Origin: Clostridia bacterium
GTDB lineage: Bacteria > Bacillota > Clostridia > Lachnospirales > Anaerotignaceae
Assembly (NCBI GenBank): GCA_910575055.1
Contig: CAJTDC010000001.1
Coordinates: forward strand, 1 to 64,000
DNA length: 64,000 bases
Direction: 5' to 3'
Shown here one piece after another: positions 1 to 64,000 of the stretch; the first letter of the stretch is position 1; every line of letters begins with the position of its first letter. Under the pieces are notes generated by a model that saw only the letters and a program-made list of their open reading frames with translations, searched no databases and had not been told where the DNA came from. The position numbers were made by a program, and so were the translations under genes.

Positions 1-86
1 AGCTTACCAGCATTTTTCTCATTTTCTTCTGCCCATTTTTTGTAACCCTCTTTTACAATTTCTCTTAATCCTTCCATAGTTGCCAT
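1..86 (-). CDS. Partial small protein of the mobile element, unknown function
   Basis: The N-terminal 28 codons of a leftward gene that runs off the window start. The start ATG at 86 is preceded by GGAG about ten bases upstream. The visible peptide begins MATMEGLREIVKEG and is charged and probably helical, with no recognisable domain. It follows the 214-aa gene in the same orientation and its spacer carries the 18-bp repeat found in the other spacers of this operon, so it belongs to the element's leftward transcription unit. Function unknown. Confidence 0.6.
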   Translation of the reverse strand, partial: MATMEGLREIVKEGYKKWAEENEKNAGK

Positions 87-117
87 ATGTTACTATCTCC
101 TTTTACTCTAAATTTTT

Positions 118-135
118 TGTTACACAGCTTGGACA
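118..135 (-). repeat. Spacer repeat copy 1 of 4
   Basis: On the minus strand this reads TGTCCAAGCTGTGTAACA, close to the consensus TGTCCAAGCGGTGYAACA shared by four spacers of the leftward operon. It lies between the stop codon of the 161-805 gene and the ribosome-binding site of the next gene. The role is unknown; phage start-associated or stoperator sequences are possible analogues. Confidence 0.7.
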
Positions 136-160
136 CTATATATTGTGGTTATTTAACTCA

Positions 161-805
161 TTACTCAAATAACCAATCATTCGTATCTGGTGAGAAAAGA
201 CCACATCCAATTCGATAAAGTGTAATATAATATATCACACCATAACATTGTTTCATTGCCACTAATAATGCTTTTATAACTGTTATTTCTTCAAATATGT
301 TATATGCCTGTTCATTTTCATATTCATGTTCATGTTTCAATATCATTGTATTCAATCTAGCTGTATGAATACGTAACATATCACCTAATTCTGATTGCAA
401 AAATTCCTTCTTGTCAAATTTTAACGTTGCAGGCTGATTTTTTTGCATTTCTTCACATTTCTCTAAAAACTTACCAATATTGTTATGACAATCCATCTGA
501 TTATATCTGTATTCTATTGTGCCAGTCATTTCTTCTAATGTAACAAGTTCATCTTTCCAATCTCTTTTAAAATCACGCTTTTCTATTACTAACGCTTTAT
601 CATCTACACTTTTTATCCATTTTAATGTTTTCAAATCTCTTTCACTTACCGTGTTATCCTCTTGCAACACAATAACATTTGTGTGCCATCTACCTTCTTC
701 TTTATAAAATACTACTTTTATTTTCTCATATTGAAGCACATCTAACTGCTCCTGTACTAATTCCTCTAAACTTTTTTCTAAATTTAATTCTCTTGCAATT
801 TTCAT
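161..805 (-). CDS. Unknown 214-aa element protein
   Basis: A leftward gene with start ATG at 805 preceded by GGAGC about eight bases upstream. The protein is acidic, charged and apparently soluble. It has a Trp/Lys-rich central part and a predicted helical C-terminal half ending in a Cys/Tyr-rich segment. No signal peptide, membrane segment or catalytic motif is seen and I do not recognise the family. It sits in the middle of the leftward operon behind an XRE regulator, as early or accessory genes do in prophages and integrative elements. The coding call rests on length, ribosome-binding site and operon position. Confidence 0.75.
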   Translation of the reverse strand: MKIARELNLEKSLEELVQEQLDVLQYEKIKVVFYKEEGRWHTNVIVLQEDNTVSERDLKTLKWIKSVDDKALVIEKRDFKRDWKDELVTLEEMTGTIEYRYNQMDCHNNIGKFLEKCEEMQKNQPATLKFDKKEFLQSELGDMLRIHTARLNTMILKHEHEYENEQAYNIFEEITVIKALLVAMKQCYGVIYYITLYRIGCGLFSPDTNDWLFE

Positions 806-833
806 ATGACTAGCTCCTTTACTTTTAATTTTG

Positions 834-851
834 TGTTACACCGCTTGTCCA
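834..851 (-). repeat. Spacer repeat copy 2 of 4
   Basis: On the minus strand this reads TGGACAAGCGGTGTAACA, the most divergent copy (GGAC in place of GTCC) of the 18-bp spacer motif. It lies between the 56-aa gene and the 214-aa gene. Confidence 0.65.
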
Positions 852-894
852 ATATGCTATGCTCCATAATAAATACAATGGAGCAATATTCAAT

Positions 895-1065
895 TTAATC
901 CTCGAATTTCATTTCCACCAATCTATAACCAAGTACATCCATTACTCTTGTTGCCATAATAGTCATAGCTTCTTCTTTTTCTTTTTTTGTTAAATCGTCC
1001 CACATACGTGTTTCCCCTGTTTCTCTATAATATATTTTTGATGGTAATGCAGTTCCTTCTACCAT
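895..1065 (-). CDS. Small 56-aa element protein
   Basis: A short leftward gene from ATG 1065 to TAA 895, with an AAAGGGG ribosome-binding site seven bases before the start. The peptide begins MVEGTALPSKIYYRETGE and contains a TRMWDDLTKKEKEEA stretch followed by a helix ending in LGYRLVEMKFED. Small phage and integrative-element proteins of this look (YYRE...W.DLT..E) occur in Firmicutes, but I cannot name a function. Its own ribosome-binding site and the flanking 18-bp repeats support a real gene. Confidence 0.7.
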   Translation of the reverse strand: MVEGTALPSKIYYRETGETRMWDDLTKKEKEEAMTIMATRVMDVLGYRLVEMKFED

Positions 1066-1135
1066 AATAAATCCCCTTTCTTTTTTTTACTATTGTATTC
1101 ATTCTAACCTTTGTACTATACTTCTAAATTATGTT

Positions 1136-1153
1136 TGTTGCACCGCTTGGACA
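1136..1153 (-). repeat. Spacer repeat copy 3 of 4
   Basis: Minus-strand TGTCCAAGCGGTGCAACA, a consensus copy of the 18-bp motif, in the spacer between the 74-aa gene and the 56-aa gene. The preceding minus-strand bases AGTAACAA are shared with copy 4. Confidence 0.75.
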
Positions 1154-1210
1154 TTGTTACTACTTGTGGTTGTTACTATTTATTCTTTTTCTTCTTCGAA
1201 AAATTCCCTC

Positions 1211-1435
1211 TTACACAATCTTGGCGAACATAACACCGTTTAGTGTTCGCCTATCCTCTTTTTTTAGACTTATCTTTATATCATTACTGAGTGTACAATA
1301 TGGTTTGCCATTTTTTCTTCCAAATTTTATAGTACCTATGGTTTTTTTCTCCTCTTTATAAGGTATATCAGTGTCAACTTGTAAAAACTTATTTCCCTTG
1401 TAATCCTCAACGATTTTTATGTCTTTTGCTTTCAT
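1211..1435 (-). CDS. Small 74-aa element protein
   Basis: The frame stays open back to 1483, but the likely start is ATG 1435, preceded by TAGGAGATGTGG; the longer reading would translate through the 18-bp spacer repeat. The product begins MKAKDIKIVEDYKG, is lysine-rich and beta-looking (IKFGRKNGKPYCTL, ISLKKEDRRTL), and ends MFAKIV. No domain is recognised. It is the second gene of the leftward operon, directly behind the XRE regulator gene. Confidence 0.7.
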   Translation of the reverse strand: MKAKDIKIVEDYKGNKFLQVDTDIPYKEEKKTIGTIKFGRKNGKPYCTLSNDIKISLKKEDRRTLNGVMFAKIV

Positions 1436-1464
1436 TTCCACATCTCCTAACCTACTATATTTCG

Positions 1465-1482
1465 TGTTGCACCGTTGGGACA
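1465..1482 (-). repeat. Spacer repeat copy 4 of 4
   Basis: Minus-strand TGTCCCAACGGTGCAACA, directly after the XRE gene stop codon and before the ribosome-binding site of the 74-aa gene. It differs from copy 3 at three positions. Confidence 0.75.
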
Positions 1483-1490
1483 TTGTTACT

Positions 1491-1721
1491 TTATTTTTCT
1501 GCTATAATTTGACATTCCTTTTCTATCAGTTCATCTACTGTACAATCCAATGCTTTTGCAATTAGATAACCTGTTTTTAAAGGTAGAGGTTTTAACCCTT
1601 TTTCAATATAACCTATCATAGCTGCTGAAACATTTGCTTTTTGTCCGAGTTTTTCTTGGCTCATTTTTTTAGCAACTCTTAGCAATCTGATATTCTCACC
1701 AACTTTTTCATTGTTAATCAT
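1491..1721 (-). CDS. XRE-family helix-turn-helix regulator
   Basis: A 76-aa protein that is almost entirely one Cro/CI-type DNA-binding domain: helix 1 around residues 8-18, the MSQEKLGQKANVSAAMIGYIEKG helix-turn-helix around 20-42, and LPLKTGYLIAKALDCTVDELI after it. It is the first gene of the leftward operon and is read from a promoter whose -35/-10 spacer is filled by a perfect palindrome (1826-1843). By analogy with phage Cro-like proteins it probably controls the divergent promoters beside it; the binding site assignment is inference. Confidence 0.88.
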   Translation of the reverse strand: MINNEKVGENIRLLRVAKKMSQEKLGQKANVSAAMIGYIEKGLKPLPLKTGYLIAKALDCTVDELIEKECQIIAEK

Positions 1722-1793
1722 TTTTTCACCACCATTCCCGTTTTTGTTTCTTTTTTCTTTTCTTTGTGATATAATTAAGTTAAATTTCTCAAC

Positions 1794-1822
1794 TTGATTG
1801 ATTTTTCTAACTTGGTTATATT
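1794..1822 (+). promoter_or_regulatory. Rightward promoter for the tandem regulators, with AACTT repeats
   Basis: TTGATT (1794-1799), a 17-base spacer and TATATT (1817-1822) form a plausible sigma-A promoter facing the 1918 gene. Half-sites AAGTT (1777-1781), AACTT (1791-1795) and AACTT (1809-1813) lie over and beside it and may be a regulator operator. It overlaps the leftward promoter at 1820-1848, so the two probably interfere. Confidence 0.5.
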
Positions 1823-1848
1823 ATATTCCGTTTATAGACGGAAGTCAA
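1820..1848 (-). promoter_or_regulatory. Leftward promoter of the element operon
   Basis: On the minus strand TTGACT (1848-1843) and TATAAT (1825-1820) are separated by exactly 17 bases, a near-consensus sigma-A promoter driving the XRE gene and the small genes after it. Confidence 0.75.
1826..1843. promoter_or_regulatory. Palindromic operator inside the leftward promoter
   Basis: TTCCGT, six bases, ACGGAA: a perfect dyad that fills the -35/-10 spacer of the leftward promoter. A further TTCCGT half-site lies at 1857-1862. Its position implies that a bound repressor blocks polymerase. Which of the three nearby regulators binds is unknown. Confidence 0.65.
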
Positions 1849-1917
1849 TCTATTTTTTCCGTTTTTAAAAGAAATGTTATATTGCATAAAATATATAGTG
1901 AATAGGAGTTAATTTTT

Positions 1918-2364
1918 ATGTATAATGTACAAATTATTGAAGAACGTATTATGTCTATTGCAGATAAAATGGGATTATCTAAAAATAAATTGCTTATTAA
2001 TGCACATCTTGGTAAAAGCTTTTTTGATAATATGAAAAAAGGACAAGTTCCTTCCGTTGAAAAACTGCATACTATGGCAGATTATCTTGATGTATCCATT
2101 GATTATCTTGTAGGTCGTACTAATGAACAAAACAATACTTGTATCAACGATAGCAGTGTTATACAAGGTAATGGTTCTGTTGCTGTTACTGGTTCTAGTT
2201 CAATTTCTGGTTCTATTTCTACATCTGTATCTGCTAATGAAAGTAAGCAGTTATCAAAAGAAGAAACAGAAATACTAAATATATATCGTTCTTTAGAGGC
2301 TCGTGACAGAACAAAATTTATGAACTTTGTTTTTGAAATGCAAGATGATGCTGCCAAAGCATAA
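1918..2364 (+). CDS. XRE-like regulator, first of a tandem pair
   Basis: A 148-aa protein with an N-terminal helix-turn-helix domain (about residues 1-65, including NKLLINAHLGKSFFDNMKKG and LHTMADYLDVSIDYLVGRT). A Ser/Gly/Val-rich linker (about 80-110) follows, then a C-terminal helical segment EETEILNIYRSLEARDRTKF. The start ATG has TAGGAG upstream. The next gene is a diverged copy with the same three-part layout. As a divergently transcribed regulator beside an integrase it is a good candidate for the element's repressor. Confidence 0.85.
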   Translation: MYNVQIIEERIMSIADKMGLSKNKLLINAHLGKSFFDNMKKGQVPSVEKLHTMADYLDVSIDYLVGRTNEQNNTCINDSSVIQGNGSVAVTGSSSISGSISTSVSANESKQLSKEETEILNIYRSLEARDRTKFMNFVFEMQDDAAKA

Positions 2365-2419
2365 AATAATAAAAAGGAGGAATTTTTCTATATTAAAATA
2401 GAATTAAGGAGTGAATGTA

Positions 2420-2860
2420 TTGTACAAATCTACCAATATAGCTAAAATAATCAAAAAAACAGCAAAAGCTAAAAACATTCAATTAAAAGATATGTTTATT
2501 GAATTGGAATTAAATAAAGATACACTTTCTAATATGTATAGAGGGTCTATGCTAAAAGGAGATAGTCTTGCTCGTATAGCGGACTACCTCGACTGTTCTG
2601 TGGACTATTTACTAGGACGTACAGACGAACGAACGGGAACTTATCATGCAAATAATGTTAGCAGTAGTTTCGTTCAAAACGATGGTGCCGTTACTCTTGG
2701 CTCTGTTTCTGTTTCTTCTGCTTTTAATAGCAATTCTAATGATATAGCATCATCAAAAGAAGAAACCGAAATATTAGACATATATCGTTCTTTAAATATT
2801 AGGAATAAAACAAAATTTTTAAATCTTATTTTAGATATGGAAAAAGAAGAAAATAATTAA
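2420..2860 (+). CDS. XRE-like regulator, second of the pair
   Basis: A paralogue of the preceding gene: N-terminal helix-turn-helix (KDMFIELELNKDTLSNMYRG, ADYLDCSVDYLLGRTDE), a Ser/Asn/Val-rich low-complexity linker, and a C-terminal EETEILDIYRSLNIRNKTKFLNLI block that matches its neighbour closely. The frame opens with GTG at 2411, but AAGGAG at 2406-2411 sits at proper spacing only for TTG 2420, which I take as the start. About 55 bases separate it from the first copy, so both are probably in one transcript. Confidence 0.82.
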   Translation: MYKSTNIAKIIKKTAKAKNIQLKDMFIELELNKDTLSNMYRGSMLKGDSLARIADYLDCSVDYLLGRTDERTGTYHANNVSSSFVQNDGAVTLGSVSVSSAFNSNSNDIASSKEETEILDIYRSLNIRNKTKFLNLILDMEKEENN

Positions 2861-2866
2861 AAAGAT

Positions 2867-2894
2867 TTGACATTTACAATATTTATGCTATATT
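2867..2894 (+). promoter_or_regulatory. Promoter ahead of the recombinase leader
   Basis: TTGACA (2867-2872), 16 bases, TATATT (2889-2894), immediately after the second regulator gene. It would start transcription near 2901 and produce the leader that ends at the 2999-3025 terminator. Confidence 0.65.
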
Positions 2895-2900
2895 AGTTAT

Positions 2901-3025
2901 AGGAATTTGAGGACGGAACGGGCAGCCGTCGCCCTTTGTTAGGAGATGTGGGAGTGTCGCCTCACCTTATTTCTATAACTATTTTAGGAGATTATTTCAA
3001 CTGTCATTTTTGGCAGTTTTTTTAT
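2901..3025 (+). ncRNA. Candidate leader or small RNA upstream of the recombinase
   Basis: A GC-richer stretch of about 120 bases lies between a good promoter and a good intrinsic terminator, both upstream of the recombinase start. GACGG (2912-2916) can pair with CCGTC (2926-2930), GTCGCC occurs twice (2927-2932, 2956-2961), and GTGGG near 2948 can pair with CTCAC near 2961. It carries no convincing coding frame. It may be an attenuator for the recombinase or a free small RNA; I do not recognise a family. Confidence 0.45.
2999..3025 (+). terminator. Intrinsic terminator before the recombinase gene
   Basis: AACTGTCA, a four-base loop, TGGCAGTT (one G-U pair) and then a T run. It sits about 30 bases upstream of the recombinase start, so recombinase transcription must read through it or begin elsewhere. 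Confidence 0.75.
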
Positions 3026-3052
3026 TATAATAACAGTAGAAAGGGTGATACT

Positions 3053-4501
3053 ATGCAAATAGCTGCGGCTTATATTCGTGTAAGTACTGACGACCAGTTA
3101 GAATTTTCACCAGATGCACAAAAAAGAGCCATAACAGAATATGCCAAAAGAAACAATATGTTACTTGATGAAAAATATATTTTTGTAGATGAAGGAATTT
3201 CGGGCAGAAAGGCAGAAAAACGTCCTGCATTTATGGAAATGATATGCACGGCAAAAGTAAAGCCGAAACCTTTTGACATAATACTAGTACATAAATTTGA
3301 CCGTTTCGCTCGCAATAGAGAGGACAGTGTTGTTTATAAATCATTATTACGTAAAGAATGTGGTATTAAAGTAATCAGTATTACCGAACAACTAGAGGAT
3401 GACAAATTTTCTATTATACTAGAGTCTATGTTAGAAGCAATGGCTGAATATTATTCTCTCAATCTTTCAGATGAAGTAAAAAAAGGTATGTTTGAAAAGG
3501 CACGTCGTGGCGAACATATCGGAAAAGCTCCCTATGGCTATGATATAAAAGATAGGCAATTAGTAGTAAATGAATATGAATTTTCTGTTGTACAAATGAT
3601 GTTTGATATGTTTGTAAACAAAGGCTATTCTTATGCTGCCCTTTCAAAATATCTCAATCAAAACGGAATTTCTACCAAAAGAGGTGGTAAATGGCGTATC
3701 TGTACCATAAAATACATATTAACAAATCATTTATACACCGGCTTAACAAGGTATAATTATATGTCCCCCAACAGATATACTGTTAATCCGGAAAAAGAAT
3801 GGATACTAGCAGAAGGCAGCCATACAGCCGCTATAGATGAGCATACTTTTCAAAAAGCACAACAAAAAGCAATAAAACAAAGTGAATTTGCACTAAAAAA
3901 TACAAAAACAACAAATATAAGAACATGGAGCCAACATTTAATATGTTGTGCTGAATGTGGCAATCGTTTGGTATTACATTCTAGCGATAACGGGAAATAT
4001 TTTGCTTATGAATGTATTTCTCATAGTGAAGGAAGGTGCACTCAAAATCGTTCTTGGTCTAATAGAAAATTAGAAAAATTGATACTAGAAACAATGAAAT
4101 ATGATATGCAAAATCCACATCAAATGCAAATTGAAACAAAAACAGCATTGCCATCAAATGAAATTTCTATCATAAAACATAGCATTGACAAAATACAACA
4201 AAAAAAAGAGTTAATCAAAAAAGCCTATTTAGCTGAAATAGACACACTAGAAGAATACAAAGCAAACAAAATTGAATTACAAAAAGAAGAGAAAGAACTA
4301 TTAAAAAAACTTTCTTTATTAGAAATACAACAACAATCTCCTCACGATATACTAAATCCCAAAAGGTTACAGATGTTTTATAATACACTTATATCAAATA
4401 CGGTATCTATTGCAGAAAAACACAATACAGCTACAGAATTTATACAAAAGGTTTTGCTTGATTTGCAAAATAGAACAATACAAATTATTTATTGTATTTA
4501 A
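3053..4501 (+). CDS. Large serine recombinase (site-specific integrase)
   Basis: A 482-aa protein. The N-terminal resolvase domain has AAYIRVSTDDQ, with Ser11 as the expected nucleophile, and the Arg-rich KFDRFARNRED motif. A recombinase domain follows (about 165-270, GKAPYGYDIKD onward), then a zinc ribbon (CCAEC near 300, ECISHSEGRC near 325) and a Lys/Glu-rich coiled coil near 370-430. The upstream open frame to 2936 is ignored because ATG 3053 has a GGGTGAT site and gives the usual N-terminus. Family knowledge: such enzymes integrate and excise phages and integrative elements at att sites next to their own gene. Its 3-prime end abuts a broken lipoprotein gene, as expected. Confidence 0.93.
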   Translation: MQIAAAYIRVSTDDQLEFSPDAQKRAITEYAKRNNMLLDEKYIFVDEGISGRKAEKRPAFMEMICTAKVKPKPFDIILVHKFDRFARNREDSVVYKSLLRKECGIKVISITEQLEDDKFSIILESMLEAMAEYYSLNLSDEVKKGMFEKARRGEHIGKAPYGYDIKDRQLVVNEYEFSVVQMMFDMFVNKGYSYAALSKYLNQNGISTKRGGKWRICTIKYILTNHLYTGLTRYNYMSPNRYTVNPEKEWILAEGSHTAAIDEHTFQKAQQKAIKQSEFALKNTKTTNIRTWSQHLICCAECGNRLVLHSSDNGKYFAYECISHSEGRCTQNRSWSNRKLEKLILETMKYDMQNPHQMQIETKTALPSNEISIIKHSIDKIQQKKELIKKAYLAEIDTLEEYKANKIELQKEEKELLKKLSLLEIQQQSPHDILNPKRLQMFYNTLISNTVSIAEKHNTATEFIQKVLLDLQNRTIQIIYCI

Positions 4502-4866
4502 TTTAATTTTATGTAATATAGACAGTTCAGTTGAGCAAATGCTAATGGATAATCTTGTTTTCCTTCATTATAGACATAAATGCCTGCTTCTGTACCAAGA
4601 AGGGCGATGTCGGCATTGTCGGAGAGTAGTGCAGTCATAGATTTATCTGCACCCTGACCTACTGCAACAGAAACATCTAAACCTTCCTGCTCAAAAAAAT
4701 CAAGTTCTTGTGCTACATATTGAGGAGCATAAAAAACAGAATGAACAACTTCATTTAATCGAACAGGTACTAATGCAGTTTCTTGTTTTTGGGAACAAGC
4801 TGTAAAAAGTGAAAAAGACAATATACCAGTTAAAAAAAGTGTTATTACAGATTTACTTTTTTTCAT
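4498..4866 (-). pseudogene. Truncated ABC-transporter substrate-binding lipoprotein (NMT1/SsuA-like)
   Basis: The first 122 residues of a solute-binding protein that should be about 330. The signal peptide ends in the lipobox FTAC (Cys24), followed by VPVRLNEVVHSVFYAPQYVAQELDFFEQEGLDV and the GADKSMTALLSDNADIALLG signature of the NMT1/ThiY/SsuA group (thiamine-precursor, nitrate or sulfonate uptake). Homology stops at FAQL; the last codons NCLYYIKLN look non-homologous and end at a stop overlapping the recombinase stop codon. The start ATG 4866 has CAGGAGG. I infer the element integrated here and that the 3-prime half lies beyond the element's other end, outside this window. Confidence 0.8.
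4502..4540. other. Inferred attachment-site junction of the mobile element
   Basis: The sequence between the recombinase stop codon and the point where lipoprotein homology resumes (about 4520-4530, encoding FAQL on the minus strand) should contain one att half-site. The exact crossover cannot be placed without the other element end or an empty site. Confidence 0.5.
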
Positions 4867-4977
4867 ATATAATACCTCCTGAAAATAGCCTGTAAAATAT
4901 TTATTACAATATTATGCTATATAGCGGAATATGGTACATTGTCCTATGATATAAAATGCAATTTGCAATATTATGAA

Positions 4978-5007
4978 AATAAAAAAACTCTCTATTATAA
5001 TAGAGAG
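4978..5007 (-). terminator. Terminator of the retron RNA array
   Basis: On the minus strand CTCTCTATTATAATAGAGAG forms a hairpin with an 8-bp stem and is followed by TTTTTTTATTTT. It lies just past the last array unit in that direction. The plus strand has no T run after the hairpin, so termination is specific for minus-strand transcripts. Confidence 0.85.
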
Positions 5008-5016
5008 GATAAAAAA

Positions 5017-5218
5017 GTTAGGTTTTCTGCTAACAATACTGTTATACTGTTTTAACACTTTAGCACCATACGTACCGCAAACGGGTTTCCCAAAAGGATA
5101 CTGTTACAACCCGTTTGCGGTGCCGTATGGTCGCGAGTGGCGTAAAACATTGTGATGTAATGGTAATTAAATAACAACTTTGAAGCTACTTCAAAGCAAA
5201 CAGACCAGAAAACTTAAC
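5017..5218 (-). ncRNA. Retron-like RNA unit 1 (last transcribed)
   Basis: 202 bp. Ends pair as a1/a2: GTTAAGTTTTCTG at the RNA 5-prime end with CAGAAAACCTAAC at the 3-prime end (12 of 13). Then comes the small hairpin CTTTGAAG/CTTCAAAG (5179-5197) and a long hairpin closed by TAAAACA-type bases pairing TGTTTTA (about 5047-5151). The variable stem has CCATACG at its base and ACGGGTT at its tip, around a loop containing ACAGTATCC. It differs from unit 2 by paired changes in both arms. The order a1, small hairpin, long hairpin, a2 matches msr-msd of retrons. Confidence 0.75.
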
Positions 5219-5253
5219 TCAATAAATTACAAATATAAAATTTTTAAAAAAGA

Positions 5254-5453
5254 TTAGGTTTTCTGCTAACAATACTGTTATACTGTTTTAACACTTTAGC
5301 ACCATACGCACAGCAGACGGGTTTACCAAAAGGATACTGTTACAACCCGTCTGCTGTGCCGTATGGTCGCGAGTGGCGTAAAACATTGTGATGTAATGGT
5401 AATTAAATAACAACTTTGAAGCTACTTCAAAGCAAACAGACCAGAAAACCTAA
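5254..5453 (-). ncRNA. Retron-like RNA unit 2
   Basis: 200 bp, with a1/a2 perfectly paired (TTAGGTTTTCTG with CAGAAAACCTAA). The same conserved small hairpin, base stem and loop are present as in unit 1. The variable stem shares its outer CCATACG and inner ACGGGTT with unit 1; two internal positions differ (C to A, A to G), each matched by the partner change in the other arm. Separated from unit 1 by a 35-base AT-rich linker. Confidence 0.75.
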
Positions 5454-5486
5454 ACTAATAAATTGCAAATATAAAATTTTTAAAAA

Positions 5487-5686
5487 GGCTAGGTTTTCTG
5501 CTAACAAAACAAATATACTGTTCTGACACTTCAGCACATCAGTAAATATATTTAGTTTTCCGAAGGCTACTGTCATAACTGAATATATTTACATCGATGT
5601 GCGATGGCGCAGAACATTGTGGTGTAATAGTGGTTTTAAATCAACTTTGAAGCTACTTCAAAGCAAACAGACCAGAAAACCTAACC
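5487..5686 (-). ncRNA. Retron-like RNA unit 3
   Basis: 200 bp. The variable stem is very AT-rich (TAAATATATTTAGTT against AACTGAATATATTTA) and shares no sequence with the other units. The base stem carries a compensated change: TGTTCTG pairs CAGAACA, where other units have TGTTTTG/A with C/TAAAACA. The loop is CAGTAGCCTTCGG in the RNA sense. The small hairpin CTTTGAAG/CTTCAAAG is intact. Confidence 0.75.
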
Positions 5687-5717
5687 TAACAAATTACAAA
5701 TATAAAATTTTTAAAAA

Positions 5718-5920
5718 GGCTAGGCTTTCTGCTAACAATGCAGATATACTGTTTTAACACTTTAGCCATCCGTACACTAGATATGGTTATTTCGAAGACT
5801 ACTGTAATTAATCATATCTAGTGTCATGGATGAGCGAGTGGCGTAAAACATTGTGGTGTAATGGTAGTTTAAAAACAACTTTGAAGCAACTCCAAAGTAA
5901 ACAGACCAGAAAACCTAACC
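5718..5920 (-). ncRNA. Retron-like RNA unit 4
   Basis: 203 bp. The variable stem contains ACACTAGATATG paired with CATATCTAGTGT and is unrelated to its neighbours. The a2 strand has two substitutions relative to other units, and both convert pairs to G-U, so the 14-bp a1/a2 stem survives. The small hairpin has one mismatch. The loop keeps ACAGTAGTC. Confidence 0.75.
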
Positions 5921-5950
5921 AATAAATTACAAATATAAAATTTTTAAAAA

Positions 5951-6152
5951 GGCTAGGTTTTCTGCTAACAAAACAAATATACTGTTTTGACACTTTAGCC
6001 ACCGCACCGTTACCGGGACTTTTACCGCAGGATACTGTTTAAAGTCTCGGTAACGGTAGCGGTGAGCGAGTGACGCAAAACATTGTGGTGAAATGGTAGT
6101 TTAAAAACAACTTTGAAGCAACTCCAAAGTAAACAGACCAGAAAACCTAACC
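5951..6152 (-). ncRNA. Retron-like RNA unit 5
   Basis: 202 bp. The long hairpin spans 5983-6082: TGTTTTG/CAAAACA, CACT/AGTG, then a variable stem starting CACCGC and ending CTTT around an 18-base loop with ACAGTATCCTGCGG. The 5-prime arm of the RNA carries one extra base after CACCGC, a bulge of 1-2 bases seen at this position in all units. Outer stem and loop are shared with unit 6, the central stem is not. Confidence 0.75.
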
Positions 6153-6187
6153 AATAAATTACAAATATAAAATTTTAAAAACAGATA

Positions 6188-6389
6188 GGCTGAATTTTCT
6201 GCAAACAAAATAAATATACTGTTTTGACACTTTAGCCACCGCACCGGTACTGTAGCTTTTACCGCAGGATACTGTTTAAAGCTACAGTACCGGTAGCGGT
6301 GAGCGAGTAACGCAAAACATTGTGATGAAATGGTAGTTTTTAAACAACTTTGAAGCTACTTCAAAGTAAACAGACCAGAAAACTCAACC
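6188..6389 (-). ncRNA. Retron-like RNA unit 6 (first transcribed)
   Basis: 202 bp, starting only a few bases downstream of the predicted transcription start. Its a1/a2 pair has changed together: GGTTGAGTTTTCTG with CAGAAAATTCAGCC, still fully paired with G-U wobbles, against TTAGG/CCTAG in the others. The variable stem has GTACTGTAG in both arms where unit 5 has TTACCGGGA. Small hairpin CTTTGAAG/CTTCAAAG is intact. Confidence 0.75.
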
Positions 6390-6402
6390 TTTATTGTAAA
6401 AT

Positions 6403-6430
6403 ATTATAACATAGTAATTTGAAATGTCAA
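6403..6430 (-). promoter_or_regulatory. Promoter of the retron RNA array
   Basis: On the minus strand TTGACA (6430-6425), 16 bases, TATAAT (6408-6403): both hexamers are perfect consensus. The predicted start near 6396 lies just before the a1 strand of unit 6, so the array is expected to be transcribed leftward, divergent from the protein operon. Confidence 0.85.
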
Positions 6431-6558
6431 CTTTTTTTACATATTTTAATAATATTTTATAATATTACTTGAAAAATGAAATAAAAATCTGTATAATTGT
6501 CATAGAAATATTTGTAAAATATTCAATATAGTATTTCTGCAATAAATATAATGTCAAT

Positions 6559-6587
6559 TTGTTTCACAGTTATAATGTAAGTATGCT
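6559..6587 (+). promoter_or_regulatory. Possible promoter of the retron protein operon
   Basis: TTGTTT (6559-6564), 17 bases, TATGCT (6582-6587). A TATAAT hexamer also occurs at 6571-6576 but lacks a good -35. Both are weaker than the array promoter, suggesting low protein and high RNA expression; the exact start is uncertain. Confidence 0.3.
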
Positions 6588-6663
6588 AATTATTTTGTTT
6601 GTTTTTGAGAAGTAATATTGTGCAACAAAAAATATTATAGAGAGAAAGAAGGGATTTCTATTA

Positions 6664-9423
6664 ATGGCACGAGAAAAATTTATATTAATGTCTGAATTGA
6701 CAGAAGAACAAAAGCAAAGAATTTCTTATGCTGAAGATCCAATTCGTAAAATAATGCTGTGGGGAAAAGACAGCCAAAAAAATAATTGTTTGCTGATATT
6801 GTATGGTATACAAACATATGAAATAGGAGTGAAACATTCTTCTAATCAATATTATGTAGATGGGCATTTATTACAACCAGTAGTAAAGTATACACATTAT
6901 GCAGTATTTCACGGCGAAAAAGAGCATTTACCTTCTATTCCCAATACATATTATTATATAGAAGATAAGTTACTCTGTTATAAAAGAGGATATAAAACAG
7001 CAAAAGAAAGATGGGATTACAATAGAGAGCAACGCAGATATATAAGACATTTGATTGTTGATGACAAGTATATTGTGAAAGAATTTTACGAATTAAAACA
7101 AAATATAGAATTAGATTATTACAAACAAACAAAATATGAAGATTATGTGACATATTTGAAACAAAACGATATTATATTTGAAGATTTTGAGATAATAGAA
7201 GACCCAAGTACATTATTTGATTTTGAAAAAAATAGTAAATATTATAACATTGTATATGATATGTTTTCAAAACAAAGGCTGTATAGCAGAATTAAAAAAA
7301 TGAAGGAATTTATCAAAAATAGTCCTTCTGTAGAAGAATATGAAAAAGTGTTAAAAGTAGCAAGTGTAGAATTGGCTTGTGGTATATTTGAACAGCTTAC
7401 AATAGACAAAAATCCTATATTGCTTGAAAAGGCAAAAGAAATTGTAAAAAGTAAAGAATTGTGGGCAAAAAAAGAATATCATAATGGATTGATACGTTTT
7501 GCAAAAAATTATATCAGTGTATTTGATGAAAAATTGATACAGCAACAGAAAGAATTTATATACAATACACTGCCTGAAATGGATTTTCATGTAAAGAGAT
7601 TAAAAGTTTATGGTAAAACATTGACAGGTAAGGAATTAGAAGAATATATAGAACAAAATCGTGGTAGTTATAGTGATGTTTATAACAATAATTGGGTTAT
7701 GCAGTATGGTACACAAAAATTGTATGATAAAAACACCTATACAGATGGCAAAAATATCAAAAATATTGCATTTAAAAATACCATACAAATGGCAAAAGCA
7801 TATGATATGGCTGATGCTATAGGAAAAATTACCTATTATATTGATTCACAAAGAACAAAAAATTATCTTAAAAACACCAATGAGGAGGCATATGAATATT
7901 ATCAAAGATACCTCAGAAGAATATGGGATAATTATAAGGCAACAAATGAAAATAAATTTGTAGAAATGACGAGAGAATTTCTTGCAAGTAAGCAATATTA
8001 TGATGAAATTATGTATAGTAGTTCTTTTTTCATTAATAAATATTTTGAAAAAAAAGAAGTATGGTATAGGCATATAGATGATATTATGTATATTGTAAAA
8101 AATTCTACACATAATGATGTACTTTATTTTTGCTATGAAGTATTGAAACAGGCACAAAAACAAAATTTGCTTCCTGAATTTGAACTAAAAGAATTGATAC
8201 AACTTTCGCAAGTACCAAATCAGTCACTTTCAAAATTCTTTGAAGGATTGCTTATGCCAAAATTAAAAGCATTGACAACATTTGATGCGGAAATTATGCT
8301 AACACTGATGAATATGAAATCAGAAGCATTGCAAAAAGTAGCGAAAGAATATTTTGTAAAAACAAATGGTAAATTTAAACCAGAGGATATTGTGAATATG
8401 TTAAGTTTGAATACCATAGAAAAATGGTATACCGTAATCAAAACAAATGTTGATGTATTTAGTGCAGAAGAATATATTACATTTATAAAAGCATTGTCTG
8501 CAAAGGGTGAAACAGAATATCCAGAAAATATTATAGAATTGCTTCAAAATTCTGTAGAAAAATTAAATGTTGCAACTACAGCACAAAAACAGAAATTGAT
8601 GGAACATTTTATTGCTATGATATTAAACAATGAAAAAATGTCTGAATTTATAACAGAAATTGCAGAAAATGTAATATTCCATATGCCTTATGAACAACTT
8701 AAAGAAGCATTACAAAATATAGAATTAAAACATAGTGCATTATCAGAAAGAAATTATAATACGGTTGCATTATTAAAAGCTGTAAAAGAGGATAACTTGC
8801 CTAAAGATACTGTAATAATGTCTATATTAGAAACAAGCTCAGCAAAATTAGTAAAAACACTTACAGAAGTTGCAGATGTTTTAAAAGACACATTAGCAGA
8901 AAGAAATACAACAATGTTGCTGTTTATGGAATGTAATGCAAGTACATTAAATAAAATTGCACAGAATGTGTTTGAGGATATGGAAATAGAAAAAAGGGAA
9001 AAAATGCACATGATATTGTTAGACTCTCCAGTAGAAAGAGCTTATCAGTATGGTTTGCAAAAATTAGAGCAATGGTATGGAGATAAAACACCTCAAAAAT
9101 TTGTTTCTCGTATGCTGGAACACCCTTGTGTTGCTGTAAAATCTTATTTATCAGAAAAAATGGAAAAAGCATTTGAACATTTGGAACAAGTACAACCAGA
9201 TTTATATATTTATTATGTTAAGACATTGCTTTATTTACCAAATAAAGCAACAAAAAGTAAAGATTATGTGTATTCTACTATACCAGCATTTGTAAAATAC
9301 TGCCCACAAAAGAAAAAAGAGATAGAGGATATATTGCTTGATATAGGCAGTACCAATGTCAAAATAAATGCAGAAAAAGCACTTGTAACATTTGCTCAAA
9401 TACAGAAGGAGGTGCAGTGCTGA
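6664..9423 (+). CDS. Large helical-repeat (ARM/HEAT-like) protein of the retron operon
   Basis: A 919-aa soluble protein with no signal peptide or membrane segment. After a mixed N-terminal part (about 1-180) it is almost wholly alpha-helical, with successive amphipathic helices. These include a YYQRYLRRIWDNY segment near residue 420 and repeated helix-turn-helix blocks to the C-terminus, as in armadillo/HEAT solenoids. No nuclease, ATPase or protease motif is visible. Its stop TGA overlaps the ATG of the SWIM-protein gene (TGATG), so translation is coupled. Together with the SWIM protein and reverse transcriptase it resembles, from memory, the ARM-plus-WHSWIM partner set of one retron class (type XIII). 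Biochemical role unknown; effector or scaffold is inference. Confidence 0.75.
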   Translation: MAREKFILMSELTEEQKQRISYAEDPIRKIMLWGKDSQKNNCLLILYGIQTYEIGVKHSSNQYYVDGHLLQPVVKYTHYAVFHGEKEHLPSIPNTYYYIEDKLLCYKRGYKTAKERWDYNREQRRYIRHLIVDDKYIVKEFYELKQNIELDYYKQTKYEDYVTYLKQNDIIFEDFEIIEDPSTLFDFEKNSKYYNIVYDMFSKQRLYSRIKKMKEFIKNSPSVEEYEKVLKVASVELACGIFEQLTIDKNPILLEKAKEIVKSKELWAKKEYHNGLIRFAKNYISVFDEKLIQQQKEFIYNTLPEMDFHVKRLKVYGKTLTGKELEEYIEQNRGSYSDVYNNNWVMQYGTQKLYDKNTYTDGKNIKNIAFKNTIQMAKAYDMADAIGKITYYIDSQRTKNYLKNTNEEAYEYYQRYLRRIWDNYKATNENKFVEMTREFLASKQYYDEIMYSSSFFINKYFEKKEVWYRHIDDIMYIVKNSTHNDVLYFCYEVLKQAQKQNLLPEFELKELIQLSQVPNQSLSKFFEGLLMPKLKALTTFDAEIMLTLMNMKSEALQKVAKEYFVKTNGKFKPEDIVNMLSLNTIEKWYTVIKTNVDVFSAEEYITFIKALSAKGETEYPENIIELLQNSVEKLNVATTAQKQKLMEHFIAMILNNEKMSEFITEIAENVIFHMPYEQLKEALQNIELKHSALSERNYNTVALLKAVKEDNLPKDTVIMSILETSSAKLVKTLTEVADVLKDTLAERNTTMLLFMECNASTLNKIAQNVFEDMEIEKREKMHMILLDSPVERAYQYGLQKLEQWYGDKTPQKFVSRMLEHPCVAVKSYLSEKMEKAFEHLEQVQPDLYIYYVKTLLYLPNKATKSKDYVYSTIPAFVKYCPQKKKEIEDILLDIGSTNVKINAEKALVTFAQIQKEVQC

Positions 9424-11189
9424 TGGAAGTAAATTATAAATATGCAAGCCCTTCTCAGTGTAGACAAGTCAATAATCAGGCTACATTAGGATTTAGTGCA
9501 GATTTGTCAAGAGATGAAAAAGTTTCTTTTTCGGGCAAATTAAAACACCCATTATTATTTAGAGATGCTATGCTTATGTTAAGGGATATTGTTGTTTCAG
9601 ATATGAGCCAAAAACAAAAAGAAAGACCCGAATATTTTGAGTGGTTAGACCAAGAAATTGAAAGACGCATCAAAGCACATGAGCAGTATGCACCTAAAAT
9701 AAGAGAAGAATTAAAACAAAAAATGTCTGTTTATGATGTGGAATTGTCTAAACAAAATGAAGAAATCAAAAAATTATTGAATATACAAAAAAATTTGCAA
9801 AAACAAATTGACGCATATGATGCGTGGAAAGACTATTATAAAATAGAAAGAGATTTCTGGAAATTTATAAAAGATAGAGATTATAGTTTGTGGTTTGTGC
9901 TAGACCCTGTTATTACAGTACATAAAGACCAAGTTTCATTTGAGGCTTTTTCTGTAGATGAGTCTACTTATGGCTGTCTGTCTGTAGCTATGGAAGAATT
10001 TGATTTATTACAAGAACCCAAACTTGGTACAACCAATATTGATTTTTCTGCAAAGCTAGAAAAAGAAATGCAAAGATTTCGTAGTTATACTGATGTAACA
10101 TTGTCTGTCAATCCAGATGGTTTTACAGTAGAAAATGATGTTGTGCCTGAGTATGTAGAAAAGAAAATTGATTTGCCCGAAACGTGGATAAAAGGATTTA
10201 ATCAAGTTTCTTCTGCGGCAGCATTAGATGGCATAGAGTTGGAATTAAGTCCTTCTGATATGTATGACATTTGTGCTTTTTTAAGAAAACATAAAGAGAA
10301 AAAAAGTCCTCGTTATATGAAATGGATACTAGAACCAGAACAAAGAATACAAATAGTATTTGAACCATTTGGAAAAGTAATTACATTAAATGCAATATAT
10401 AAAGGAAAAAAGAAAAGAGAAGAAAAAATATGGGGCAGAAGACGTTGGTTAGTAATGGAAAAACTGCTCCCTATTGCAAAGGCATTTTATGTAAGATTTT
10501 TAGGATTTGGTATGCCTCAATTTATTAGAGCAGATATGGGAACATTACAAATGACAGTTGGCTTTTCTTCTTGGAGTTCTAATGACTGGGTAAAAGGTAC
10601 TGCATTTAATATTATGGCTGGATTTACAGGAAACGGAAATTATAATGAAGTTCATAAACTGTTGAAACAACAACGTTGTTTGTCTATGCAAGAAATATTT
10701 GACCATTTTAAAGATAGTGTAGTACAAGATAAAGTAAAAGCAGGTATTGGTATGCTTTTTAGAAAGGGAGAAGGCTATTTTGATATAGTAAATAACAAAG
10801 TTCGCTTCCGTCATTTGTGCAATGAACCTATACCTCGTCAACTTTATGAAATTACAAGCATAGAAAAACAAGTTGAAAAATACAGCAAAAAGACATTTAA
10901 TAATATGAGAGTAAAATACACCCCTAAAAAAGAATTTATATTCACTACAACATATAATGAAGGCAACTATTATGCCCCTAGTAATACAGAAATTGTCATT
11001 GACCAAGATGCACAAATTGTAAAATTAAATTGTAGTTGTGCTGCATTTAAAAGAGGTGCAAAAAATATATCAGAGCCTTGTGCCCATATCCTTGCACTGT
11101 ATGTTGCTTCTTTTAAATTGTTAAAACTGGAAAATTTGGAATATGACAAAGAATATAAAATTAATGATATTATGGAGATGTTGCTATAA
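9423..11189 (+). CDS. SWIM zinc-finger protein of the retron operon (WHSWIM-like)
   Basis: A 588-aa protein from ATG 9423, which has AAGGAGG nine bases before it; the in-frame GTG at 9417 is too close to that site. Near the C-terminus is a SWIM zinc finger, C537-S-C539 ... C553-A-H555, the CxCx(n)CxH pattern of DNA- or protein-binding domains. A coiled-coil-like segment lies near residues 95-135, and the middle (about 250-500) is mixed alpha/beta and may contain winged-helix folds. It is coupled to its neighbours by one-to-three-base overlaps. The family link to retron WHSWIM partner proteins is from memory; a role in binding the multicopy DNA or the helical-repeat protein is inference. Confidence 0.75.
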   Translation: MEVNYKYASPSQCRQVNNQATLGFSADLSRDEKVSFSGKLKHPLLFRDAMLMLRDIVVSDMSQKQKERPEYFEWLDQEIERRIKAHEQYAPKIREELKQKMSVYDVELSKQNEEIKKLLNIQKNLQKQIDAYDAWKDYYKIERDFWKFIKDRDYSLWFVLDPVITVHKDQVSFEAFSVDESTYGCLSVAMEEFDLLQEPKLGTTNIDFSAKLEKEMQRFRSYTDVTLSVNPDGFTVENDVVPEYVEKKIDLPETWIKGFNQVSSAAALDGIELELSPSDMYDICAFLRKHKEKKSPRYMKWILEPEQRIQIVFEPFGKVITLNAIYKGKKKREEKIWGRRRWLVMEKLLPIAKAFYVRFLGFGMPQFIRADMGTLQMTVGFSSWSSNDWVKGTAFNIMAGFTGNGNYNEVHKLLKQQRCLSMQEIFDHFKDSVVQDKVKAGIGMLFRKGEGYFDIVNNKVRFRHLCNEPIPRQLYEITSIEKQVEKYSKKTFNNMRVKYTPKKEFIFTTTYNEGNYYAPSNTEIVIDQDAQIVKLNCSCAAFKRGAKNISEPCAHILALYVASFKLLKLENLEYDKEYKINDIMEMLL

Positions 11190-12646
11190 TGGATACAAAG
11201 TCTGAATATAGAAAATTAGTAAATGAAATGGGCAAAAAAGAGTTTACATTTTTAAAAATGCAGGAATACGGTTTCTGGCCAAGCCATTTACCAACACCTT
11301 ATGAACGTCAGCAAAATGAAACAGAACAAGATTTCGAGGATAGAAAAAAGCTGCTGGACGAATTTCAAAAGTTGTCTGAGCAAATTGCAGATGCTTATAA
11401 AGAAAAAAGAGAAATAGAAATCAAACTTTCTTCTTTACAAAAGCAATATCAAGATACATGGGATTATGAAAAAATCCGTGCTGTTGTTTCACAGGAAATT
11501 ATGAAAGCTTCTATTGCAAGACGTGCAGAAAGAAAAGCAGCAAGACAAAGACAAAAACAACTGAAAACAGAACAATGGCAAAAAAGAAAAGCAGAAAATA
11601 TATTGTTTATAGGTAGGGGCTACTCCAACCTTTTACATAAAAAAGAAACAGATATACAAAAACTCAAACAAAATGATTTGCCTATATTAGAAACAGATAA
11701 AGATATTGCACAACTTTTGCAAATAGAATATAGTACATTACGTTATTTAGCTTATCATAGAGATGTCGTGACATTTGATAATTATTACCGTTTTGATGTG
11801 CCTAAAAAAAGCGGTGGTATGCGTCATATTGCTGCACCAAAAACACAATTAAAAACAGCACAAAGACAGATATTGGAAAAAATATTAGAAAAAGCAGAAA
11901 TTTCTGATGTAGCACATGGTTTTATAAAATCAAAATCAGTATTAACAGGTGCAAAAGCACATCAGACAAGCCCTGATTTATTGATTAATATTGATTTGGA
12001 AAACTTTTTCCCAACCATTACATTTGAAAGAGTAAGAGGATTGTTTCAATATTTGGGTTATTCTGGTTATATTTCTTCTATTCTTGCTATGATTTGTACT
12101 TATTGCGAAAGAATGGCAGTGGAAATAAAAGGCGAAACAAAATATATCAAAACATCAGAGAGAATATTGCCACAAGGCTCTCCTGCAAGTCCTATGATTA
12201 CCAATATGATATGTAAAAGAATGGATAAACGTATCAATGGATTGTGTCAAAAATTAGGTGTAATTTATACAAGATATGCAGATGATATGAGCTTTAGTTA
12301 TACAGGAGAGTTAGAAAATTTTGCTATAGGCAGTTTTTTAAATAGCATACAAAAAATAATAGAAGCAGAAGGATTTCATATCAATGCACAAAAAACGCAT
12401 ATATTAAGAAAACATAACAGACAATATATTACAGGTATTGTAATCAATAATGCAGAAATTGGTGTTACTCGAAATTGGATAAAAATATTGAGAGCTTCCA
12501 TACATAATGCACAAAAATTAAAAAATACAGGAGAAATTATACCAAAACAGACAAAACAAGAAATTGCAGGTAAAATTGCGTGGTTGAAAAGCGTCAATGA
12601 AACAAGATATCAAAAAATAATACAACAAGGAAAAGAACTATTATAA
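11189..12646 (+). CDS. Retron-type reverse transcriptase with long N-terminal extension
   Basis: 485 aa, ATG overlapping the upstream stop (TAATG), GGAGATG before it. Residues 1-155 are a charged, coiled-coil-like extension containing GFWPSHLPTPYE and ending in an Arg/Lys-rich stretch. The polymerase follows: KKSGGMRHIAAPK (motif 1 region), INIDLENFFPTI with catalytic D269, PQGSPASPMITNMICKRMD (motif 4), YADD at 363-366 with the catalytic aspartates, a thumb-proximal INAQKTH (NAxxH of retron enzymes) and ITG in place of the usual VTG. Typical retron enzymes are about 300-350 aa, so the N-terminal part is extra. I expect it to prime on the array RNAs and make multicopy single-stranded DNA; that is inference. 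Confidence 0.92.
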   Translation: MDTKSEYRKLVNEMGKKEFTFLKMQEYGFWPSHLPTPYERQQNETEQDFEDRKKLLDEFQKLSEQIADAYKEKREIEIKLSSLQKQYQDTWDYEKIRAVVSQEIMKASIARRAERKAARQRQKQLKTEQWQKRKAENILFIGRGYSNLLHKKETDIQKLKQNDLPILETDKDIAQLLQIEYSTLRYLAYHRDVVTFDNYYRFDVPKKSGGMRHIAAPKTQLKTAQRQILEKILEKAEISDVAHGFIKSKSVLTGAKAHQTSPDLLINIDLENFFPTITFERVRGLFQYLGYSGYISSILAMICTYCERMAVEIKGETKYIKTSERILPQGSPASPMITNMICKRMDKRINGLCQKLGVIYTRYADDMSFSYTGELENFAIGSFLNSIQKIIEAEGFHINAQKTHILRKHNRQYITGIVINNAEIGVTRNWIKILRASIHNAQKLKNTGEIIPKQTKQEIAGKIAWLKSVNETRYQKIIQQGKELL

Positions 12647-12664
12647 AATTCATAGTAGTAAATA

Positions 12665-12711
12665 AAAAGAAGCAATAAAATAATATAGCATATGGAAAGA
12701 CTTCTTTTTTG
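12665..12711 (+). terminator. Possible terminator of the retron protein operon
   Basis: AAAAAGAAG (12665-12673) pairs with CTTCTTTTT (12702-12710), followed by T. The loop is long (about 28 bases), so efficiency is doubtful. Confidence 0.4.
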
Positions 12712-12758
12712 CATAATGTAGAATGATATAAATATTTTGTATATTTTTTTACAAATTA

Positions 12759-12787
12759 TTGACAAATAAAATTTGACATTGTATAAT
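12759..12787 (+). promoter_or_regulatory. Promoter of the glycine riboswitch and permease
   Basis: TTGACA (12759-12764), 17 bases, TATAAT (12782-12787): perfect sigma-A consensus about 30 bases before the first aptamer. Confidence 0.85.
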
Positions 12788-12816
12788 ATTGAAAAATAAA
12801 ATATTGCCAAATGAAA

Positions 12817-12996
12817 CAGCAGGAAAATTCCTAAATATATTCAATTTGTATAATAAGGAAGCCGATGAAGCAATTTAAAACAGCCAAATTTTAAAGAAAC
12901 TTTCAGGCAAACCGACCTGCTGTTGATGGAACTCTGGAGAGAATTTTAAAAATAAAATCACCGTAGGAGTAATGCTTTCAGGTTACAATACAGAGG
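12817..12996 (+). ncRNA. Tandem glycine riboswitch
   Basis: Two glycine aptamers in series. The first is closed by CAGCAGG (12817-12823) with CCTGCTG (12916-12922) and contains GCCGATGAAGC and CTTTCAGGCAAA. The second is closed by CTCTG (12932-12936) with CAGAG (12991-12995) and contains CACCGTAGGAGTAATGC and TTTCAGG. These match the family hallmarks. The 3-prime strand of the second closing stem overlaps the 5-prime arm of the following terminator, so ligand binding should prevent termination (an ON switch). Confidence 0.88.
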
Positions 12997-13040
12997 AATA
13001 GAGGCGACGTTTTTTAGCGTGCTTATATTCCTCTTTTTTT
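12992..13040 (+). terminator. Riboswitch expression-platform terminator
   Basis: AGAGGAATA (12992-13000) pairs with TATTCCTCT (13026-13034), followed by seven T. It shares AGAG with the second aptamer's closing stem, making the two structures mutually exclusive. Confidence 0.85.
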
Positions 13041-13147
13041 GTACTTATTTTTGGCAAAAAAATACTATTTTACTATATTTTTACATAGAAAGGAGAGCTT
13101 TTAGTTTTAAAACTGCAATACTATAATAAATTAAAGGAGGGCTTTAT

Positions 13148-14548
13148 ATGTCAAATCATAATAATGAAATGAAAAAAACATTAGGTTTATCTACTGCATT
13201 GGCAACAGTAGTAGGTTCTGTTATTGGCTCTGGAGTATTTTTTAAACCACAGTCTATTTATACTACAACAGCAGGAGCACCAGGACTAGGTATGATGGCT
13301 TGGATAATAGGTGGACTTGCAAGTATCGCAGCAGCATTGACATTTGCTGAAATTGCCATATTAATTCCTAAAACAGGTGGTATGGTTGCCTATTTAGAAG
13401 AAGCATTCGGCAAAAAAATAGGATATTTAACTGGCTGGATGCAGACAGTATTGTTTTATCCTGCTATGATTGCAGCACTTTCTGTTATTTGTGCACAGCA
13501 ATTCGAATTGTTTACAGGAAATCCTGCTTTAACGCCTGCTGTTACAATCGCTATCGTTATTATTATAATTATATTAAATGCACTTGGTTCAGGCGTAGGA
13601 GGAGCAGTACAAGTTATTTCCACTGTTTGTAAACTCATACCTTTGATATTGCTTATGATATTTGGATTTATAAAAGGTTCTGGAGAAAATCCTATATTCA
13701 GCCCTATGGTAGGAGAAGGCGTTAGTGCTGGTAATGCTTTGAGTTCATTACTTTTAGCAGTATTATTTGCATTTGAAGGTTGGACAAATGTAGGAGCGAT
13801 TGCAGGAGAAATGAAAAATCCAGCAAAAGATTTGCCTCTTGCTATTGTTGGTGGTGTTTCTGCAATTATGGCGGTTTATTTTGTAATCAACTTGGCTTAT
13901 CTTTGGGTATTACCAGCCAGTACATTAGCTGCAACACCTACACCAGCAGCAGATGTTGCAACAGCAATATTTGGAGAAGTGGGAGGAAAAATTATAGCAG
14001 TAGGCATTATGATTTCTGTGTTTGGTGCGTGTAATGGATTTGTATTGTCTGGTTCTAGAGTAGCCTATTCTCTTGCAGCAGAAGGTACACTTCCAGCAAG
14101 TCAAGTGTTTTCAAAATTAAATGCAGCAAAATCTCCTATGAATTCTATTATACTAGTAGGTGCAATAGGCTGTATATATTCTTTAACAGGACAATTTAAT
14201 TTACTGACAGACGTAGCAGTATTTTCTTGTTGGATATTTTATACATTGACATTTGTTGCGGTAATGAAATTGAGAAAAGAAGCAAAATGGGCAAATGTAG
14301 AAAGAATATATAAAGTACCTTTGTATCCTATTATTCCAGCAATTGCCATTATAAGCGGTGTATATGTTATATTTAATCAGCTTTTGATTTGTGATAGTGT
14401 TACATTATCAGAAACATTGCAAACATTGTCTTCAGGAAATTTTGTAGAAGCCATTTCTACAGATAATAGACTGCGTTCTATTGTTAGTATTATTATTACA
14501 TTGATAGGCTTACCAGTTTATACAGCAATGGCAAAAAAAGCAAAATAA
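13148..14548 (+). CDS. Amino-acid permease, APC superfamily, glycine-riboswitch controlled
   Basis: A 466-aa integral membrane protein with about twelve hydrophobic segments. The N-terminal TM1 signature VVGSVIGSGVFFKPQ is the APC substrate-binding GSGxF motif, and TGGMVAYLEEAFG and AFEGWTN follow as in the L-amino-acid transporter branch (SteT/YkbA-like). ATG 13148 has AAAGGAGG. Control by a tandem glycine riboswitch suggests glycine or a related small amino acid (Ala, Ser, Thr) as substrate. Because the switch looks like an ON type, glycine excess would raise expression, compatible with export, exchange or use of glycine. Substrate is not proven by sequence. Confidence 0.9.
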   Translation: MSNHNNEMKKTLGLSTALATVVGSVIGSGVFFKPQSIYTTTAGAPGLGMMAWIIGGLASIAAALTFAEIAILIPKTGGMVAYLEEAFGKKIGYLTGWMQTVLFYPAMIAALSVICAQQFELFTGNPALTPAVTIAIVIIIIILNALGSGVGGAVQVISTVCKLIPLILLMIFGFIKGSGENPIFSPMVGEGVSAGNALSSLLLAVLFAFEGWTNVGAIAGEMKNPAKDLPLAIVGGVSAIMAVYFVINLAYLWVLPASTLAATPTPAADVATAIFGEVGGKIIAVGIMISVFGACNGFVLSGSRVAYSLAAEGTLPASQVFSKLNAAKSPMNSIILVGAIGCIYSLTGQFNLLTDVAVFSCWIFYTLTFVAVMKLRKEAKWANVERIYKVPLYPIIPAIAIISGVYVIFNQLLICDSVTLSETLQTLSSGNFVEAISTDNRLRSIVSIIITLIGLPVYTAMAKKAK

Positions 14549-14598
14549 TAATAAATATAAAATTTTAGAAAATAAAAATAAAGTTTAAACAATAAAAA

Positions 14599-14633
14599 AT
14601 TCCTCTTTTTATAAATAAAAGAGGGATTTTTTT
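14599..14633 (+). terminator. Terminator after the permease gene
   Basis: TCCTCTTTT and AAAAGAGGGA form a stem around an AT loop, followed by seven T. About 50 bases downstream of the permease stop. Confidence 0.85.
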
Positions 14634-14785
14634 GTATTAAAAAAAAGTCTGTAAAAATAATTTGAATTATGATACAATAAATTAAAATGATATTTTTACT
14701 GTGATTTTTAGTAAAAATAGCCTAGTAAAATAGTGTTTTTGCATTGATTTTTGAATAAAGCGTAAATTGAAAATGATAAGTAATA

Positions 14786-14814
14786 TTGACAATTTATACA
14801 GATTAGTGCATAAT
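14786..14814 (+). promoter_or_regulatory. Promoter of the Mrp operon
   Basis: TTGACA (14786-14791), 17 bases, CATAAT (14809-14814). It gives a leader of about 175 bases before the first gene. The rest of the interval from 14640 to this promoter is AT-rich and shows nothing else. Confidence 0.7.
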
Positions 14815-14869
14815 AAACAATGAAATATATTTATTATAGTAAAATATAGTATGATTTTACATTACATAA

Positions 14870-14960
14870 ATCATTGCAGAAAAGTACCTGCAAAAGTAAC
14901 AAAAATAAAAAAGTTGGTGATGTTTGGTACAATGAATTTTGTTTCATTGTGCCTTTTTTA
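14870..14960 (+). promoter_or_regulatory. Leader with intrinsic terminator ahead of the Mrp operon
   Basis: GGTACAATGAA (14927-14937) and TTTCATTGTGCC (14942-14953) form a strong hairpin followed by six T, between the promoter and the first gene. Upstream, TGCAG/CTGCA can form a small hairpin around 14876-14892, and GTACC (14885-14889) can pair with the terminator's GGTAC, an obvious antiterminator option. This looks like transcription attenuation or a riboswitch. I do not recognise the aptamer; an ion-sensing or cyclic-dinucleotide element would fit the genes but is only a guess. Confidence 0.6.
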
Positions 14961-14994
14961 TTCAACATAATAATAATGTAAGGAGGGAGAATTT

Positions 14995-15477
14995 GTGCTG
15001 TTTATAGTAATGTATTTATTATGGTTTTTGTTCAATGGAAGGGTAACAATAGAACTTGCCATAATTGGTCTACTGATTTGTGGAGCATTGTATTATTTCA
15101 CTCAGAAATTTATAAGAGAGGAGAGAAAACAAAGCATATTAAAAGGACATCTATTTGATTTTATAAAATATTCTATGGTGCTTTTTATAGAAATTATAAA
15201 AGCAAATATTGCCGTAATGAAATTAATATTAAATCCTAATATGAGTCAGTGGCATCCAAGTTTTATAACGTTTACATCTCAATTAGAAGATGAAAGAATG
15301 AGAGTGTTATTGGCAAATTCCATTACATTAACACCAGGAACAATTACAGTAGGAATGGAAGAAAAAGAATTTACAGTACACGTATTAGACAGTAGAGAGG
15401 AGGAACAAGTGGAAAATGGTATATTTGCACAAAAACTTTTTGAAATAGAAAGGAGAGAAAAAGGTGATAGAAAGTAA
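14995..15477 (+). CDS. mnhE: Mrp antiporter subunit E (MnhE)
   Basis: A 160-aa membrane protein starting at GTG 14995 behind AGGAGGGAG. Two or three N-terminal membrane segments are followed by a soluble part with the family hallmarks SMVLFIEIIKANIAVMKLIL and NSITLTPGTITVGMEEKEFTVHVLD. First gene of the operon, overlapping the next by 14 bases. MnhE is a small accessory subunit of the multi-subunit Na+/H+ antiporter in the cytoplasmic membrane. The E-F-G-first order is like archaeal-type Mbh/Mrp clusters rather than the Bacillus mrpA-G order. Confidence 0.92.
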   Translation: MLFIVMYLLWFLFNGRVTIELAIIGLLICGALYYFTQKFIREERKQSILKGHLFDFIKYSMVLFIEIIKANIAVMKLILNPNMSQWHPSFITFTSQLEDERMRVLLANSITLTPGTITVGMEEKEFTVHVLDSREEEQVENGIFAQKLFEIERREKGDRK

Positions 15478-15790
15478 AAATTTATTATATATAATATTGT
15501 TTGGGTGTATGGTTTTTCTTTCTATTTTAATGTTTTTCTGTCTATATAAGGCATTAAAAGGGCCTAGATATACAGACCGTATGATTTGTATTAATGTTAT
15601 AGCAACATTAGCAGTTAGTTTTATTTGTATACTCTCTGTATATTTAGATGAAACTTTTTTAGTAGACATTGCATTAGTATATTCTATGCTGAGCTTTTTA
15701 GCAGTAGTAGTATTATGTCGTATTGTCATATTATATCATAAAGGCTGGTTACTTTATAAAGAAAGAAGGGAGGAAGAAAAAAGTGAGTAA
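15464..15790 (+). CDS. mnhF: Mrp antiporter subunit F (MnhF)
   Basis: A 108-aa protein with three membrane segments and the MnhF signature LKGPRYTDRMICINVIATLAV. Starts at GTG 15464 inside the end of mnhE, preceded by AGGAGAGAAA, and overlaps mnhG. It is a small integral subunit of the antiporter complex. Confidence 0.92.
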   Translation: MIESKNLLYIILFGCMVFLSILMFFCLYKALKGPRYTDRMICINVIATLAVSFICILSVYLDETFLVDIALVYSMLSFLAVVVLCRIVILYHKGWLLYKERREEEKSE

Positions 15791-16088
15791 AATTGTAGGG
15801 ATACTATTTGTGTTGGTAGGTATGTTTGTTTTTGCAGTAGCAGTGTTGGGATTATATCGATTTCACTATACATTAAATCGTATGCACGCAGCAGCACTAG
15901 CAGATACATTAGGTACAGCATTAGTTACAATAGGTTTAATGATATTAGGGCTTGATATATACCATATATTAAAATTATTTTTGGTAGTGTTGTTTTTGTG
16001 GATAACAAGCCCTGTAAGTAGTCATTTGATTTCAAAAACGGAAATACTTACAAATTTGAATTTAGAAGAAAGGATGAAAGAAAAATAA
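15783..16088 (+). CDS. mnhG: Mrp antiporter subunit G (MnhG)
   Basis: A 101-aa membrane protein. The frame opens earlier (15723), but GTG 15783 has GGGAGG at good spacing and gives the normal N-terminus VSKIVGILFVLVGMFVF. The family signature YRFHYTLNRMHAAALADTLGTAL is present, with three membrane segments. It overlaps the end of mnhF. Confidence 0.92.
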   Translation: MSKIVGILFVLVGMFVFAVAVLGLYRFHYTLNRMHAAALADTLGTALVTIGLMILGLDIYHILKLFLVVLFLWITSPVSSHLISKTEILTNLNLEERMKEK

Positions 16089-16089
16089 T

Positions 16090-16338
16090 ATGTTGATAGA
16101 AAATTTATTACTTTTATTTTTAATTGTATGTGCTGTACTAGTTTCTGTAACAAAAAGGCTTTTAAGAGCGGTAATTATATTTATGGCATATAGTGTTGTA
16201 ATGTCAGTTGTATGGATATTTTTGGAGGCACCCGACCTTGCCATTACAGAAGCAGCGGTTGGCACAGGTATCACAAGTATATTATTCTTCCTCACATTAA
16301 AAAAGGTACATCAAATAAAGGGAACTCATGATGAATAA
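16090..16338 (+). CDS. Small DUF4040/MbhD-like antiporter subunit
   Basis: An 82-aa protein of three membrane segments. LFLIVCAVLVSVTKRLLRAVIIFMAYS and WIFLEAPDLAITEAAVGTGI are the hallmarks of the MbhD/DUF4040 segment. In Bacillus-type Mrp systems this segment is part of the MrpA C-terminus; here it is a separate gene, one base after mnhG. This supports the Mbh-like architecture of the operon. Confidence 0.85.
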   Translation: MLIENLLLLFLIVCAVLVSVTKRLLRAVIIFMAYSVVMSVVWIFLEAPDLAITEAAVGTGITSILFFLTLKKVHQIKGTHDE

Positions 16339-17242
16339 GCAAAATAAGAAATCAAAATGGCAGCATTTTGTAGATTGGGTCAATGGAGAGGAAGCCATTG
16401 GAATGCCAAAAAAGATTTCATTTAAAAAAATAGATTTTGAAAAATTGCAGGAGGATTTTGAAAAATATATCTGGAGTGGAAGAAAAAAGGCAATATTTTA
16501 TATGGTGATGTGTGTGTTTGTATGTTTAACATTTATAGGAATATTACTTCATACTGTAACAGCATTGCCTTATTTTGGGGGAAGCAATAACCCAGCATCA
16601 AATGAAGTAGTACAAAGATATATTGAAAATGGAGTAGAAGAAACAGGAGCAACCAATATTGTAGCAGGTATGATATTAGATTATAGAGCATTTGACACTT
16701 TTGGAGAGTCTAATGTGCTATTCTTGGCTGTAATATGTGTCATTATGCTTTTAAAAAAAGATAAATATAACACAACAGAACAAGAGCAAAGAGAAGAAAA
16801 AGAAGATGAAATGTTTGAAAAAGAAGACAGTAATACTATATTAAAAAGAATAGCGAATTTGTTAGCCCCTTTACTGTTTTTATTTGGTATTTATGTCGTA
16901 TTAAACGGTCATATTTCTCCCGGAGGCGGATTTTCAGGAGGGGCAATAATAGGAGCAGGTTTCGTATTATATGCCTCTGTAAATGGACAGCAAAAAATGC
17001 AGAGATTTTTTACTTATAAAATATTTGTACGCATTAATGTTATTTGTTTGCTGACGTATTGTATATTAAAAGGATATTCTTTTTTTACAGGAGCAAATCA
17101 CTTGCCTAATATCATACCAAAAGGTACAGCAGGAGCATTACTCAGTGGAGGGCTGATATTGCCTTTGAATATTTGTGTTGGAATGATAGTAGCTTGTACA
17201 ATATATGGTTTTTATGCTTTATTTACAAAAGGAGAAATTTGA
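16331..17242 (+). CDS. mnhB: MbhE-MnhB fused antiporter subunit
   Basis: About 303 aa. A hydrophilic N-terminal extension (about 1-50) is followed by an MbhE-like part (membrane segment, then GATNIVAGMILDYRAFDTFGES near 110-135). The MnhB domain RIANLLAPLLFLFGIYVVLNGHISPGGGFSGGAIIGAG follows, with three or four membrane helices to the C-terminus. Two adjacent ATGs (16328, 16331) could start it; I list the second. It overlaps the DUF4040 gene. Fusion of the E- and B-type parts is found in several clusters of this family. Confidence 0.85.
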   Translation: MNKQNKKSKWQHFVDWVNGEEAIGMPKKISFKKIDFEKLQEDFEKYIWSGRKKAIFYMVMCVFVCLTFIGILLHTVTALPYFGGSNNPASNEVVQRYIENGVEETGATNIVAGMILDYRAFDTFGESNVLFLAVICVIMLLKKDKYNTTEQEQREEKEDEMFEKEDSNTILKRIANLLAPLLFLFGIYVVLNGHISPGGGFSGGAIIGAGFVLYASVNGQQKMQRFFTYKIFVRINVICLLTYCILKGYSFFTGANHLPNIIPKGTAGALLSGGLILPLNICVGMIVACTIYGFYALFTKGEI

Positions 17243-17617
17243 ATGACAAATTTAATGACAAATCATTATGAGGCAGCAGCAGTAATATTATTTGGCATTG
17301 GATTTATGAACCTGCTTCTTTCTCGTAATTTGATTAAAAAATTTATAGGTTTGAATATTATGGATACAGCGGTGTATTTGTTTTTAGCAGCAAAGGGATT
17401 TATAGAAGGAAGGGCAGCACCTATTGTAATGGAAGGAACAACAGCAACCGTAGAAAAATTTATAAATCCTGTACCAAGTGGATTGGTATTGACAGGTATT
17501 GTTGTTTCTGTTAGTGTAACAGCTTTTTCATTAGCATTGGTGCAAAGATTGTATAAACATTATGGCTCTCTTGATTTAGACGAAATTATGCAAAAGGCAA
17601 AAAAGGAGGGACATTAA
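17243..17617 (+). CDS. mnhC: Mrp antiporter subunit C (MnhC, NuoK-like)
   Basis: A 124-aa protein with three membrane helices, homologous to NuoK. GFMNLLLSRNLIKKFIGLNIMDTAVYLFL and the conserved GLVLTGIVVSVSVTAFSLALV are present. The start is adjacent to the upstream stop and the stop overlaps the next start by one base. Confidence 0.92.
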   Translation: MTNLMTNHYEAAAVILFGIGFMNLLLSRNLIKKFIGLNIMDTAVYLFLAAKGFIEGRAAPIVMEGTTATVEKFINPVPSGLVLTGIVVSVSVTAFSLALVQRLYKHYGSLDLDEIMQKAKKEGH

Positions 17618-19110
17618 TGGAAAGTGTAAATTATATACATAATATCCCTTTTATTAGTATATTTTTGACAATGTTTGGAGGAATTATTACTCCTTTATTA
17701 TCAAAGGGAAAATTAGCACAAAAAATAAACTTTATTATTGTGTGTATTGTAGGAATATTGTCAGCAGTGCTTTTGGTAAGTGTTTGGAAGAATGAACAAA
17801 GTTTTACTTTTATGATGGGACATTTTCCTGCTCCTTGGGGAAATGAATTAAGAGCAGGTCCATTGGAGGCATTGATGGCATTGACATTTTCATTTGTAAT
17901 GGCAAATACATTGCTAGGTGGGGCGAAATTTGTACAAAAAGATATATTACCTGAAAAACAAAATTTGTATTTTGTTATGATAAATTTGTTGTTTGGCTCT
18001 ATGCTTGCATTGATATATACCAATGACATATTTACAGCATATGTATTTTTGGAAATTAATACCATTGCCTCTTGTGCTATTATTATGGCAAAGGGAACAG
18101 GAGAAAGTATTGCAGCAACATTACATTATTTGATTATATGTCTTTTGGGTTCAGGACTTTTTCTGATAGGTATTTCATTATTATACAGCATTACAGGGCA
18201 TCTTTTGATGCCTAATATACAGCAATCTATTATACAACTTACAAAAACAGGAGAGTACGCTTTTCCTTTCGCAGTAGTAATTGGTATGATAATTATAGGG
18301 ATTTCTATAAAAAGTGCTGTATTTCCTTTTCATTTTATGTTGGCAAGTGCACATCCTGCTGCAACGCCACCATCAAGTAGTATATTATCTGGTCTTGTAC
18401 TAAAAAGTTTTATTATATTAAATATCAAAATGTTCTATTGTGTTTTTACAATAGATTTAATCAGAAGTTTAAGAATTACAAATGTGTTATTTTTGTTTGG
18501 ATTGATAGGTATGGTAGTAGGCTCTGTTTCTGCACTCAAAGAAACACGTATTAAACATATGCTAGCCTATTCTTCTGCAGCACAAATTGGCTATATTTAT
18601 ATGGGCTTGGGATTGGGTAACCATGCTGGTATGGTAGCAGCTTGTTTTCATATATTGGCTCATGCTGCAACAAAAGCAATGCTTTTTATTTGTGCAGGAG
18701 GGTTAATGTCTGTTTCACAGGGAAGCGATAGTATACACGATTTAAGAGGAGCAGCACATAGAAATCTTATGGCAGGAATTGGATTTACAGTAGGAGGACT
18801 TTCTATGGTAGGTGTTCCTTTGACAGCAGGATTTGTTTCAAAATTATATTTTGCTTCTGCTACAATATATTCTCCTCAAAAAATGGTAATTACATTGCTG
18901 ACATTGGCAGTTAGTATGATATTAAATGCTATGTACTTTATACCTTCAGCAATAGCAATATGGACACCAGTGGAAAAAAAGGAAGAATATACAAAGCCGT
19001 CCAGAAAAATGGAGATTGGTATAGGTATATTTATCGTCACAAATTTCTTTTTAGGTATTTGTTATAAACCAATTATTGATATGATTGAGTTAGGTATTCG
19101 TTTATTGTAA
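17617..19110 (+). CDS. mnhD: Antiporter-like subunit 1 (MnhD/NuoN-type)
   Basis: A 497-aa proton-conducting subunit with about fourteen membrane helices. Visible hallmarks are the FLEINTIASCAIIM helix with its conserved Glu, and SAVFPFHFMLASAHPAATPPSSSILSGLVLKSF, which carries the conserved Lys and His/Pro signature of the ND2/4/5 antiporter family. First of four consecutive large antiporter-like genes, each of a different sequence. Confidence 0.88.
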   Translation: MESVNYIHNIPFISIFLTMFGGIITPLLSKGKLAQKINFIIVCIVGILSAVLLVSVWKNEQSFTFMMGHFPAPWGNELRAGPLEALMALTFSFVMANTLLGGAKFVQKDILPEKQNLYFVMINLLFGSMLALIYTNDIFTAYVFLEINTIASCAIIMAKGTGESIAATLHYLIICLLGSGLFLIGISLLYSITGHLLMPNIQQSIIQLTKTGEYAFPFAVVIGMIIIGISIKSAVFPFHFMLASAHPAATPPSSSILSGLVLKSFIILNIKMFYCVFTIDLIRSLRITNVLFLFGLIGMVVGSVSALKETRIKHMLAYSSAAQIGYIYMGLGLGNHAGMVAACFHILAHAATKAMLFICAGGLMSVSQGSDSIHDLRGAAHRNLMAGIGFTVGGLSMVGVPLTAGFVSKLYFASATIYSPQKMVITLLTLAVSMILNAMYFIPSAIAIWTPVEKKEEYTKPSRKMEIGIGIFIVTNFFLGICYKPIIDMIELGIRLL

Positions 19111-19133
19111 TTGAAAAATTGTAGAAAAGAGTG

Positions 19134-20624
19134 ATGTGTGTGATTGGTAATACAATGCTGTTGCTTCCCATATTGTTTCCTATAGTAGCTGGACTGCTTT
19201 TTTTGACTGTAAAGGGAAAAAAACAGCAACAAATTTATATATTTAGTGTAGTGTTATTAGAAGTATTGTTTGTATGGTATTTATGTTTGACACAAAATAG
19301 ACAAATGACATTTTGGCATATGAGTGAAAATGTATTTATTTCATTTCAAAATGATGGCCTATCTCGTTTTTTTGCTTGTTTGATTAGTATAATATGGTGT
19401 TTGGCAGCAGTATATTCTTTGGAATATATGAAACATGAGCAAAATACAAAACGTTTTTTTGTATTTTATATTATGACATTAGGTGCTTTAATAGGACTTT
19501 CTTTTTCTGGAAATTTCATTACACTTTATTTGTTTTATGAAATGATGACATTATTGACAGTGCCTTTTGTAATACATAGTGGCACAATAGAAGCAAAAAA
19601 AGCAGCAATGAAATATTTAGGCTATTCTATATTTGGTGCTGGTTTGGCATTATTAGGAGCGTTTTTTTTAAATTACTATTGCTATACTACAACATTTACA
19701 GCAGGTGGTACATTAAATATGACACTTGTAAAGGGAAATGAAAATACATTGCTTATCATATTTTTAATAATGATGATAGGTTTTGGAGGAAAAGCAGGTA
19801 TGTTTCCTTTACACGGCTGGCTCCCAACAGCACACCCTGTAGCACCTTCTCCTGCAAGTGCTGTACTTTCTGGTATTATTACAAAAGGTGGTGTACTTGC
19901 TATCATAAGAGTAGCGTATTATTTATTTGGTGCAGAATTTTTAAAAGGCACGTGGGTACAGCAAGTATTGTTAGTGCTTGCAATGTTTACTGTTTTTATG
20001 GGCTCTATGCTTGCCTATAAAGAAAGATTACTCAAAAAAAGACTTGCCTATTCTACAGTAAGTCAAGTGTCTTATGTATTATTTGGGCTAATGCTTTTTT
20101 CCCCATTAGGTTTTTGTGGTGCAATGCTTCAAATACTATTTCATGCTGTAGCAAAAAATATATTGTTTTTTACCGCAGGGGCAATTATATATAAAACAGG
20201 TAAAACATATGTCAATGAATTAAAAGGAATTGGCAAAGAAATGCCTATAGTCATGTGGTGTTTTTCTATTGCCTCACTATCTTTAGTAGGAATACCTCCT
20301 ACAAGTGGTTTTGTAAGCAAATGGTATTTGGCACAGGGAGGATTGTCTTGTGAATATGCAGTGTTAGGATTGGTAGGAACAGCGATATTAATGGTAAGTG
20401 CCTTGTTAACAGCTGGGTATCTTTTGCCTGTGGTGGCAGATGCGTTTTTTCCGGGTAGAGCAGAAGAATATTACCATAAAGAAAATAAAGAACCTTGTTT
20501 TTTAATGACAGTACCATTATGTATACTTTCTGTATTAGCAATACTATTTGGTATGTTTCCAAATGGTATGATAATACAAATTACACAAATTTCAAATAGT
20601 ATATTTCAGTTTGTATCACTGTAA
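19134..20624 (+). CDS. Antiporter-like subunit 2 (MnhD/NuoM-type)
   Basis: A ~496-aa multispanning protein with LYLFYEMMTLLTVPFVIHSG (conserved Glu) and GKAGMFPLHGWLPTAHPVAPSPASAVLSG, the Lys/His/Pro signature of proton-translocating antiporter-like subunits. The start may be GTG 19131 or ATG 19134; no strong ribosome-binding site decides. It is about as similar to subunit 3 as expected for paralogues (both share EFLKGTWVQ). Confidence 0.87.
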   Translation: MCVIGNTMLLLPILFPIVAGLLFLTVKGKKQQQIYIFSVVLLEVLFVWYLCLTQNRQMTFWHMSENVFISFQNDGLSRFFACLISIIWCLAAVYSLEYMKHEQNTKRFFVFYIMTLGALIGLSFSGNFITLYLFYEMMTLLTVPFVIHSGTIEAKKAAMKYLGYSIFGAGLALLGAFFLNYYCYTTTFTAGGTLNMTLVKGNENTLLIIFLIMMIGFGGKAGMFPLHGWLPTAHPVAPSPASAVLSGIITKGGVLAIIRVAYYLFGAEFLKGTWVQQVLLVLAMFTVFMGSMLAYKERLLKKRLAYSTVSQVSYVLFGLMLFSPLGFCGAMLQILFHAVAKNILFFTAGAIIYKTGKTYVNELKGIGKEMPIVMWCFSIASLSLVGIPPTSGFVSKWYLAQGGLSCEYAVLGLVGTAILMVSALLTAGYLLPVVADAFFPGRAEEYYHKENKEPCFLMTVPLCILSVLAILFGMFPNGMIIQITQISNSIFQFVSL

Positions 20625-20644
20625 AAAGAGAGGTGGAACAGTTT

Positions 20645-22126
20645 ATGAATGAAAAATTAGTATTACTTTTGCCTATTCTTTTTCCAGTTATCGCTGGAGT
20701 AATTCTTTTAATTTCAAAGCTGGAAGATAGACAAAAAAGACAAAAATATGTCAGTTTTGTAGTAATATTAAATGCAATATTTGTATTATCCATATTATAT
20801 TTTGATAATAAAGAAGCATTTGTGTTGTATCGCTTTAGCGAAAAACTTTCTTTGATACTTCATATAGATGGTATGTCAATGGTGTTTGGTACAATGGTTT
20901 CTATATTGTGGGTAATTACAACATTTTATGCTTTTGAATATATGAAACACGAAGGTATGGAAACAAAATTCTTTTCCTTTTTTATGATGACATTTGGTAT
21001 TGTAATAGGAATTGCATTTTCAGGAAATATGGTTACATTGTATTTATTTTATGAATTTTTGACATTGGTAACATTACCTTTAGTAATGCACGGTACAGAT
21101 GGAAAAACAAGATATGCAGGAAGAATTTATTTAATTTATATGATGGGAGGAGCATCTCTTGCATTTATAGGACTTGTATTTCTTGTAATATATGGAAATT
21201 CTCTTGATTTTGTAATGGGTGGCATACTAAATATAGAACTTGCTTCAAAAGATGCAGAAATGCTTCACATAGTATATTTATTAGCATTTTTTGGATTTGG
21301 TGTCAAAGCCGCAGTATTGCCATTTTATTATTGGCTACCTACTGCAGCAGTTGCACCAACACCAGTTACTGCATTACTTCACGCTGTAGCAGTAGTAAAA
21401 GCAGGTGTTTTTGCCATTATACGATTGACATATTACAATTTTGGCACAGAATTTTTAAAAGGAACGTGGGTACAAAATGTCATATTAGTTGTGACTGCAT
21501 TAACAATTGTATTTGGTTCTACTATGGCATTGAGAACACCTCATATTAAAAGAAGATACGGATATTCTACTATCAGTAATTTATCTTATATATTGTTTGG
21601 CATAGCATTGATGACACCAACTGGACTTTCAGCAGCTCTACTTCACATGATTTATCATGCAGTATTAAAGATTACATTGTTTTTTTGTGCAGGTGCAATA
21701 TTGTATCAAAATCATAGAGAATATGCTTATGAGATACAAGGATTTGGAACAAAAATGCCTATGATATTTTTGAGTATGACAATTGTGTCAATAGGTATGG
21801 CAGGTATACCGCCTTTTGCAGGATTTCACAGTAAATATGCTTTAGGTACAGCAGCAGTAGAAACAGGAAATCCTTATGCTTTTATAGGCATTGCAGCTTT
21901 AATACTATCTGCATTACTTACTACAATGTATTTATTTGAATTGGTAATAAAAGCGTATTTTCCTGTAAAAAAAGAATATCCTGCGTGGTATTATGATGGT
22001 GTAGCAGACCCTAACAAACTAATGACAGTACCTTTGTTGGTTTTAAGTGCTATTTCTGTTGTAATAGGATTGTATCCTAAATTTTTTATGCAGATATTTG
22101 ATGCCATTGCACAGGGAATATTATAA
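20645..22126 (+). CDS. Antiporter-like subunit 3 (MnhD/NuoM-type)
   Basis: About 493 aa. ATG 20645 is preferred over the in-frame GTG 20633 because GAGAGGTGG is eight bases before it. It has the LYLFYEFLTLVTLPLVMHG Glu helix and KAAVLPFYYWLPTAAVAPTPVTALLHAVAVVKAG signature with two conserved lysines. Strong local similarity to subunit 2 suggests a duplication inside the operon. Confidence 0.87.
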   Translation: MNEKLVLLLPILFPVIAGVILLISKLEDRQKRQKYVSFVVILNAIFVLSILYFDNKEAFVLYRFSEKLSLILHIDGMSMVFGTMVSILWVITTFYAFEYMKHEGMETKFFSFFMMTFGIVIGIAFSGNMVTLYLFYEFLTLVTLPLVMHGTDGKTRYAGRIYLIYMMGGASLAFIGLVFLVIYGNSLDFVMGGILNIELASKDAEMLHIVYLLAFFGFGVKAAVLPFYYWLPTAAVAPTPVTALLHAVAVVKAGVFAIIRLTYYNFGTEFLKGTWVQNVILVVTALTIVFGSTMALRTPHIKRRYGYSTISNLSYILFGIALMTPTGLSAALLHMIYHAVLKITLFFCAGAILYQNHREYAYEIQGFGTKMPMIFLSMTIVSIGMAGIPPFAGFHSKYALGTAAVETGNPYAFIGIAALILSALLTTMYLFELVIKAYFPVKKEYPAWYYDGVADPNKLMTVPLLVLSAISVVIGLYPKFFMQIFDAIAQGIL

Positions 22127-22142
22127 TAAAGGAGGGAAAAAA

Positions 22143-24062
22143 ATGTTAGCATTTATTGTTTTTTTTCCTATATTAAGTGCATTTATTGCTTATATTATTG
22201 GTAAAAAAAATAAATCAGCAAGAGATTATTTTGCTTGGATCGTAACAGCTATTGTATTAGCACTCAGTATTTCTTTGAAAGAACAAACATATAGCATCGC
22301 AGGATTTTGCAGTTTAGGTATTGCATTTAAAGGAGATGGCATACATAAAGTGCTTGCTGTAATGACAGCATTTGTATGGTTTATTACAACAGTACTTTCA
22401 AAAGAATATTTTCAAAAAGATAGAAATAGAAACAGATATTACTTTTTTATGCTTATGACATTAGGGGCAACAATGGGAGTATTTTTGTCAGCAGATTTAT
22501 ATACTACATTTATATTTTTTGAAATGATGTCATTTACTTCTTATGTGTTAATTATGCATAGAGGTACAGGAGAAGCACTTTATGCTGCTGCAACTTATTT
22601 AGCTGTAGCAGTAATAGGTGGTCTTGTGACATTGATGGGAATATTTATGCTCTATCATATGACAGGAACATTAGCATTTGATGAATTAATGCAAGCTGTA
22701 GCACTTTTACAAAATAAAAATCAATTATATATAGTAGGTATATTGATATTGTTTGGTTTTGGTGCAAAAGCAGGTATGTTTTTACTTCATACGTGGCTTG
22801 TAGAGGTTTATCCAGCAGCACCAGCACCAGCAACGGCATTGCTTTCTTGTGTGCTTTCTAAAACAGGTGTTTATGGCATTATGATATTAGGTGGCATTAT
22901 ATTTTTACACGATGCAAAATGGGGTATTTTCATTGTTTATTTTGGTGTTATGACAATGCTATTAGGTGGTATATTGGCTGTATTTTCTATTGATTTAAAA
23001 AGAACATTGGCTTGCTCCTCTCTGTCGCAAATCGGTTTTATATTGGTGGGTATAGGTATGCAGGGCGTATTAGGAGAACATAATGCCTTAGCCGTAGACG
23101 GAAGTATATTGCATTTAACAAACCATACTATTGTAAAATTGATATTATTTATGACAACAGGTGTCATTTATTTCAATACAAGAAATTTGAATTTGAATTA
23201 TATAAGAGGATACGGAAAAAATAAACCACTTTTGAAAGTAATATTTATTATGGGAGCACTGGGTGTTATGGGAGTTCCACTTTGTAATGGTTATATCAGC
23301 AAAACACTAATACACGAGAGTATTGTAGAAGAAATTGCATTTTTATCAGAAGCAGGACAAAGTATAACACAAATGAAAGTAATAGAGTATTTATTTTTAT
23401 TTGCAGGTGGTTTAACCATTGCTTATATGACAAAATTATTTGTTGCTGTGTTTGTAGAGCAGCCAGATGACAAGTGGAATGAAAAAAAGGAATATATGAA
23501 CAATATTTCTAAAATATTACTTTCATTTTGTGCATTGCTGCCTTTAGTATTCGGATTGTTTCCTCATCAGACACAAGAAAATATTGCACAAATGGCAAGA
23601 GGTTTTGTATATGGTCACGCACCAGCACACGAAATACATTATTTTTCATTGGTAAATTTAAAGGGAGCAGTGATTTCTATTGTAGTAGGGGCAGTTGTTT
23701 ATTTGCTGTTTATACGAAAACTACTTATAGAAAAGGGAAGCAAAGGAGAAACAGTATATTTAGATAAATGGGCAGAGGGTTGGAATTTAGAACATCAAAT
23801 TTATAGACCTGTATTATTAGGACTATTACCGTTTTTAGGTGCGTTTGTAGCTAGAACAATAGGTTCTATTACAGATGGCATCATAGCACTTTTTCAAATA
23901 TACATATTTAATAATAAAACAGCAAAAATTATACCAAAAGAAAATATATATTTTACAGTATATCCTCAAGGAGGAAAACAAATATTTAAAGATAACTTGT
24001 CAAAAAGTTTGTTATTTTTGGGAGCAGGATTTGCATTTGCTATGTTGTATATATTGTTATAA
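22143..24062 (+). CDS. mnhA: Antiporter-like subunit 4 (MnhA N-terminal/NuoL-type)
   Basis: A 639-aa protein from ATG 22143 behind AAAGGAGGG; the upstream open frame lacks a site. About sixteen membrane helices. TFIFFEMMSFTSYVLIMH and KAGMFLLHTWLVEVYPAAPAPATALLS are the NuoL/MrpA-type signatures. It is longer than the other three, with an extra C-terminal helix region as in NuoL/MrpA. Last gene of the operon, followed by a terminator; no hydrogenase or dehydrogenase module follows, so the complex should be a stand-alone antiporter. Confidence 0.87.
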   Translation: MLAFIVFFPILSAFIAYIIGKKNKSARDYFAWIVTAIVLALSISLKEQTYSIAGFCSLGIAFKGDGIHKVLAVMTAFVWFITTVLSKEYFQKDRNRNRYYFFMLMTLGATMGVFLSADLYTTFIFFEMMSFTSYVLIMHRGTGEALYAAATYLAVAVIGGLVTLMGIFMLYHMTGTLAFDELMQAVALLQNKNQLYIVGILILFGFGAKAGMFLLHTWLVEVYPAAPAPATALLSCVLSKTGVYGIMILGGIIFLHDAKWGIFIVYFGVMTMLLGGILAVFSIDLKRTLACSSLSQIGFILVGIGMQGVLGEHNALAVDGSILHLTNHTIVKLILFMTTGVIYFNTRNLNLNYIRGYGKNKPLLKVIFIMGALGVMGVPLCNGYISKTLIHESIVEEIAFLSEAGQSITQMKVIEYLFLFAGGLTIAYMTKLFVAVFVEQPDDKWNEKKEYMNNISKILLSFCALLPLVFGLFPHQTQENIAQMARGFVYGHAPAHEIHYFSLVNLKGAVISIVVGAVVYLLFIRKLLIEKGSKGETVYLDKWAEGWNLEHQIYRPVLLGLLPFLGAFVARTIGSITDGIIALFQIYIFNNKTAKIIPKENIYFTVYPQGGKQIFKDNLSKSLLFLGAGFAFAMLYILL

Positions 24063-24070
24063 ATAAAACA

Positions 24071-24103
24071 AAAGGAGTTTTCTAATTTTTAGAAAACTCC
24101 TTT
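24071..24103. terminator. Bidirectional terminator between Mrp operon and lipoprotein gene
   Basis: AAAGGAGTTTTCT and AGAAAACTCCTTT form a perfect 13-bp stem with a seven-base loop between convergent genes. T runs follow on both strands, better on the minus strand. Confidence 0.85.
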
Positions 24104-24108
24104 ACTGT

Positions 24109-24582
24109 TTAATATCCTTCGTTTATTTGTTTCCATTGCTCATTAACATTCTCTTTTGCAAATACAATATAGCGATATATTCCTTCACCAGAGTGAGATG
24201 TTTCAGCTTTGAATATAATAATGTTTCCTTGTTGGTATTGCGGATAATCATAATACCAGTAACAATCATTTTCAGCTATTTTTAAAGAAAGTAAATCATA
24301 TGAAAATTCATTTTCATAATACTTTTTTGCCATATCTTTTACTTGCTGTAATTGTTGCTCTGACAAAGCCTGTGAATAGTTTTTATAGTGTATTTCTTCT
24401 GTTTTGTTTGGAAATACAGAAGAAAGTGATTTTTCTACTTCTGCATACAACATACTATTCCATACTGAAAATGTAGAAGAAGTTTGTTCGGCTATTTTTG
24501 TTTCTGTTTGTACACTGTTTTGGCAACATACACAAACAAATATACAAATCAATATGAAAAAAGAAATGCTATATTTTTTCAT
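24109..24582 (-). CDS. Putative lipoprotein, unknown function
   Basis: A 157-aa protein with a signal peptide MKKYSISFFILICIFVCVCC; one of the cysteines is a possible lipidation site, though the lipobox is weak. The mature part is polar, contains DNDCYWYYDYPQYQQGNIIIFKAE, and looks like a small extracytoplasmic domain of low-GC Gram-positives. No family recognised. It follows the DUF362 gene with six bases between, so it may be cotranscribed. Confidence 0.65.
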   Translation of the reverse strand: MKKYSISFFILICIFVCVCCQNSVQTETKIAEQTSSTFSVWNSMLYAEVEKSLSSVFPNKTEEIHYKNYSQALSEQQLQQVKDMAKKYYENEFSYDLLSLKIAENDCYWYYDYPQYQQGNIIIFKAETSHSGEGIYRYIVFAKENVNEQWKQINEGY

Positions 24583-24588
24583 ATTACA

Positions 24589-25707
24589 TTAAATTTCTAT
24601 CAATTCGTATGCTTGGTGACCAATACCAATTTTTTCAGCATGTTCTACACAAGAACGCCAGCTTGTATTTGGAGAAACTAAATAGAAATAGTCTTCTTCT
24701 TCACTATGGTTATGTTCTGCAATATGTTCTTCTAATATACTACCAGAAATTACAGGCTGTTTGTTTACAGCGTCTGCACAAGCAACATCTAATGCGACAG
24801 GGTCAAAAGAAGCAAACATACCTACATCTGGTACAATAGCAATATCATTTTCAGCGTGACAGTCACAGAAAGGAGAAACATCCATAACAAGACTGATGTG
24901 GAAATGAGGTCTGTCTTTTAATACAGCAAGAGAATACTCTGCCATTTTTTTATTCATAATATCACAAGCTTCATCATTTACAGCAAAAACAGCATCGTGA
25001 GGACAGATACCAATACATCTACCACAACCAACGCATTTATTGTGGTCTATAGAAGCTTTTTTGTCAGTAATTGTAATAGCACTGTGAGCACAAATTTTTT
25101 GACACATACCACAACCCACACATTTTCTTTCTTTTACACGAGGTTTTCCGGCATTGTGCATTTCCATTTTACCAGCACGAGAGCCACAACCCATACCTAT
25201 ATTTTTTAATGCACCACCAAAACCAGCCATTTCGTGTCCTTTAAAATGGTTCAGAGAAATAATAATATCTGCGTCCATAATAGCACGTCCAATTTTTGCT
25301 TCTTTGATGTATTCACCACCAATAGGAACAAATGCTTCATCTGTACCTTTTAAGCCATCGCCAATAATAATATGACAGCCTGTAGAAAAAGGAGTAAATC
25401 CATTTAAATAAGCAGAGTCAATGTGGTCAAGTGCATTTTTTCTACCACCTACATATAATGTGTTGCAGTCTGTTAAAAAGGGTTTTCCGCCTAATTCTTT
25501 TACAACGTCTACTACAGTTTTGGCATAATTAGGACGTAAATAAGCTAAATTTCCTGGTTCACCAAAATGAATTTTAATAGCAACATATTTTTTATTAAAA
25601 TCAATATCACCAATACCTGCTGTTTTCATAAGGCAAGCTAGTTTTTGTTGTAAACTTGTACCTGGTCTAGCTCTGAAATTTGTAAAATATACTTTTGATT
25701 TTTCCAT
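24589..25707 (-). CDS. DUF362 protein with two 4Fe-4S ferredoxin motifs
   Basis: A 372-aa cytoplasmic protein. The DUF362 domain surrounds a bacterial ferredoxin insert with CVGCGMCQKICAHSA (about 195-210) and CVGCGRCIGICPHDA (about 225-240), each binding a 4Fe-4S cluster. Conserved DUF362 pieces include KIHFGEPGNLAYLRP near the N-terminus and INLNHFKGHEMAGFGGALKNIGMGC-like sequence (about 150-175). ATG 25707 has AAGGAGG. The biochemical role of this widespread anaerobe protein is not established; electron transfer is inferred. Confidence 0.88.
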   Translation of the reverse strand: MEKSKVYFTNFRARPGTSLQQKLACLMKTAGIGDIDFNKKYVAIKIHFGEPGNLAYLRPNYAKTVVDVVKELGGKPFLTDCNTLYVGGRKNALDHIDSAYLNGFTPFSTGCHIIIGDGLKGTDEAFVPIGGEYIKEAKIGRAIMDADIIISLNHFKGHEMAGFGGALKNIGMGCGSRAGKMEMHNAGKPRVKERKCVGCGMCQKICAHSAITITDKKASIDHNKCVGCGRCIGICPHDAVFAVNDEACDIMNKKMAEYSLAVLKDRPHFHISLVMDVSPFCDCHAENDIAIVPDVGMFASFDPVALDVACADAVNKQPVISGSILEEHIAEHNHSEEEDYFYLVSPNTSWRSCVEHAEKIGIGHQAYELIEI

Positions 25708-25822
25708 AATATAAAATCCTCCTTAACTTTTGTACAGTTTCAATAAGCATAATAATATTGTATCAATACTAAAATAAAATAGCAACAGAATATAGTAAAA
25801 CAAGTATAACAAAATATTACTT

Positions 25823-28800
25823 TCATTCGTTTTGTTCTGTTTGCTTTGGTGAAATAGTATTCCAAAACTCTTTTTCTGTTATATTTTGTAATACTCTATA
25901 TTGGCTATTAGGTGAACTTTTGTCAAATCGGCAAATGCTGTTATAAGGGCAATATATACAAGCAATGTCATTTCCTTTTTTATAAGGATAAGGAGCAATT
26001 TCTCCTTGTAATAATGTTTCACCTATCTGTTGTGCTTTCTTTTTGGCAAAGTCCATAAGATTTTTATAATTTTGTTCATCTGCTACATTTGCTCTTTTGC
26101 TTATAGTTCCATTTTTTAAAGAAGCAACTGGTATAATAGAAGACTCTACACTTGGCATAATGCTATCTTCTTCTCCGCTGTCAAAAATGTGGTCAAGTCC
26201 TTGTATTACTTTAATATCGTTTAATACTAATCCAGACATTTTTAATTCCTTAAATAAAGCATTGTATATTTCTTCTGAAGACATTTCTTTTTCTACTTTA
26301 ATAGAAGGGTCTTTCATACGAAAATAAAATACTGCTCCTGGTTTGATATTAAAATATTGTTTGTTGTTTTCTAAAAAAGCATCTAAATAAATAAGAAGCT
26401 GTAGTTGCAGACCATAAAAAATATCACTGAATTGAAATGACTTTTGACCAGATTTATAATCAATAATTTTAACATATTTGGTATTGTCTTTATCCATAAT
26501 ATCAACTCTGTCAATTTTTCCATTGAGTAATAATTTTTCTCCTCCAGACAATTCTATTACAATAGGAGGTAATGAAGAAGCTGAACCAAAAATTACTTCT
26601 GAACCATATGGTTCAAAATCTCCCATTTGTATATGTTTTGTAAGTGTCCAAGCAGCTCTTTTTGAAATTCTTTTTAAACGATGTAATAAATATCTATTTC
26701 CTGAAGTATCAAATAATACTTGATTGCTTATTTTAGGTGCTGCTTCTTCTACAGCATAGTCTATTATTTCGTCAGATTGTTCTTTCTGTAAATGATGCCA
26801 AGAAATATTTTTTTGTCGTAATTGTTTTGAAAATATTTCCATAACATCATGAAATAATAATCCTAAATCTGGTATTCTAAGTTGATATAATTGTCTTTGT
26901 TTTGCTTTTAAATGGTATTCTGTAAAAAAAGAAAAAGGACAACAACAAAATTTTTCTAAACGAGAAACGCTTGTATTAATTTGATTGCCATATATTTTTT
27001 TAACTATTTTTTTAGAAATATGTTCTATTGTTTCTTGTGCAAAAAGACCTCTTTTTAACATAGAAATATGCTCTTTCCATAGTTCATTTGTATTATAATA
27101 ACTATAGGCATCTTTCCACATATCGTCCATATCATTGTTTTCAGATAAAAAACAATTTCTCATTTGTTCTCCTAAAAAATGTATTGCTGTTTTTGGTGTT
27201 GCCATATGGTCTAATGTATCTAGTTCAAATTTTTCTTTTAAGTTAGGAAACATTTTTTTCAATTTCATAATAACGGAAGAAGGACGTAAAGGTTTTCCCT
27301 CTATATCCGCAATACAATAGCTGATATATAATTTTTCAGAAGGTTGAGAAAAACCTTTATAAATAAGATATTGTTCTTCAAAAGCCTTTCTTTTGGCACT
27401 AGGTGCTAATTCTGCTCCTTGTACAATTAAATTTTCTCTTTCTCCTTCTGTAAAAACACCGCCTTGTTCTGTGGGAGAAGGCAGTATTCCCTCATTAACA
27501 CCTAATACAAAAAGCACCTTAATTTCTGGCAAACGGCTTCTTTCAATATCACCAACAATAATACTGTCTGCTGTAGGAGGAACAATACCCATTTCACTTT
27601 GCTCTAAACCAGCCTCTATAATTTTATAAAATTCTTCTATAGTTATGTTTTCTTCCCCTAATATTTCTGCTGCACTTTCTAAAAGTTCCATAAGCATAGA
27701 CCAAATTTGTTGATATTCTTTTGCTTTTTCTATTGTTTGTGTTTCTTGTGCTATTTGTACTGTTTTTTCACTAGCATTTACAAACTGTAAAAAATGAAAT
27801 AGTGCTTTTGACCAGTCAAGAAGTGTATGTTCTTGTTTATTCTGTGCCATTTGATACAATTCTGTAAAAGGAGAAATAACCTTTTGTTTTAATAAATTAA
27901 TTTCTTGTTTTTCTTCTTCTGTTTTTTGCTGCATACCATATTCCCAATTATCTTTAAACCATTTTTTCCCTTTTATGCCATAAGCTAATACATAGTTTTC
28001 TAACTTATCAATTTCTTGTTGTGTCAAAAGAGAATATCCTGTTTTTAAATATCGAAACATACTTTCATAAGTAAAATGATATGCTAATGCGTCTAATATA
28101 CTGCGTACACATTCAATCAATGGGTGAGATATAATTTCTCTTTTTCTATCAATAAAATAAGGTATGTCAAATTCTTCTAATATTCCTCTCAGACTTTTTT
28201 CATAAAGAGGTAACCCATTTGTAACAATAGCAATATCTCTATATCGAAGCTGTTCTTTTTTAATAAGAGAAATCATTTCTTCTGCTACCATTGTCATTTC
28301 TTCATACTGATTAGGAGCAGCAAATAAAGTAATACCTTCTATTTGTTCTGTACTTTTTCTGTAATATCTGAAATAATTTTTTTCTAAAAAAAGAAGTCCT
28401 TTTTTGTTTGTTCTTTTGTTTTCTTTTAATATAACTGGCTGTTCTATATTGCAATTTTGTTGTCTGGCAATTTCACTAATTTTTTTTGCTGTAACAGAAG
28501 GTTCAAAAAATCCATTAAACATAGGTACATTTGATTGAGAAAAAGTATACTCATCTATCGTTAATGTTACAGTTACTCTTTTTGCCAAACGTAAAAGCTG
28601 TTGTATAATATTATATTCTTGAGGAGTAAACCCTCTAAAACCATCTAGCCAAATTTCTGTATTTTGCCAATAAGGTACACTTTGTAAACGTTCTGCAAGT
28701 AAATCTAGCAATTCATCTCCAGAAATATAGTTGTTTTTTAAAAATTTTTGATAATCTTCCATAATCATATTCAAATCAAATAATTTATCTTTTACTTTTT

Positions 28801-29245
28801 GAGAAAGATTATCATTATTTTGATATGATTTTAGTTGTTGCGTTCCTATTTGATACTGAAATAATTCTGAAATTGTTCTACTTAATTGTTCTATAAATCC
28901 TTGTTGGTCTAAACTATTTTTAAAATATAAAAAATCATTTTTGTTTTGATTTAATACTTTTCTCAATATCATAGATTTACTGACAGTATTTAAAGGGATT
29001 GTTTTAGATACTCCTCTTTTTTGAAATACAATGTAAGCAAGTTTATTAAAGTCAAATACTTCTGCATATAAAATCGCCTTTCCTTGTGTTTTTTCAATCA
29101 GCTCTTTATTTGCCTGTAAAGAATATTGTGATGGTACAAGTAATATAAAATGTCCTTTTTGTTGTTGCTGTTTTTGTATGATTTCATTTAAACAGTATTG
29201 TGTTTTTCCGCTGCCAGCTCGTCCGATGACAAAACGTAAACTCAT
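25823..29245 (-). CDS. addB: AddB, ATP-dependent helicase/nuclease subunit B
   Basis: 1140 aa from ATG 29245 (AAGGGAT upstream); the open frame reaches 29329 but gives an atypical N-terminus. The N-terminal Walker A GRAGSGKT (residues 8-15) is followed by the inactivated-helicase region. The C-terminal nuclease domain has KYVKIIDYKSGQKSF with the catalytic Asp/Lys. The iron-sulfur cysteines include EKFCCCPFSF and the C-terminal CIYCPYNSICRF. AddAB processes double-strand ends for recombination and degrades phage DNA. AddA normally follows directly; here a DUF362 gene does, so addA must lie elsewhere. Confidence 0.93.
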   Translation of the reverse strand: MSLRFVIGRAGSGKTQYCLNEIIQKQQQQKGHFILLVPSQYSLQANKELIEKTQGKAILYAEVFDFNKLAYIVFQKRGVSKTIPLNTVSKSMILRKVLNQNKNDFLYFKNSLDQQGFIEQLSRTISELFQYQIGTQQLKSYQNNDNLSQKVKDKLFDLNMIMEDYQKFLKNNYISGDELLDLLAERLQSVPYWQNTEIWLDGFRGFTPQEYNIIQQLLRLAKRVTVTLTIDEYTFSQSNVPMFNGFFEPSVTAKKISEIARQQNCNIEQPVILKENKRTNKKGLLFLEKNYFRYYRKSTEQIEGITLFAAPNQYEEMTMVAEEMISLIKKEQLRYRDIAIVTNGLPLYEKSLRGILEEFDIPYFIDRKREIISHPLIECVRSILDALAYHFTYESMFRYLKTGYSLLTQQEIDKLENYVLAYGIKGKKWFKDNWEYGMQQKTEEEKQEINLLKQKVISPFTELYQMAQNKQEHTLLDWSKALFHFLQFVNASEKTVQIAQETQTIEKAKEYQQIWSMLMELLESAAEILGEENITIEEFYKIIEAGLEQSEMGIVPPTADSIIVGDIERSRLPEIKVLFVLGVNEGILPSPTEQGGVFTEGERENLIVQGAELAPSAKRKAFEEQYLIYKGFSQPSEKLYISYCIADIEGKPLRPSSVIMKLKKMFPNLKEKFELDTLDHMATPKTAIHFLGEQMRNCFLSENNDMDDMWKDAYSYYNTNELWKEHISMLKRGLFAQETIEHISKKIVKKIYGNQINTSVSRLEKFCCCPFSFFTEYHLKAKQRQLYQLRIPDLGLLFHDVMEIFSKQLRQKNISWHHLQKEQSDEIIDYAVEEAAPKISNQVLFDTSGNRYLLHRLKRISKRAAWTLTKHIQMGDFEPYGSEVIFGSASSLPPIVIELSGGEKLLLNGKIDRVDIMDKDNTKYVKIIDYKSGQKSFQFSDIFYGLQLQLLIYLDAFLENNKQYFNIKPGAVFYFRMKDPSIKVEKEMSSEEIYNALFKELKMSGLVLNDIKVIQGLDHIFDSGEEDSIMPSVESSIIPVASLKNGTISKRANVADEQNYKNLMDFAKKKAQQIGETLLQGEIAPYPYKKGNDIACIYCPYNSICRFDKSSPNSQYRVLQNITEKEFWNTISPKQTEQNE

Positions 29246-29345
29246 AGCTATCCCTTCTTTCTTTTTAGCTTGTACAAATGGCATAATTACAGCAAAAAAT
29301 TCATACAGTATTGTAAATGTATTATTCATTTTAGGAGGTCACATT

Positions 29346-29762
29346 ATGAACGGAACAAAATTTGTGGTCATTAAATTTAGAGAATTGGTAAAAACAGCTG
29401 TTTTTGCCATATTAGGGGTAGTGATTATAATAGGGCTTATTTATTTCTTTTTGCCAAAAGAAGAACAAACAGCAGTTTATAATCCAGGTACATACTATGC
29501 ACAATTTACGCTCAATGGCGAAATGGCACAAGTAGAGATTGTTGTAGATAAAAATAATATTAAATCTGTTTCATTAACAGATACCCCCGAAACAATTTCT
29601 GTATTCTATCCTCTTGTGGAAACTACTGCACAAGAATTAGCAAAAGAAATTGTAAAACAACAGTCTACTGCCATAGATGTATCTTCTCAAAATACATACA
29701 CTGCTCAGCTTATATTAGATGCAGTAGAAAAAGGGCTTGCACAAGCCTCTATATCAAAGTAA
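29346..29762 (+). CDS. Membrane-anchored FMN-binding-like domain protein
   Basis: 138 aa from ATG 29346 behind GGAGG; earlier in-frame codons overlap addB. One N-terminal membrane anchor (VKTAVFAILGVVIIIGLIYFF), then an extracytoplasmic domain. Its SVSLTDTPETISVFYPLVETTAQELAKEIV and YTAQLILDAVEKGL segments resemble the FMN-binding domain of RnfG/NqrC-like proteins, without a clear flavinylation motif. Divergent from addB. Confidence 0.6.
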   Translation: MNGTKFVVIKFRELVKTAVFAILGVVIIIGLIYFFLPKEEQTAVYNPGTYYAQFTLNGEMAQVEIVVDKNNIKSVSLTDTPETISVFYPLVETTAQELAKEIVKQQSTAIDVSSQNTYTAQLILDAVEKGLAQASISK

Positions 29763-29784
29763 TATGTTTTATATGCTAATTTAG

Positions 29785-29845
29785 GCAGTCTGTACAAATA
29801 ACTCATAAAATAAAGTATATTGTGCAGACTGCATAGTTATTTTAA
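29785..29845. terminator. Probable terminator hairpin between convergent genes
   Basis: GCAGTCTGTACAA (29785-29797) pairs with TTGTGCAGACTGC (29820-29832), 13 bp with one G-U type pair, loop of about 22 bases. Only a weak T run follows on the plus strand. Confidence 0.5.
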
Positions 29846-30081
29846 AATTCTTTCCAATATTGTTTTATACTATTTTGTTCTATAGCATCTTTGTAGGAGT
29901 CTGCAATTTCAAAAATCTCGTCTTCATCTTTTATTGTCATAACATATATCTTTTTAGGATATTTCTTTTTTACCCATTGTATAAATTCTTTTTCCCATTG
30001 TTGTGCATATTGTTCCATATCTTCATAGCAAAGTAACTCTTCTTTTACCAATTCAATCACTTCTTGTACTGATAGCTTCAT
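29842..30081 (-). CDS. Small acidic protein after ruvB, unknown
   Basis: A 79-aa soluble protein ([32 protein letters not shown]...) rich in Glu, Lys and aromatic residues, predicted helical then alpha/beta. Its ATG overlaps the ruvB stop (ATGA-type, four bases), so it is translationally coupled to ruvB. Function unknown; no link to RuvAB is implied beyond the operon. Confidence 0.7.
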
Positions 30082-31094
30082 ATAGTTTCTCCTTCCTTTT
30101 GATAAGGTATTCCAAAATGCTCATAACCTCTTTCTGTTACGATACGACCTCTTGGTGTTCTTTGTATATAACCTAATTGTAATAAATAAGGTTCGTAAAC
30201 ATCTTCTATTGTTTCAGGTGCTTCTGCTATAGATGCTGCAATAGTGTCTAATCCTACAGGTCTGCCATTAAATTTTTCTATCATAGTTAAAAGCATTTTT
30301 CTGTCTATATAATCAAGTCCTACTTTGTCAACGTCTAATAAATCTAAAGCAAATTTTGCGACTTCTTCTGTAATATGACTTTTATATTTGACTTGTGCAA
30401 AATCTCGTACTCTTTTTAATAATCGGTTTGCAATACGAGGTGTTCCACGAGAACGCCTTGCAATTTCCTCTGCACCTTCATCTTCTATTTTAATTTGTAA
30501 TACTTCAGCAGAACGATGAAGTATCGTTTTTAACTCTTCAATAGTATATAATTCTAATCTATGTATTACACCAAATCTGTCACGTAAAGGTGCTGTTAGT
30601 AAGCCAATTCTTGTAGTAGCACCAATTAATGTAAAATGAGGTAAATCTAAACGAACAGAACGTGCTCCTGCTCCTTTTCCTATTACAATATCAATTACAA
30701 AATCTTCCATAGCAGGATAAAGTATTTCTTCAATCATACGATTTAATCTGTGTATTTCATCAACAAATAATATATCTCCTTCTGAAAGATTATTTAGTAT
30801 TGCTGCCATATCTCCAGGTCGTTCTATTGCTGGTCCAGAAGTGGTTTTGATGTTTACTCCCATTTCATTGGCTATAATATTGGAAAGTGTTGTTTTACCC
30901 AATCCAGGAGGACCATAAAGTAATACATGGTCAAGTGCTTCATTTCTTTGCTTTGCTGCTTGCATAAATATTTTCATATTACTTTTAATATTCTCTTGTC
31001 CAATATAGCTATCCAACGTTTGAGGGCGTAATTTTTGTTCTACTTCTATATCTTCTGTTTGAAAACTAGAGGTAATAATTCTTCTGTTTTCCAC
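30078..31094 (-). CDS. ruvB: RuvB Holliday-junction branch-migration ATPase
   Basis: About 338 aa. Walker [12 protein letters not shown] (near 60), Walker B DEIHRLN, sensor 1 GATTRIG, arginine-finger region [14 protein letters not shown] and the C-terminal winged helix [19 protein letters not shown]. The motor drives branch migration with RuvA. I place the start at GTG 31094, six bases after AGGTGA; GTG 31103 lacks a site. Directly follows ruvA. No ruvC nearby, as usual in Firmicutes. Confidence 0.95.
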
Positions 31095-31112
31095 ATAAAT
31101 CACCTATTTTCG

Positions 31113-31694
31113 TTAAAATTTTGTCAATTTTTTAAATGATAATTTTAAAATTTCTTCTACGGAAAGCCCTTCTTTATAACAAGCATTTACAGACTGCATT
31201 GCTTCACTTCTACTATATCCTAATGATATTAATGCCTCTATTGCTTCCCATTTTTCACTTGTATATTGTTGTGGTGTTTGTTGCACAATTTCTTCTGGTT
31301 TTACTTTGTCTTTCAGTTCTAATATTAGCCTCTGAGCAGTCTTTTTTCCTACACCTGGTGTTTTACTTAGTGTTTTAATATCTTCTGAAAGTATTGCAAT
31401 AATAATTTGTTCAGGTGTCATTTCAGACAAAAAAGCCAATGCTGCCTTTGGACCAATTCCCGAAACACTCAAAAGCTGATGAAACATTGTTTGTTCTTGT
31501 TGTGTTAAAAATCCAAAAAGAGAAATATCATCTTCTTTTACATTCATAAAAGTATATATCATTATAGCTTCTGTCTCATTTAAAGAAGAAAGTGTAGTTG
31601 TTGAAACAAATATTTTGTATCCTATTCCATTACATTCTATTACAATAAATGAATTTGTTTTATATGTAATTATTCCTTTTATATAAGAAATCAA
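31113..31694 (-). CDS. ruvA: RuvA Holliday-junction-binding protein
   Basis: About 193 aa. N-terminal OB fold, two helix-hairpin-helix motifs (LLSVSGIGPKAALAFL, LSKTPGVGKKTAQRLILELKDK) and a C-terminal UBA-like domain EAIEALISLGYSRSEAMQSV that contacts RuvB. TTG 31694 gives the typical MISYIKG N-terminus and has GGGA upstream; GTG 31703 is too close to it. Confidence 0.94.
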   Translation of the reverse strand: MISYIKGIITYKTNSFIVIECNGIGYKIFVSTTTLSSLNETEAIMIYTFMNVKEDDISLFGFLTQQEQTMFHQLLSVSGIGPKAALAFLSEMTPEQIIIAILSEDIKTLSKTPGVGKKTAQRLILELKDKVKPEEIVQQTPQQYTSEKWEAIEALISLGYSRSEAMQSVNACYKEGLSVEEILKLSFKKLTKF

Positions 31695-31730
31695 TCGTTT
31701 CACTTCCCATTTTTATGTTTTATAGTTATT

Positions 31731-31760
31731 ATTCTACTATGTTTTAATCCTCTCTGTCAA
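31731..31760 (-). promoter_or_regulatory. ruvAB promoter
   Basis: Minus-strand TTGACA (31760-31755), 18 bases, TAGAAT (31736-31731), about 40 bases before ruvA. Confidence 0.7.
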
Positions 31761-31835
31761 CGACAACAGACACAAGTAAATCTCTTTTTTTATAAATAAA
31801 TATAGTCAAAATATACTAATTATAAAGTTAATTTC

Positions 31836-31865
31836 TTGACAGACCTTTTATATTTCAGGTATAAT
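31836..31865 (+). promoter_or_regulatory. Promoter of the PilZ gene
   Basis: TTGACA (31836-31841), 18 bases, TATAAT (31860-31865): consensus hexamers about 60 bases before the PilZ start. Confidence 0.75.
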
Positions 31866-31922
31866 AAAAGTAATACCCATTACAAGCGTTTTAATGCACA
31901 AACAAGGAAGAGGGGATAAATT

Positions 31923-32609
31923 ATGGCGATTAATGAGTATAACAAACAAGTTAAAGTTTATACACTAGATAGAAAATTAATTAAAAATGCTACATTAATA
32001 AAACAGGGTGATGATAATGTCACACTTGCTTTTCATAAAACATCAAGAGATGAAATAAAGCAATTATTGGAAAATGATGTAGTTCAAAATGAAGTTATTC
32101 TTTTAATGACACATAATATAAAGGGTATGTGCTATTTTCATGCGGAGTCTACCAATATTTACAGTGGAAATGCTCCAAGAGAAGTAAATGTTGTATTTTC
32201 TTCTTTGCAAAAATTGGAAACTATACAACGTCGTCAAGATGTTAAAGTAAAAGCACATAATATAAAAATTAATTTAGCATTGTCATTTCGTGGTATGAAA
32301 GAAGTGACTGCTGAATTAATAGATATTAGTGCTGGAGGAATTATGTTCACTTGCCCATCTGAAATGCTCATGGAAAAAGAAATCGTCATATACCATTTCA
32401 AATCTGCTAAAGCAAATTTTGATGTTAAAGCTAGAATATTACGAATACAAGATCTAAAAAGACAAACAAAAGATGGCGAAGAAGAAATTCGTTGTTATGG
32501 CTGTTGCTTTGAAGATATAAAACCAAATGAAGAATATAGTATTCGTGAATTTGTACTCTATTTGCAAAGAGAGGAAATTTTAAAAGAAAGAGAAAGGCAA
32601 GACTATTAA
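31923..32609 (+). CDS. PilZ-domain protein (YcgR-like c-di-GMP receptor)
   Basis: 228 aa. An N-terminal YcgR-N-like beta domain (about 1-95) precedes a PilZ domain (about 97-215) with ETIQRRQDVKV and DISAGGI, the (R/Q)xxxR-like and DxSxxG c-di-GMP contacts. The second arginine of RxxxR is lysine here, so affinity may be reduced. Firmicute homologues act as flagellar brakes or control exopolysaccharide. Single-gene transcription unit with its own consensus promoter. Implies c-di-GMP signalling in this organism. Confidence 0.83.
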   Translation: MAINEYNKQVKVYTLDRKLIKNATLIKQGDDNVTLAFHKTSRDEIKQLLENDVVQNEVILLMTHNIKGMCYFHAESTNIYSGNAPREVNVVFSSLQKLETIQRRQDVKVKAHNIKINLALSFRGMKEVTAELIDISAGGIMFTCPSEMLMEKEIVIYHFKSAKANFDVKARILRIQDLKRQTKDGEEEIRCYGCCFEDIKPNEEYSIREFVLYLQREEILKERERQDY

Positions 32610-32812
32610 AATCAAATTTTATTAATACTGTATTATAAAAAAATAGTAAAGCAAAAAGCTAATATGATTTCATTTCTATGATATTATATTAGTTTTTTTA
32701 TATTATAGTATTATTATTTTGTATTTTTTGTAACATTTCTAAATATCTTTGACGAGAATGGTGCAGTAGTGTTATAGTAAATATGATTATTTTTAAAGGA
32801 GTTGTTTTCAAT

Positions 32813-33739
32813 ATGGCATTTCATAAAATAACATTAGCTGCATTAAAAATTTTAAGCCATTCTAGTCCAGATATTAAAAAAACATATAAAATACATAGAC
32901 AACTTGTTACATTAGCACATAAGAAAGTCATAAAGTCGCCTTATTATAAAATATGGAACCATAAAATTACAAGAGATGGATATGATATTGCTGTTCGTAT
33001 ATTTTCTCCTCCCAATGATTTTCCACATCCTGTACTTTTGTTTTTTCACGGAGGAGGTTGGGTAACAGGTAATATTGAAAGTTATGACAGTGTATGTGCT
33101 AATATGGCAATTATGACAGACCATATTGTTGTTTCTGTAGATTACCGCCTTGCACCAGAATATCCCTTTCCTACTGCACTAGAAGACTGTTATTGTGTAG
33201 CAAAAGAGATTTTTTTAGATGATACATTATTAAAAACGAAAGCAGATGAAATTACAATAATAGGAGATAGTGCTGGAGGAAATTTAGCTGCTGCATTATC
33301 TCTTATGGCAAGAGATAGAGGAGAATTTTTGCCAAAAAAACAGATATTAATTTATCCTGCTACATTTAATAATCATAGTGAAACATCTCCATTTTCTTCT
33401 GTAAGAGAAAATGGTACAGATTATATATTGACATCAAAAACAGTTTCTGATTATATGGAAATGTATTGTCCTAATAAAAAAAATTGGCGTAATCCTTATT
33501 TTGCACCACTTTTAGAAAAAGACTTTAGCAAACAACCTCGTACATTAATTATTACAGCACAGTACTGTCCTTTAAGAGATGAAGGAGAGGCTTATGGAAG
33601 AAAATTGCAGGAAGCAGGTATTGATGTTAAAATAGAAAGAATACCCAATGCTTTGCACGGTTATTTTTCTTCTTTGCCTAATAAAAATCATTTGATACAA
33701 TATACTTATAAAATTATAAATCAATTTCTTCAGGAGTGA
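32813..33739 (+). CDS. Alpha/beta hydrolase, hormone-sensitive-lipase family
   Basis: About 308 aa. FFHGGGWVTG forms the oxyanion-hole HGGG motif, GDSAGGN carries the nucleophilic Ser, and the Asp/His of the triad are expected near LRDEGEAY and NALHGYF. It is a carboxylesterase/deacetylase-type enzyme. ATG 32813 has AAAGGAG; the ATG at 32783 does not. First of three coupled genes; its stop overlaps the next frame. Substrate unknown. Confidence 0.85.
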   Translation: MAFHKITLAALKILSHSSPDIKKTYKIHRQLVTLAHKKVIKSPYYKIWNHKITRDGYDIAVRIFSPPNDFPHPVLLFFHGGGWVTGNIESYDSVCANMAIMTDHIVVSVDYRLAPEYPFPTALEDCYCVAKEIFLDDTLLKTKADEITIIGDSAGGNLAAALSLMARDRGEFLPKKQILIYPATFNNHSETSPFSSVRENGTDYILTSKTVSDYMEMYCPNKKNWRNPYFAPLLEKDFSKQPRTLIITAQYCPLRDEGEAYGRKLQEAGIDVKIERIPNALHGYFSSLPNKNHLIQYTYKIINQFLQE

Positions 33740-33747
33740 AGTTTATT

Positions 33748-35016
33748 TTGAAAATGAAAAAAAAACCACAATGGCATAAATTAGATAATGCTGCAAAAAT
33801 ATTTCCAGCCAATACAGATAAAAGAGATACAAAAGTATTTCGTTTTTCCTGTGAATTATATGAGCAAATAGACCCTGTATTTTTGCAAAAAGCACTTGAA
33901 AAAACATTGCAGAAATTTCCATATTACTGTTCTATATTAAAAAGGGGATTATTTTGGTATTATATTGAAAATACAGAAAGAAAACCACTTATTCACATAG
34001 AAAATCGTTATCCTTGTTCTCCTTTGTATTTTCCTAATAGAAAAAGCCTTCTTTTTGATGTTTCTTATTATCATAAAAGAATTAATTTGGAAGTACATCA
34101 TGTGCTTTCTGATGGTTCAGGTGCATTACTTTTTTTAAGAACACTTGTATATTATTATATTTTGCATAAACATAGTGAGGCATTTTTAAATAAAGAAATT
34201 TATTTAGAAAATACAACAACAGCTTCTGAAAAAAGTACAGATAGCTTTTCAAAATATTTTCAAAAAGAACACACTTCAAAACAGCAAAAAATTCCCTTTG
34301 CTTATCATATCAAAGGAGAATATTTTGAAATAGGTCAAATGGGCGTAATAGAAGGTTGTATCTCTGTAAAAATGTTATTACAGCTTTCTAAACAACATCA
34401 AGCTACTGTAACAGAATTTCTTGTTGCTGTTTGGATATATTCTATTTATGAAGGTATGAGTGTAAAAGAGCAAAAAAAACCTGTTGTAATTAGTATTCCT
34501 GTCAATTTAAGAAATTATTTTCCTTCTGACAGCACAAGAAACTTTTTTAAAGTAATACAAATTGTATATCGTTTTGGAGAACAAAAGGAAGATTTAGAAA
34601 CTGTTTTATGCTCTGTTAAAAAACAATTTCAGCAAAAATTGACAAAGGAACAACTGAGAAAAGGTATGAATGCACTTTCTGCATTGGAACATAATATTAC
34701 TATGAAATTAGTTCCTCTTGCTACAAAAGATTATATATTACGTTTTGCAAATTGGATTTCTTATCAAAAAGCAACCTCTTGTCTTTCTAATGTTGGTAAA
34801 GTAAAAATGCCTCAAGAGATGATACCTTATATTCGCCTTTTTGATTTGTTTGTTAGTACAAAAACAACACAAATCGCAACTTGTTCTTTTGAAGACAATT
34901 TTGTAATTAGTATTGCTACTGCTTTGAAGGGAGATTTGCCTAAAAGATTTTTCTGTCATTTGTCTGATATGGGTTTAGAAATTGAAATTACAACAAATAT
35001 AGAACAGGAGTGCTGA
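33748..35016 (+). CDS. Condensation/alcohol-acetyltransferase-like protein
   Basis: About 422 aa of the chloramphenicol-acetyltransferase/condensation superfamily. EVHHVLSDGSG contains the HHxxxDG active site, and VISIPVNLRNYFPSDSTRNFF is the second conserved block. The exact start is uncertain: AGGAG overlaps the hydrolase stop, TTG 33748 is best spaced, while GTG 33736 and ATG 33754 are in frame. It probably transfers an acyl group, perhaps with the neighbouring hydrolase acting on the same lipid or glycolipid. Confidence 0.78.
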   Translation: MKMKKKPQWHKLDNAAKIFPANTDKRDTKVFRFSCELYEQIDPVFLQKALEKTLQKFPYYCSILKRGLFWYYIENTERKPLIHIENRYPCSPLYFPNRKSLLFDVSYYHKRINLEVHHVLSDGSGALLFLRTLVYYYILHKHSEAFLNKEIYLENTTTASEKSTDSFSKYFQKEHTSKQQKIPFAYHIKGEYFEIGQMGVIEGCISVKMLLQLSKQHQATVTEFLVAVWIYSIYEGMSVKEQKKPVVISIPVNLRNYFPSDSTRNFFKVIQIVYRFGEQKEDLETVLCSVKKQFQQKLTKEQLRKGMNALSALEHNITMKLVPLATKDYILRFANWISYQKATSCLSNVGKVKMPQEMIPYIRLFDLFVSTKTTQIATCSFEDNFVISIATALKGDLPKRFFCHLSDMGLEIEITTNIEQEC

Positions 35017-35018
35017 AA

Positions 35019-35678
35019 ATGTATGAATGTAAACATTGTCATATTAAAGTAAGGGGAAATGTAAAATGTTGTCCTCTTTGTCAAGGAGAACTGACAGGAA
35101 CAGCAGAACAAAATATATTTCCTATTATAGAATTGCAACCTCCCCTCAGTCAAAAAATGTTTCGTATAGGATTATTTATTACACTAATTGCTGTTGCAAT
35201 TTGTGTTGGTATTAATCTTTCTCGTCCTCAAGACGGCTGGTGGATATTATTTGTATTAGCAGGAAGTGGTTGCTTCTGGTTTTCTATTGGTATCGCTATG
35301 AAAAAATGGCATAATGTTCCTAAAAATATATTGTGGCAAGTAATAATACTTTCTGTACTTGCCTATTTTTGGGATATAAAAACAGGATATAGGGGCTGGT
35401 CATTGGAATATGTTTTGCCTTTTCTTTGTATTGGTGCTATAATAGGTACGTGTTTACTTGCCTATTTTTTAAAACTACACACAAGTGAATACATATTATA
35501 TTTAATATTAGATGGTATATTAGCAGTAATTCCTTTGATACTCCTTTTAAAACATAAATTAAATGTATTATATCCTTCTGCAATATGTGTTTCTATAAGT
35601 ATTATACTTTTTGGAGGACTATTTTTATTTCGACGAGATTTATTTTTTTCAGAAATACAAAGGCGTACTCACTTATAA
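35019..35678 (+). CDS. Zinc-ribbon membrane protein (DUF6320-like)
   Basis: About 219 aa. An N-terminal zinc ribbon CKHCHIKVRGNVKCCPLC is followed by five or six membrane helices. ATG 35019 has AGGAG eight bases upstream. Zinc-ribbon membrane proteins of this kind occur, from memory, with the same hydrolase and acyltransferase pair in Clostridia, suggesting a membrane-bound acyl modification system. Function unproven. Confidence 0.75.
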   Translation: MYECKHCHIKVRGNVKCCPLCQGELTGTAEQNIFPIIELQPPLSQKMFRIGLFITLIAVAICVGINLSRPQDGWWILFVLAGSGCFWFSIGIAMKKWHNVPKNILWQVIILSVLAYFWDIKTGYRGWSLEYVLPFLCIGAIIGTCLLAYFLKLHTSEYILYLILDGILAVIPLILLLKHKLNVLYPSAICVSISIILFGGLFLFRRDLFFSEIQRRTHL

Positions 35679-35706
35679 AATTCATTGATAGAAAGGTTGT
35701 GTTAAA

Positions 35707-35937
35707 ATGCTTTGTCCTTATTGCAATAAAGAAATGAAATTAGGAGAAATTGTACCAAAATGGGGTGTAGGACACCACCCTATCGTTGCCCCTCATCTTT
35801 ATATTGATGATGAGCAACAAATCCCTCTGACAACTGGTCATTTAACCCCTCTTTCGCTTTGGGTAGGAAATAAATTTCAATGTTATTATTGTTTAGACTG
35901 TCGTAAAATTATATTAGATATTCCAGAAAAAGCATAA
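35707..35937 (+). CDS. Small zinc-ribbon protein (DUF6487-like)
   Basis: 76 aa with CPYC near the N-terminus and CYYCLDC near residue 64, a split zinc ribbon with a His-rich middle. Soluble. AGAAAGGTTGTGT precedes the start. Last gene of the rightward cluster. Function unknown. Confidence 0.7.
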   Translation: MLCPYCNKEMKLGEIVPKWGVGHHPIVAPHLYIDDEQQIPLTTGHLTPLSLWVGNKFQCYYCLDCRKIILDIPEKA

Positions 35938-35940
35938 AAT

Positions 35941-35979
35941 AAGGAAAAGACTTTGTTCAAAGTCTTTTCCTTGTTTTTT
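35941..35979. terminator. Terminator between convergent genes
   Basis: AAGGAAAAGACTTT and AAAGTCTTTTCCTT form a perfect 14-bp stem, then T6 on the plus strand. Confidence 0.88.
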
Positions 35980-35993
35980 CTAAAGCCATTTGA

Positions 35994-36500
35994 TTAATGA
36001 GCACCTACTACTTTATGCCATTTTTGACCCACTGCTTCCATTACAGCACAAGTTTTATCCACAAATGTTAGTACATAAGACTCTTTGTATTTAGGTGGAA
36101 TTAATGTACAAGGCCACATATGTTTTAATATGGCATCTTTTTCAATTTTATTTAATGTCGTAATTTTTCTGGCATTGTCATAAGCAACACGAGGGTGCCA
36201 CGCTGCGTGATTTGTTCTGTTGCCTTTTGTTACTCTCCAATCATAGTAAAACATATCGTGAAGTAATCCAGCTCTTGCAGCAGAACGATAATCCCAACCC
36301 ATAAAACGACAAATTAAAAAACTATAATAAGATACATTAATACTATGTTGTAATCTGCTTGTATTGCAATGTTGTACGTGTTCATCTAATTTTTGTACTT
36401 TTTTTTCGTCCATTAAATCCCATACGCAGGACATATATTCTACAGCTAACATATCTTCCATATTTTTCAAATTGACTTTAGAACCAATCGCTTTTTGCAT
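35994..36500 (-). CDS. HD-domain phosphohydrolase
   Basis: 168 aa. An HD domain with H (QHSINVSYYSFLICR), the AGLLHDMFYYDW HD pair and a downstream HAAWHPRVAYDNA segment. It resembles small predicted hydrolases of low-GC bacteria acting on nucleotides or phosphoesters. ATG 36500 has AAAGGAG. Monocistronic. Substrate unknown. Confidence 0.82.
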   Translation of the reverse strand: MQKAIGSKVNLKNMEDMLAVEYMSCVWDLMDEKKVQKLDEHVQHCNTSRLQHSINVSYYSFLICRFMGWDYRSAARAGLLHDMFYYDWRVTKGNRTNHAAWHPRVAYDNARKITTLNKIEKDAILKHMWPCTLIPPKYKESYVLTFVDKTCAVMEAVGQKWHKVVGAH

Positions 36501-36837
36501 AGTTTGCTCCTTTATATTGTAAAATAATATAGTATAAATAAAAATATAAAATAGATATTTTTCATTTTATACTAACGTTATTATAACATAGTATATGCTA
36601 AAATGCACTCAATTTTACAAAAAATTAATAAGTAATATTATATAATATTTAGTAAGTATTATTAAAATACATATTTTTTACATCTATTGTTGTATAAATT
36701 TTACTTAGTGAAGTCCCCTATTGATTTGTCTATACCTTATTGTGTGCTACAACCAATTATAGTCTTTTATAATTTTTCAATCATATTCGTAATAATAAAC
36801 ATTTTTACTCAATACTGTCTGTTATTTTAATACTTTT
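36501..36837. other. AT-rich intergenic region
   Basis: Upstream of the HD gene. Apart from probable promoter sequence near the gene I see no coding frame or recognised RNA. A GC-richer patch around 36712-36735 is unexplained. Confidence 0.5.
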
Positions 36838-36888
36838 GGCTACCTTTTCCCACCATATAAAGCCGGCGGGATTGCGGTAGCCTTTTTT
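36838..36888 (+). terminator. Orphan structured element with terminator features
   Basis: GGCTACC (36838-36844) pairs with GGTAGCC (36876-36882), followed by T6. The interior is unusually GC-rich (AAAGCCGGCGGGATTGC) with a possible CCC/GGG inner stem. No gene on the plus strand lies within 900 bases upstream, so it may end an unannotated RNA, or be read the other way as part of the HD gene leader. Confidence 0.55.
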
Positions 36889-36926
36889 CAATCATTTTTA
36901 TTATTTTGCAGAACAACACTATACTA

Positions 36927-37622
36927 TCATTCTTCCATTTTTTTGAGTGCATCTTGTGCTGCTGCTTGTTCTGCTTCTTTTTTACTTTTTCCTGCTCCTT
37001 TTCCTAATACTCTGTTGATATGATGCACTTCTGCCACAAATGATTTACTGTGGTCTGGACCTGTTTCTGACACAATAACATACTTTACAGGATACCTGCT
37101 TGTCTTTTGTATTACTTCCTGTAAATGTGTTTTACAATCTCTCATTTTAAAGCTGTCTTTTGTTTGTTGTATTTCTTTTTCCATAAAACTTAGAATATAC
37201 TTTGTCACACTTTCCATACCACCATCAATACATATTGCCCCAATGACAGCCTCGAAAGTATCAGCCAATATAGAATCTCTGTTTCTGCCTCCTGTGGTTT
37301 CTTCTCCTCTGCCTAAAAAGAGATATTTTCCAAGTTCCAGTTGTCTTGCCAATTTTGCTAAAGAACCCTCACAAACAACACTTGCTCTTAGCTTTGTCAA
37401 TTCCCCTTCTGGCATTTGAGGATACATTCGATACATATATTCACTAACTACCATATCTAATACAGCATCTCCTAAAAACTCTAAGCGTTCATTGTTTTCA
37501 TGCTTTCCTTTTTTTTGTTCATTGGCAAAAGAACTGTGCATAAACGCTAAAAGCAATATTTCTTTATTCGAAAATGTGTATTTTATTTTGTTTTCAAACT
37601 CTTGCATTTGTTGTGTATCCAT
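36927..37622 (-). CDS. rnc: Ribonuclease III
   Basis: 231 aa. The RNase III domain has the NERLEFLGDAVLDMVV signature and the second metal site near DTFEAVIGAICIDGG; a C-terminal dsRNA-binding domain covers about 155-230 (KTHLQEVIQK...GKSKKEAEQAAAQDAL). It processes rRNA and structured RNAs. Overlapping operon with acpP and plsX, the usual order in Firmicutes. Confidence 0.96.
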   Translation of the reverse strand: MDTQQMQEFENKIKYTFSNKEILLLAFMHSSFANEQKKGKHENNERLEFLGDAVLDMVVSEYMYRMYPQMPEGELTKLRASVVCEGSLAKLARQLELGKYLFLGRGEETTGGRNRDSILADTFEAVIGAICIDGGMESVTKYILSFMEKEIQQTKDSFKMRDCKTHLQEVIQKTSRYPVKYVIVSETGPDHSKSFVAEVHHINRVLGKGAGKSKKEAEQAAAQDALKKMEE

Positions 37623-37623
37623 A

Positions 37624-37854
37624 TTACTTCTCCACTGCCATTTTAATGTATTCTATTGCATCTCCAACTGTTTTTAATTTTTCTGCCTCATCATTGTCAA
37701 ATTCAATTTCAAATTCCTCCTCTAATGCGGATATGATTTGGAACAAATCCAATGAGTCTGCTCCTAAATCTGCTAATACAGTATCTTCATCTAACTCTGA
37801 CGTTGAAATACCTAATTGCTCTCCAATAATTTCAATTACTTTGGCTTCTTCCAT
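37624..37854 (-). CDS. acpP: Acyl carrier protein
   Basis: 76 aa, acidic four-helix protein with the phosphopantetheine Ser in LGADSLDLFQ. Carrier of growing fatty-acid chains and substrate donor for PlsX. ATG 37854 is preceded by GGGAGG. Confidence 0.96.
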   Translation of the reverse strand: MEEAKVIEIIGEQLGISTSELDEDTVLADLGADSLDLFQIISALEEEFEIEFDNDEAEKLKTVGDAIEYIKMAVEK

Positions 37855-38195
37855 ACTAATTACCTCCCGAACGATACAATAATCATTTTTATATTTTATA
37901 TATTTTTGAATGAAATCAGTATTTTGCTTATTAGCACAAACTGATTTCTCATACCAAATACATTTTTATTAATGTATGTATGGTATTCTTTTTTTATAGC
38001 TACAAGCAGCACAAAATGAAAAAACATAACACAATATATATTATTTTTAATTTTCATTATACTAGAATATATTGATAAATATTGTACTGCAAATTTACTA
38101 TTTTTTATAATATACTCCAAAACAACAGTTTTGTCAGCATTAATTTGATAAATTTGATATAAATTCAAAAAATTTATATTTTGTAAAACTTCACA
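37855..38195. other. Non-coding interval between plsX and acpP
   Basis: 340 bases, very AT-rich. A 90-codon open frame on the minus strand lacks a ribosome-binding site and is hydrophobic low-complexity, so I do not call it. The acpP promoter probably lies here. No fab genes intervene, unlike in many relatives. Confidence 0.5.
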
Positions 38196-39176
38196 CTATA
38201 TTTTTTCCCCTATTTTAGAAACAATATCCGCTTCTGCAAATAATATACACTGTTTAATTGCATTTTTAATTGCTTTTGCATTAGAACTACCATGTGCTTT
38301 TACTACAAGGGATTTTAACCCTAAAAACGGTGCTCCTCCTACCTCATCAGCATCTAATTTCTTTTTAATATTACCAAAAGGTTTTTTGAGTGCAGCCGCA
38401 GCAATTTTATAGTGTCCTACTGTAATTTCTTCTTTTATAATACCCAAAAGTGCCATACTCAAACCTTCTGATAATTTTAATATGGTATTTCCTAAAAATC
38501 CATCACATACTACAATATCTGCTTCTCCAAAAGGGATTTCTCTTGGCTCTATATTCCCTACAAAATTCAAATCTGTTTCTTCCAACAATTCATATGCCTC
38601 TTTTGTTAGTGCATTTCCTTTTTCTTTTTCTGCTCCTATATTTACAAGTGCTACTTTAGGATTTTTTATGTCAAACATATTTTCTACATAAACAGATGCC
38701 ATTTTTGCAAATTGTTGCAAATATTTAGCTTTACAATCCACATTTGCACCACTATCTACCAGAAATGTAAATCCTTTTTTATTAGGCAAACAAGTACCCA
38801 ACACAGGACGTTCTACTCCCTTTATACGTCCTACTATAAACAATGCTCCTGTCAGTAATGCTCCTGTACTTCCTGCTGAAACAAAAGCATCTGCTTGTTT
38901 TTGTTTTACTAAATTTAATCCTACCACCATAGAAGAATTTTTTTTCTCTCTTATTGCTTTTGTTGGAGACTCCTCAGTTGTTATTACTTCTTCTGCTTCT
39001 ACTATTTCTATACTTTTATTGTCATAGTTATATTTATTTAATTCTGTTTCAATGGCTTGCTTTTGTCCTACCAATATCACACGTGCGTTACATTCTTTTA
39101 CACTATCTACAACACCCTTTACAATCTCTGATGGAGCATTGTCACCACCCATAGCATCTACTGCAATTTTAACCAA
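38196..39176 (-). CDS. plsX: PlsX phosphate acyltransferase
   Basis: About 326 aa. N-terminal KIAVDAMGGDNAP and the conserved SAGSTGALLTGALFIVGRI and VVCDGFLGNTILK blocks identify PlsX, which makes acyl-phosphate from acyl-ACP for phospholipid synthesis. TTG 39176 is eight bases after AGAGG; the GTG at 39185 is part of that site. Confidence 0.95.
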   Translation of the reverse strand: MVKIAVDAMGGDNAPSEIVKGVVDSVKECNARVILVGQKQAIETELNKYNYDNKSIEIVEAEEVITTEESPTKAIREKKNSSMVVGLNLVKQKQADAFVSAGSTGALLTGALFIVGRIKGVERPVLGTCLPNKKGFTFLVDSGANVDCKAKYLQQFAKMASVYVENMFDIKNPKVALVNIGAEKEKGNALTKEAYELLEETDLNFVGNIEPREIPFGEADIVVCDGFLGNTILKLSEGLSMALLGIIKEEITVGHYKIAAAALKKPFGNIKKKLDADEVGGAPFLGLKSLVVKAHGSSNAKAIKNAIKQCILFAEADIVSKIGEKI

Positions 39177-39213
39177 ATAAAACACCTCTTTTATTTTATA
39201 TCAAAATATTTCT

Positions 39214-39260
39214 AAAAAGAAAAGACAGCAATATTTTGCTGTCTGCTGTCTTTTCTTTTT
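39214..39260 (-). terminator. Terminator/attenuator between rpmF and plsX
   Basis: On the minus strand AAAAGAAAAGACAGCA pairs with TGCTGTCTTTTCTTTT, ending in a T run. Some read-through to plsX is likely because the cluster is otherwise contiguous. Confidence 0.8.
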
Positions 39261-39265
39261 GTTTA

Positions 39266-39445
39266 TTAGTCTACGTTTATAACAACTTTTTTATTATAAG
39301 AACCGCAAGCTTTGCAAACACGATGTGGTACCATTAATTCACCACATTTACTACATTTTACTAAATTTGGTGTTGCAATTTTCCATGATTGGGCTTTTCT
39401 TTTATCTCTTTTGGATTTAGACACACGTCCCTTTGGTACAGCCAT
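39266..39445 (-). CDS. rpmF: Ribosomal protein L32
   Basis: 59 aa: MAVPKGRVSKSKRDKRKAQ start and two CxxC pairs (CSKCGEL, CKACGSY), a zinc-binding L32. GAGGTG precedes the ATG at 39445. It lies directly after yceD, the standard arrangement. Confidence 0.95.
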   Translation of the reverse strand: MAVPKGRVSKSKRDKRKAQSWKIATPNLVKCSKCGELMVPHRVCKACGSYNKKVVINVD

Positions 39446-39447
39446 TT

Positions 39448-39966
39448 CTACACCTCCTCATCAACATTGAAAAGAGTACGCAAACTTTCTAACCTTGGGT
39501 CAAATTCTGTATGATTACAGTCACACTGTCCTTCATTCAAGTTTTTACCACATTTTGAACATAATCCTTTACAATCTTCTTTACAAACAACTTTCATAGG
39601 CAAATTTGCCAATATATTTCGTTGTATTATATCCGTAAAATCAATTTGGTTATCACAAAAAGTTTCCGCTTCTTTTTCATTTTCTCGCTCTATACTGCCT
39701 GCTTGATAAAATATTTCATTCATATTAAATGAAATAGGTATTTTTACTGTTTCCAAACAACGACTGCACAAATATTCTGCTTCTATTTTGCCTTCTGCTT
39801 TAAACAGCATACCCTTTTTGGTATTTGTTAAAGTACCTTTCACTTCAACAGGCTCTGAAAAACACACAACATCAGGATAACCTGTAGTATTTTCTATCTG
39901 TTCAGAAAAAGACACTTCTATGCTTTCGCCTATTTTGCCTATTATCTGAGAAATAGTCAGTATCAC
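39448..39966 (-). CDS. yceD: YceD family protein (DUF177)
   Basis: 172 aa. The N-terminal beta-rich part is followed by EYLCSRCLETVKIPISF and CKEDCKGLCSKCGKNLNEGQC, cysteine pairs typical of the Firmicute YceD family linked to 23S rRNA accumulation. Next to rpmF as usual. Confidence 0.9.
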   Translation of the reverse strand: MILTISQIIGKIGESIEVSFSEQIENTTGYPDVVCFSEPVEVKGTLTNTKKGMLFKAEGKIEAEYLCSRCLETVKIPISFNMNEIFYQAGSIERENEKEAETFCDNQIDFTDIIQRNILANLPMKVVCKEDCKGLCSKCGKNLNEGQCDCNHTEFDPRLESLRTLFNVDEEV

Positions 39967-40013
39967 TCACATCACCCCATAGTCGTACCTAAAGTATTAT
40001 ACAAAAAGGTATA

Positions 40014-41210
40014 TTATTTGTCAAGCAAGTCTTTTGTATCTCTTGCAATCATAAGTTCTTCATTTGTTGGTATTACAAGAACTCTAATGCGAGAGTCTGG
40101 TGCAGAAATTTCAATTGCTTTTCCTCTCAAACTGTTATTATAAGAGTCAATGTGCACGCCTAAAAATGCCAAATAGTCACAAATCAAACGTCTAATAGAA
40201 CCGGAATTTTCTCCTAATCCTGCTGTAAATACAATAGCATCTACACCATTCATAGATGCTGCATATTCACCAATATATTTTGCTACACGATAAGCAAAAA
40301 TGTCTAATGCTGCCTCTGCTCTAACATTTCCCTCGTCTCTTGCTCCTTCAATATCTCTAAAGTCACTAGATACACCAGAAATACCAAGCACACCAGATTT
40401 TTTATTCAATATATTATCCATTTCTGATGGAGTTAAATTTTCTTTTTCCATCAAAAACGTAATTACTGCTGCGTCAACGTCACCAGCACGAGTACCCATT
40501 ACAAGCCCTTCCAATGGTGTAAAGCCCATAGAGGTATCAATAGATTTACCATTTCTTACTGCACAAATACTACCACCATTTCCTAAATGACAAGTAATAA
40601 TTTTAGACTCTTCTATTGGTCTATTTATCATTTTTGCTGCTTCTTGTGCTACGAATTTATGGCTTGTACCATGGAAGCCATATCTTCTAATTTTATATTT
40701 TTCATAGTATTCATATGGCAAAGCATAAAGATAAGCTCTTTCTGGCATTGTTTGATGGAATGCTGTATCAAATACTGCTACTTGTGGTACACCAGGCATA
40801 ATTTTTTCGCAAGCATCAATACCAATTAAATTTGCTGGATTATGCAAAGGTGCTAATTCACAGCATTTTTGTATTGCTTGTTTTACTTCTGGAGTGATGA
40901 TAACAGAGTTTGCAAAATACTCTCCACCGTGTACTACTCTATGTCCTACTGCATTGATTTGTTTTACATCAGATACTACACCATAATTACTATCTAAAAG
41001 AGCATCAATTACCATTTTTACTGCTACTGTATGGTCTTCCATATAATCATTGAATATTACATCTTCTTTTCCTGCTGGTTGATGTTTTAATTTAGAACCT
41101 TCAATTCCTATTCTTTCACAAAGACCTTTTGCTAAAACAGCTTCTGTATCGCTGTCAATCAACTGATATTTCAAAGAGGAACTTCCACAGTTTAAAACAA
41201 GAATTTTCAT
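40014..41210 (-). CDS. ackA: Acetate kinase
   Basis: 398 aa. Signatures [12 protein letters not shown] at the N-terminus, [22 protein letters not shown] and [12 protein letters not shown]. Converts acetyl-phosphate plus ADP to acetate plus ATP, the energy-yielding end of fermentation. Follows pta with 47 bases between. Confidence 0.97.
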
Positions 41211-41257
41211 TTTTTTCTCTCCTTCATTTACTACAACTCAATACTTATATCCCTTTT

Positions 41258-42253
41258 TTATTTTTGCATTTGTGCCTGAATTGCTGTAATTGCAATGACA
41301 CCAACAATATCTTCTGCAGAGCAACCTCTGGAAAGGTCATTTACTGGTTTTGCAATACCTTGCAGTATTGGACCATAAGCTTCTGCACCTGCTAATCTTT
41401 GTACTAATTTATAACCAATATTTCCAGCATCTAAGTCAGGAAATACCAATACATTTGCTTTTCCTGCTACAGAACTGTCTGGTGCTTTTTGTGAGCCAAT
41501 TTCTGGAACGATTGCTGCATCTAACTGTAATTCGCCATCTACTTTCAATTCAGGATGCTTTTCTTTTGCAATACGAACACCTTCTACTACTTTATCCACA
41601 TCAGCGTGTTTTGCACTGCCTTTTGAAGAATGAGAAAGCATAGCAATTTTTGCTTCTGCATCAACAAATGTTTCAAATGATTTTGCAGAACTTGCTGCAA
41701 TACCTGCTAATTCAGCAGAAGTTGGATTTTGATTTAATCCACAGTCTGCAAATAAAAATACACCATCTGCTCCATATGTTTTATCTGGGCATACCATCAT
41801 AAAAAATGCGGAAACTAAATCTGCACTTGGGTCTGTTTTTAATATCTGCAATGCAGGACGTAATACATTCGCTGTTGCGTGAATTGCTCCAGATACCATA
41901 CCATCTGCAACGCCCAATTTTACAAGCATAACACCAAAAAATAATGGGTCTTCCAACATTTTTCTTGCATCATCTGCTGTAATACCTTTACTTTTTCTAA
42001 TTTCTACTAATGTATTTACTACTTCGTCCATTCTTTCGTAATTGTCTGGGTCAATAAATGTTGCTTTTGATAAATCGCAATCTGGTGCTACTTCTACTAT
42101 TTTGTCTTTATTGCCTACCAAAATAATATTAGCTAATCCCTCTTTGAGTGCTGCATCTGCTGCTTTTAAATTTCTAATTTCATAAGATTCTGGTAATACA
42201 ATTGCTTTTTTGTCTTTTTTTGCTCTTTCTTTGATTTTTGTTATAAAGTCCAC
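41258..42253 (-). CDS. pta: Phosphotransacetylase
   Basis: About 331 aa, the short single-domain form. Phosphate acetyltransferase blocks KAIVLPES, GMVSGAIHATANVLRPALQI, and KANVLVFPDLDAGNIGYKLVQRLAGAEAYGP-like C-terminus. The best start is GTG 42253, eight bases after AGGAGG; the ATG at 42274 is upstream of that site. Forms acetyl-phosphate for AckA. Confidence 0.96.
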   Translation of the reverse strand: MDFITKIKERAKKDKKAIVLPESYEIRNLKAADAALKEGLANIILVGNKDKIVEVAPDCDLSKATFIDPDNYERMDEVVNTLVEIRKSKGITADDARKMLEDPLFFGVMLVKLGVADGMVSGAIHATANVLRPALQILKTDPSADLVSAFFMMVCPDKTYGADGVFLFADCGLNQNPTSAELAGIAASSAKSFETFVDAEAKIAMLSHSSKGSAKHADVDKVVEGVRIAKEKHPELKVDGELQLDAAIVPEIGSQKAPDSSVAGKANVLVFPDLDAGNIGYKLVQRLAGAEAYGPILQGIAKPVNDLSRGCSAEDIVGVIAITAIQAQMQK

Positions 42254-42390
42254 AACTAAAACCTCCTGCTCCATAAAAAAATAGTCATTTTGCTGTCTAA
42301 TAAAAAATAATAAGTTTTTTTATTATTTGCTTTTACTTTTTATTAGTAAAATATACAGTAACAAATTGGTAATTTGCACCTTTTGTTATT

Positions 42391-42419
42391 ATTATAAACA
42401 ATCTATTACTTGTATACAA
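42391..42419 (-). promoter_or_regulatory. pta-ackA promoter
   Basis: Minus-strand TTGTAT (42419-42414), 17 bases, TATAAT (42396-42391). Leader of about 130 bases before the pta start. Confidence 0.7.
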
Positions 42420-42429
42420 TAGCTATTTC

Positions 42430-42458
42430 AAAAAAATTCAGTTTTTTTCCAAACTGTT
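42430..42458 (-). terminator. Terminator of the CheA-like kinase gene
   Basis: Minus-strand CAGTTT and AAACTG form a short stem followed by AATTTTTTT, just past the kinase stop. Confidence 0.6.
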
Positions 42459-42462
42459 TTTA

Positions 42463-43506
42463 TTACACTAATGGAAATTCCATTAAAAAAGTAGTACCAC
42501 CATGCTCTCTACTTTCAATTTCTATTGTTCCTCCCAATGCTGCTACTCCTGCATTTACTACATCTAATCCTATACCTCTACCTGAAAATAAACTTACCAT
42601 ACTTTTGGTTGTAAAACCTGGTTTTAACAAAAAATTATATATTTCTTGGTCTGTATAACATTCTTTTTCTTTTTTGAGTACGCCCTTTTTTTCTGCAATT
42701 TTCAATATATTTTGTTTATCTAATCCTCTACCATCATCATAAAATGCTACAGAAACTTTTTGTCCTACTCTTTTAATTTCAATTCGTATTCTTCCTATAT
42801 CACTTTTACCTAGCATTTGTCTTTCTTTTTTATCTTCAATACCATGGTCCATACTATTTTTTACCATTTGCATTACTGCCATAGAAATTTTCTCATAAAT
42901 ATCTTTTGGCACTTCTGTTTCTTTTCCAATCATTTGTATTTGTACCTTTTTGTTTAATTCCCTTCCCATTACTGTTACCATTCTTTCAGCTTTTTGCAAA
43001 AGACCATCAAAATTTTCAAAAGGAATTATTTTTCTTCCCTTTCTGGTATACTGCATATTTTCTGCATTTGGGTCCATTTCTTCCCCATCAATATGTTCCA
43101 AAAAGTTTTTTATTCTTTTGACGATTGCCCAACCAAAATCAGTAATATCTTCTCCTGTTTCCATTCTCTTTAATTCTCTTTTTACACAACTGGAAACTGT
43201 TTTTGTCAAACGAAGCAATGTTTTTAAGTCTTCTTGATTAATATTGTCCTCTTCTTGCAAATAAGAAAATAAATCTTCTGCACCATGTATCATTTCTGCA
43301 ATAGTTTGATGTCCCATCATAAATGCAGAGCCTTTAAAACTATGCAATGTACGAAACATTTGTTTACTTTCTTCTTTCGTAATATAAATTTCTTTCTGTT
43401 CCATATACTTGCTCTCTAAAAAAGCATCGATTTTATCTATGCTTTTCCAAGCTTCTTCTATAAAAATATCTTGTAAAAAATCGAAGTTTACATTTTTGGT
43501 ATCCAA
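42463..43506 (-). CDS. CheA-like histidine kinase without CheW-binding domain
   Basis: About 347 aa. An N-terminal Hpt domain with RTLHSFKGSAFMMG (phospho-acceptor His55), then a GHKL ATPase: N-box MVKNSMDHGIED, G1 DDGRGLD and G2 LFSGRGIGLDVV, ending VNAGVAALGGTIEIESREHGGTTFLMEFP. The P2 and the C-terminal CheW-like P5 domains of chemotaxis CheA are missing. TTG 43506 has AAGAGGA nine bases upstream; an ATG at 43566 lacks a site. No response regulator adjoins it. It probably phosphorylates a distant partner; pathway unknown. Confidence 0.8.
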   Translation of the reverse strand: MDTKNVNFDFLQDIFIEEAWKSIDKIDAFLESKYMEQKEIYITKEESKQMFRTLHSFKGSAFMMGHQTIAEMIHGAEDLFSYLQEEDNINQEDLKTLLRLTKTVSSCVKRELKRMETGEDITDFGWAIVKRIKNFLEHIDGEEMDPNAENMQYTRKGRKIIPFENFDGLLQKAERMVTVMGRELNKKVQIQMIGKETEVPKDIYEKISMAVMQMVKNSMDHGIEDKKERQMLGKSDIGRIRIEIKRVGQKVSVAFYDDGRGLDKQNILKIAEKKGVLKKEKECYTDQEIYNFLLKPGFTTKSMVSLFSGRGIGLDVVNAGVAALGGTIEIESREHGGTTFLMEFPLV

Positions 43507-43832
43507 AGTATCATTCCTCTTGACTAAAGTCGTTCCTAAAAATAAAATATAATAGGCGTCACTCATATTTATTTTAATATATTAAGTATATATCGAAATT
43601 GCAAACAATACCATAGTAAAATTTAATAAATTGTAATAAATTTGTTACACTTTTACTGTTTAAATACCATGATAATTTTACGACATAACACATTACAAAT
43701 AAAGCGATATAACATATAATACCTCTTTTTTTATTTTATTTTTAATTTTTTTAAAAATTGTTATACTTTTTTTATATTTTTACTTCTTTTGTTCACATTT
43801 TTTTAAACTATACTATACATATTATTATTTAG
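43507..43832. other. AT-rich divergent intergenic region
   Basis: Between the kinase and tmcAL genes. It contains TTCACA (43792-43797), 16 bases, TATACA (43814-43819), a plausible rightward promoter. Nothing else is evident. Confidence 0.5.
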
Positions 43833-43860
43833 AAAGGAGTAAGACATAAATTTTTATGTC
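43833..43860 (+). promoter_or_regulatory. Ribosome-binding site separated from tmcAL start by a hairpin
   Basis: AAAGGAG (43833-43839) is followed by GACATAAATTTTTATGTC (43843-43860), a perfect 8-base inverted repeat, and the gene's ATG lies at 43874, with an in-frame TAA just before. The hairpin may bring the site near the start. A tiny frame ATG-TCT-ATC-AAA-TAA also begins inside it. Confidence 0.45.
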
Positions 43861-43873
43861 TATCAAATAAATT

Positions 43874-45112
43874 ATGAAAATACTTGGCATCATAGCAGAA
43901 TATAACCCTTTTCACAATGGACACAACTATCAAATACAAAAAGCAAAACAAATCACAAATGCAGATGCTATTGTTGTAATAATGAGTGGAAATTTTGTAC
44001 AAAGAGGAGAACCTGCTATTTTAGACAAATGGACAAGAACTCATATGGCACTTTGTAGCGGTGCTGATATTGTAATAGAATTACCTGTTATTTATGCTAC
44101 TGCTAGTGCAGAATACTTTGCTTATGCTGCTGTAAAATTATTTCATGATATGGGCATTATAACAGATATTTGTTTTGGTTCAGAATTAGGAGAAATTGTC
44201 CCTTTACAACAAATTGCCAAATTGCTTTTACAAGAAACCGAACAATTTCGTAATATTTTAAAACAACAATTACAAAATGGTGTTTCTTATGCTTCTGCTC
44301 GTGCTATTGCTCTTTCAAAAATTTATCCAAACAGTGAAGCATTACTTTCTCAGCCCAACAATATACTTGCTATAGAATACCTTAAAGCACTACTAAAATT
44401 AGACAGTCATATATCACCTCACACTATTGCAAGAAAAAATTCTGACTATAATAGTATTACTCTATCTCATCAAAATATGGCTTCTGCTTCTGCACTAAGA
44501 AATACTATAGCACAAAATAACATCAAACAAATTAGTCATTATATGCCTTCAGAATGTTACAATATTTTATGTGAAAGTATTTTACAAGGCAAAGCACCTA
44601 TATTTTGGGAACAATTTACACCCGCTTTACACTATTGTATTCGTAATAAAACTCCTAAAGAAATTAAAAATATATTTGAAGTAACAGAAGGATTAGAAAA
44701 TCGCATATACAAAGCATTTCATACACAATACGAATTAAAGGATATTATTTACTTTATTAAAACAAAAAGATATACTCAAACACACATACAAAGAATACTT
44801 TTACACATATTATTGCAAATACAAAAAAAAGAGATACTTTATTTCAATGATACAGGATATTGTCCTTATATTCGTGTATTAGGATTTCGTCGAAAACAGC
44901 AGCATATACTTTCATTGCTTAAAAAACAATCTTCATTACCTTTACTTACTAATTTAAAGCAATATCAAACAATTTTAGACAAAAAAGGGCAATATCTGTT
45001 ATCTCTTGAAACAAAATCTACTGACATTTATTTTATGGTATCTCCCAATAAAATATACCGTCGTATTCATCAAGATTTTATACAACCTATGGTTATGATT
45101 TCTTCTGTTTAA
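43874..45112 (+). CDS. tmcAL: tRNA(Met) cytidine acetate ligase (YlbM/TmcAL)
   Basis: 412 aa. N-terminal nucleotidyltransferase fold with GIIAEYNPFHNGHNYQI (HxGH at 14-17), VVIMSGNFVQRGEPAI and ASASALRN near residue 205. The enzyme acetylates the wobble cytidine of elongator tRNA-Met using acetate and ATP, fitting an acetate-producing cell. It lies next to ylbJ, as in many Firmicutes. Confidence 0.92.
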   Translation: MKILGIIAEYNPFHNGHNYQIQKAKQITNADAIVVIMSGNFVQRGEPAILDKWTRTHMALCSGADIVIELPVIYATASAEYFAYAAVKLFHDMGIITDICFGSELGEIVPLQQIAKLLLQETEQFRNILKQQLQNGVSYASARAIALSKIYPNSEALLSQPNNILAIEYLKALLKLDSHISPHTIARKNSDYNSITLSHQNMASASALRNTIAQNNIKQISHYMPSECYNILCESILQGKAPIFWEQFTPALHYCIRNKTPKEIKNIFEVTEGLENRIYKAFHTQYELKDIIYFIKTKRYTQTHIQRILLHILLQIQKKEILYFNDTGYCPYIRVLGFRRKQQHILSLLKKQSSLPLLTNLKQYQTILDKKGQYLLSLETKSTDIYFMVSPNKIYRRIHQDFIQPMVMISSV

Positions 45113-45164
45113 ACATAATATTAATTACTAAAATGATATTATGTTGCACAAAGGAGAATAAACT

Positions 45165-46292
45165 ATGAAATTACAAAACATTCTATTAACAATATCTACA
45201 CTTTTTTTACTCTTTTGTCTTTTATGCTTTCCTCAAGCTCTTTTACAAAAATCAATAGAAAGTGTAGATTTATGGTTTAATACAGTATTGCCTTCTTTAT
45301 TTCCTTTTTTAACAGCAACAGGAATTTTAATTCGTTTAGGCATTGCTCATAAATTAGGTTATATTTTTCAACCTATTATGAAGCCTATATTTGGGCTTTC
45401 TGGTATTTGTGCTTTTCCTCTTATATTAGGTATGATTTCTGGGTATCCTTCTGGTGCAAAAATAACTGTTACACTTTGCCAAAATAAAGCTCTTTCCCAA
45501 AAAGAAGCTCAAGCAATACTTGCCTTTTGTAACAATCCTGGTCCTCTTTTTGTAGTGGGCACAGCAGGTACTGCCTTTTTAAAAAATCCAGCAATGGGAT
45601 ATTTTATGCTTTTTTGTATATTTGCTGGAGCAATTACAACAGGAATATTACTTCGCTTTTTTTATAAAACAGAAAATAATATTACTGCAAAATCAAACTA
45701 TACTCTCTCTGCTCCCTCAAATATAGAGCCTATAGGAAAAATACTAGCAAATTCTGTTGCTGATGCTATGGAAACAGTGACACAAATAGGTGGATTTATT
45801 ATACTCTTTGGTGTTATTATAGAAGCATTTCAGCAAACAGGCATTATTGCATTTTTTGCGAAGTATTTTTCTGGTATATTTTCTCTTTCTTCTTCTGCTA
45901 TTGCTGCAATATTAGGCGGAATATTAGAAATGACAAATGGTGCTTTTCTTTTAAGCCAATCGCCAGAACAAATACATACACAACTTACAGCCATTACTGC
46001 AATACTCTCATTTGGGGGATTATCTATATTAGCACAAACATTAGGCATATTATCTTCTATTCCTATTTCTAGTGCAAAATATTTTTTTTCAAAATGCCTT
46101 AACAGCATTTTTTCAGCAATCATATGTTTTTTTTGTTATCCTTTATTTCAAAATAAATTAATAAAAGCAGTTTCTGTAAGCTCTTTTGCTACAAAAACTG
46201 CCTCTTTTTATCATCATTCATTTGTATTTTATTTTTCTTTTTTATTGTTTGCATTATTATTACTTTCTTTTTATCATTTACGTCAAAAATAA
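45165..46292 (+). CDS. ylbJ: YlbJ sporulation integral membrane protein
   Basis: 375 aa with about eight membrane helices and two nucleoside-recognition (Gate) halves. LWFNTVLPSLFPFLTATGILIRLG, ISGYPSGAKIT and AFCNNPGPLFVVGTAG are family signatures. Required for spore cortex formation in Bacillus, so it suggests the organism sporulates. AAGGAG precedes the ATG. Confidence 0.9.
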   Translation: MKLQNILLTISTLFLLFCLLCFPQALLQKSIESVDLWFNTVLPSLFPFLTATGILIRLGIAHKLGYIFQPIMKPIFGLSGICAFPLILGMISGYPSGAKITVTLCQNKALSQKEAQAILAFCNNPGPLFVVGTAGTAFLKNPAMGYFMLFCIFAGAITTGILLRFFYKTENNITAKSNYTLSAPSNIEPIGKILANSVADAMETVTQIGGFIILFGVIIEAFQQTGIIAFFAKYFSGIFSLSSSAIAAILGGILEMTNGAFLLSQSPEQIHTQLTAITAILSFGGLSILAQTLGILSSIPISSAKYFFSKCLNSIFSAIICFFCYPLFQNKLIKAVSVSSFATKTASFYHHSFVFYFSFLLFALLLLSFYHLRQK

Positions 46293-46296
46293 ATTT

Positions 46297-46800
46297 TTAT
46301 CTACCTAAACGTAACTCTTGTATATTTTCAGACAACACTGATAATGTATCTCCAAAGTATTGGTCTGTTTTCATACTTTCATCATATACTACATTTTTAA
46401 GCTCTCTCAGTCTCTCTTGTGCTGTACCAAGCACTTCCTCTGCGTATTCCATTGCACCAATACGCAGTTCTTTTGATGTCTTTTTTGCATTATCTACAAT
46501 TTCTGCTGCTTGCTCATATGCTAATTTTGTTACTTCATTTTCATCTACCATACGTTTGACACGTTCTTCTGCATTTTTTACAATTTCGTCTGCTTCTTTT
46601 TGAGCATCAATTAATATTTTATTTCGTTCTTCAATGACCCATTTTGATTGCTTTAATTCGTTAGGAAGTTTCATACGAATTTCTGTAATAATCTCATACA
46701 GTTCTTCTTTATCAACAGATACTCTATTACTAAAGGGCACTGCACGGCTATTATCTAATGTTTCTTCCAATTCGTTCAACAAATCTAAAACTGTTTCCAT
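46297..46800 (-). CDS. Coiled-coil protein, ATP-synthase-b/DivIVA-like
   Basis: About 167 aa, a long helical coiled coil (LDLLNELEETLDNS, then IDAQKEADEIVKNAEERVKRMVDE and AAEIVDNAKKTSKELR). It is the conserved Clostridial protein next to coaD and rsmD. ATG 46800 has GAGGGA upstream. Possible cell-division or membrane-associated scaffold; not proven. Confidence 0.8.
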   Translation of the reverse strand: METVLDLLNELEETLDNSRAVPFSNRVSVDKEELYEIITEIRMKLPNELKQSKWVIEERNKILIDAQKEADEIVKNAEERVKRMVDENEVTKLAYEQAAEIVDNAKKTSKELRIGAMEYAEEVLGTAQERLRELKNVVYDESMKTDQYFGDTLSVLSENIQELRLGR

Positions 46801-46811
46801 ATTGCATTCCC

Positions 46812-47291
46812 TCACTTTTTATATTTTTCTGCTACAAACTCCCTGATTTCTTTTGGCACCATAAAATCAATATTTCCTCCAAATACAGCAACTTCTTTTA
46901 CATTTGTAGAACTTAATGCCAAATGTTCCTCATCTGCTGCTAAAAAAATTGTTTCGATTGCTCCATACAATTTTCTATTGATTAAATACATTTGAAACTC
47001 GGCTGCAAAATCTATACTATTACGCAGTCCTCTAATAGCAACCGTTGCACCAATTTCTTTTGCAAAATCTACAAAAAGTCCTTGAAAGGACGCAATTTCT
47101 ACATTTTCAATTTCTTTTGTAACTAACTCTAAATGATGTTTTCTTTCTTCTACTGTAAATAGTGCTTTTTTATTGGGGTTTTCCAATATTGCCACTACTA
47201 AATGGTCTGTAATCTCTGCTGCCCTCTTTATAATGTCAAGGTGTCCTAATGTAACAGGGTCAAAACTCCCTGCATAAATTGCTTTTATCAT
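46812..47291 (-). CDS. coaD: Phosphopantetheine adenylyltransferase
   Basis: 159 aa. GSFDPVTLGHLDIIKRA (T/HxGH), AIRGLRNSIDFAAEFQM and the C-terminal LSSTNVKEVAVFGGNI are CoaD hallmarks. Penultimate step of coenzyme A synthesis. Overlaps rsmD by four bases. Confidence 0.96.
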   Translation of the reverse strand: MIKAIYAGSFDPVTLGHLDIIKRAAEITDHLVVAILENPNKKALFTVEERKHHLELVTKEIENVEIASFQGLFVDFAKEIGATVAIRGLRNSIDFAAEFQMYLINRKLYGAIETIFLAADEEHLALSSTNVKEVAVFGGNIDFMVPKEIREFVAEKYKK

Positions 47292-47848
47292 ATTTCTTTT
47301 TCCTCCAACGCCAGAAATGTTATTACTGTCGTTTTATAGTTCTTTTCTTTTACCATATTTAAACCACAAATTTCTTTTCTTTGTATTTGTGCACTTCTTT
47401 CCCATACAATATATCCTTGTTGTTTCAATAATCCATATTCCACAATTTTACTGCAAACATCTTCTGCTAATCCTGACTGGTAAGGTGGGTCTAAAAATAT
47501 AATATCAAACTTCTTTTGCTGTGACTTTAACGAAGAAAGTGCTTCCTCAACATCTTTTTGCAATAAAACAGCATATTGTTGCAATTTTGTATGCTCTAAA
47601 TTTTCTGTTATCATTTCACAAGACTCTTTTGACTTTTCTACAAAAACACATTGCTGTGCCCCTCTACTAAGTGCTTCAATGCCTATTGCACCACTACCAG
47701 AAAATAAATCCAAAAATTGACATTGCGGTAAATCAAATGCAATCATATTAAATAACGTTTCTTTGATACGGTCTGTTGTAGGTCTTGTATGAAAGCCCTC
47801 TATTGTTTTTAATTTATGTCCTTTTGCCTTTCCTGCAATGACACGCAT
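47288..47848 (-). CDS. rsmD: 16S rRNA (guanine-966-N2) methyltransferase
   Basis: 186 aa. N-terminal MRVIAGKAKGHKL, RPTTDRIKETLFNM, SAM motif FLDLFSGSGAIGIEALSRGA and catalytic DPPY. Standard partner of coaD. Confidence 0.95.
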   Translation of the reverse strand: MRVIAGKAKGHKLKTIEGFHTRPTTDRIKETLFNMIAFDLPQCQFLDLFSGSGAIGIEALSRGAQQCVFVEKSKESCEMITENLEHTKLQQYAVLLQKDVEEALSSLKSQQKKFDIIFLDPPYQSGLAEDVCSKIVEYGLLKQQGYIVWERSAQIQRKEICGLNMVKEKNYKTTVITFLALEEKEI

Positions 47849-48004
47849 ATTTTGTCACACCTTTTTTTACAAAATATTTCTTATTACACCAAATGAACAA
47901 ATTTTTTTCCTATTTTCTACATCTTTTAGAGTATAGCAAATAATATATAAAAAAACAATAATAAATCTTTTACAAAAAACTTACTATTATGATATTTTTC
48001 CTAA

Positions 48005-50044
48005 TTATATAGACAACTGTGCATCTTTCCACAACGCTGTTACCTGCTGTTTTAACTGTTGGTGTACTGCTAATTGCAACTGTTTATCTTTTTGAAGCAA
48101 TGTTTCTGCTGCCTTTTGTGCCTCTTTTAATATAGACATATCTTTATACAAATTACCAATTTTCAATTCTGGCAAGCCATGTTGTTTTGTTCCAAAAAAT
48201 TCTCCTGGCCCTCTCAATTTTAAATCCATTTCTGAAATGATAAAACCATCACAAGATTTTGACATTACATTCATTCTTTGTTTTGCTATACTATTTTTTC
48301 CTTCATTTATCAATATACAATATGACTTTTCACTGCCACGTCCTACTCTACCTCTTAACTGATGAAGTTGTGCTAGTCCAAAACGCTCTGCATTTTCAAT
48401 CAGCATAATGACTGCATTTGGTACATTAATGCCTACTTCAATTACTGTTGTAGAAACCAGTACATCAATTTCTCCTTTTGAAAACTGTTCCATAATATTT
48501 TGTTTTTCTTTTGCTTTCATTTTACCATGAACACAAGTTACTCTATATCCCTTTAATGTTCCCTCTTGCAATGCTTCTGTATAAGAAAGCACCGCTTGTA
48601 CTTCTATTTTTTCGTTTTCTTCTATCATAGGACAGATAATATAACATTGTAAACCCATATCAGCGTGTTTTTTTATAAAATGGTATATTCTTTCTCTATA
48701 AGCTGATGTTACAGCAATGGTATCAATTTTTTTTCTTCCTGGAGGTAGCTCATCAATAATAGAAATATCCAAATCTCCATATAATATTAAAGCTAATGTT
48801 CTGGGTATAGGTGTCGCTGTCATAACAAGTATATGAGGATTTTCTCCTTTTTCAGACAATGCACTTCTTTGCCTTACACCAAAACGATGCTGTTCATCTG
48901 TTATAACTAAACCTAATTTATAAAATACTACACTTTTTTGTATGACTGCGTGTGTGCCCAATATCATTTGTGCTTCTCCAGTAGCAATTTGCTCTAATAC
49001 TGTTCTTTTTTGTTTTGCTGTCAAAGAACCTGACAACAACACAGTTTTTATTCCCAAAGGCTCAAACATTTCACAAAAAGATTTATAATGCTGTTCTGCT
49101 AAAACTTCTGTAGGTACCATTAACACTGCTTGATAACCATTTTGTATTGTCCAATATGCTGCTGTCATAGCAACTGCTGTTTTACCACTTCCTACATCTC
49201 CCTGTACAAGTCTATTCATTACTTTTCCTTTTATCATATCTTTTTTAATTTCTTCTAGTACATTTTTTTGTGCATTGGTCATAGTAAAAGGCAACATTTT
49301 TTCGAATTCTTCTACAGCATACTCTTTTTGTAACACAATACCTTCTTTCCCCTCTTGCAATGTTTGTTTCATCAAAAGCAGCCCCAACTGCAACAAAAAA
49401 AATTCTTCAAATACAAGCCTTCTTCTTGCTTGAAAAAACCTCTCTTGTGTTTGAGGAAAATGTATATTCTCTATTGCAAAATTACATTCACAAAGTAAAT
49501 ACTCTTTTCTTATCCAAAAAGGCAGACATTCCTGTAATTGTCCTCTTAACTGCTCCAACACTTCCCCTATCAGTTTTCGCCATATTTTTTGCGACAAGCC
49601 ATTTACAGAAGGGTATATTGGCACAATTTTATCTATAGCAATTTCTGCTTTTTCATATTCTGGAGAAGCTACTTCTAATTTGCCATATTTTTTTTGCAGT
49701 TTTCCTGTAAATAAATATTGTGTTTTTTCATCAAATGCCTTTTTCATATATATTTGATTATACCAAACAGCAAAAACACTCCCTGTTTCATCATACAATT
49801 TTATACGAGTAAATGTAATATTTTTGACACGAATACTTTCTCCTTGCCCTTTTACACAAGCAATAAATGTATTTTCTTCATTTAATACCAAATCTTTTAT
49901 TTTACATATATTACTCCTATCATTGTATTCTCTTGGAAAATGCGTTAGCAAATCTTTCGCTGTATAGATACCCATACTATTTAGTTTTTTTGCTCTCTGC
50001 TCTCCTACATTGGGCAGTTCTGAAACAGTACAATTCAAATCCAT
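48005..50044 (-). CDS. recG: ATP-dependent DNA helicase RecG
   Basis: 679 aa. N-terminal wedge/OB domain (LLTHFPREYNDRS, FTGKLQKKYGKLEVASPEY), helicase motifs GDVGSGKTAVA, DEQHRFGVRQR, MTATPIPRTLAL and QLRGRVGRG. Fork-reversal and recombination helicase. Confidence 0.96.
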   Translation of the reverse strand: MDLNCTVSELPNVGEQRAKKLNSMGIYTAKDLLTHFPREYNDRSNICKIKDLVLNEENTFIACVKGQGESIRVKNITFTRIKLYDETGSVFAVWYNQIYMKKAFDEKTQYLFTGKLQKKYGKLEVASPEYEKAEIAIDKIVPIYPSVNGLSQKIWRKLIGEVLEQLRGQLQECLPFWIRKEYLLCECNFAIENIHFPQTQERFFQARRRLVFEEFFLLQLGLLLMKQTLQEGKEGIVLQKEYAVEEFEKMLPFTMTNAQKNVLEEIKKDMIKGKVMNRLVQGDVGSGKTAVAMTAAYWTIQNGYQAVLMVPTEVLAEQHYKSFCEMFEPLGIKTVLLSGSLTAKQKRTVLEQIATGEAQMILGTHAVIQKSVVFYKLGLVITDEQHRFGVRQRSALSEKGENPHILVMTATPIPRTLALILYGDLDISIIDELPPGRKKIDTIAVTSAYRERIYHFIKKHADMGLQCYIICPMIEENEKIEVQAVLSYTEALQEGTLKGYRVTCVHGKMKAKEKQNIMEQFSKGEIDVLVSTTVIEVGINVPNAVIMLIENAERFGLAQLHQLRGRVGRGSEKSYCILINEGKNSIAKQRMNVMSKSCDGFIISEMDLKLRGPGEFFGTKQHGLPELKIGNLYKDMSILKEAQKAAETLLQKDKQLQLAVHQQLKQQVTALWKDAQLSI

Positions 50045-50123
50045 ATTTCTACACTCCTATAAAAAAACGTCATAAAAAAACGTAATCGTTCTTTCATAAC
50101 GCCCTTTTATTATTTTACAAATT

Positions 50124-51782
50124 TTATTCTACAGAAATAATATAATAATATAATGGTTGTCCTCCTCTTTGCAATTCTATATCACAATTTGGAAATTTCT
50201 TTTCTGCATATTTTTTTATATTTTCTGCTTCTTTTTGTGTGACATCTTCTCCATAATAAATACTAATCATTTCTGCTTCTTCTGTTACTATTTTGTCAAG
50301 AAGTTCTTTCACACCCTTTTGTGCACTTTTTGATATAATAGCTATGCTATCTTCCTGCATACCTATAATATCTCCTTCTTGTATTTTTTTTCCATCAAAC
50401 ACTGTTTCTCTTACTGCATATGTGACACTTGCTGATACAACATTATCTATACTTTCTATCATAGTTTGTTGCACTTGTTGTACATCTTGTTCTGTCACAT
50501 TTAGTATTGCTGTAATACCTTGTGGTATTGTTTTAGAAGGTATTACAATAACTGTTTTATCTTTTACTAATTTTGCCGCCTGTTCTCCTGCTAATATAAT
50601 ATTTTTATTATTAGGCAGTATAAAAACTGTTTTTGCATTTACTTTTTCAATAGCATTTAATATATCTTCTGTACTAGGGTTCATTGTTTGTCCCCCTTGT
50701 ATCACTTCATCTACACCTAAATTTTTAAATATTTTACTTAAGCCATCTCCTGGAGAAACTGCAACAAATCCGATTTCTTTTTGTTTTATTGTTTTTTGTT
50801 CTGTCTGTTCTGTTTTATATTTTTGAGAAGAAGAAAAATCAATGCGATTGGTATGTTGTTGCCTCATATTGTCAATTTTTAATCCACTTAATTGCCCTAT
50901 TAACAACGCTTTTTCTAATGCAAGTCCAGGATGGTCTGTGTGTATGTGTATTTTAATTAATTCTTCATCACTTACACAAACGATAGAATCTCCTATTGTA
51001 GAAAGATATGTTTTCAAATTTTGTACTACCTTTTCTTCTACATTATTTACTAATATAAAAAATTCTGTACAATATCCAAATGTAATACTAGTATTTTCTA
51101 CAGAAGCCAATGCTTCAAAATTTTCTGTTTGATTTTGTAAGGGCTCTGCTGTTTTTAGCACTTCTATACTATTTCTACTTTCAAAAGCACCCTCCAGCAA
51201 ACACAACAGACCTTTCCCTCCTGCATCAACAACACCTGCTTGTTTTAATACAGGAAGCATTTCTGTTGTCTGCAAAAGCATAGCATTTCCATCTTCTATT
51301 ATTTTTTGAAAAAATACATCAATATCTTGTGTTGTTTCTGCTATTTTGGAAGCACTATCTGCACACGCTTTTGCTACTGTCAATATCGTACCCTCTTTAG
51401 GCTTCATAACCGCCTTATACGCTGTTTTTACAGCATTTTGAAGTGCCTGTGCTAATTCTCTTGTATTAACCTCTTCCAAGCCTTCTAAGCCCTTTGAAAA
51501 GCCTCTCAATATTTGAGAAGTAATTACACCAGAATTTCCTCTTGCTCCTCGTAAAGCACCATTTGATATTGCCTTTGCTACTTCACTAATAGAAAGAGAA
51601 TTTATTTTTTCTGCCTCTTTTGCTGCTGCAAGTGCTGTTAATGACATATTGGTACCTGTGTCACCATCTGGTACAGGAAATACATTGAGTGCATCTATAA
51701 TCTGCTTCTTTTCATTTAGACGGTTTGCTCCTGCAATTATCATTTTTTTCAGTATCAAACCATTTAATTTTGTTAATGCCAC
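50124..51782 (-). CDS. fakA: FakA-type DhaL/DegV kinase (YloV)
   Basis: 552 aa. DhaL domain with ALNVFPVPDGDTGTNMSLT (metal-binding Asp) and RGARGNSGVITSQILRGF, followed by a DegV-like C-terminal domain. FakA phosphorylates fatty acids bound to FakB. GTG 51782 has GAGGAGG. It follows asp23, the usual order. Confidence 0.92.
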   Translation of the reverse strand: MALTKLNGLILKKMIIAGANRLNEKKQIIDALNVFPVPDGDTGTNMSLTALAAAKEAEKINSLSISEVAKAISNGALRGARGNSGVITSQILRGFSKGLEGLEEVNTRELAQALQNAVKTAYKAVMKPKEGTILTVAKACADSASKIAETTQDIDVFFQKIIEDGNAMLLQTTEMLPVLKQAGVVDAGGKGLLCLLEGAFESRNSIEVLKTAEPLQNQTENFEALASVENTSITFGYCTEFFILVNNVEEKVVQNLKTYLSTIGDSIVCVSDEELIKIHIHTDHPGLALEKALLIGQLSGLKIDNMRQQHTNRIDFSSSQKYKTEQTEQKTIKQKEIGFVAVSPGDGLSKIFKNLGVDEVIQGGQTMNPSTEDILNAIEKVNAKTVFILPNNKNIILAGEQAAKLVKDKTVIVIPSKTIPQGITAILNVTEQDVQQVQQTMIESIDNVVSASVTYAVRETVFDGKKIQEGDIIGMQEDSIAIISKSAQKGVKELLDKIVTEEAEMISIYYGEDVTQKEAENIKKYAEKKFPNCDIELQRGGQPLYYYIISVE

Positions 51783-51800
51783 TTTGTTTTTCCTCCTCTA

Positions 51801-52157
51801 TCAGTTATCTACACGTACACCATCTACAAAAATATTAATACCTTCTACTTGTAATCCTGCATATTCTTCTACTTTATATTTTACAGTGCTGATAATATTA
51901 TTTGCAATGACAGAAATATTTGTTCCATATTCTACTATAATATGAAATTCTAAATTGATTTTATTTTCATTAATTGTCATTTTAATTCCTTTTGTTAAAC
52001 TTTCCAATTTTAAAAGCTGAACAAGCCCATCTTTTACATTTTTTGCTGCCATACCTACAATTCCATAGCAGTCTAAAGCTGCATATCCTGCAATTCTTGC
52101 AATTACTTCATAATCTATTGTGATAACACCATATTCGTTTTCTAATTTTGCCGTCAT
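51801..52157 (-). CDS. Asp23/Gls24 family envelope-stress protein
   Basis: 118 aa, with YGVITIDYEVIARIAGYAALDCYGIVGMA and a C-terminal GINIFVDGVRV. Small alkaline-shock-like protein of Gram-positive bacteria. CGGGAGG precedes the ATG. Divergent from rpmB. Confidence 0.9.
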   Translation of the reverse strand: MTAKLENEYGVITIDYEVIARIAGYAALDCYGIVGMAAKNVKDGLVQLLKLESLTKGIKMTINENKINLEFHIIVEYGTNISVIANNIISTVKYKVEEYAGLQVEGINIFVDGVRVDN

Positions 52158-52346
52158 AAGGTTTCAACCTCCCGAAAATAGTCCTACATTGTGATTTTAT
52201 TTCAGTATACCATTAAACATTGCTTTTTTAAATGGAAAATACAAAAAAACTTTATTAACAATAACATATTTTCATTTTTTTGACAATACCAACTACTTTC
52301 TCATTTATTTTATTATAAATAAAACAACAAAAAACAAAATACTATA

Positions 52347-52375
52347 TTGCAAAAAATATTGTTTTCTGATAAAAT
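52347..52375 (+). promoter_or_regulatory. rpmB promoter
   Basis: TTGCAA (52347-52352), 17 bases, TAAAAT (52370-52375), about 40 bases before the start. Confidence 0.65.
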
Positions 52376-52417
52376 ACTTTTGTTGTGTCACATAAGCAAG
52401 CAAGGAGGTGCTTTATA

Positions 52418-52618
52418 ATGGCTAAATGTGAGATTTGTGAAAAAGGTCAAATAAAAGGCCACAGAATTAGTATTAACCGTAGTCAGGTTAGTAGACGTGC
52501 AAACAGAAAATGGAAACCTAATGTAAAAAAGGTAAAAATCATTGATAATGGAACAGTAAAATCAATTTACATCTGCACAAGATGTTTACGTTCCAATAAA
52601 GTAACACGTGCAATATAA
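52418..52618 (+). CDS. rpmB: Ribosomal protein L28
   Basis: 66 aa, MAKCEICEKGQIKGHRISINRSQV start and two CxxC pairs (CEIC, CTRC), a zinc-binding L28. AAGGAGG nine bases before ATG 52418; the frame continues upstream without a site. Confidence 0.95.
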   Translation: MAKCEICEKGQIKGHRISINRSQVSRRANRKWKPNVKKVKIIDNGTVKSIYICTRCLRSNKVTRAI

Positions 52619-52620
52619 TA

Positions 52621-52660
52621 AATAATACCCACTACCATTTTAGTGGGTATTATTTTTTTA
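52621..52660 (+). terminator. Terminator of rpmB
   Basis: ATAATACCCACT pairs with AGTGGGTATTAT, followed by T7. Confidence 0.9.
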
Positions 52661-52667
52661 TATTTTT

Positions 52668-52832
52668 TTAACAATCAGAAAATAATAAAAAGCCTCCTGT
52701 TGCTACTAATACTACTGCTACAATAAATCCCCACCAAGGTATAATTAACACAATCAACATACCGCACCCGCCAGAAAATAACGCTAAGCCCAACAGACGC
52801 TTTTGGGGCACACCACCAAATCGTCTGCCCAT
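52668..52832 (-). CDS. Small membrane protein, 54 aa
   Basis: A short leftward gene: MGRRFGGVPQKRLLG followed by one or two membrane helices (LALFSGGCGMLIVLIIPWW, FIVAVVLVATGGFLLF) and ending FSDC. GAGGTG is seven bases before ATG 52832. Positively charged start and long hydrophobic core fit a small integral membrane protein of Clostridia. Function unknown. Confidence 0.75.
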   Translation of the reverse strand: MGRRFGGVPQKRLLGLALFSGGCGMLIVLIIPWWGFIVAVVLVATGGFLLFSDC

Positions 52833-52917
52833 ACACAGCACCTCATTTTTTCTTTTATTATTATATTATACTGAAAAAGTCAAAGGTATTCGTAAATTAT
52901 ATTATAAAATAAATATA

Positions 52918-52960
52918 TAAAAAGTCCTACTCACTTTAATCATCAGCAGAACTTTTTTAT
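52918..52960 (-). terminator. Terminator after thiN
   Basis: Minus-strand AAAAAAGTTCT and AGGACTTTTT pair with a loop of about 20 bases and end in a T run, closing the thiN to def operon. Confidence 0.45.
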
Positions 52961-52966
52961 ATTTAA

Positions 52967-53605
52967 TTAATCTTTTGATTGTATTACAAATAAATATCCT
53001 GTTTTAATAGAAATTTTACAGTGCTTTTGAAGCATTACATTACTTACAGCTACAATATCATCATCTATTGTCAAAGTATGGTCTGTTAATGGATAAGCAA
53101 ATCCTTCCAATGTAATACCAGTTACTTCCATAGAAAGAGGAATAGTTGAAACCAAATCGCCTTGTTGTCCTTCTAATACAATACTATTATTAATCAATTC
53201 TACACAATTTTTTTCATCAACAAGCCTTGCCCTTACTCCTTTTTTTAAAAGTCTTAAAAGCAAATGTGCATTTGCTAATGTATGGTCAAATCGGCTACCT
53301 ATACCACCAAATATTACAATATCATCTGCTCCTAATTCTACTGCAAAATCTAGTCCTAATTCCATATCGGTTTCATCTTTATGTGTTGGAACTGTTTTGA
53401 TAGGAATATTCAAATTTTTATAATATTGTAAATCTTCTTTTTTACAAGAGTCAAAATCTCCTAATATATAATCTGGTGTTAACTCTAATGCTCTCGTATG
53501 CCCTATACCACCATCACAACATATAATTATATCTGTATTTTTTATATACTTTTTGCAAAAATCATATTTCTTTATTTCTGCACCTGCAAACAATATTACT
53601 TTCAT
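52967..53605 (-). CDS. thiN: Thiamine pyrophosphokinase
   Basis: 212 aa. CDGGIGHTRALELTPDYILGDFDS, HKDETDMELGLDFA and FGGIGSRFDHTLANAHLL are TPK signatures. Converts thiamine to the diphosphate. End of the rpe-rsgA-prkC operon, its usual place in Firmicutes. Confidence 0.95.
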   Translation of the reverse strand: MKVILFAGAEIKKYDFCKKYIKNTDIIICCDGGIGHTRALELTPDYILGDFDSCKKEDLQYYKNLNIPIKTVPTHKDETDMELGLDFAVELGADDIVIFGGIGSRFDHTLANAHLLLRLLKKGVRARLVDEKNCVELINNSIVLEGQQGDLVSTIPLSMEVTGITLEGFAYPLTDHTLTIDDDIVAVSNVMLQKHCKISIKTGYLFVIQSKD

Positions 53606-53607
53606 TT

Positions 53608-54270
53608 TTATTTCTCCTGCAATATATTTAAAAATTCCTTTGTTCTACTCTCCACATCTTCTGCACCAAACACAGCAGAACCTGCTACAATGACATTTAC
53701 TCCTGTATCAAGTATTTCTTTTACATTATTTATATTAACACCACCATCTATTTCAATGTCAAATTTAAGATTTTTTTGTTCTCTTATTTTTACTAGCTCT
53801 GTTACTTTTTCCATTTTATCTGCCATAAATTTTTGTCCACCAAAACCAGGTTCTACTGTCATAATAAGTACCATATCCACATTTTCTAAATAAGGTACAA
53901 TTTCCGATACAGGTGTATTTGGTTTTATTGTAATGCCTGTTTTCGCTCCTAAACTCTTTATTTTAGAAAGTGTAGAAGCAGCATCTTTTGTTGCTTCTAT
54001 ATGAAAATTAATAATGTCTGCACCTGCTTTACGAAATGCCTCTACATAACGTTCAGGTTCTACAATCATCAAATGCACATCAAATATCAAATTTGAACTT
54101 TTCCTTATACTTTGTATTACTGGAATACCAAATGATATATTAGGTACAAATATGCCGTCCATAACATCTAAATGAATATATTGTGCACCTCCTTTTTCTA
54201 TTTGTTCCAGTTGTTGTCCAAGTTTTGTAAAATCTGCTGCCAATAATGAAGGGGAGAGTATATTTTTCAT
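53608..54270 (-). CDS. rpe: Ribulose-phosphate 3-epimerase
   Basis: 220 aa TIM barrel. LSPSLLAADFTKLG, HLDVMDGIFVPNISFG, FDVHLMI, MTVEPGFGGQKF and IEIDGGVN contain the metal and catalytic residues. Pentose-phosphate pathway. Confidence 0.96.
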   Translation of the reverse strand: MKNILSPSLLAADFTKLGQQLEQIEKGGAQYIHLDVMDGIFVPNISFGIPVIQSIRKSSNLIFDVHLMIVEPERYVEAFRKAGADIINFHIEATKDAASTLSKIKSLGAKTGITIKPNTPVSEIVPYLENVDMVLIMTVEPGFGGQKFMADKMEKVTELVKIREQKNLKFDIEIDGGVNINNVKEILDTGVNVIVAGSAVFGAEDVESRTKEFLNILQEK

Positions 54271-54271
54271 A

Positions 54272-55150
54272 TTATTTTTTCCTTTCTTTTTCTTCTAATT
54301 CCTCATAAATTGTTACATATCTGTGGTATCTTATTTCACTAATATTTTTGTTTAGTTGCTCTTTTACAACACAATCTGGTTCGTGTATATGGCTACAGCC
54401 TGTATAATAACATTTGTGTACGTAAGGTTGAAACTCTTTAAAATAATATTGCAGTGTTTCTGTTGTAATTCCTTCTAAATACAATGAAGTAAATCCAGGA
54501 GAGTCTACAATATAACTTTGTTGTCCTATCTGTATCAATTCTGCATGACGTGTTGTATGACGACCTCTTTGTATTTTTTTACTGATTTCGCCTGTTTCCA
54601 TTTTGATATGAGCAAATGCTGCATTAATCAAACTGGATTTTCCTACACCTGACGGACCAGCAAATACAGATATTTTATTTTGCAATGTTTGTTTTAATTC
54701 TTCTATACCAATCCCCTTCTCTGCACTTACACAAAGTACAGTATAACCTATTGAACGATATAACTCTGCTATTTTTTCATATTGTTTTATTTTATCCTTG
54801 TCAATTTTATTAATACAAATGACAATATCCAGATGTTGTTCTTCTACCAAAAGTAAAAATCTGTCTAATAAATCTAAATTCAAATTAGGGCTTTTTGCTG
54901 CAAATACAATCACTGCTTGGTTAACATTTGCTACTCTAGGTCGAATTAATAGTGTTTTTCTTTGTTGAATAACATCTAAACTACCCTCTTTATCATTTTC
55001 ATCTAAAACAGATATCTCAACATTATCTCCTACAGTAGGCTTAATCCCCTCTTTGCGAAATATTCCTCTTGCACGACATTCATAAACTCCTTTTTCTGTA
55101 TCTACATAATAAAAACCGCCAATTCCTTTTATAATTGTTCCTTTTAACAT
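54272..55150 (-). CDS. rsgA: Ribosome small-subunit GTPase RsgA
   Basis: 292 aa. N-terminal OB fold, then a circularly permuted GTPase: INKIDK (G4) before FAGPSGVGKSSLINA (G1) and DSPGFTS (G3), then the zinc site CYYTGCSHIHEPDC. Late 30S assembly factor. Confidence 0.96.
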   Translation of the reverse strand: MLKGTIIKGIGGFYYVDTEKGVYECRARGIFRKEGIKPTVGDNVEISVLDENDKEGSLDVIQQRKTLLIRPRVANVNQAVIVFAAKSPNLNLDLLDRFLLLVEEQHLDIVICINKIDKDKIKQYEKIAELYRSIGYTVLCVSAEKGIGIEELKQTLQNKISVFAGPSGVGKSSLINAAFAHIKMETGEISKKIQRGRHTTRHAELIQIGQQSYIVDSPGFTSLYLEGITTETLQYYFKEFQPYVHKCYYTGCSHIHEPDCVVKEQLNKNISEIRYHRYVTIYEELEEKERKK

Positions 55151-55169
55151 AGTTCTCCTTTCTTATTCA

Positions 55170-57416
55170 TTAAAATGTGTCGCTCCACATTTGAACACCA
55201 TCTATATAACAAGTAATTTCTCCATCACCTGAGCCTGAAATTGGTACAGAAAATGGTAATGTTCTTTGCTCATCTAATACAACGCTTTCTCCATTATCAT
55301 CTGTTTTTACAATTTTAATATGAGCATTTGTAACGCCTGCTGCTGGAGGATTAACTGTATATGTTTTTGTTTTCGTTTTTTGTGCTGGCTGTGTTTGTTC
55401 TGGTTGTTGCGTTTCATTGTCTATATTTTCTGGTGTTTGTTCTGGTGTTGTTGTATTTGTTGTATTTTCTGTATTTTCCGGTTTTTCTGTCTGTTGTGTA
55501 TCTTTATCTTTTTTACCTAAACTAATTACAAGCCCTACTTCTGTACCTTCTGGCACTTCTTCTCCTGTTTCTTTTGTTTGTGTAATTACAACACCTTCTT
55601 CTACAGTATCACTTTCTGTTGTCGTAATATCTCCTACATTTAATTTAGAAGATTTTAATGCTTTTTCTGCCCTAGATTGTGTTAATCCTTCTACTCTTGG
55701 CACAATTGTTGTTTTGGTTTCTTCTCCTCTTGAAACTACTATTCTAACTGTAGTATCTGCTGTGATTTTTGTACCAGAAACAGGATTTTGTTCCATAACT
55801 GTATCCATTTCGGCATCTTCATCATACTCATAAGAAACCTTTGGTTCTGTTCCTATTAAATTTTTTATTTTTTCTATTGCAACATCTCCTTTATCTCCTA
55901 ACAAATCAGGCATTGTTTCTTCTACTACCTCTGAGCCTAAGCTGACTGTAACACCTACTTCTATTCCTTTTTTAATTTCGCTATTTTCTGGTGTAGACTG
56001 CTCTACAATAAAGCCTTCTGCATATTTTTCATTATAAACAGATTTTTCTTGTACTACACGATATCCGTCTTTTTCTGCTAATTCTTGTGCTGCACTTAAT
56101 TCCATTCCTACAAAAGATTTTACTTTTATATTATCAGAACTATCTCCAAAAAGTCCTGCTTTTGTTCCAAACGCTTTTACTCCTATTGCACTGATTAGTG
56201 CAATAATAATGAGTGCTGTTGCTACTGCTGCAACAACAACTTTTGTTTCTTTTCCTCTGTCGTAACTTTGTTCGTATCCTTCTTCTTGTCTAGGATTTCT
56301 CCTATTTTGCATATCTAGTTTAGGTCGTCTACTTCTTCTAACTGGTTCTACCTGTTCATATTCTCTTTCGAAATCATCATCTTTTGAAATTCTAATATTT
56401 TTAATAGGTTGTTTTTCTTGTCTTGACATCATTTCCTCCGCAGCAGCTAATTCCTCTTGCTGTCTTACTTGCTCTATACGTCTTGCTTCTGCCTCTGCTT
56501 GTTTTCTGTTATTATCTACAGCAGAAAGATATTGTATTTCAGGAGGAGGAGAAGATGGTCTTTGTACAGGTTGTTGTACAAAATTTCCATTTAATTCATT
56601 TCTTGCTTTGATTAAATCTTGTATCATTGCATCTATTGTTAAATATCTTTCATCTGCTTTTTTTCTTGTTGCTTTTCTAATAATCATTTCTAAACTACTT
56701 GACACTTTAGGATTAAATTGACGAATGTCTGGTAATTCTTCGTTAATTTGTTTCATAGCAACAGCAACAGATGTATTTGCTTGAAAAGGCAGTTGCCCTG
56801 TTACCATTTCAAACATTGTAATGCCTAATGAATAAATATCACTCTTTTCATCTACATAGCCGCCTCTTGCCTGTTCTGGTGAAAAATAATGTACAGAGCC
56901 CATTGCTGTATTGCTTGTTGTTACAGTTGCACCATTTGCTGCTCTTGCAATACCAAAGTCTGTTACTTTGACAATGCCATCTGTACCTACCAATACATTT
57001 TGTGGCTTAATATCCCTATGTATGATATGGTTTTTATGTGCTTGCTCAATTCCTGATGCAATTTGTATTGAAACATTGATAGTTGATTTTGTATCAAAAG
57101 GGGCTTTTTCTTTAATTGCCTGTTTTAATGTATCTCCATGAACATATTCCATTACAATAAAATGAACATTGCCTTCTTGTCCTACATCATATACACGCAC
57201 AATATTGGTATGAGAAAGTTTTGCAGCCGCTAATGCTTCTGAACGAAAGCGTGCTTTAAATTCTTCATCTCCTATAAATTCTTCTCTTAATATTTTTACA
57301 GTAACATATCTTTGAAGTGTTCTATCTTTTGCACGAAATACAATCGCCATGCCACCAGAACCTATTTTTTCCAGTAATTCATATCTGTCTGATAATACAG
57401 TACCTATTTGTAACAT
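55170..57416 (-). CDS. prkC: PASTA-domain Ser/Thr protein kinase (PrkC/PknB)
   Basis: 748 aa. Kinase domain with IGSGGMAIVFRA, VHFIVMEYVHG, HRDIKPQNVLV, TDFGIARA and FSPEQARGGYVDEKSDIYSLG, followed by a juxtamembrane acidic/basic region, one membrane helix (VVAAVATALIIIALISAIGV, near 400) and three extracellular PASTA repeats (KSFVGMEL, MPDLLGDKG, VPRVEGLTQ). A Thr/Glu/Pro-rich linker and a small C-terminal beta domain close it. Senses peptidoglycan fragments; controls growth and spore germination. Confidence 0.95.
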   Translation of the reverse strand: MLQIGTVLSDRYELLEKIGSGGMAIVFRAKDRTLQRYVTVKILREEFIGDEEFKARFRSEALAAAKLSHTNIVRVYDVGQEGNVHFIVMEYVHGDTLKQAIKEKAPFDTKSTINVSIQIASGIEQAHKNHIIHRDIKPQNVLVGTDGIVKVTDFGIARAANGATVTTSNTAMGSVHYFSPEQARGGYVDEKSDIYSLGITMFEMVTGQLPFQANTSVAVAMKQINEELPDIRQFNPKVSSSLEMIIRKATRKKADERYLTIDAMIQDLIKARNELNGNFVQQPVQRPSSPPPEIQYLSAVDNNRKQAEAEARRIEQVRQQEELAAAEEMMSRQEKQPIKNIRISKDDDFEREYEQVEPVRRSRRPKLDMQNRRNPRQEEGYEQSYDRGKETKVVVAAVATALIIIALISAIGVKAFGTKAGLFGDSSDNIKVKSFVGMELSAAQELAEKDGYRVVQEKSVYNEKYAEGFIVEQSTPENSEIKKGIEVGVTVSLGSEVVEETMPDLLGDKGDVAIEKIKNLIGTEPKVSYEYDEDAEMDTVMEQNPVSGTKITADTTVRIVVSRGEETKTTIVPRVEGLTQSRAEKALKSSKLNVGDITTTESDTVEEGVVITQTKETGEEVPEGTEVGLVISLGKKDKDTQQTEKPENTENTTNTTTPEQTPENIDNETQQPEQTQPAQKTKTKTYTVNPPAAGVTNAHIKIVKTDDNGESVVLDEQRTLPFSVPISGSGDGEITCYIDGVQMWSDTF

Positions 57417-57430
57417 TGTTATTCACCTCT

Positions 57431-58138
57431 TTATATTTCAATTAATATTAATGAAATATTATCCAAGCCACCTTTTTCATTTGCTAAAACAACTAATTTT
57501 TTCACCTTTTCCTCTGTAGAACATTGTTCTATTAAAATTTTTGTCATTTCTCCTTTTGATACCATATTACTTAAACCATCTGTACAGAGAAGTATCTTGT
57601 CTCCTTGTTTCATATCTTCTATTATTGTATCTGCTTCTACATCTTCACGAATGCCTATTGCTCTTGTAATAATATTTCTTTTCGGGTGTACTTCTGCTTC
57701 TTCTCTTGTAATACTTCCAATTTTTACTAATTCCATAACATAAGAATGATCTGTTGTAATTTGTTGTAAATTATTTTCTCTAAACAAGTATACTCTACTA
57801 TCTCCTACATGAACAACAAACATTTTTTCATTTTCTATTGTTACTGCTACTAATGTTGTACCCATATCCAAAAATTCTATATTTTCTCTAGATTTTTGGT
57901 ATACCTTTTTATTACATTGTGTTACTGCACTTATCATTTTATCTAATATTTCTCCATTTTCTGCATTTTCCATTGCTTCTACAAATGCAGAAATTGCTGT
58001 ACTACTTGCTACTTCTCCTGCATTACACCCTCCCATACCGTCAGCTACTAAATATAAATTTTTTTGTTCGTTGATATATATTGCATCTTCATTATTTGTC
58101 CTTCTCATACCAATCACACTATTACCAACTGCCTTCAT
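57431..58138 (-). CDS. prpC: PP2C-type protein phosphatase (PrpC/Stp)
   Basis: 235 aa. MRRTNNEDAIYI, LYLVADGMGGCNAGEVAS, VHVGDSRVYLFRE and LLCTDGLSNMV carry the metal-binding aspartates. Antagonist of the downstream kinase PrkC; 14 bases apart. Confidence 0.96.
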   Translation of the reverse strand: MKAVGNSVIGMRRTNNEDAIYINEQKNLYLVADGMGGCNAGEVASSTAISAFVEAMENAENGEILDKMISAVTQCNKKVYQKSRENIEFLDMGTTLVAVTIENEKMFVVHVGDSRVYLFRENNLQQITTDHSYVMELVKIGSITREEAEVHPKRNIITRAIGIREDVEADTIIEDMKQGDKILLCTDGLSNMVSKGEMTKILIEQCSTEEKVKKLVVLANEKGGLDNISLILIEI

Positions 58139-58187
58139 ACTTACACCTCCTAAAACATTATATTAAATATCATTTACACATTATTTA

Positions 58188-59231
58188 CTACATTTTATTA
58201 TTTTTTTGATAGCTTCTTCTAAGCTGTCCACAAGCTGCATCAATATCACTTCCTAGCTTTCTTCTAACTGTAACTTCAATGCCTCTTTGTTCTATGATTT
58301 GAGCAAATTTTTGTACTCGCTCCTCACTACTTTTTATATAATCTCTTTCTTTTACAGTATTCACAGGTATCAAATTGATATGGCAAAGCATATTATGTAA
58401 TTTCGAAGCTAATTGTTGTGCACAACTGTCACTGTCATTTACTCCTTTTATTAAAGCATATTCAAATGTAATACGTCTTTTTGTTTTATCACTATATTCT
58501 TTACAGGCTTTTAAAACTTCTTCTATACTATACTTTTTTGCAACAGGCATAATACTCTGTCTGATTTCATCATTTGGTGCATGGAGAGATATCGCTAATG
58601 TAATTTGCAAATCTTCTTCCAATAAATTATATATCTTTTCTACCAAAGCACAAGTAGAAAGTGTAATATGTCTTTGTCCTAAACAAAGCCCTTTTTCATC
58701 ATTTGCTAAATGAATAAAACGTAATACATTATCATAATTATCTAAAGGCTCACCACTTCCCATAAGTACCACACTTGAAATACGTTCTTCTATGTCTTTT
58801 TGTATCTCATAAATTTGCGAAAGAATTTCTCCTGCTGTTAAATTTCTTTCTACACCATCTATTGTAGAAGCACAAAAACGGCAGCCCATACGACAGCCAG
58901 CTTGTGTAGAAATACACGCTGTATTTCCATAATGATACCTCATCAAAACACTTTCTATTACTAAACCACCTTCTATTTCAAACAAATATTTTATAGTGCC
59001 ATCTATTTGTGAAACTAATTTTTTTACTTGTTTTACACCAGAAATAACACCATATTGTTTTAATTTTTCTCTTAGATTTTTAGAAATATTTGTCATATCT
59101 TCTATTTCTGTTATGTGCTTTTTATGTAACCAGTCAAATATTTGTTTTGCTCGAAATGTTGGTTCTCCCCATTGTTTCAGTATTTCTTCCCATTCTTTTT
59201 GCGTCATAGAAAGCATATCCATTTTTTGCAT
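58188..59231 (-). CDS. rlmN: 23S rRNA/tRNA adenine-C2 methyltransferase RlmN
   Basis: 347 aa radical-SAM enzyme. AGCRMGCRFCAST holds the CxxxCxxC cluster ligands, VLMGSGEPLDNYDNV follows, and the C-terminal DIDAACGQLR carries the methyl-carrying cysteine. AAAGGAG precedes ATG 59231. Confidence 0.96.
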   Translation of the reverse strand: MQKMDMLSMTQKEWEEILKQWGEPTFRAKQIFDWLHKKHITEIEDMTNISKNLREKLKQYGVISGVKQVKKLVSQIDGTIKYLFEIEGGLVIESVLMRYHYGNTACISTQAGCRMGCRFCASTIDGVERNLTAGEILSQIYEIQKDIEERISSVVLMGSGEPLDNYDNVLRFIHLANDEKGLCLGQRHITLSTCALVEKIYNLLEEDLQITLAISLHAPNDEIRQSIMPVAKKYSIEEVLKACKEYSDKTKRRITFEYALIKGVNDSDSCAQQLASKLHNMLCHINLIPVNTVKERDYIKSSEERVQKFAQIIEQRGIEVTVRRKLGSDIDAACGQLRRSYQKNNKM

Positions 59232-59236
59232 ATTTG

Positions 59237-60592
59237 TTACTCCTTTCGCCTAAAGCGAGCAATAAAAAACCCGTCCGTATGATGTATATGTGGATATAAT
59301 GTAATATATCCCTTTTTTGCTGTTTCTGTTTTCATTTTTGAAGGTAAAAAAGGGCTAATGTCCTCTAATTCAAAATTTTTATTTTGTTGTAAAAACCATT
59401 CAACATTTTTTTCATTTTCTTTTTTGCATAGTGTACAAGTACTATATACAAGTACTCCATTTTTTTTAACATATTTTGCTGACTGTTTTAATATCTCTTT
59501 TTGAAGCAACAATATACTGTCAATATCATTTCCATTCTTTTTTAATCGTATATCTGGTTTTTTTCTTATCAATCCCAATCCAGAGCAAGGAGCATCTACT
59601 AAAATTTTATCAAATGCTTCTTGATAACTTTGTTCAAATATGCTACCGTCTTGTTGTTTTACTGTAAGTATAGTAATGCCTAATCTTTCTGCTCCTTCTT
59701 TGAGCAATTCTAATTTATTCTCATAAATATCACAACAAAAAATTTGTCCCTCATTATTCATTTTTTCTGCCATTAAAAAGCTCTTTCCTCCAGGTGCAGC
59801 ACAAATATCTAATATTTTCTCTCCTGCTTGAGGAGAAAGTATTTCTATTGCTGTAACAGAGCTTTCATCTTGTATATGAAATTTTCCTTTATGAAATGCC
59901 TCTAATTTTCTCATATCTGCTGTTTTAGACAAGTGTAACACATTTTTATAATAATTTCCTTGTTTTACTACAATTTCTTTTTGTTCTAATTCTTTTTTTA
60001 GTTGCTCTGTAGTGTTACATAAAGTATTTACTACTACTGTTACATCTGGCGAAATATTATTATATTTACAAAGCTGTTTTACAAAATCATAATCATACTG
60101 ATGTAACCACATTTTCAAAAGCCATTCAGGATGAGAATATTTTAAACATAGATATTCTACAGGATATTGTTTTTCCTCTGGCAAAACAATATTATCTTTC
60201 TGTCTTATGATATTTCTTAAAATACCATTTACAAATCCTGCTAAACTACCTAATCCTCTTTTTTTTGTCAATTTTACTGCTTCATCACATACTGCACTTT
60301 CTGGCACTTTCATAAAATAAATTTGATATACTGCCGTTCTCAGCACAGCCAACAAATATGGTTTTATTTTTTGAATTTTTACATTAGAAACGCTATCAAT
60401 TACAAAATCAATATAATACAAATTTCGTAAAGAACCATTTACAATTTCTGTTACAAATGCTCTGTCTTTTTGGGGCATTGCTCCATTTTGACGGAGTAGC
60501 TTTCTAAGCACTATTGTATTATATTTCCCTTCTTTTAAAATTTCTAAAATAGCCTGTACTGCTATTTCTCTTGGATTAATTTGTATTGTCAT
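59237..60592 (-). CDS. rsmB: 16S rRNA (cytosine-967-C5) methyltransferase
   Basis: 451 aa. N-terminal NusB-like helical domain (about 1-140), SAM motif ILDICAAPGGKSFLMAEKM, and the two catalytic-site cysteines in VDAPCSGLGLIRK and VYSTCTLCKKENE. Five bases before rlmN. Confidence 0.95.
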   Translation of the reverse strand: MTIQINPREIAVQAILEILKEGKYNTIVLRKLLRQNGAMPQKDRAFVTEIVNGSLRNLYYIDFVIDSVSNVKIQKIKPYLLAVLRTAVYQIYFMKVPESAVCDEAVKLTKKRGLGSLAGFVNGILRNIIRQKDNIVLPEEKQYPVEYLCLKYSHPEWLLKMWLHQYDYDFVKQLCKYNNISPDVTVVVNTLCNTTEQLKKELEQKEIVVKQGNYYKNVLHLSKTADMRKLEAFHKGKFHIQDESSVTAIEILSPQAGEKILDICAAPGGKSFLMAEKMNNEGQIFCCDIYENKLELLKEGAERLGITILTVKQQDGSIFEQSYQEAFDKILVDAPCSGLGLIRKKPDIRLKKNGNDIDSILLLQKEILKQSAKYVKKNGVLVYSTCTLCKKENEKNVEWFLQQNKNFELEDISPFLPSKMKTETAKKGYITLYPHIHHTDGFFIARFRRKE

Positions 60593-60721
60593 TATTTTTC
60601 TCCTAAAGTTTTACACTAATATTATTTTTTGAACTATATTATAAGCGATTATTCCTATAAAATAACATTTTACATTATATATTTTATTGTCGCAACTATT
60701 TTTATTTTTCTATTTTATTAA

Positions 60722-60758
60722 AAATAAAGGGGAAAGACACTTTTATAGTATCTTTCCC
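60722..60758 (-). terminator. Terminator after the zinc-peptidase gene
   Basis: Minus-strand GGGAAAGATAC and GTGTCTTTCCC form a stem, then CTTTATTTTT. It separates the def-fmt-peptidase genes from rsmB onward at least partly. Confidence 0.7.
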
Positions 60759-60783
60759 AATTTAATTTTCTACTTTGTTATTT

Positions 60784-61494
60784 TCAATCTCTGTTACGAC
60801 TAGATATTAATGACAACAATCTTAATAGATTAACAATCGCTGTTGCTGCTGCTGCAACATAAGTCATAGCTGCTGCCTTGAGTACCTTTCTGGCACCACT
60901 CAATTCTGAACCATACAAATAATTTCTATCTTCTAACATATTTAGTGCTCTTCTAGAAGCATCAAATTCTACTGGTAATGTTACCAATGAAAATAATACT
61001 ACAAGTAAAAAAAGTGCTACACCTGCTACCATTAAATAATAACTCCAGCTATTATTAATAGCCAATCCTATTATAACCAAAGGGATAGACCAATTAGAGC
61101 CTATATTTGTAAAGCGAACCATAGCACTTCTTATCCACAAAAAACTATAATTTTCTGCGTGTTGTATAGCGTGACCTGTTTCATGTGCTGCAACACCTAA
61201 TGCTGCTACAGAGGGACTTCCATATACAGTAGAAGATAATCTCAATACTCTATGAACAGGGTCATAATGGTCTGTTAAACTTCCTGCAATACTTTCTACT
61301 CTAACATCTCTAATACCTGCATAGTCTAACATTTGCCTTGCCACTTCTGCTCCTGTCAATCCCTTGCTATTTGCTACTTTTGAATATTTTTGAAATGTAC
61401 TATTTACACCAATTTGTGCTACAACACTAAATATCATTACAATAAAAAATAATCCTAAATAAGATGTATTATATAACCAAAAAATAACAATCAC
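60784..61494 (-). CDS. Zinc metallopeptidase (YugP family)
   Basis: 236 aa membrane protein. GVAAHETGHAIQHAENYSFLW contains HExxH; LSSTVYGSPSVAALGVAAHE precedes it and several membrane helices follow. Start at GTG 61494 is weakly supported. Found between fmt and rsmB in many Clostridia. Substrate unknown. Confidence 0.9.
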   Translation of the reverse strand: MIVIFWLYNTSYLGLFFIVMIFSVVAQIGVNSTFQKYSKVANSKGLTGAEVARQMLDYAGIRDVRVESIAGSLTDHYDPVHRVLRLSSTVYGSPSVAALGVAAHETGHAIQHAENYSFLWIRSAMVRFTNIGSNWSIPLVIIGLAINNSWSYYLMVAGVALFLLVVLFSLVTLPVEFDASRRALNMLEDRNYLYGSELSGARKVLKAAAMTYVAAAATAIVNLLRLLSLISSRNRD

Positions 61495-61565
61495 TCCATT
61501 TCTAAACTATCTTATTTTATCATTGTTTATTCTATTTACGATATTTATACCATTTTGTCTGTTTT

Positions 61566-62489
61566 TTATTTTAAAATTGTGCCTATTGCTATACTGTGTC
61601 CTCTTAAATAAGCATCTGCTCCCATTCTTTTTTTGCCTTTTGCTTGTACTTCTGTTATAACAATACTACCATCACCAGCAGTTACAACAAAACCTTTTTT
61701 TGTTACTGCTGTTACTTCTCCTACTTCTCCAATATTTTGTTCTATTTTTTCTGCTTGCCATATTTTCAGCATTTCTCCATTATAAATAGTATATGCTGTT
61801 GGTGCTGGGTCTAAACCATGTATCAAACAAATAATTTCATCACATTTTTTTGACCAATCAATATGACCTGTTTCTTTTGTAATCATAGGAGCATAAGTAG
61901 CCTCTTGTTCTTTTTGAGGTATTCTTTGCAATGTACCATTTTGCAATCCTTGTATTGTTTCCAAAAGAAGCTGTGCACCTATTACAGATAATTTGTTATG
62001 AATACTGCCATAAGTATCCTGTTGTGATATTGTAATACTTTGTTTTAAAAGCATATCTCCTGTGTCCATTCCTTTTGCCATATACATCGTTGTAACACCT
62101 GTTTGTTTTTCACCATTGATAACAGACCATTGCAAAGGTGCTGCACCTCTATATTTTGGCAACAAAGAACCATGTACATTAATACAGCCATATTTTGGCA
62201 TATTTAATATTTCTTCTGGCAATATCTGGCCAAATGCTGTAACTGCAATCAATTCTGCATTATATGTTTTTAATTTTTGTATAAATTCTTTTTCTTTTAC
62301 TTTCGCTGGCTGAAGCACTTCAATACCTGCTTGTAATGCTCTTTCTTTTACAGCAGAAAAAGCCATTTTTTTTCCTCTACCTTTGGGTTTATCTGGCTGT
62401 GTTACCACAGCAACTACATCATAATGTTTTAAAAGTATTTCTAATGAAGGCACAGCAAATTCTGGTGTGCCCATAAAAATAATTTTCAT
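61566..62489 (-). CDS. fmt: Methionyl-tRNA formyltransferase
   Basis: 307 aa from ATG 62489 behind [43 protein letters not shown] and [15 protein letters not shown] mark the formyltransferase; C-terminal tRNA-binding domain. Overlaps def by an ATGA junction. Confidence 0.96.
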
Positions 62490-62956
62490 TCTTCGTCCTC
62501 CCATATTGTTTCTGTATCAGGTATTGCTTTATCTGTATAAAGTACACCATCTAAATGGTCTGTTTCGTGACAAAGTGCTACTGCTAATAATTCTGTGCCT
62601 TCTACTACAATTTTTTCTCCTTGTCTATTTAGTGCTTCTACTTTGACATATTCTGGACGTTCTACATGGGCACTTTTTCCGGGCAAACTTAAACAAGCCT
62701 CATCTCCTACTACTGCTCCTTGTGTTTCTACTACAACAGGATTAATTAATTCAATCAGTCCTTCTCCTATATCAATTACAACCACTCTTTTTAATATGCC
62801 TACTTGAGGTGCAGCAAGTCCAACACCATTTGCTTGGTACATTGTATCTGCCATATCATCTAATAATGTAGTAATTTTAGGTGTGATTTGTTTTACCTCT
62901 TTGCATTTTTTCCTTAATACTTCATCACCTTTTAAACGAATTTCTCTAATAGCCAT
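62486..62956 (-). CDS. def: Peptide deformylase
   Basis: 156 aa from ATG 62956 (AAAGGAG). Motifs [20 protein letters not shown] (EGCLS-type with Cys ligand) and [12 protein letters not shown] (HExDH) bind the metal. The CHETDH form, with Cys in place of the usual Gln, is a variant seen in some Clostridia. Confidence 0.95.
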
Positions 62957-62979
62957 TACTTTTTCTCCTTTCAAAATTT

Positions 62980-63339
62980 TTATTCTACTATCACACGAAA
63001 GCGACACTTTTCAGCACCGTTTAATACTGTTTCAATCGTTTCTACTGTAATTTTTTTATCTGGTATTAAATTTTCAAGTACATATATAATGCTTTGTCTA
63101 GAACATTCACAAATAGAAATATCTTTATTGTTTCCACATAATACATCAGTACAAAAGCATTTTGGATAACCAATTTCGTAAATATGTTCTGGTTGTATTA
63201 TTTTTGCAAAAAAATATTCTGTATTTCCATATTTTTTATACTGTTCATCTAAACTACAACCACATTCCTCAAATTGTTTCTGCATTACTGGCAAAACACT
63301 ATCTTTTACACAATTTATTGCTTTATTTCTATAATCCAT
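62980..63339 (-). CDS. Cys-rich small protein, V4R/ATC-hydrolase-like C-terminus
   Basis: 119 aa between priA and def. Cysteine-rich ([28 protein letters not shown]) and ending [14 protein letters not shown], which resembles the end of V4R and L-2-amino-thiazoline-4-carboxylate hydrolase-type domains. GAGGAG precedes the ATG. Length is short for those families. Function unknown; an insert in an otherwise conserved gene order. Confidence 0.6.
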
Positions 63340-63378
63340 ATTTTTCTCCTCAAAATACTTATACTATTATCATTTTTA

Positions 63379-64000
63379 TTATACCACATTTACTGGATCC
63401 ATTGTTAAATTTAAAAGCACGTCCCATTTTTTAAGAGCATACCACTTTTCGCAACAATATACTACAAATTGACGTAAAAGTTCCTCCTCTGGACATTTTA
63501 TTAATATTCTCCAGCGATATTCTTGACGAAATTTAGAAAGTATTGCAGGTGTAGGGCCTAATATTTCAAATTGTTTTTTACGATTATAATATAACATAAT
63601 ATCTGCTAAATACCTAGCACTTTCTATTACTTCCTTTTCATTTTTTCCAGAAAATACAACAGTAAAAATATGACAATAAGGTGGATAATTCATCATTTTA
63701 CGAATTTGTATTTCTTGTTCATAAAATGCTTCATAATCTTGTCTTGCTGCTAATAAAATACTATAATGTTCTGGAGAATATGTTTGTATAAATACCTCTC
63801 CAGACAATTCATCGCGTCCTGCTCTACCTGCTGCTTGTGTAATAAGCTGAAAACTAATTTCACTTGCTCTATAACTTGCCATATGCAATGATAAATCTGC
63901 TGCTAATATTCCTACTAATGTTACATTAGGAAAATCGTGTCCTTTTGCAATCATTTGTGTTCCTATCAATATATCTGCTTTTCCTTTACCAAACTGTTCT
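63379..64000 (-). CDS. priA: Primosomal helicase PriA (C-terminal part)
   Basis: The C-terminal ~206 residues of a gene cut by the window end; the frame is open to position 64000. EQFGKGKADILIGTQMIAKGHDFPNVTLVGIL and QLITQAAGRAGR are helicase motifs V and VI, and the C-terminal YCHIFTVVFSGKN and RWRILIKCP follow. Restart helicase; first gene of the priA-def-fmt block. Confidence 0.93.
   Translation of the reverse strand, partial: EQFGKGKADILIGTQMIAKGHDFPNVTLVGILAADLSLHMASYRASEISFQLITQAAGRAGRDELSGEVFIQTYSPEHYSILLAARQDYEAFYEQEIQIRKMMNYPPYCHIFTVVFSGKNEKEVIESARYLADIMLYYNRKKQFEILGPTPAILSKFRQEYRWRILIKCPEEELLRQFVVYCCEKWYALKKWDVLLNLTMDPVNVV

What the first reader, a model, noticed from the sequence alone, without database searches (positions are those of the whole stretch)
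5017..6389. Tandem array of six retron-like msr-msd RNA units
Retrons normally carry one non-coding RNA. Here six units of 200-203 bp (starts 5017, 5254, 5487, 5718, 5951, 6188; period 231-237) lie next to a retron-type reverse transcriptase operon. Each has the complementary ends, small hairpin and long hairpin expected of a1-msr-msd-a2. The sequence shows the array directly; that each unit is reverse transcribed is inference. If so, one enzyme would make a panel of six different multicopy DNAs, an arrangement I have not seen described.
Basis: partly seen in the sequence, partly recalled or inferred. Interest (0 to 1): 0.95.

Follow-up and report, generated by a model that had tools for sequence, protein, structure and literature searches.

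The report
Six-unit retron template array
Next to a known kind of bacterial reverse-transcriptase defence operon (type XIII retron) lies not the usual single RNA template but a row of six, built on one shared frame with different DNA hairpins, so one enzyme may make a whole panel of different small DNAs.

Summary
Confirmed and extended. A covariance model of the unit finds the RNA in exactly the 9 of 58 family genomes that carry full-length type XIII RT and SWIM. Most type XIII genomes have one unit; the window's six is the largest found (ASF356, closed chromosome, four; a Lokiarchaeota-labelled MAG three; several two; three genomes have units unlinked to the RT). Within arrays the frame is nearly constant but the msd stem is unit-specific and stays paired through double changes. 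A near-identical strain has three units, one with a changed stem. Wobble pairs show the frame folding as minus-strand RNA; the stem tends to fold as the complementary DNA, as expected of a reverse transcript. Best reading: one RT makes a panel of different msDNAs that broadens phage-trigger recognition. The array is well supported; reverse transcription of each unit and the panel function are inferred. No held paper describes such arrays; key retron papers were not held.

The parts
6403..6430 (-). sigma-70 promoter TTGACA-16-TATAAT (12/12, TG-extended) of the array
   Evidence: conserved at the same place in L048/ASF356
6177..6395 (-). unit 6 (promoter-proximal) msr-msd: a1 6391-6376, msr hairpin 6367-6347, msd hairpin 6319-6220, variable core 6302-6237, a2 6201-6187
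   Evidence: CM R1 206 bits; coordinates
5940..6158 (-). unit 5: a1 6154-6139, msr hairpin 6130-6110, variable core 6065-6000, a2 5964-5950
   Evidence: CM R1 210.8 bits
5707..5926 (-). unit 4: a1 5922-5907, msr hairpin 5898-5878, variable core 5833-5767, a2 5731-5717
   Evidence: CM R1 194.6 bits
5476..5692 (-). unit 3: a1 5688-5673, msr hairpin 5664-5644, variable core 5600-5536, a2 5500-5486; stem 98% identical in ASF356
   Evidence: CM R1 197.3 bits
5241..5461 (-). unit 2: a1 5457-5442, msr hairpin 5433-5413, variable core 5368-5301, a2 5265-5251
   Evidence: CM R1 207.3 bits
5005..5225 (-). unit 1 (promoter-distal): a1 5221-5206, msr hairpin 5197-5177, variable core 5132-5065, a2 5029-5015
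   Evidence: CM R1 198.5 bits
4981..5007 (-). intrinsic terminator (CTCTCTATTATAATAGAGAG + T7) ending the array transcript
   Evidence: a hairpin of different sequence with a T-run stands at the same place in L048 (sequence printed, read by eye; the scanner did not list it)
6664..9423 (+). WGR/HEAT-ARM protein of type XIII retrons (919 aa), fastest-evolving component
   Evidence: 36 of 40 orthologues match PADLOC WGR_XIII, 14 HEAT-ARM_XIII; the window copy itself matches neither; AF2 pLDDT 88, helical repeat; dN/dS 0.18
9417..11189 (+). SWIM protein (590 aa); predicted PCNA-like sliding-clamp domain (residues 37-387) and C-terminal SWIM CxC...CxH zinc finger
   Evidence: PADLOC SWIM_XIII 1.1e-182; VIA Z 15.8 to PCNA, rmsd 2.8 over 217 residues; SWIM in 34 of 40 orthologues
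11189..12646 (+). retron reverse transcriptase type XIII (485 aa), YADD and ITG/VTG motifs
   Evidence: PADLOC RT_XIII 5.5e-157; alignment A6; nearest solved sequence retron Ec86 RT

Best explanation
This is a type XIII retron whose non-coding RNA gene has become a tandem array. One minus-strand transcript, starting at the consensus promoter beside unit 6 and ending at the terminator after unit 1, carries six msr-msd units. Each unit has the shared frame the RT needs (a1/a2 helix, msr hairpin, base of the msd hairpin) and its own roughly 23-27 bp msd stem under a fairly conserved apical loop. The RT of the divergent WGR/ARM-SWIM-RT operon reverse transcribes the units into about six different msDNAs (about 145 nt each; inferred). 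Each msDNA-RT complex would hold the effector proteins, with the PCNA-like SWIM protein as a plausible DNA-gripping partner, in an inactive state (inferred from retrons in general). Different stems act as different baits, so any of several phage DNA-binding, modifying or degrading proteins could trip the system (inferred). Copy number and stem content change by recombination between the nearly identical frames. Shown: anatomy, strand signals, family identity, co-occurrence, stem diversity with preserved pairing, polymorphism between strains. Inferred: transcription, processing of the transcript, reverse transcription of each unit, trigger function.
For: Type XIII operon. Unit RNA found in 9 of 58 family genomes, exactly those with full-length RT_XIII and SWIM_XIII (Fisher 9e-11). 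Canonical order, promoter and terminator all agree on the minus strand, and the promoter is conserved in ASF356. In the Clostridium clade the same RNA lies just downstream of the RT on the operon strand. Pairing in 29 sequences: a1/a2 97.7%, msr 100%, 15 of 16 variable-stem pairs with changes on both sides. Wobbles: a1/a2 and msr G.U 86 vs A.C 1 on the minus strand; variable stem A.C 13 vs G.U 2, so the stem fits better as plus-strand DNA, the expected reverse transcript. Paralogues in arrays: units 4 and 5 differ by 5.5% in frame and 50% in stem; the same pattern appears in ASF356, a Lokiarchaeota-labelled MAG and an unlinked pair. Strain L150 has 3 units; one stem differs at 11 of 57 sites while flanks differ at 1 of 495 and 6 of 1123. 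The orthologous stem of unit 3 is 98% identical in ASF356.
Against: No expression or msDNA data. No processing signal between units was identified; it is not shown how one polycistronic RNA yields six substrates. Stem divergence between the window and ASF356 (2-24%) does not clearly exceed silent divergence (0.16-0.20 at fourfold sites), so stems need not be under diversifying selection. The stem A.C excess is 9 vs 2 after collapsing obvious relatives (p = 0.065). The literature holds that msd sequence is largely free for RT activity (PMC6868368), so diversity could be neutral. L150 and the window are draft assemblies, and repeats can collapse or recombine in assembly. No phage target of any stem searched was found.
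Confidence: 0.6

Rival explanations
1. Dosage array: extra units merely raise the amount of msDNA, and stems drift because only pairing matters.
For: msd sequence is tolerant in tested retrons (PMC6868368); all six frames are intact with similar CM scores; stem divergence from ASF356 is near the silent rate.
Against: In single-copy type XIII loci the stem is conserved: CACTANTGNG with at most 1 mismatch in 24 of 35, against 1 of 24 units from multi-copy genomes (motif found post hoc, sequences related). Unit 3 stem is 98% identical between species. One stem in strain L150 changed far beyond its flanks.
Confidence: 0.25
2. Only one unit is active; the others are decaying duplicates.
For: Tandem duplications of small genes are common; unit 1-2 and 5-6 pairs look like later duplicates.
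Against: All six keep both closing strands, msr hairpin and msd pairing; stems stay paired through double changes; four units persist in ASF356 in the same order.
Confidence: 0.08
3. CRISPR-like memory: stems are copies of phage sequences acquired by the array.
For: Constant frame plus variable insert, copy-number change between strains.
Against: Exact searches of IMG/VR with stems of units 1, 4, 5 and 6 found nothing beyond the L150 array and five unrelated 18-mer matches; one stem searched against phages gave no significant match; stems evolve by paired changes inside a conserved hairpin, not by replacement with foreign sequence.
Confidence: 0.03
4. A plain family of intergenic palindromic repeats unrelated to the RT.
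For: Short, hairpin-forming, tandem.
Against: Occurs only in genomes with type XIII RT and in this genome only here; retron anatomy with a1/a2 covariation.
Confidence: 0.02

Closest known systems
Type XIII retrons (PADLOC RT_XIII, SWIM_XIII, WGR_XIII/HEAT-ARM_XIII; classification of Mestre et al. 2020, paper not held, class names from PADLOC)
   Same: Same three proteins in the same order, same kind of RT, same ncRNA family in cis in most members
   Different: Six tandem ncRNA units with different msd stems instead of one; array divergent from the operon
Single-ncRNA defence retrons such as Eco1/Ec86, Eco2/Ec67, Eco8
   Same: a1-msr-msd-a2 anatomy, RT related in sequence, msDNA thought to gate the effector (PMC13158370)
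   Different: Those described have one ncRNA and one msDNA and other effectors; a single msr-msd-RT transcript is the usual layout (PMC8867640)
CRISPR arrays
   Same: Constant repeats with variable parts, unit number and content differ between strains
   Different: Variable part is a self-complementary hairpin, no acquisition machinery, no phage matches found; resemblance of layout only

Membership tests
type XIII retron | retron RT of clade XIII with YADD and VTG-like motifs | tested here: met
   PADLOC RT_XIII 5.5e-157; YADD and TG of ITG/VTG invariant in 14 orthologues
type XIII retron | SWIM protein beside the RT | tested here: met
   SWIM_XIII 1.1e-182; SWIM finger
type XIII retron | WGR/HEAT-ARM protein | tested here: met
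   36 of 40 orthologues match WGR_XIII; the window copy does not match on its own but is 88% identical to the ASF356 copy and about 50-60% to orthologues of the nearer clade; helical-repeat model
retron ncRNA | complementary a1 and a2 enclosing msr then msd | tested here: met
   a1/a2 97.7% paired with 7 pairs changed on both sides, msr 100%; order met on the minus strand only
retron ncRNA | located next to the RT gene or its operon | tested here: met
   array ends about 270 bp from the operon's first gene; three relatives have it unlinked
retron ncRNA | branching G and 2'-5' linked msDNA | not testable with these tools
   a G follows a1 in every unit, but only msDNA sequencing would show the branch
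retron | one ncRNA per system (typical rather than defining) | tested here: not met
   six units; relatives have 1, 2, 3 or 4
retron | anti-phage activity | not testable with these tools
   no assay
CRISPR array | spacers of foreign origin and cas genes | tested here: not met
   no meaningful viral match of four stems; no PADLOC cas match among the five neighbouring proteins scanned

The most novel reading that the evidence does not exclude
A retron with a modular, strain-variable repertoire: one RT makes a panel of different msDNAs from a tandem (sometimes unlinked) cassette array, each stem a bait for a different phage protein, so that trigger range evolves by duplication, stem diversification and cassette shuffling, possibly read out by a PCNA-like clamp protein.
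Probability: 0.4. Interest if true: 0.95.

Novelty: new variant of a known kind. Interest (0 to 1): 0.82.

Why it matters
Retrons are studied as one RT, one ncRNA, one msDNA, one set of triggers. An array of templates with a constant frame and different stems turns the open question of what msd sequence is for into a direct test: the same kind of host and proteins naturally carry 1 to 6 stems. If the stems set trigger specificity, retrons would have an evolvable recognition repertoire. It would also give natural examples of multiplexed ssDNA production for genome editing. The closest cultured relative with an array (ASF356, four units, closed chromosome, PMC9600240) is available for experiment.

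Tried and rejected
Plus-strand ncRNA: rejected on order, promoter/terminator and wobble evidence. Rfam search of 4000-13200: no retron family; only miRNA matches below gathering and a sub-threshold glycine riboswitch downstream. Repeats in L042 and L046, first taken as possible arrays, read as protein-coding repeats (by eye). L004, L012, L015 and L024 lack the RNA beside the RT even with filters off; in L004, L012 and L024 it was found elsewhere in the genome, in L015 not found. Phage origin of stems: no support; five IMG/VR 18-mer matches to the unit 1 stem have no retron match around them. Search for the RT in phages and IMG/VR: only distant RTs (at most 36% identity) or none. Solved-structure sequence search of SWIM and ARM: nothing significant; the clamp fold came only from the predicted model. 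ARM fold matches are generic helical repeats and say nothing on function. Literature: full-text searches found no multi-ncRNA retron; Mestre 2020 and Khan 2024 were not held, so prior description cannot be excluded.

Full report
WHAT IS THERE. Six tandem units of about 219 bp lie at 5005-6395, period 231-237. To their right, on the plus strand, is a three-gene operon: WGR/HEAT-ARM-like (6664-9423), SWIM (9417-11189) and RT (11189-12646). PADLOC models SWIM_XIII (1.1e-182) and RT_XIII (5.5e-157) match; 36 of 40 orthologues of the first protein match WGR_XIII, though the window copy alone does not. All three proteins occur together, in this order, in every relative whose contig covers the region. 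The nearest solved RT by sequence is retron Ec86. So this is a type XIII retron.

STRAND. On the minus strand the order is a1, small hairpin, long hairpin, a2. A perfect promoter (TTGACA-16-TATAAT) lies just outside unit 6, and a terminator with seven Ts just outside unit 1, both on the minus strand. No strong minus-strand promoter was found between units. In ASF356 (L048) the same promoter is present, and a hairpin of different sequence followed by T8 stands at the terminator position (sequence, by eye). The array is therefore most likely one divergent transcript of about 1.4 kb.

RNA FAMILY. A covariance model R1 from 29 units finds six copies in this genome and none elsewhere. In 58 genomes of the family it finds the RNA in 9, the same 9 that carry full-length RT_XIII and SWIM_XIII (Fisher p = 9e-11; genomes are related, so this overstates independence). 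In the more distant Clostridium clade the RNA lies just downstream of the RT on the operon's strand, which independently fixes its direction.

FRAME VERSUS STEM. On 29 sequences the a1/a2 helix is 97.7% paired with 7 of 15 pairs changed on both sides, the msr hairpin 100%, and the msd base 95-99%. In the variable stem 15 of 16 pairs have changes on both sides (71% paired there because MAFFT misregisters the stem). Arm-to-arm comparison of each unit gives 673 Watson-Crick pairs, 13 A.C, 2 G.U and 17 other. In a1/a2 and msr, by contrast, G.U outnumbers A.C 86 to 1 on the minus strand. The complement of A.C is G.T: frame helices behave as minus-strand RNA, the stem rather as plus-strand DNA. This is what reverse transcription of the msd would produce. 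Counting obvious relatives once the stem ratio is 9 to 2 (p = 0.065), so it is suggestive by itself.

ARRAY EVOLUTION. Copies per genome: window 6; ASF356 4 (closed chromosome, PMC9600240); L036 (a MAG labelled Lokiarchaeota) 3; several 2; most 1. In every multi-unit genome compared the stems differ more than the frames: for example units 4 and 5 of the window 5.5% in frame and 50% in stem; ASF356 units 3 and 4 4.2% and 44%; the unlinked pair in L118 8% and 52%. ASF356 units correspond in order to window units 1, 3, 4 and 6; the window has an extra copy next to 1 and next to 6. Orthologous stems range from 98% identical (unit 3) to 76% (unit 4). Frames seem to have been exchanged between units while stems kept their place: unit 5 of the window and unit 4 of ASF356 differ by 1.2% in the 5' frame and 59% in the stem.

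STRAIN VARIATION. An IMG/VR contig (L150) is the same locus in a near-identical strain (flanks 1 of 495 and 6 of 1123 differences) with three units. One stem is identical to unit 1, one matches unit 5 but sits in a partly unit-4-like frame, and one has the unit-6 frame with a stem differing at 11 of 57 sites, several as paired changes, and closer to the ASF356 unit-6 stem. Assembly collapse could explain the number and the chimaeric frame, not the changed stem.

STEM CONSERVATION IN SINGLE-COPY LOCI. Looking at the stems after the fact, single-copy loci of both clades share CACTANTGNG (24 of 35 with at most one mismatch); units from multi-copy genomes almost never have it (1 of 24; Fisher 5e-7 by unit, 0.003 by genome). 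The motif was chosen by eye and sequences are related, so this is a lead. If real, the single stem is a constrained DNA element and duplication frees stems to diverge.

UNLINKED UNITS. In the genomes of L004, L012 and L024 the RNA is absent from the RT locus and found on another contig without RT, SWIM or ARM nearby. In L004's genome there are two units, each with its own promoter-like site just upstream. So templates can act in trans, if they act.

PROTEINS. AlphaFold2 gives the SWIM protein (pLDDT 76) a domain that matches PCNA sliding clamps over residues 37-387 (Foldseek 6e-7; VIA Z 15.8, rmsd 2.8 over 217 residues). No sequence search showed this. The ARM protein is a long helical repeat and evolves faster than its partners (dN/dS 0.18 vs 0.04 and 0.06), as might be expected of a part facing changing partners.

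MECHANISM. Known retrons keep an effector silent through an RT-msDNA complex and release it when phage proteins bind, methylate or degrade the msDNA (PMC13158370). Transferring this, six stems would widen the set of triggers. The main rival is dosage with neutral stems; stem conservation in single-copy loci and the rapid change in one strain speak against it but do not exclude it. My shares: type XIII retron ncRNA array on the minus strand about 0.95; several units reverse transcribed about 0.75; stems functionally different about 0.45.

NOVELTY. Full-text searches of the held open-access library found no multi-ncRNA retron. The two papers most likely to mention one (Mestre 2020, Khan 2024; named from memory) were not held. 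I rate it a new variant of a known kind.

Noticed in passing
9417-11189: The type XIII SWIM protein is predicted to contain a PCNA-like sliding-clamp domain (VIA Z 15.8) with an inserted coiled coil and a C-terminal SWIM finger; no sequence search reveals it.
   Followed up: partly
L118:8135-8673; L119:7886-8103; L120:5510-5729: Type XIII ncRNA units encoded away from the RT operon in three genomes that lack the unit beside the RT; in L118 two units each with its own promoter-like site.
   Followed up: partly
1-4866: Probable integrative element: a serine recombinase (2936-4501) ends at a truncated NMT1/THI5-like gene (4498-4866, minus); homology with ASF356 begins at 4529.
   Followed up: no
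12807-12997: Glycine riboswitch-like match (RF03166, 85.6 bits, below gathering 110) between the RT and an amino-acid permease gene (13148-14548).
   Followed up: no
6664-9423: ARM protein evolves three to four times faster (dN/dS) than SWIM and RT, with nonsynonymous changes concentrated in residues 1-60 and 541-780.
   Followed up: partly
L036:11470-12206: Separate three-unit array with three different stems downstream of the RT in a MAG labelled Lokiarchaeota (possible binning error).
   Followed up: partly
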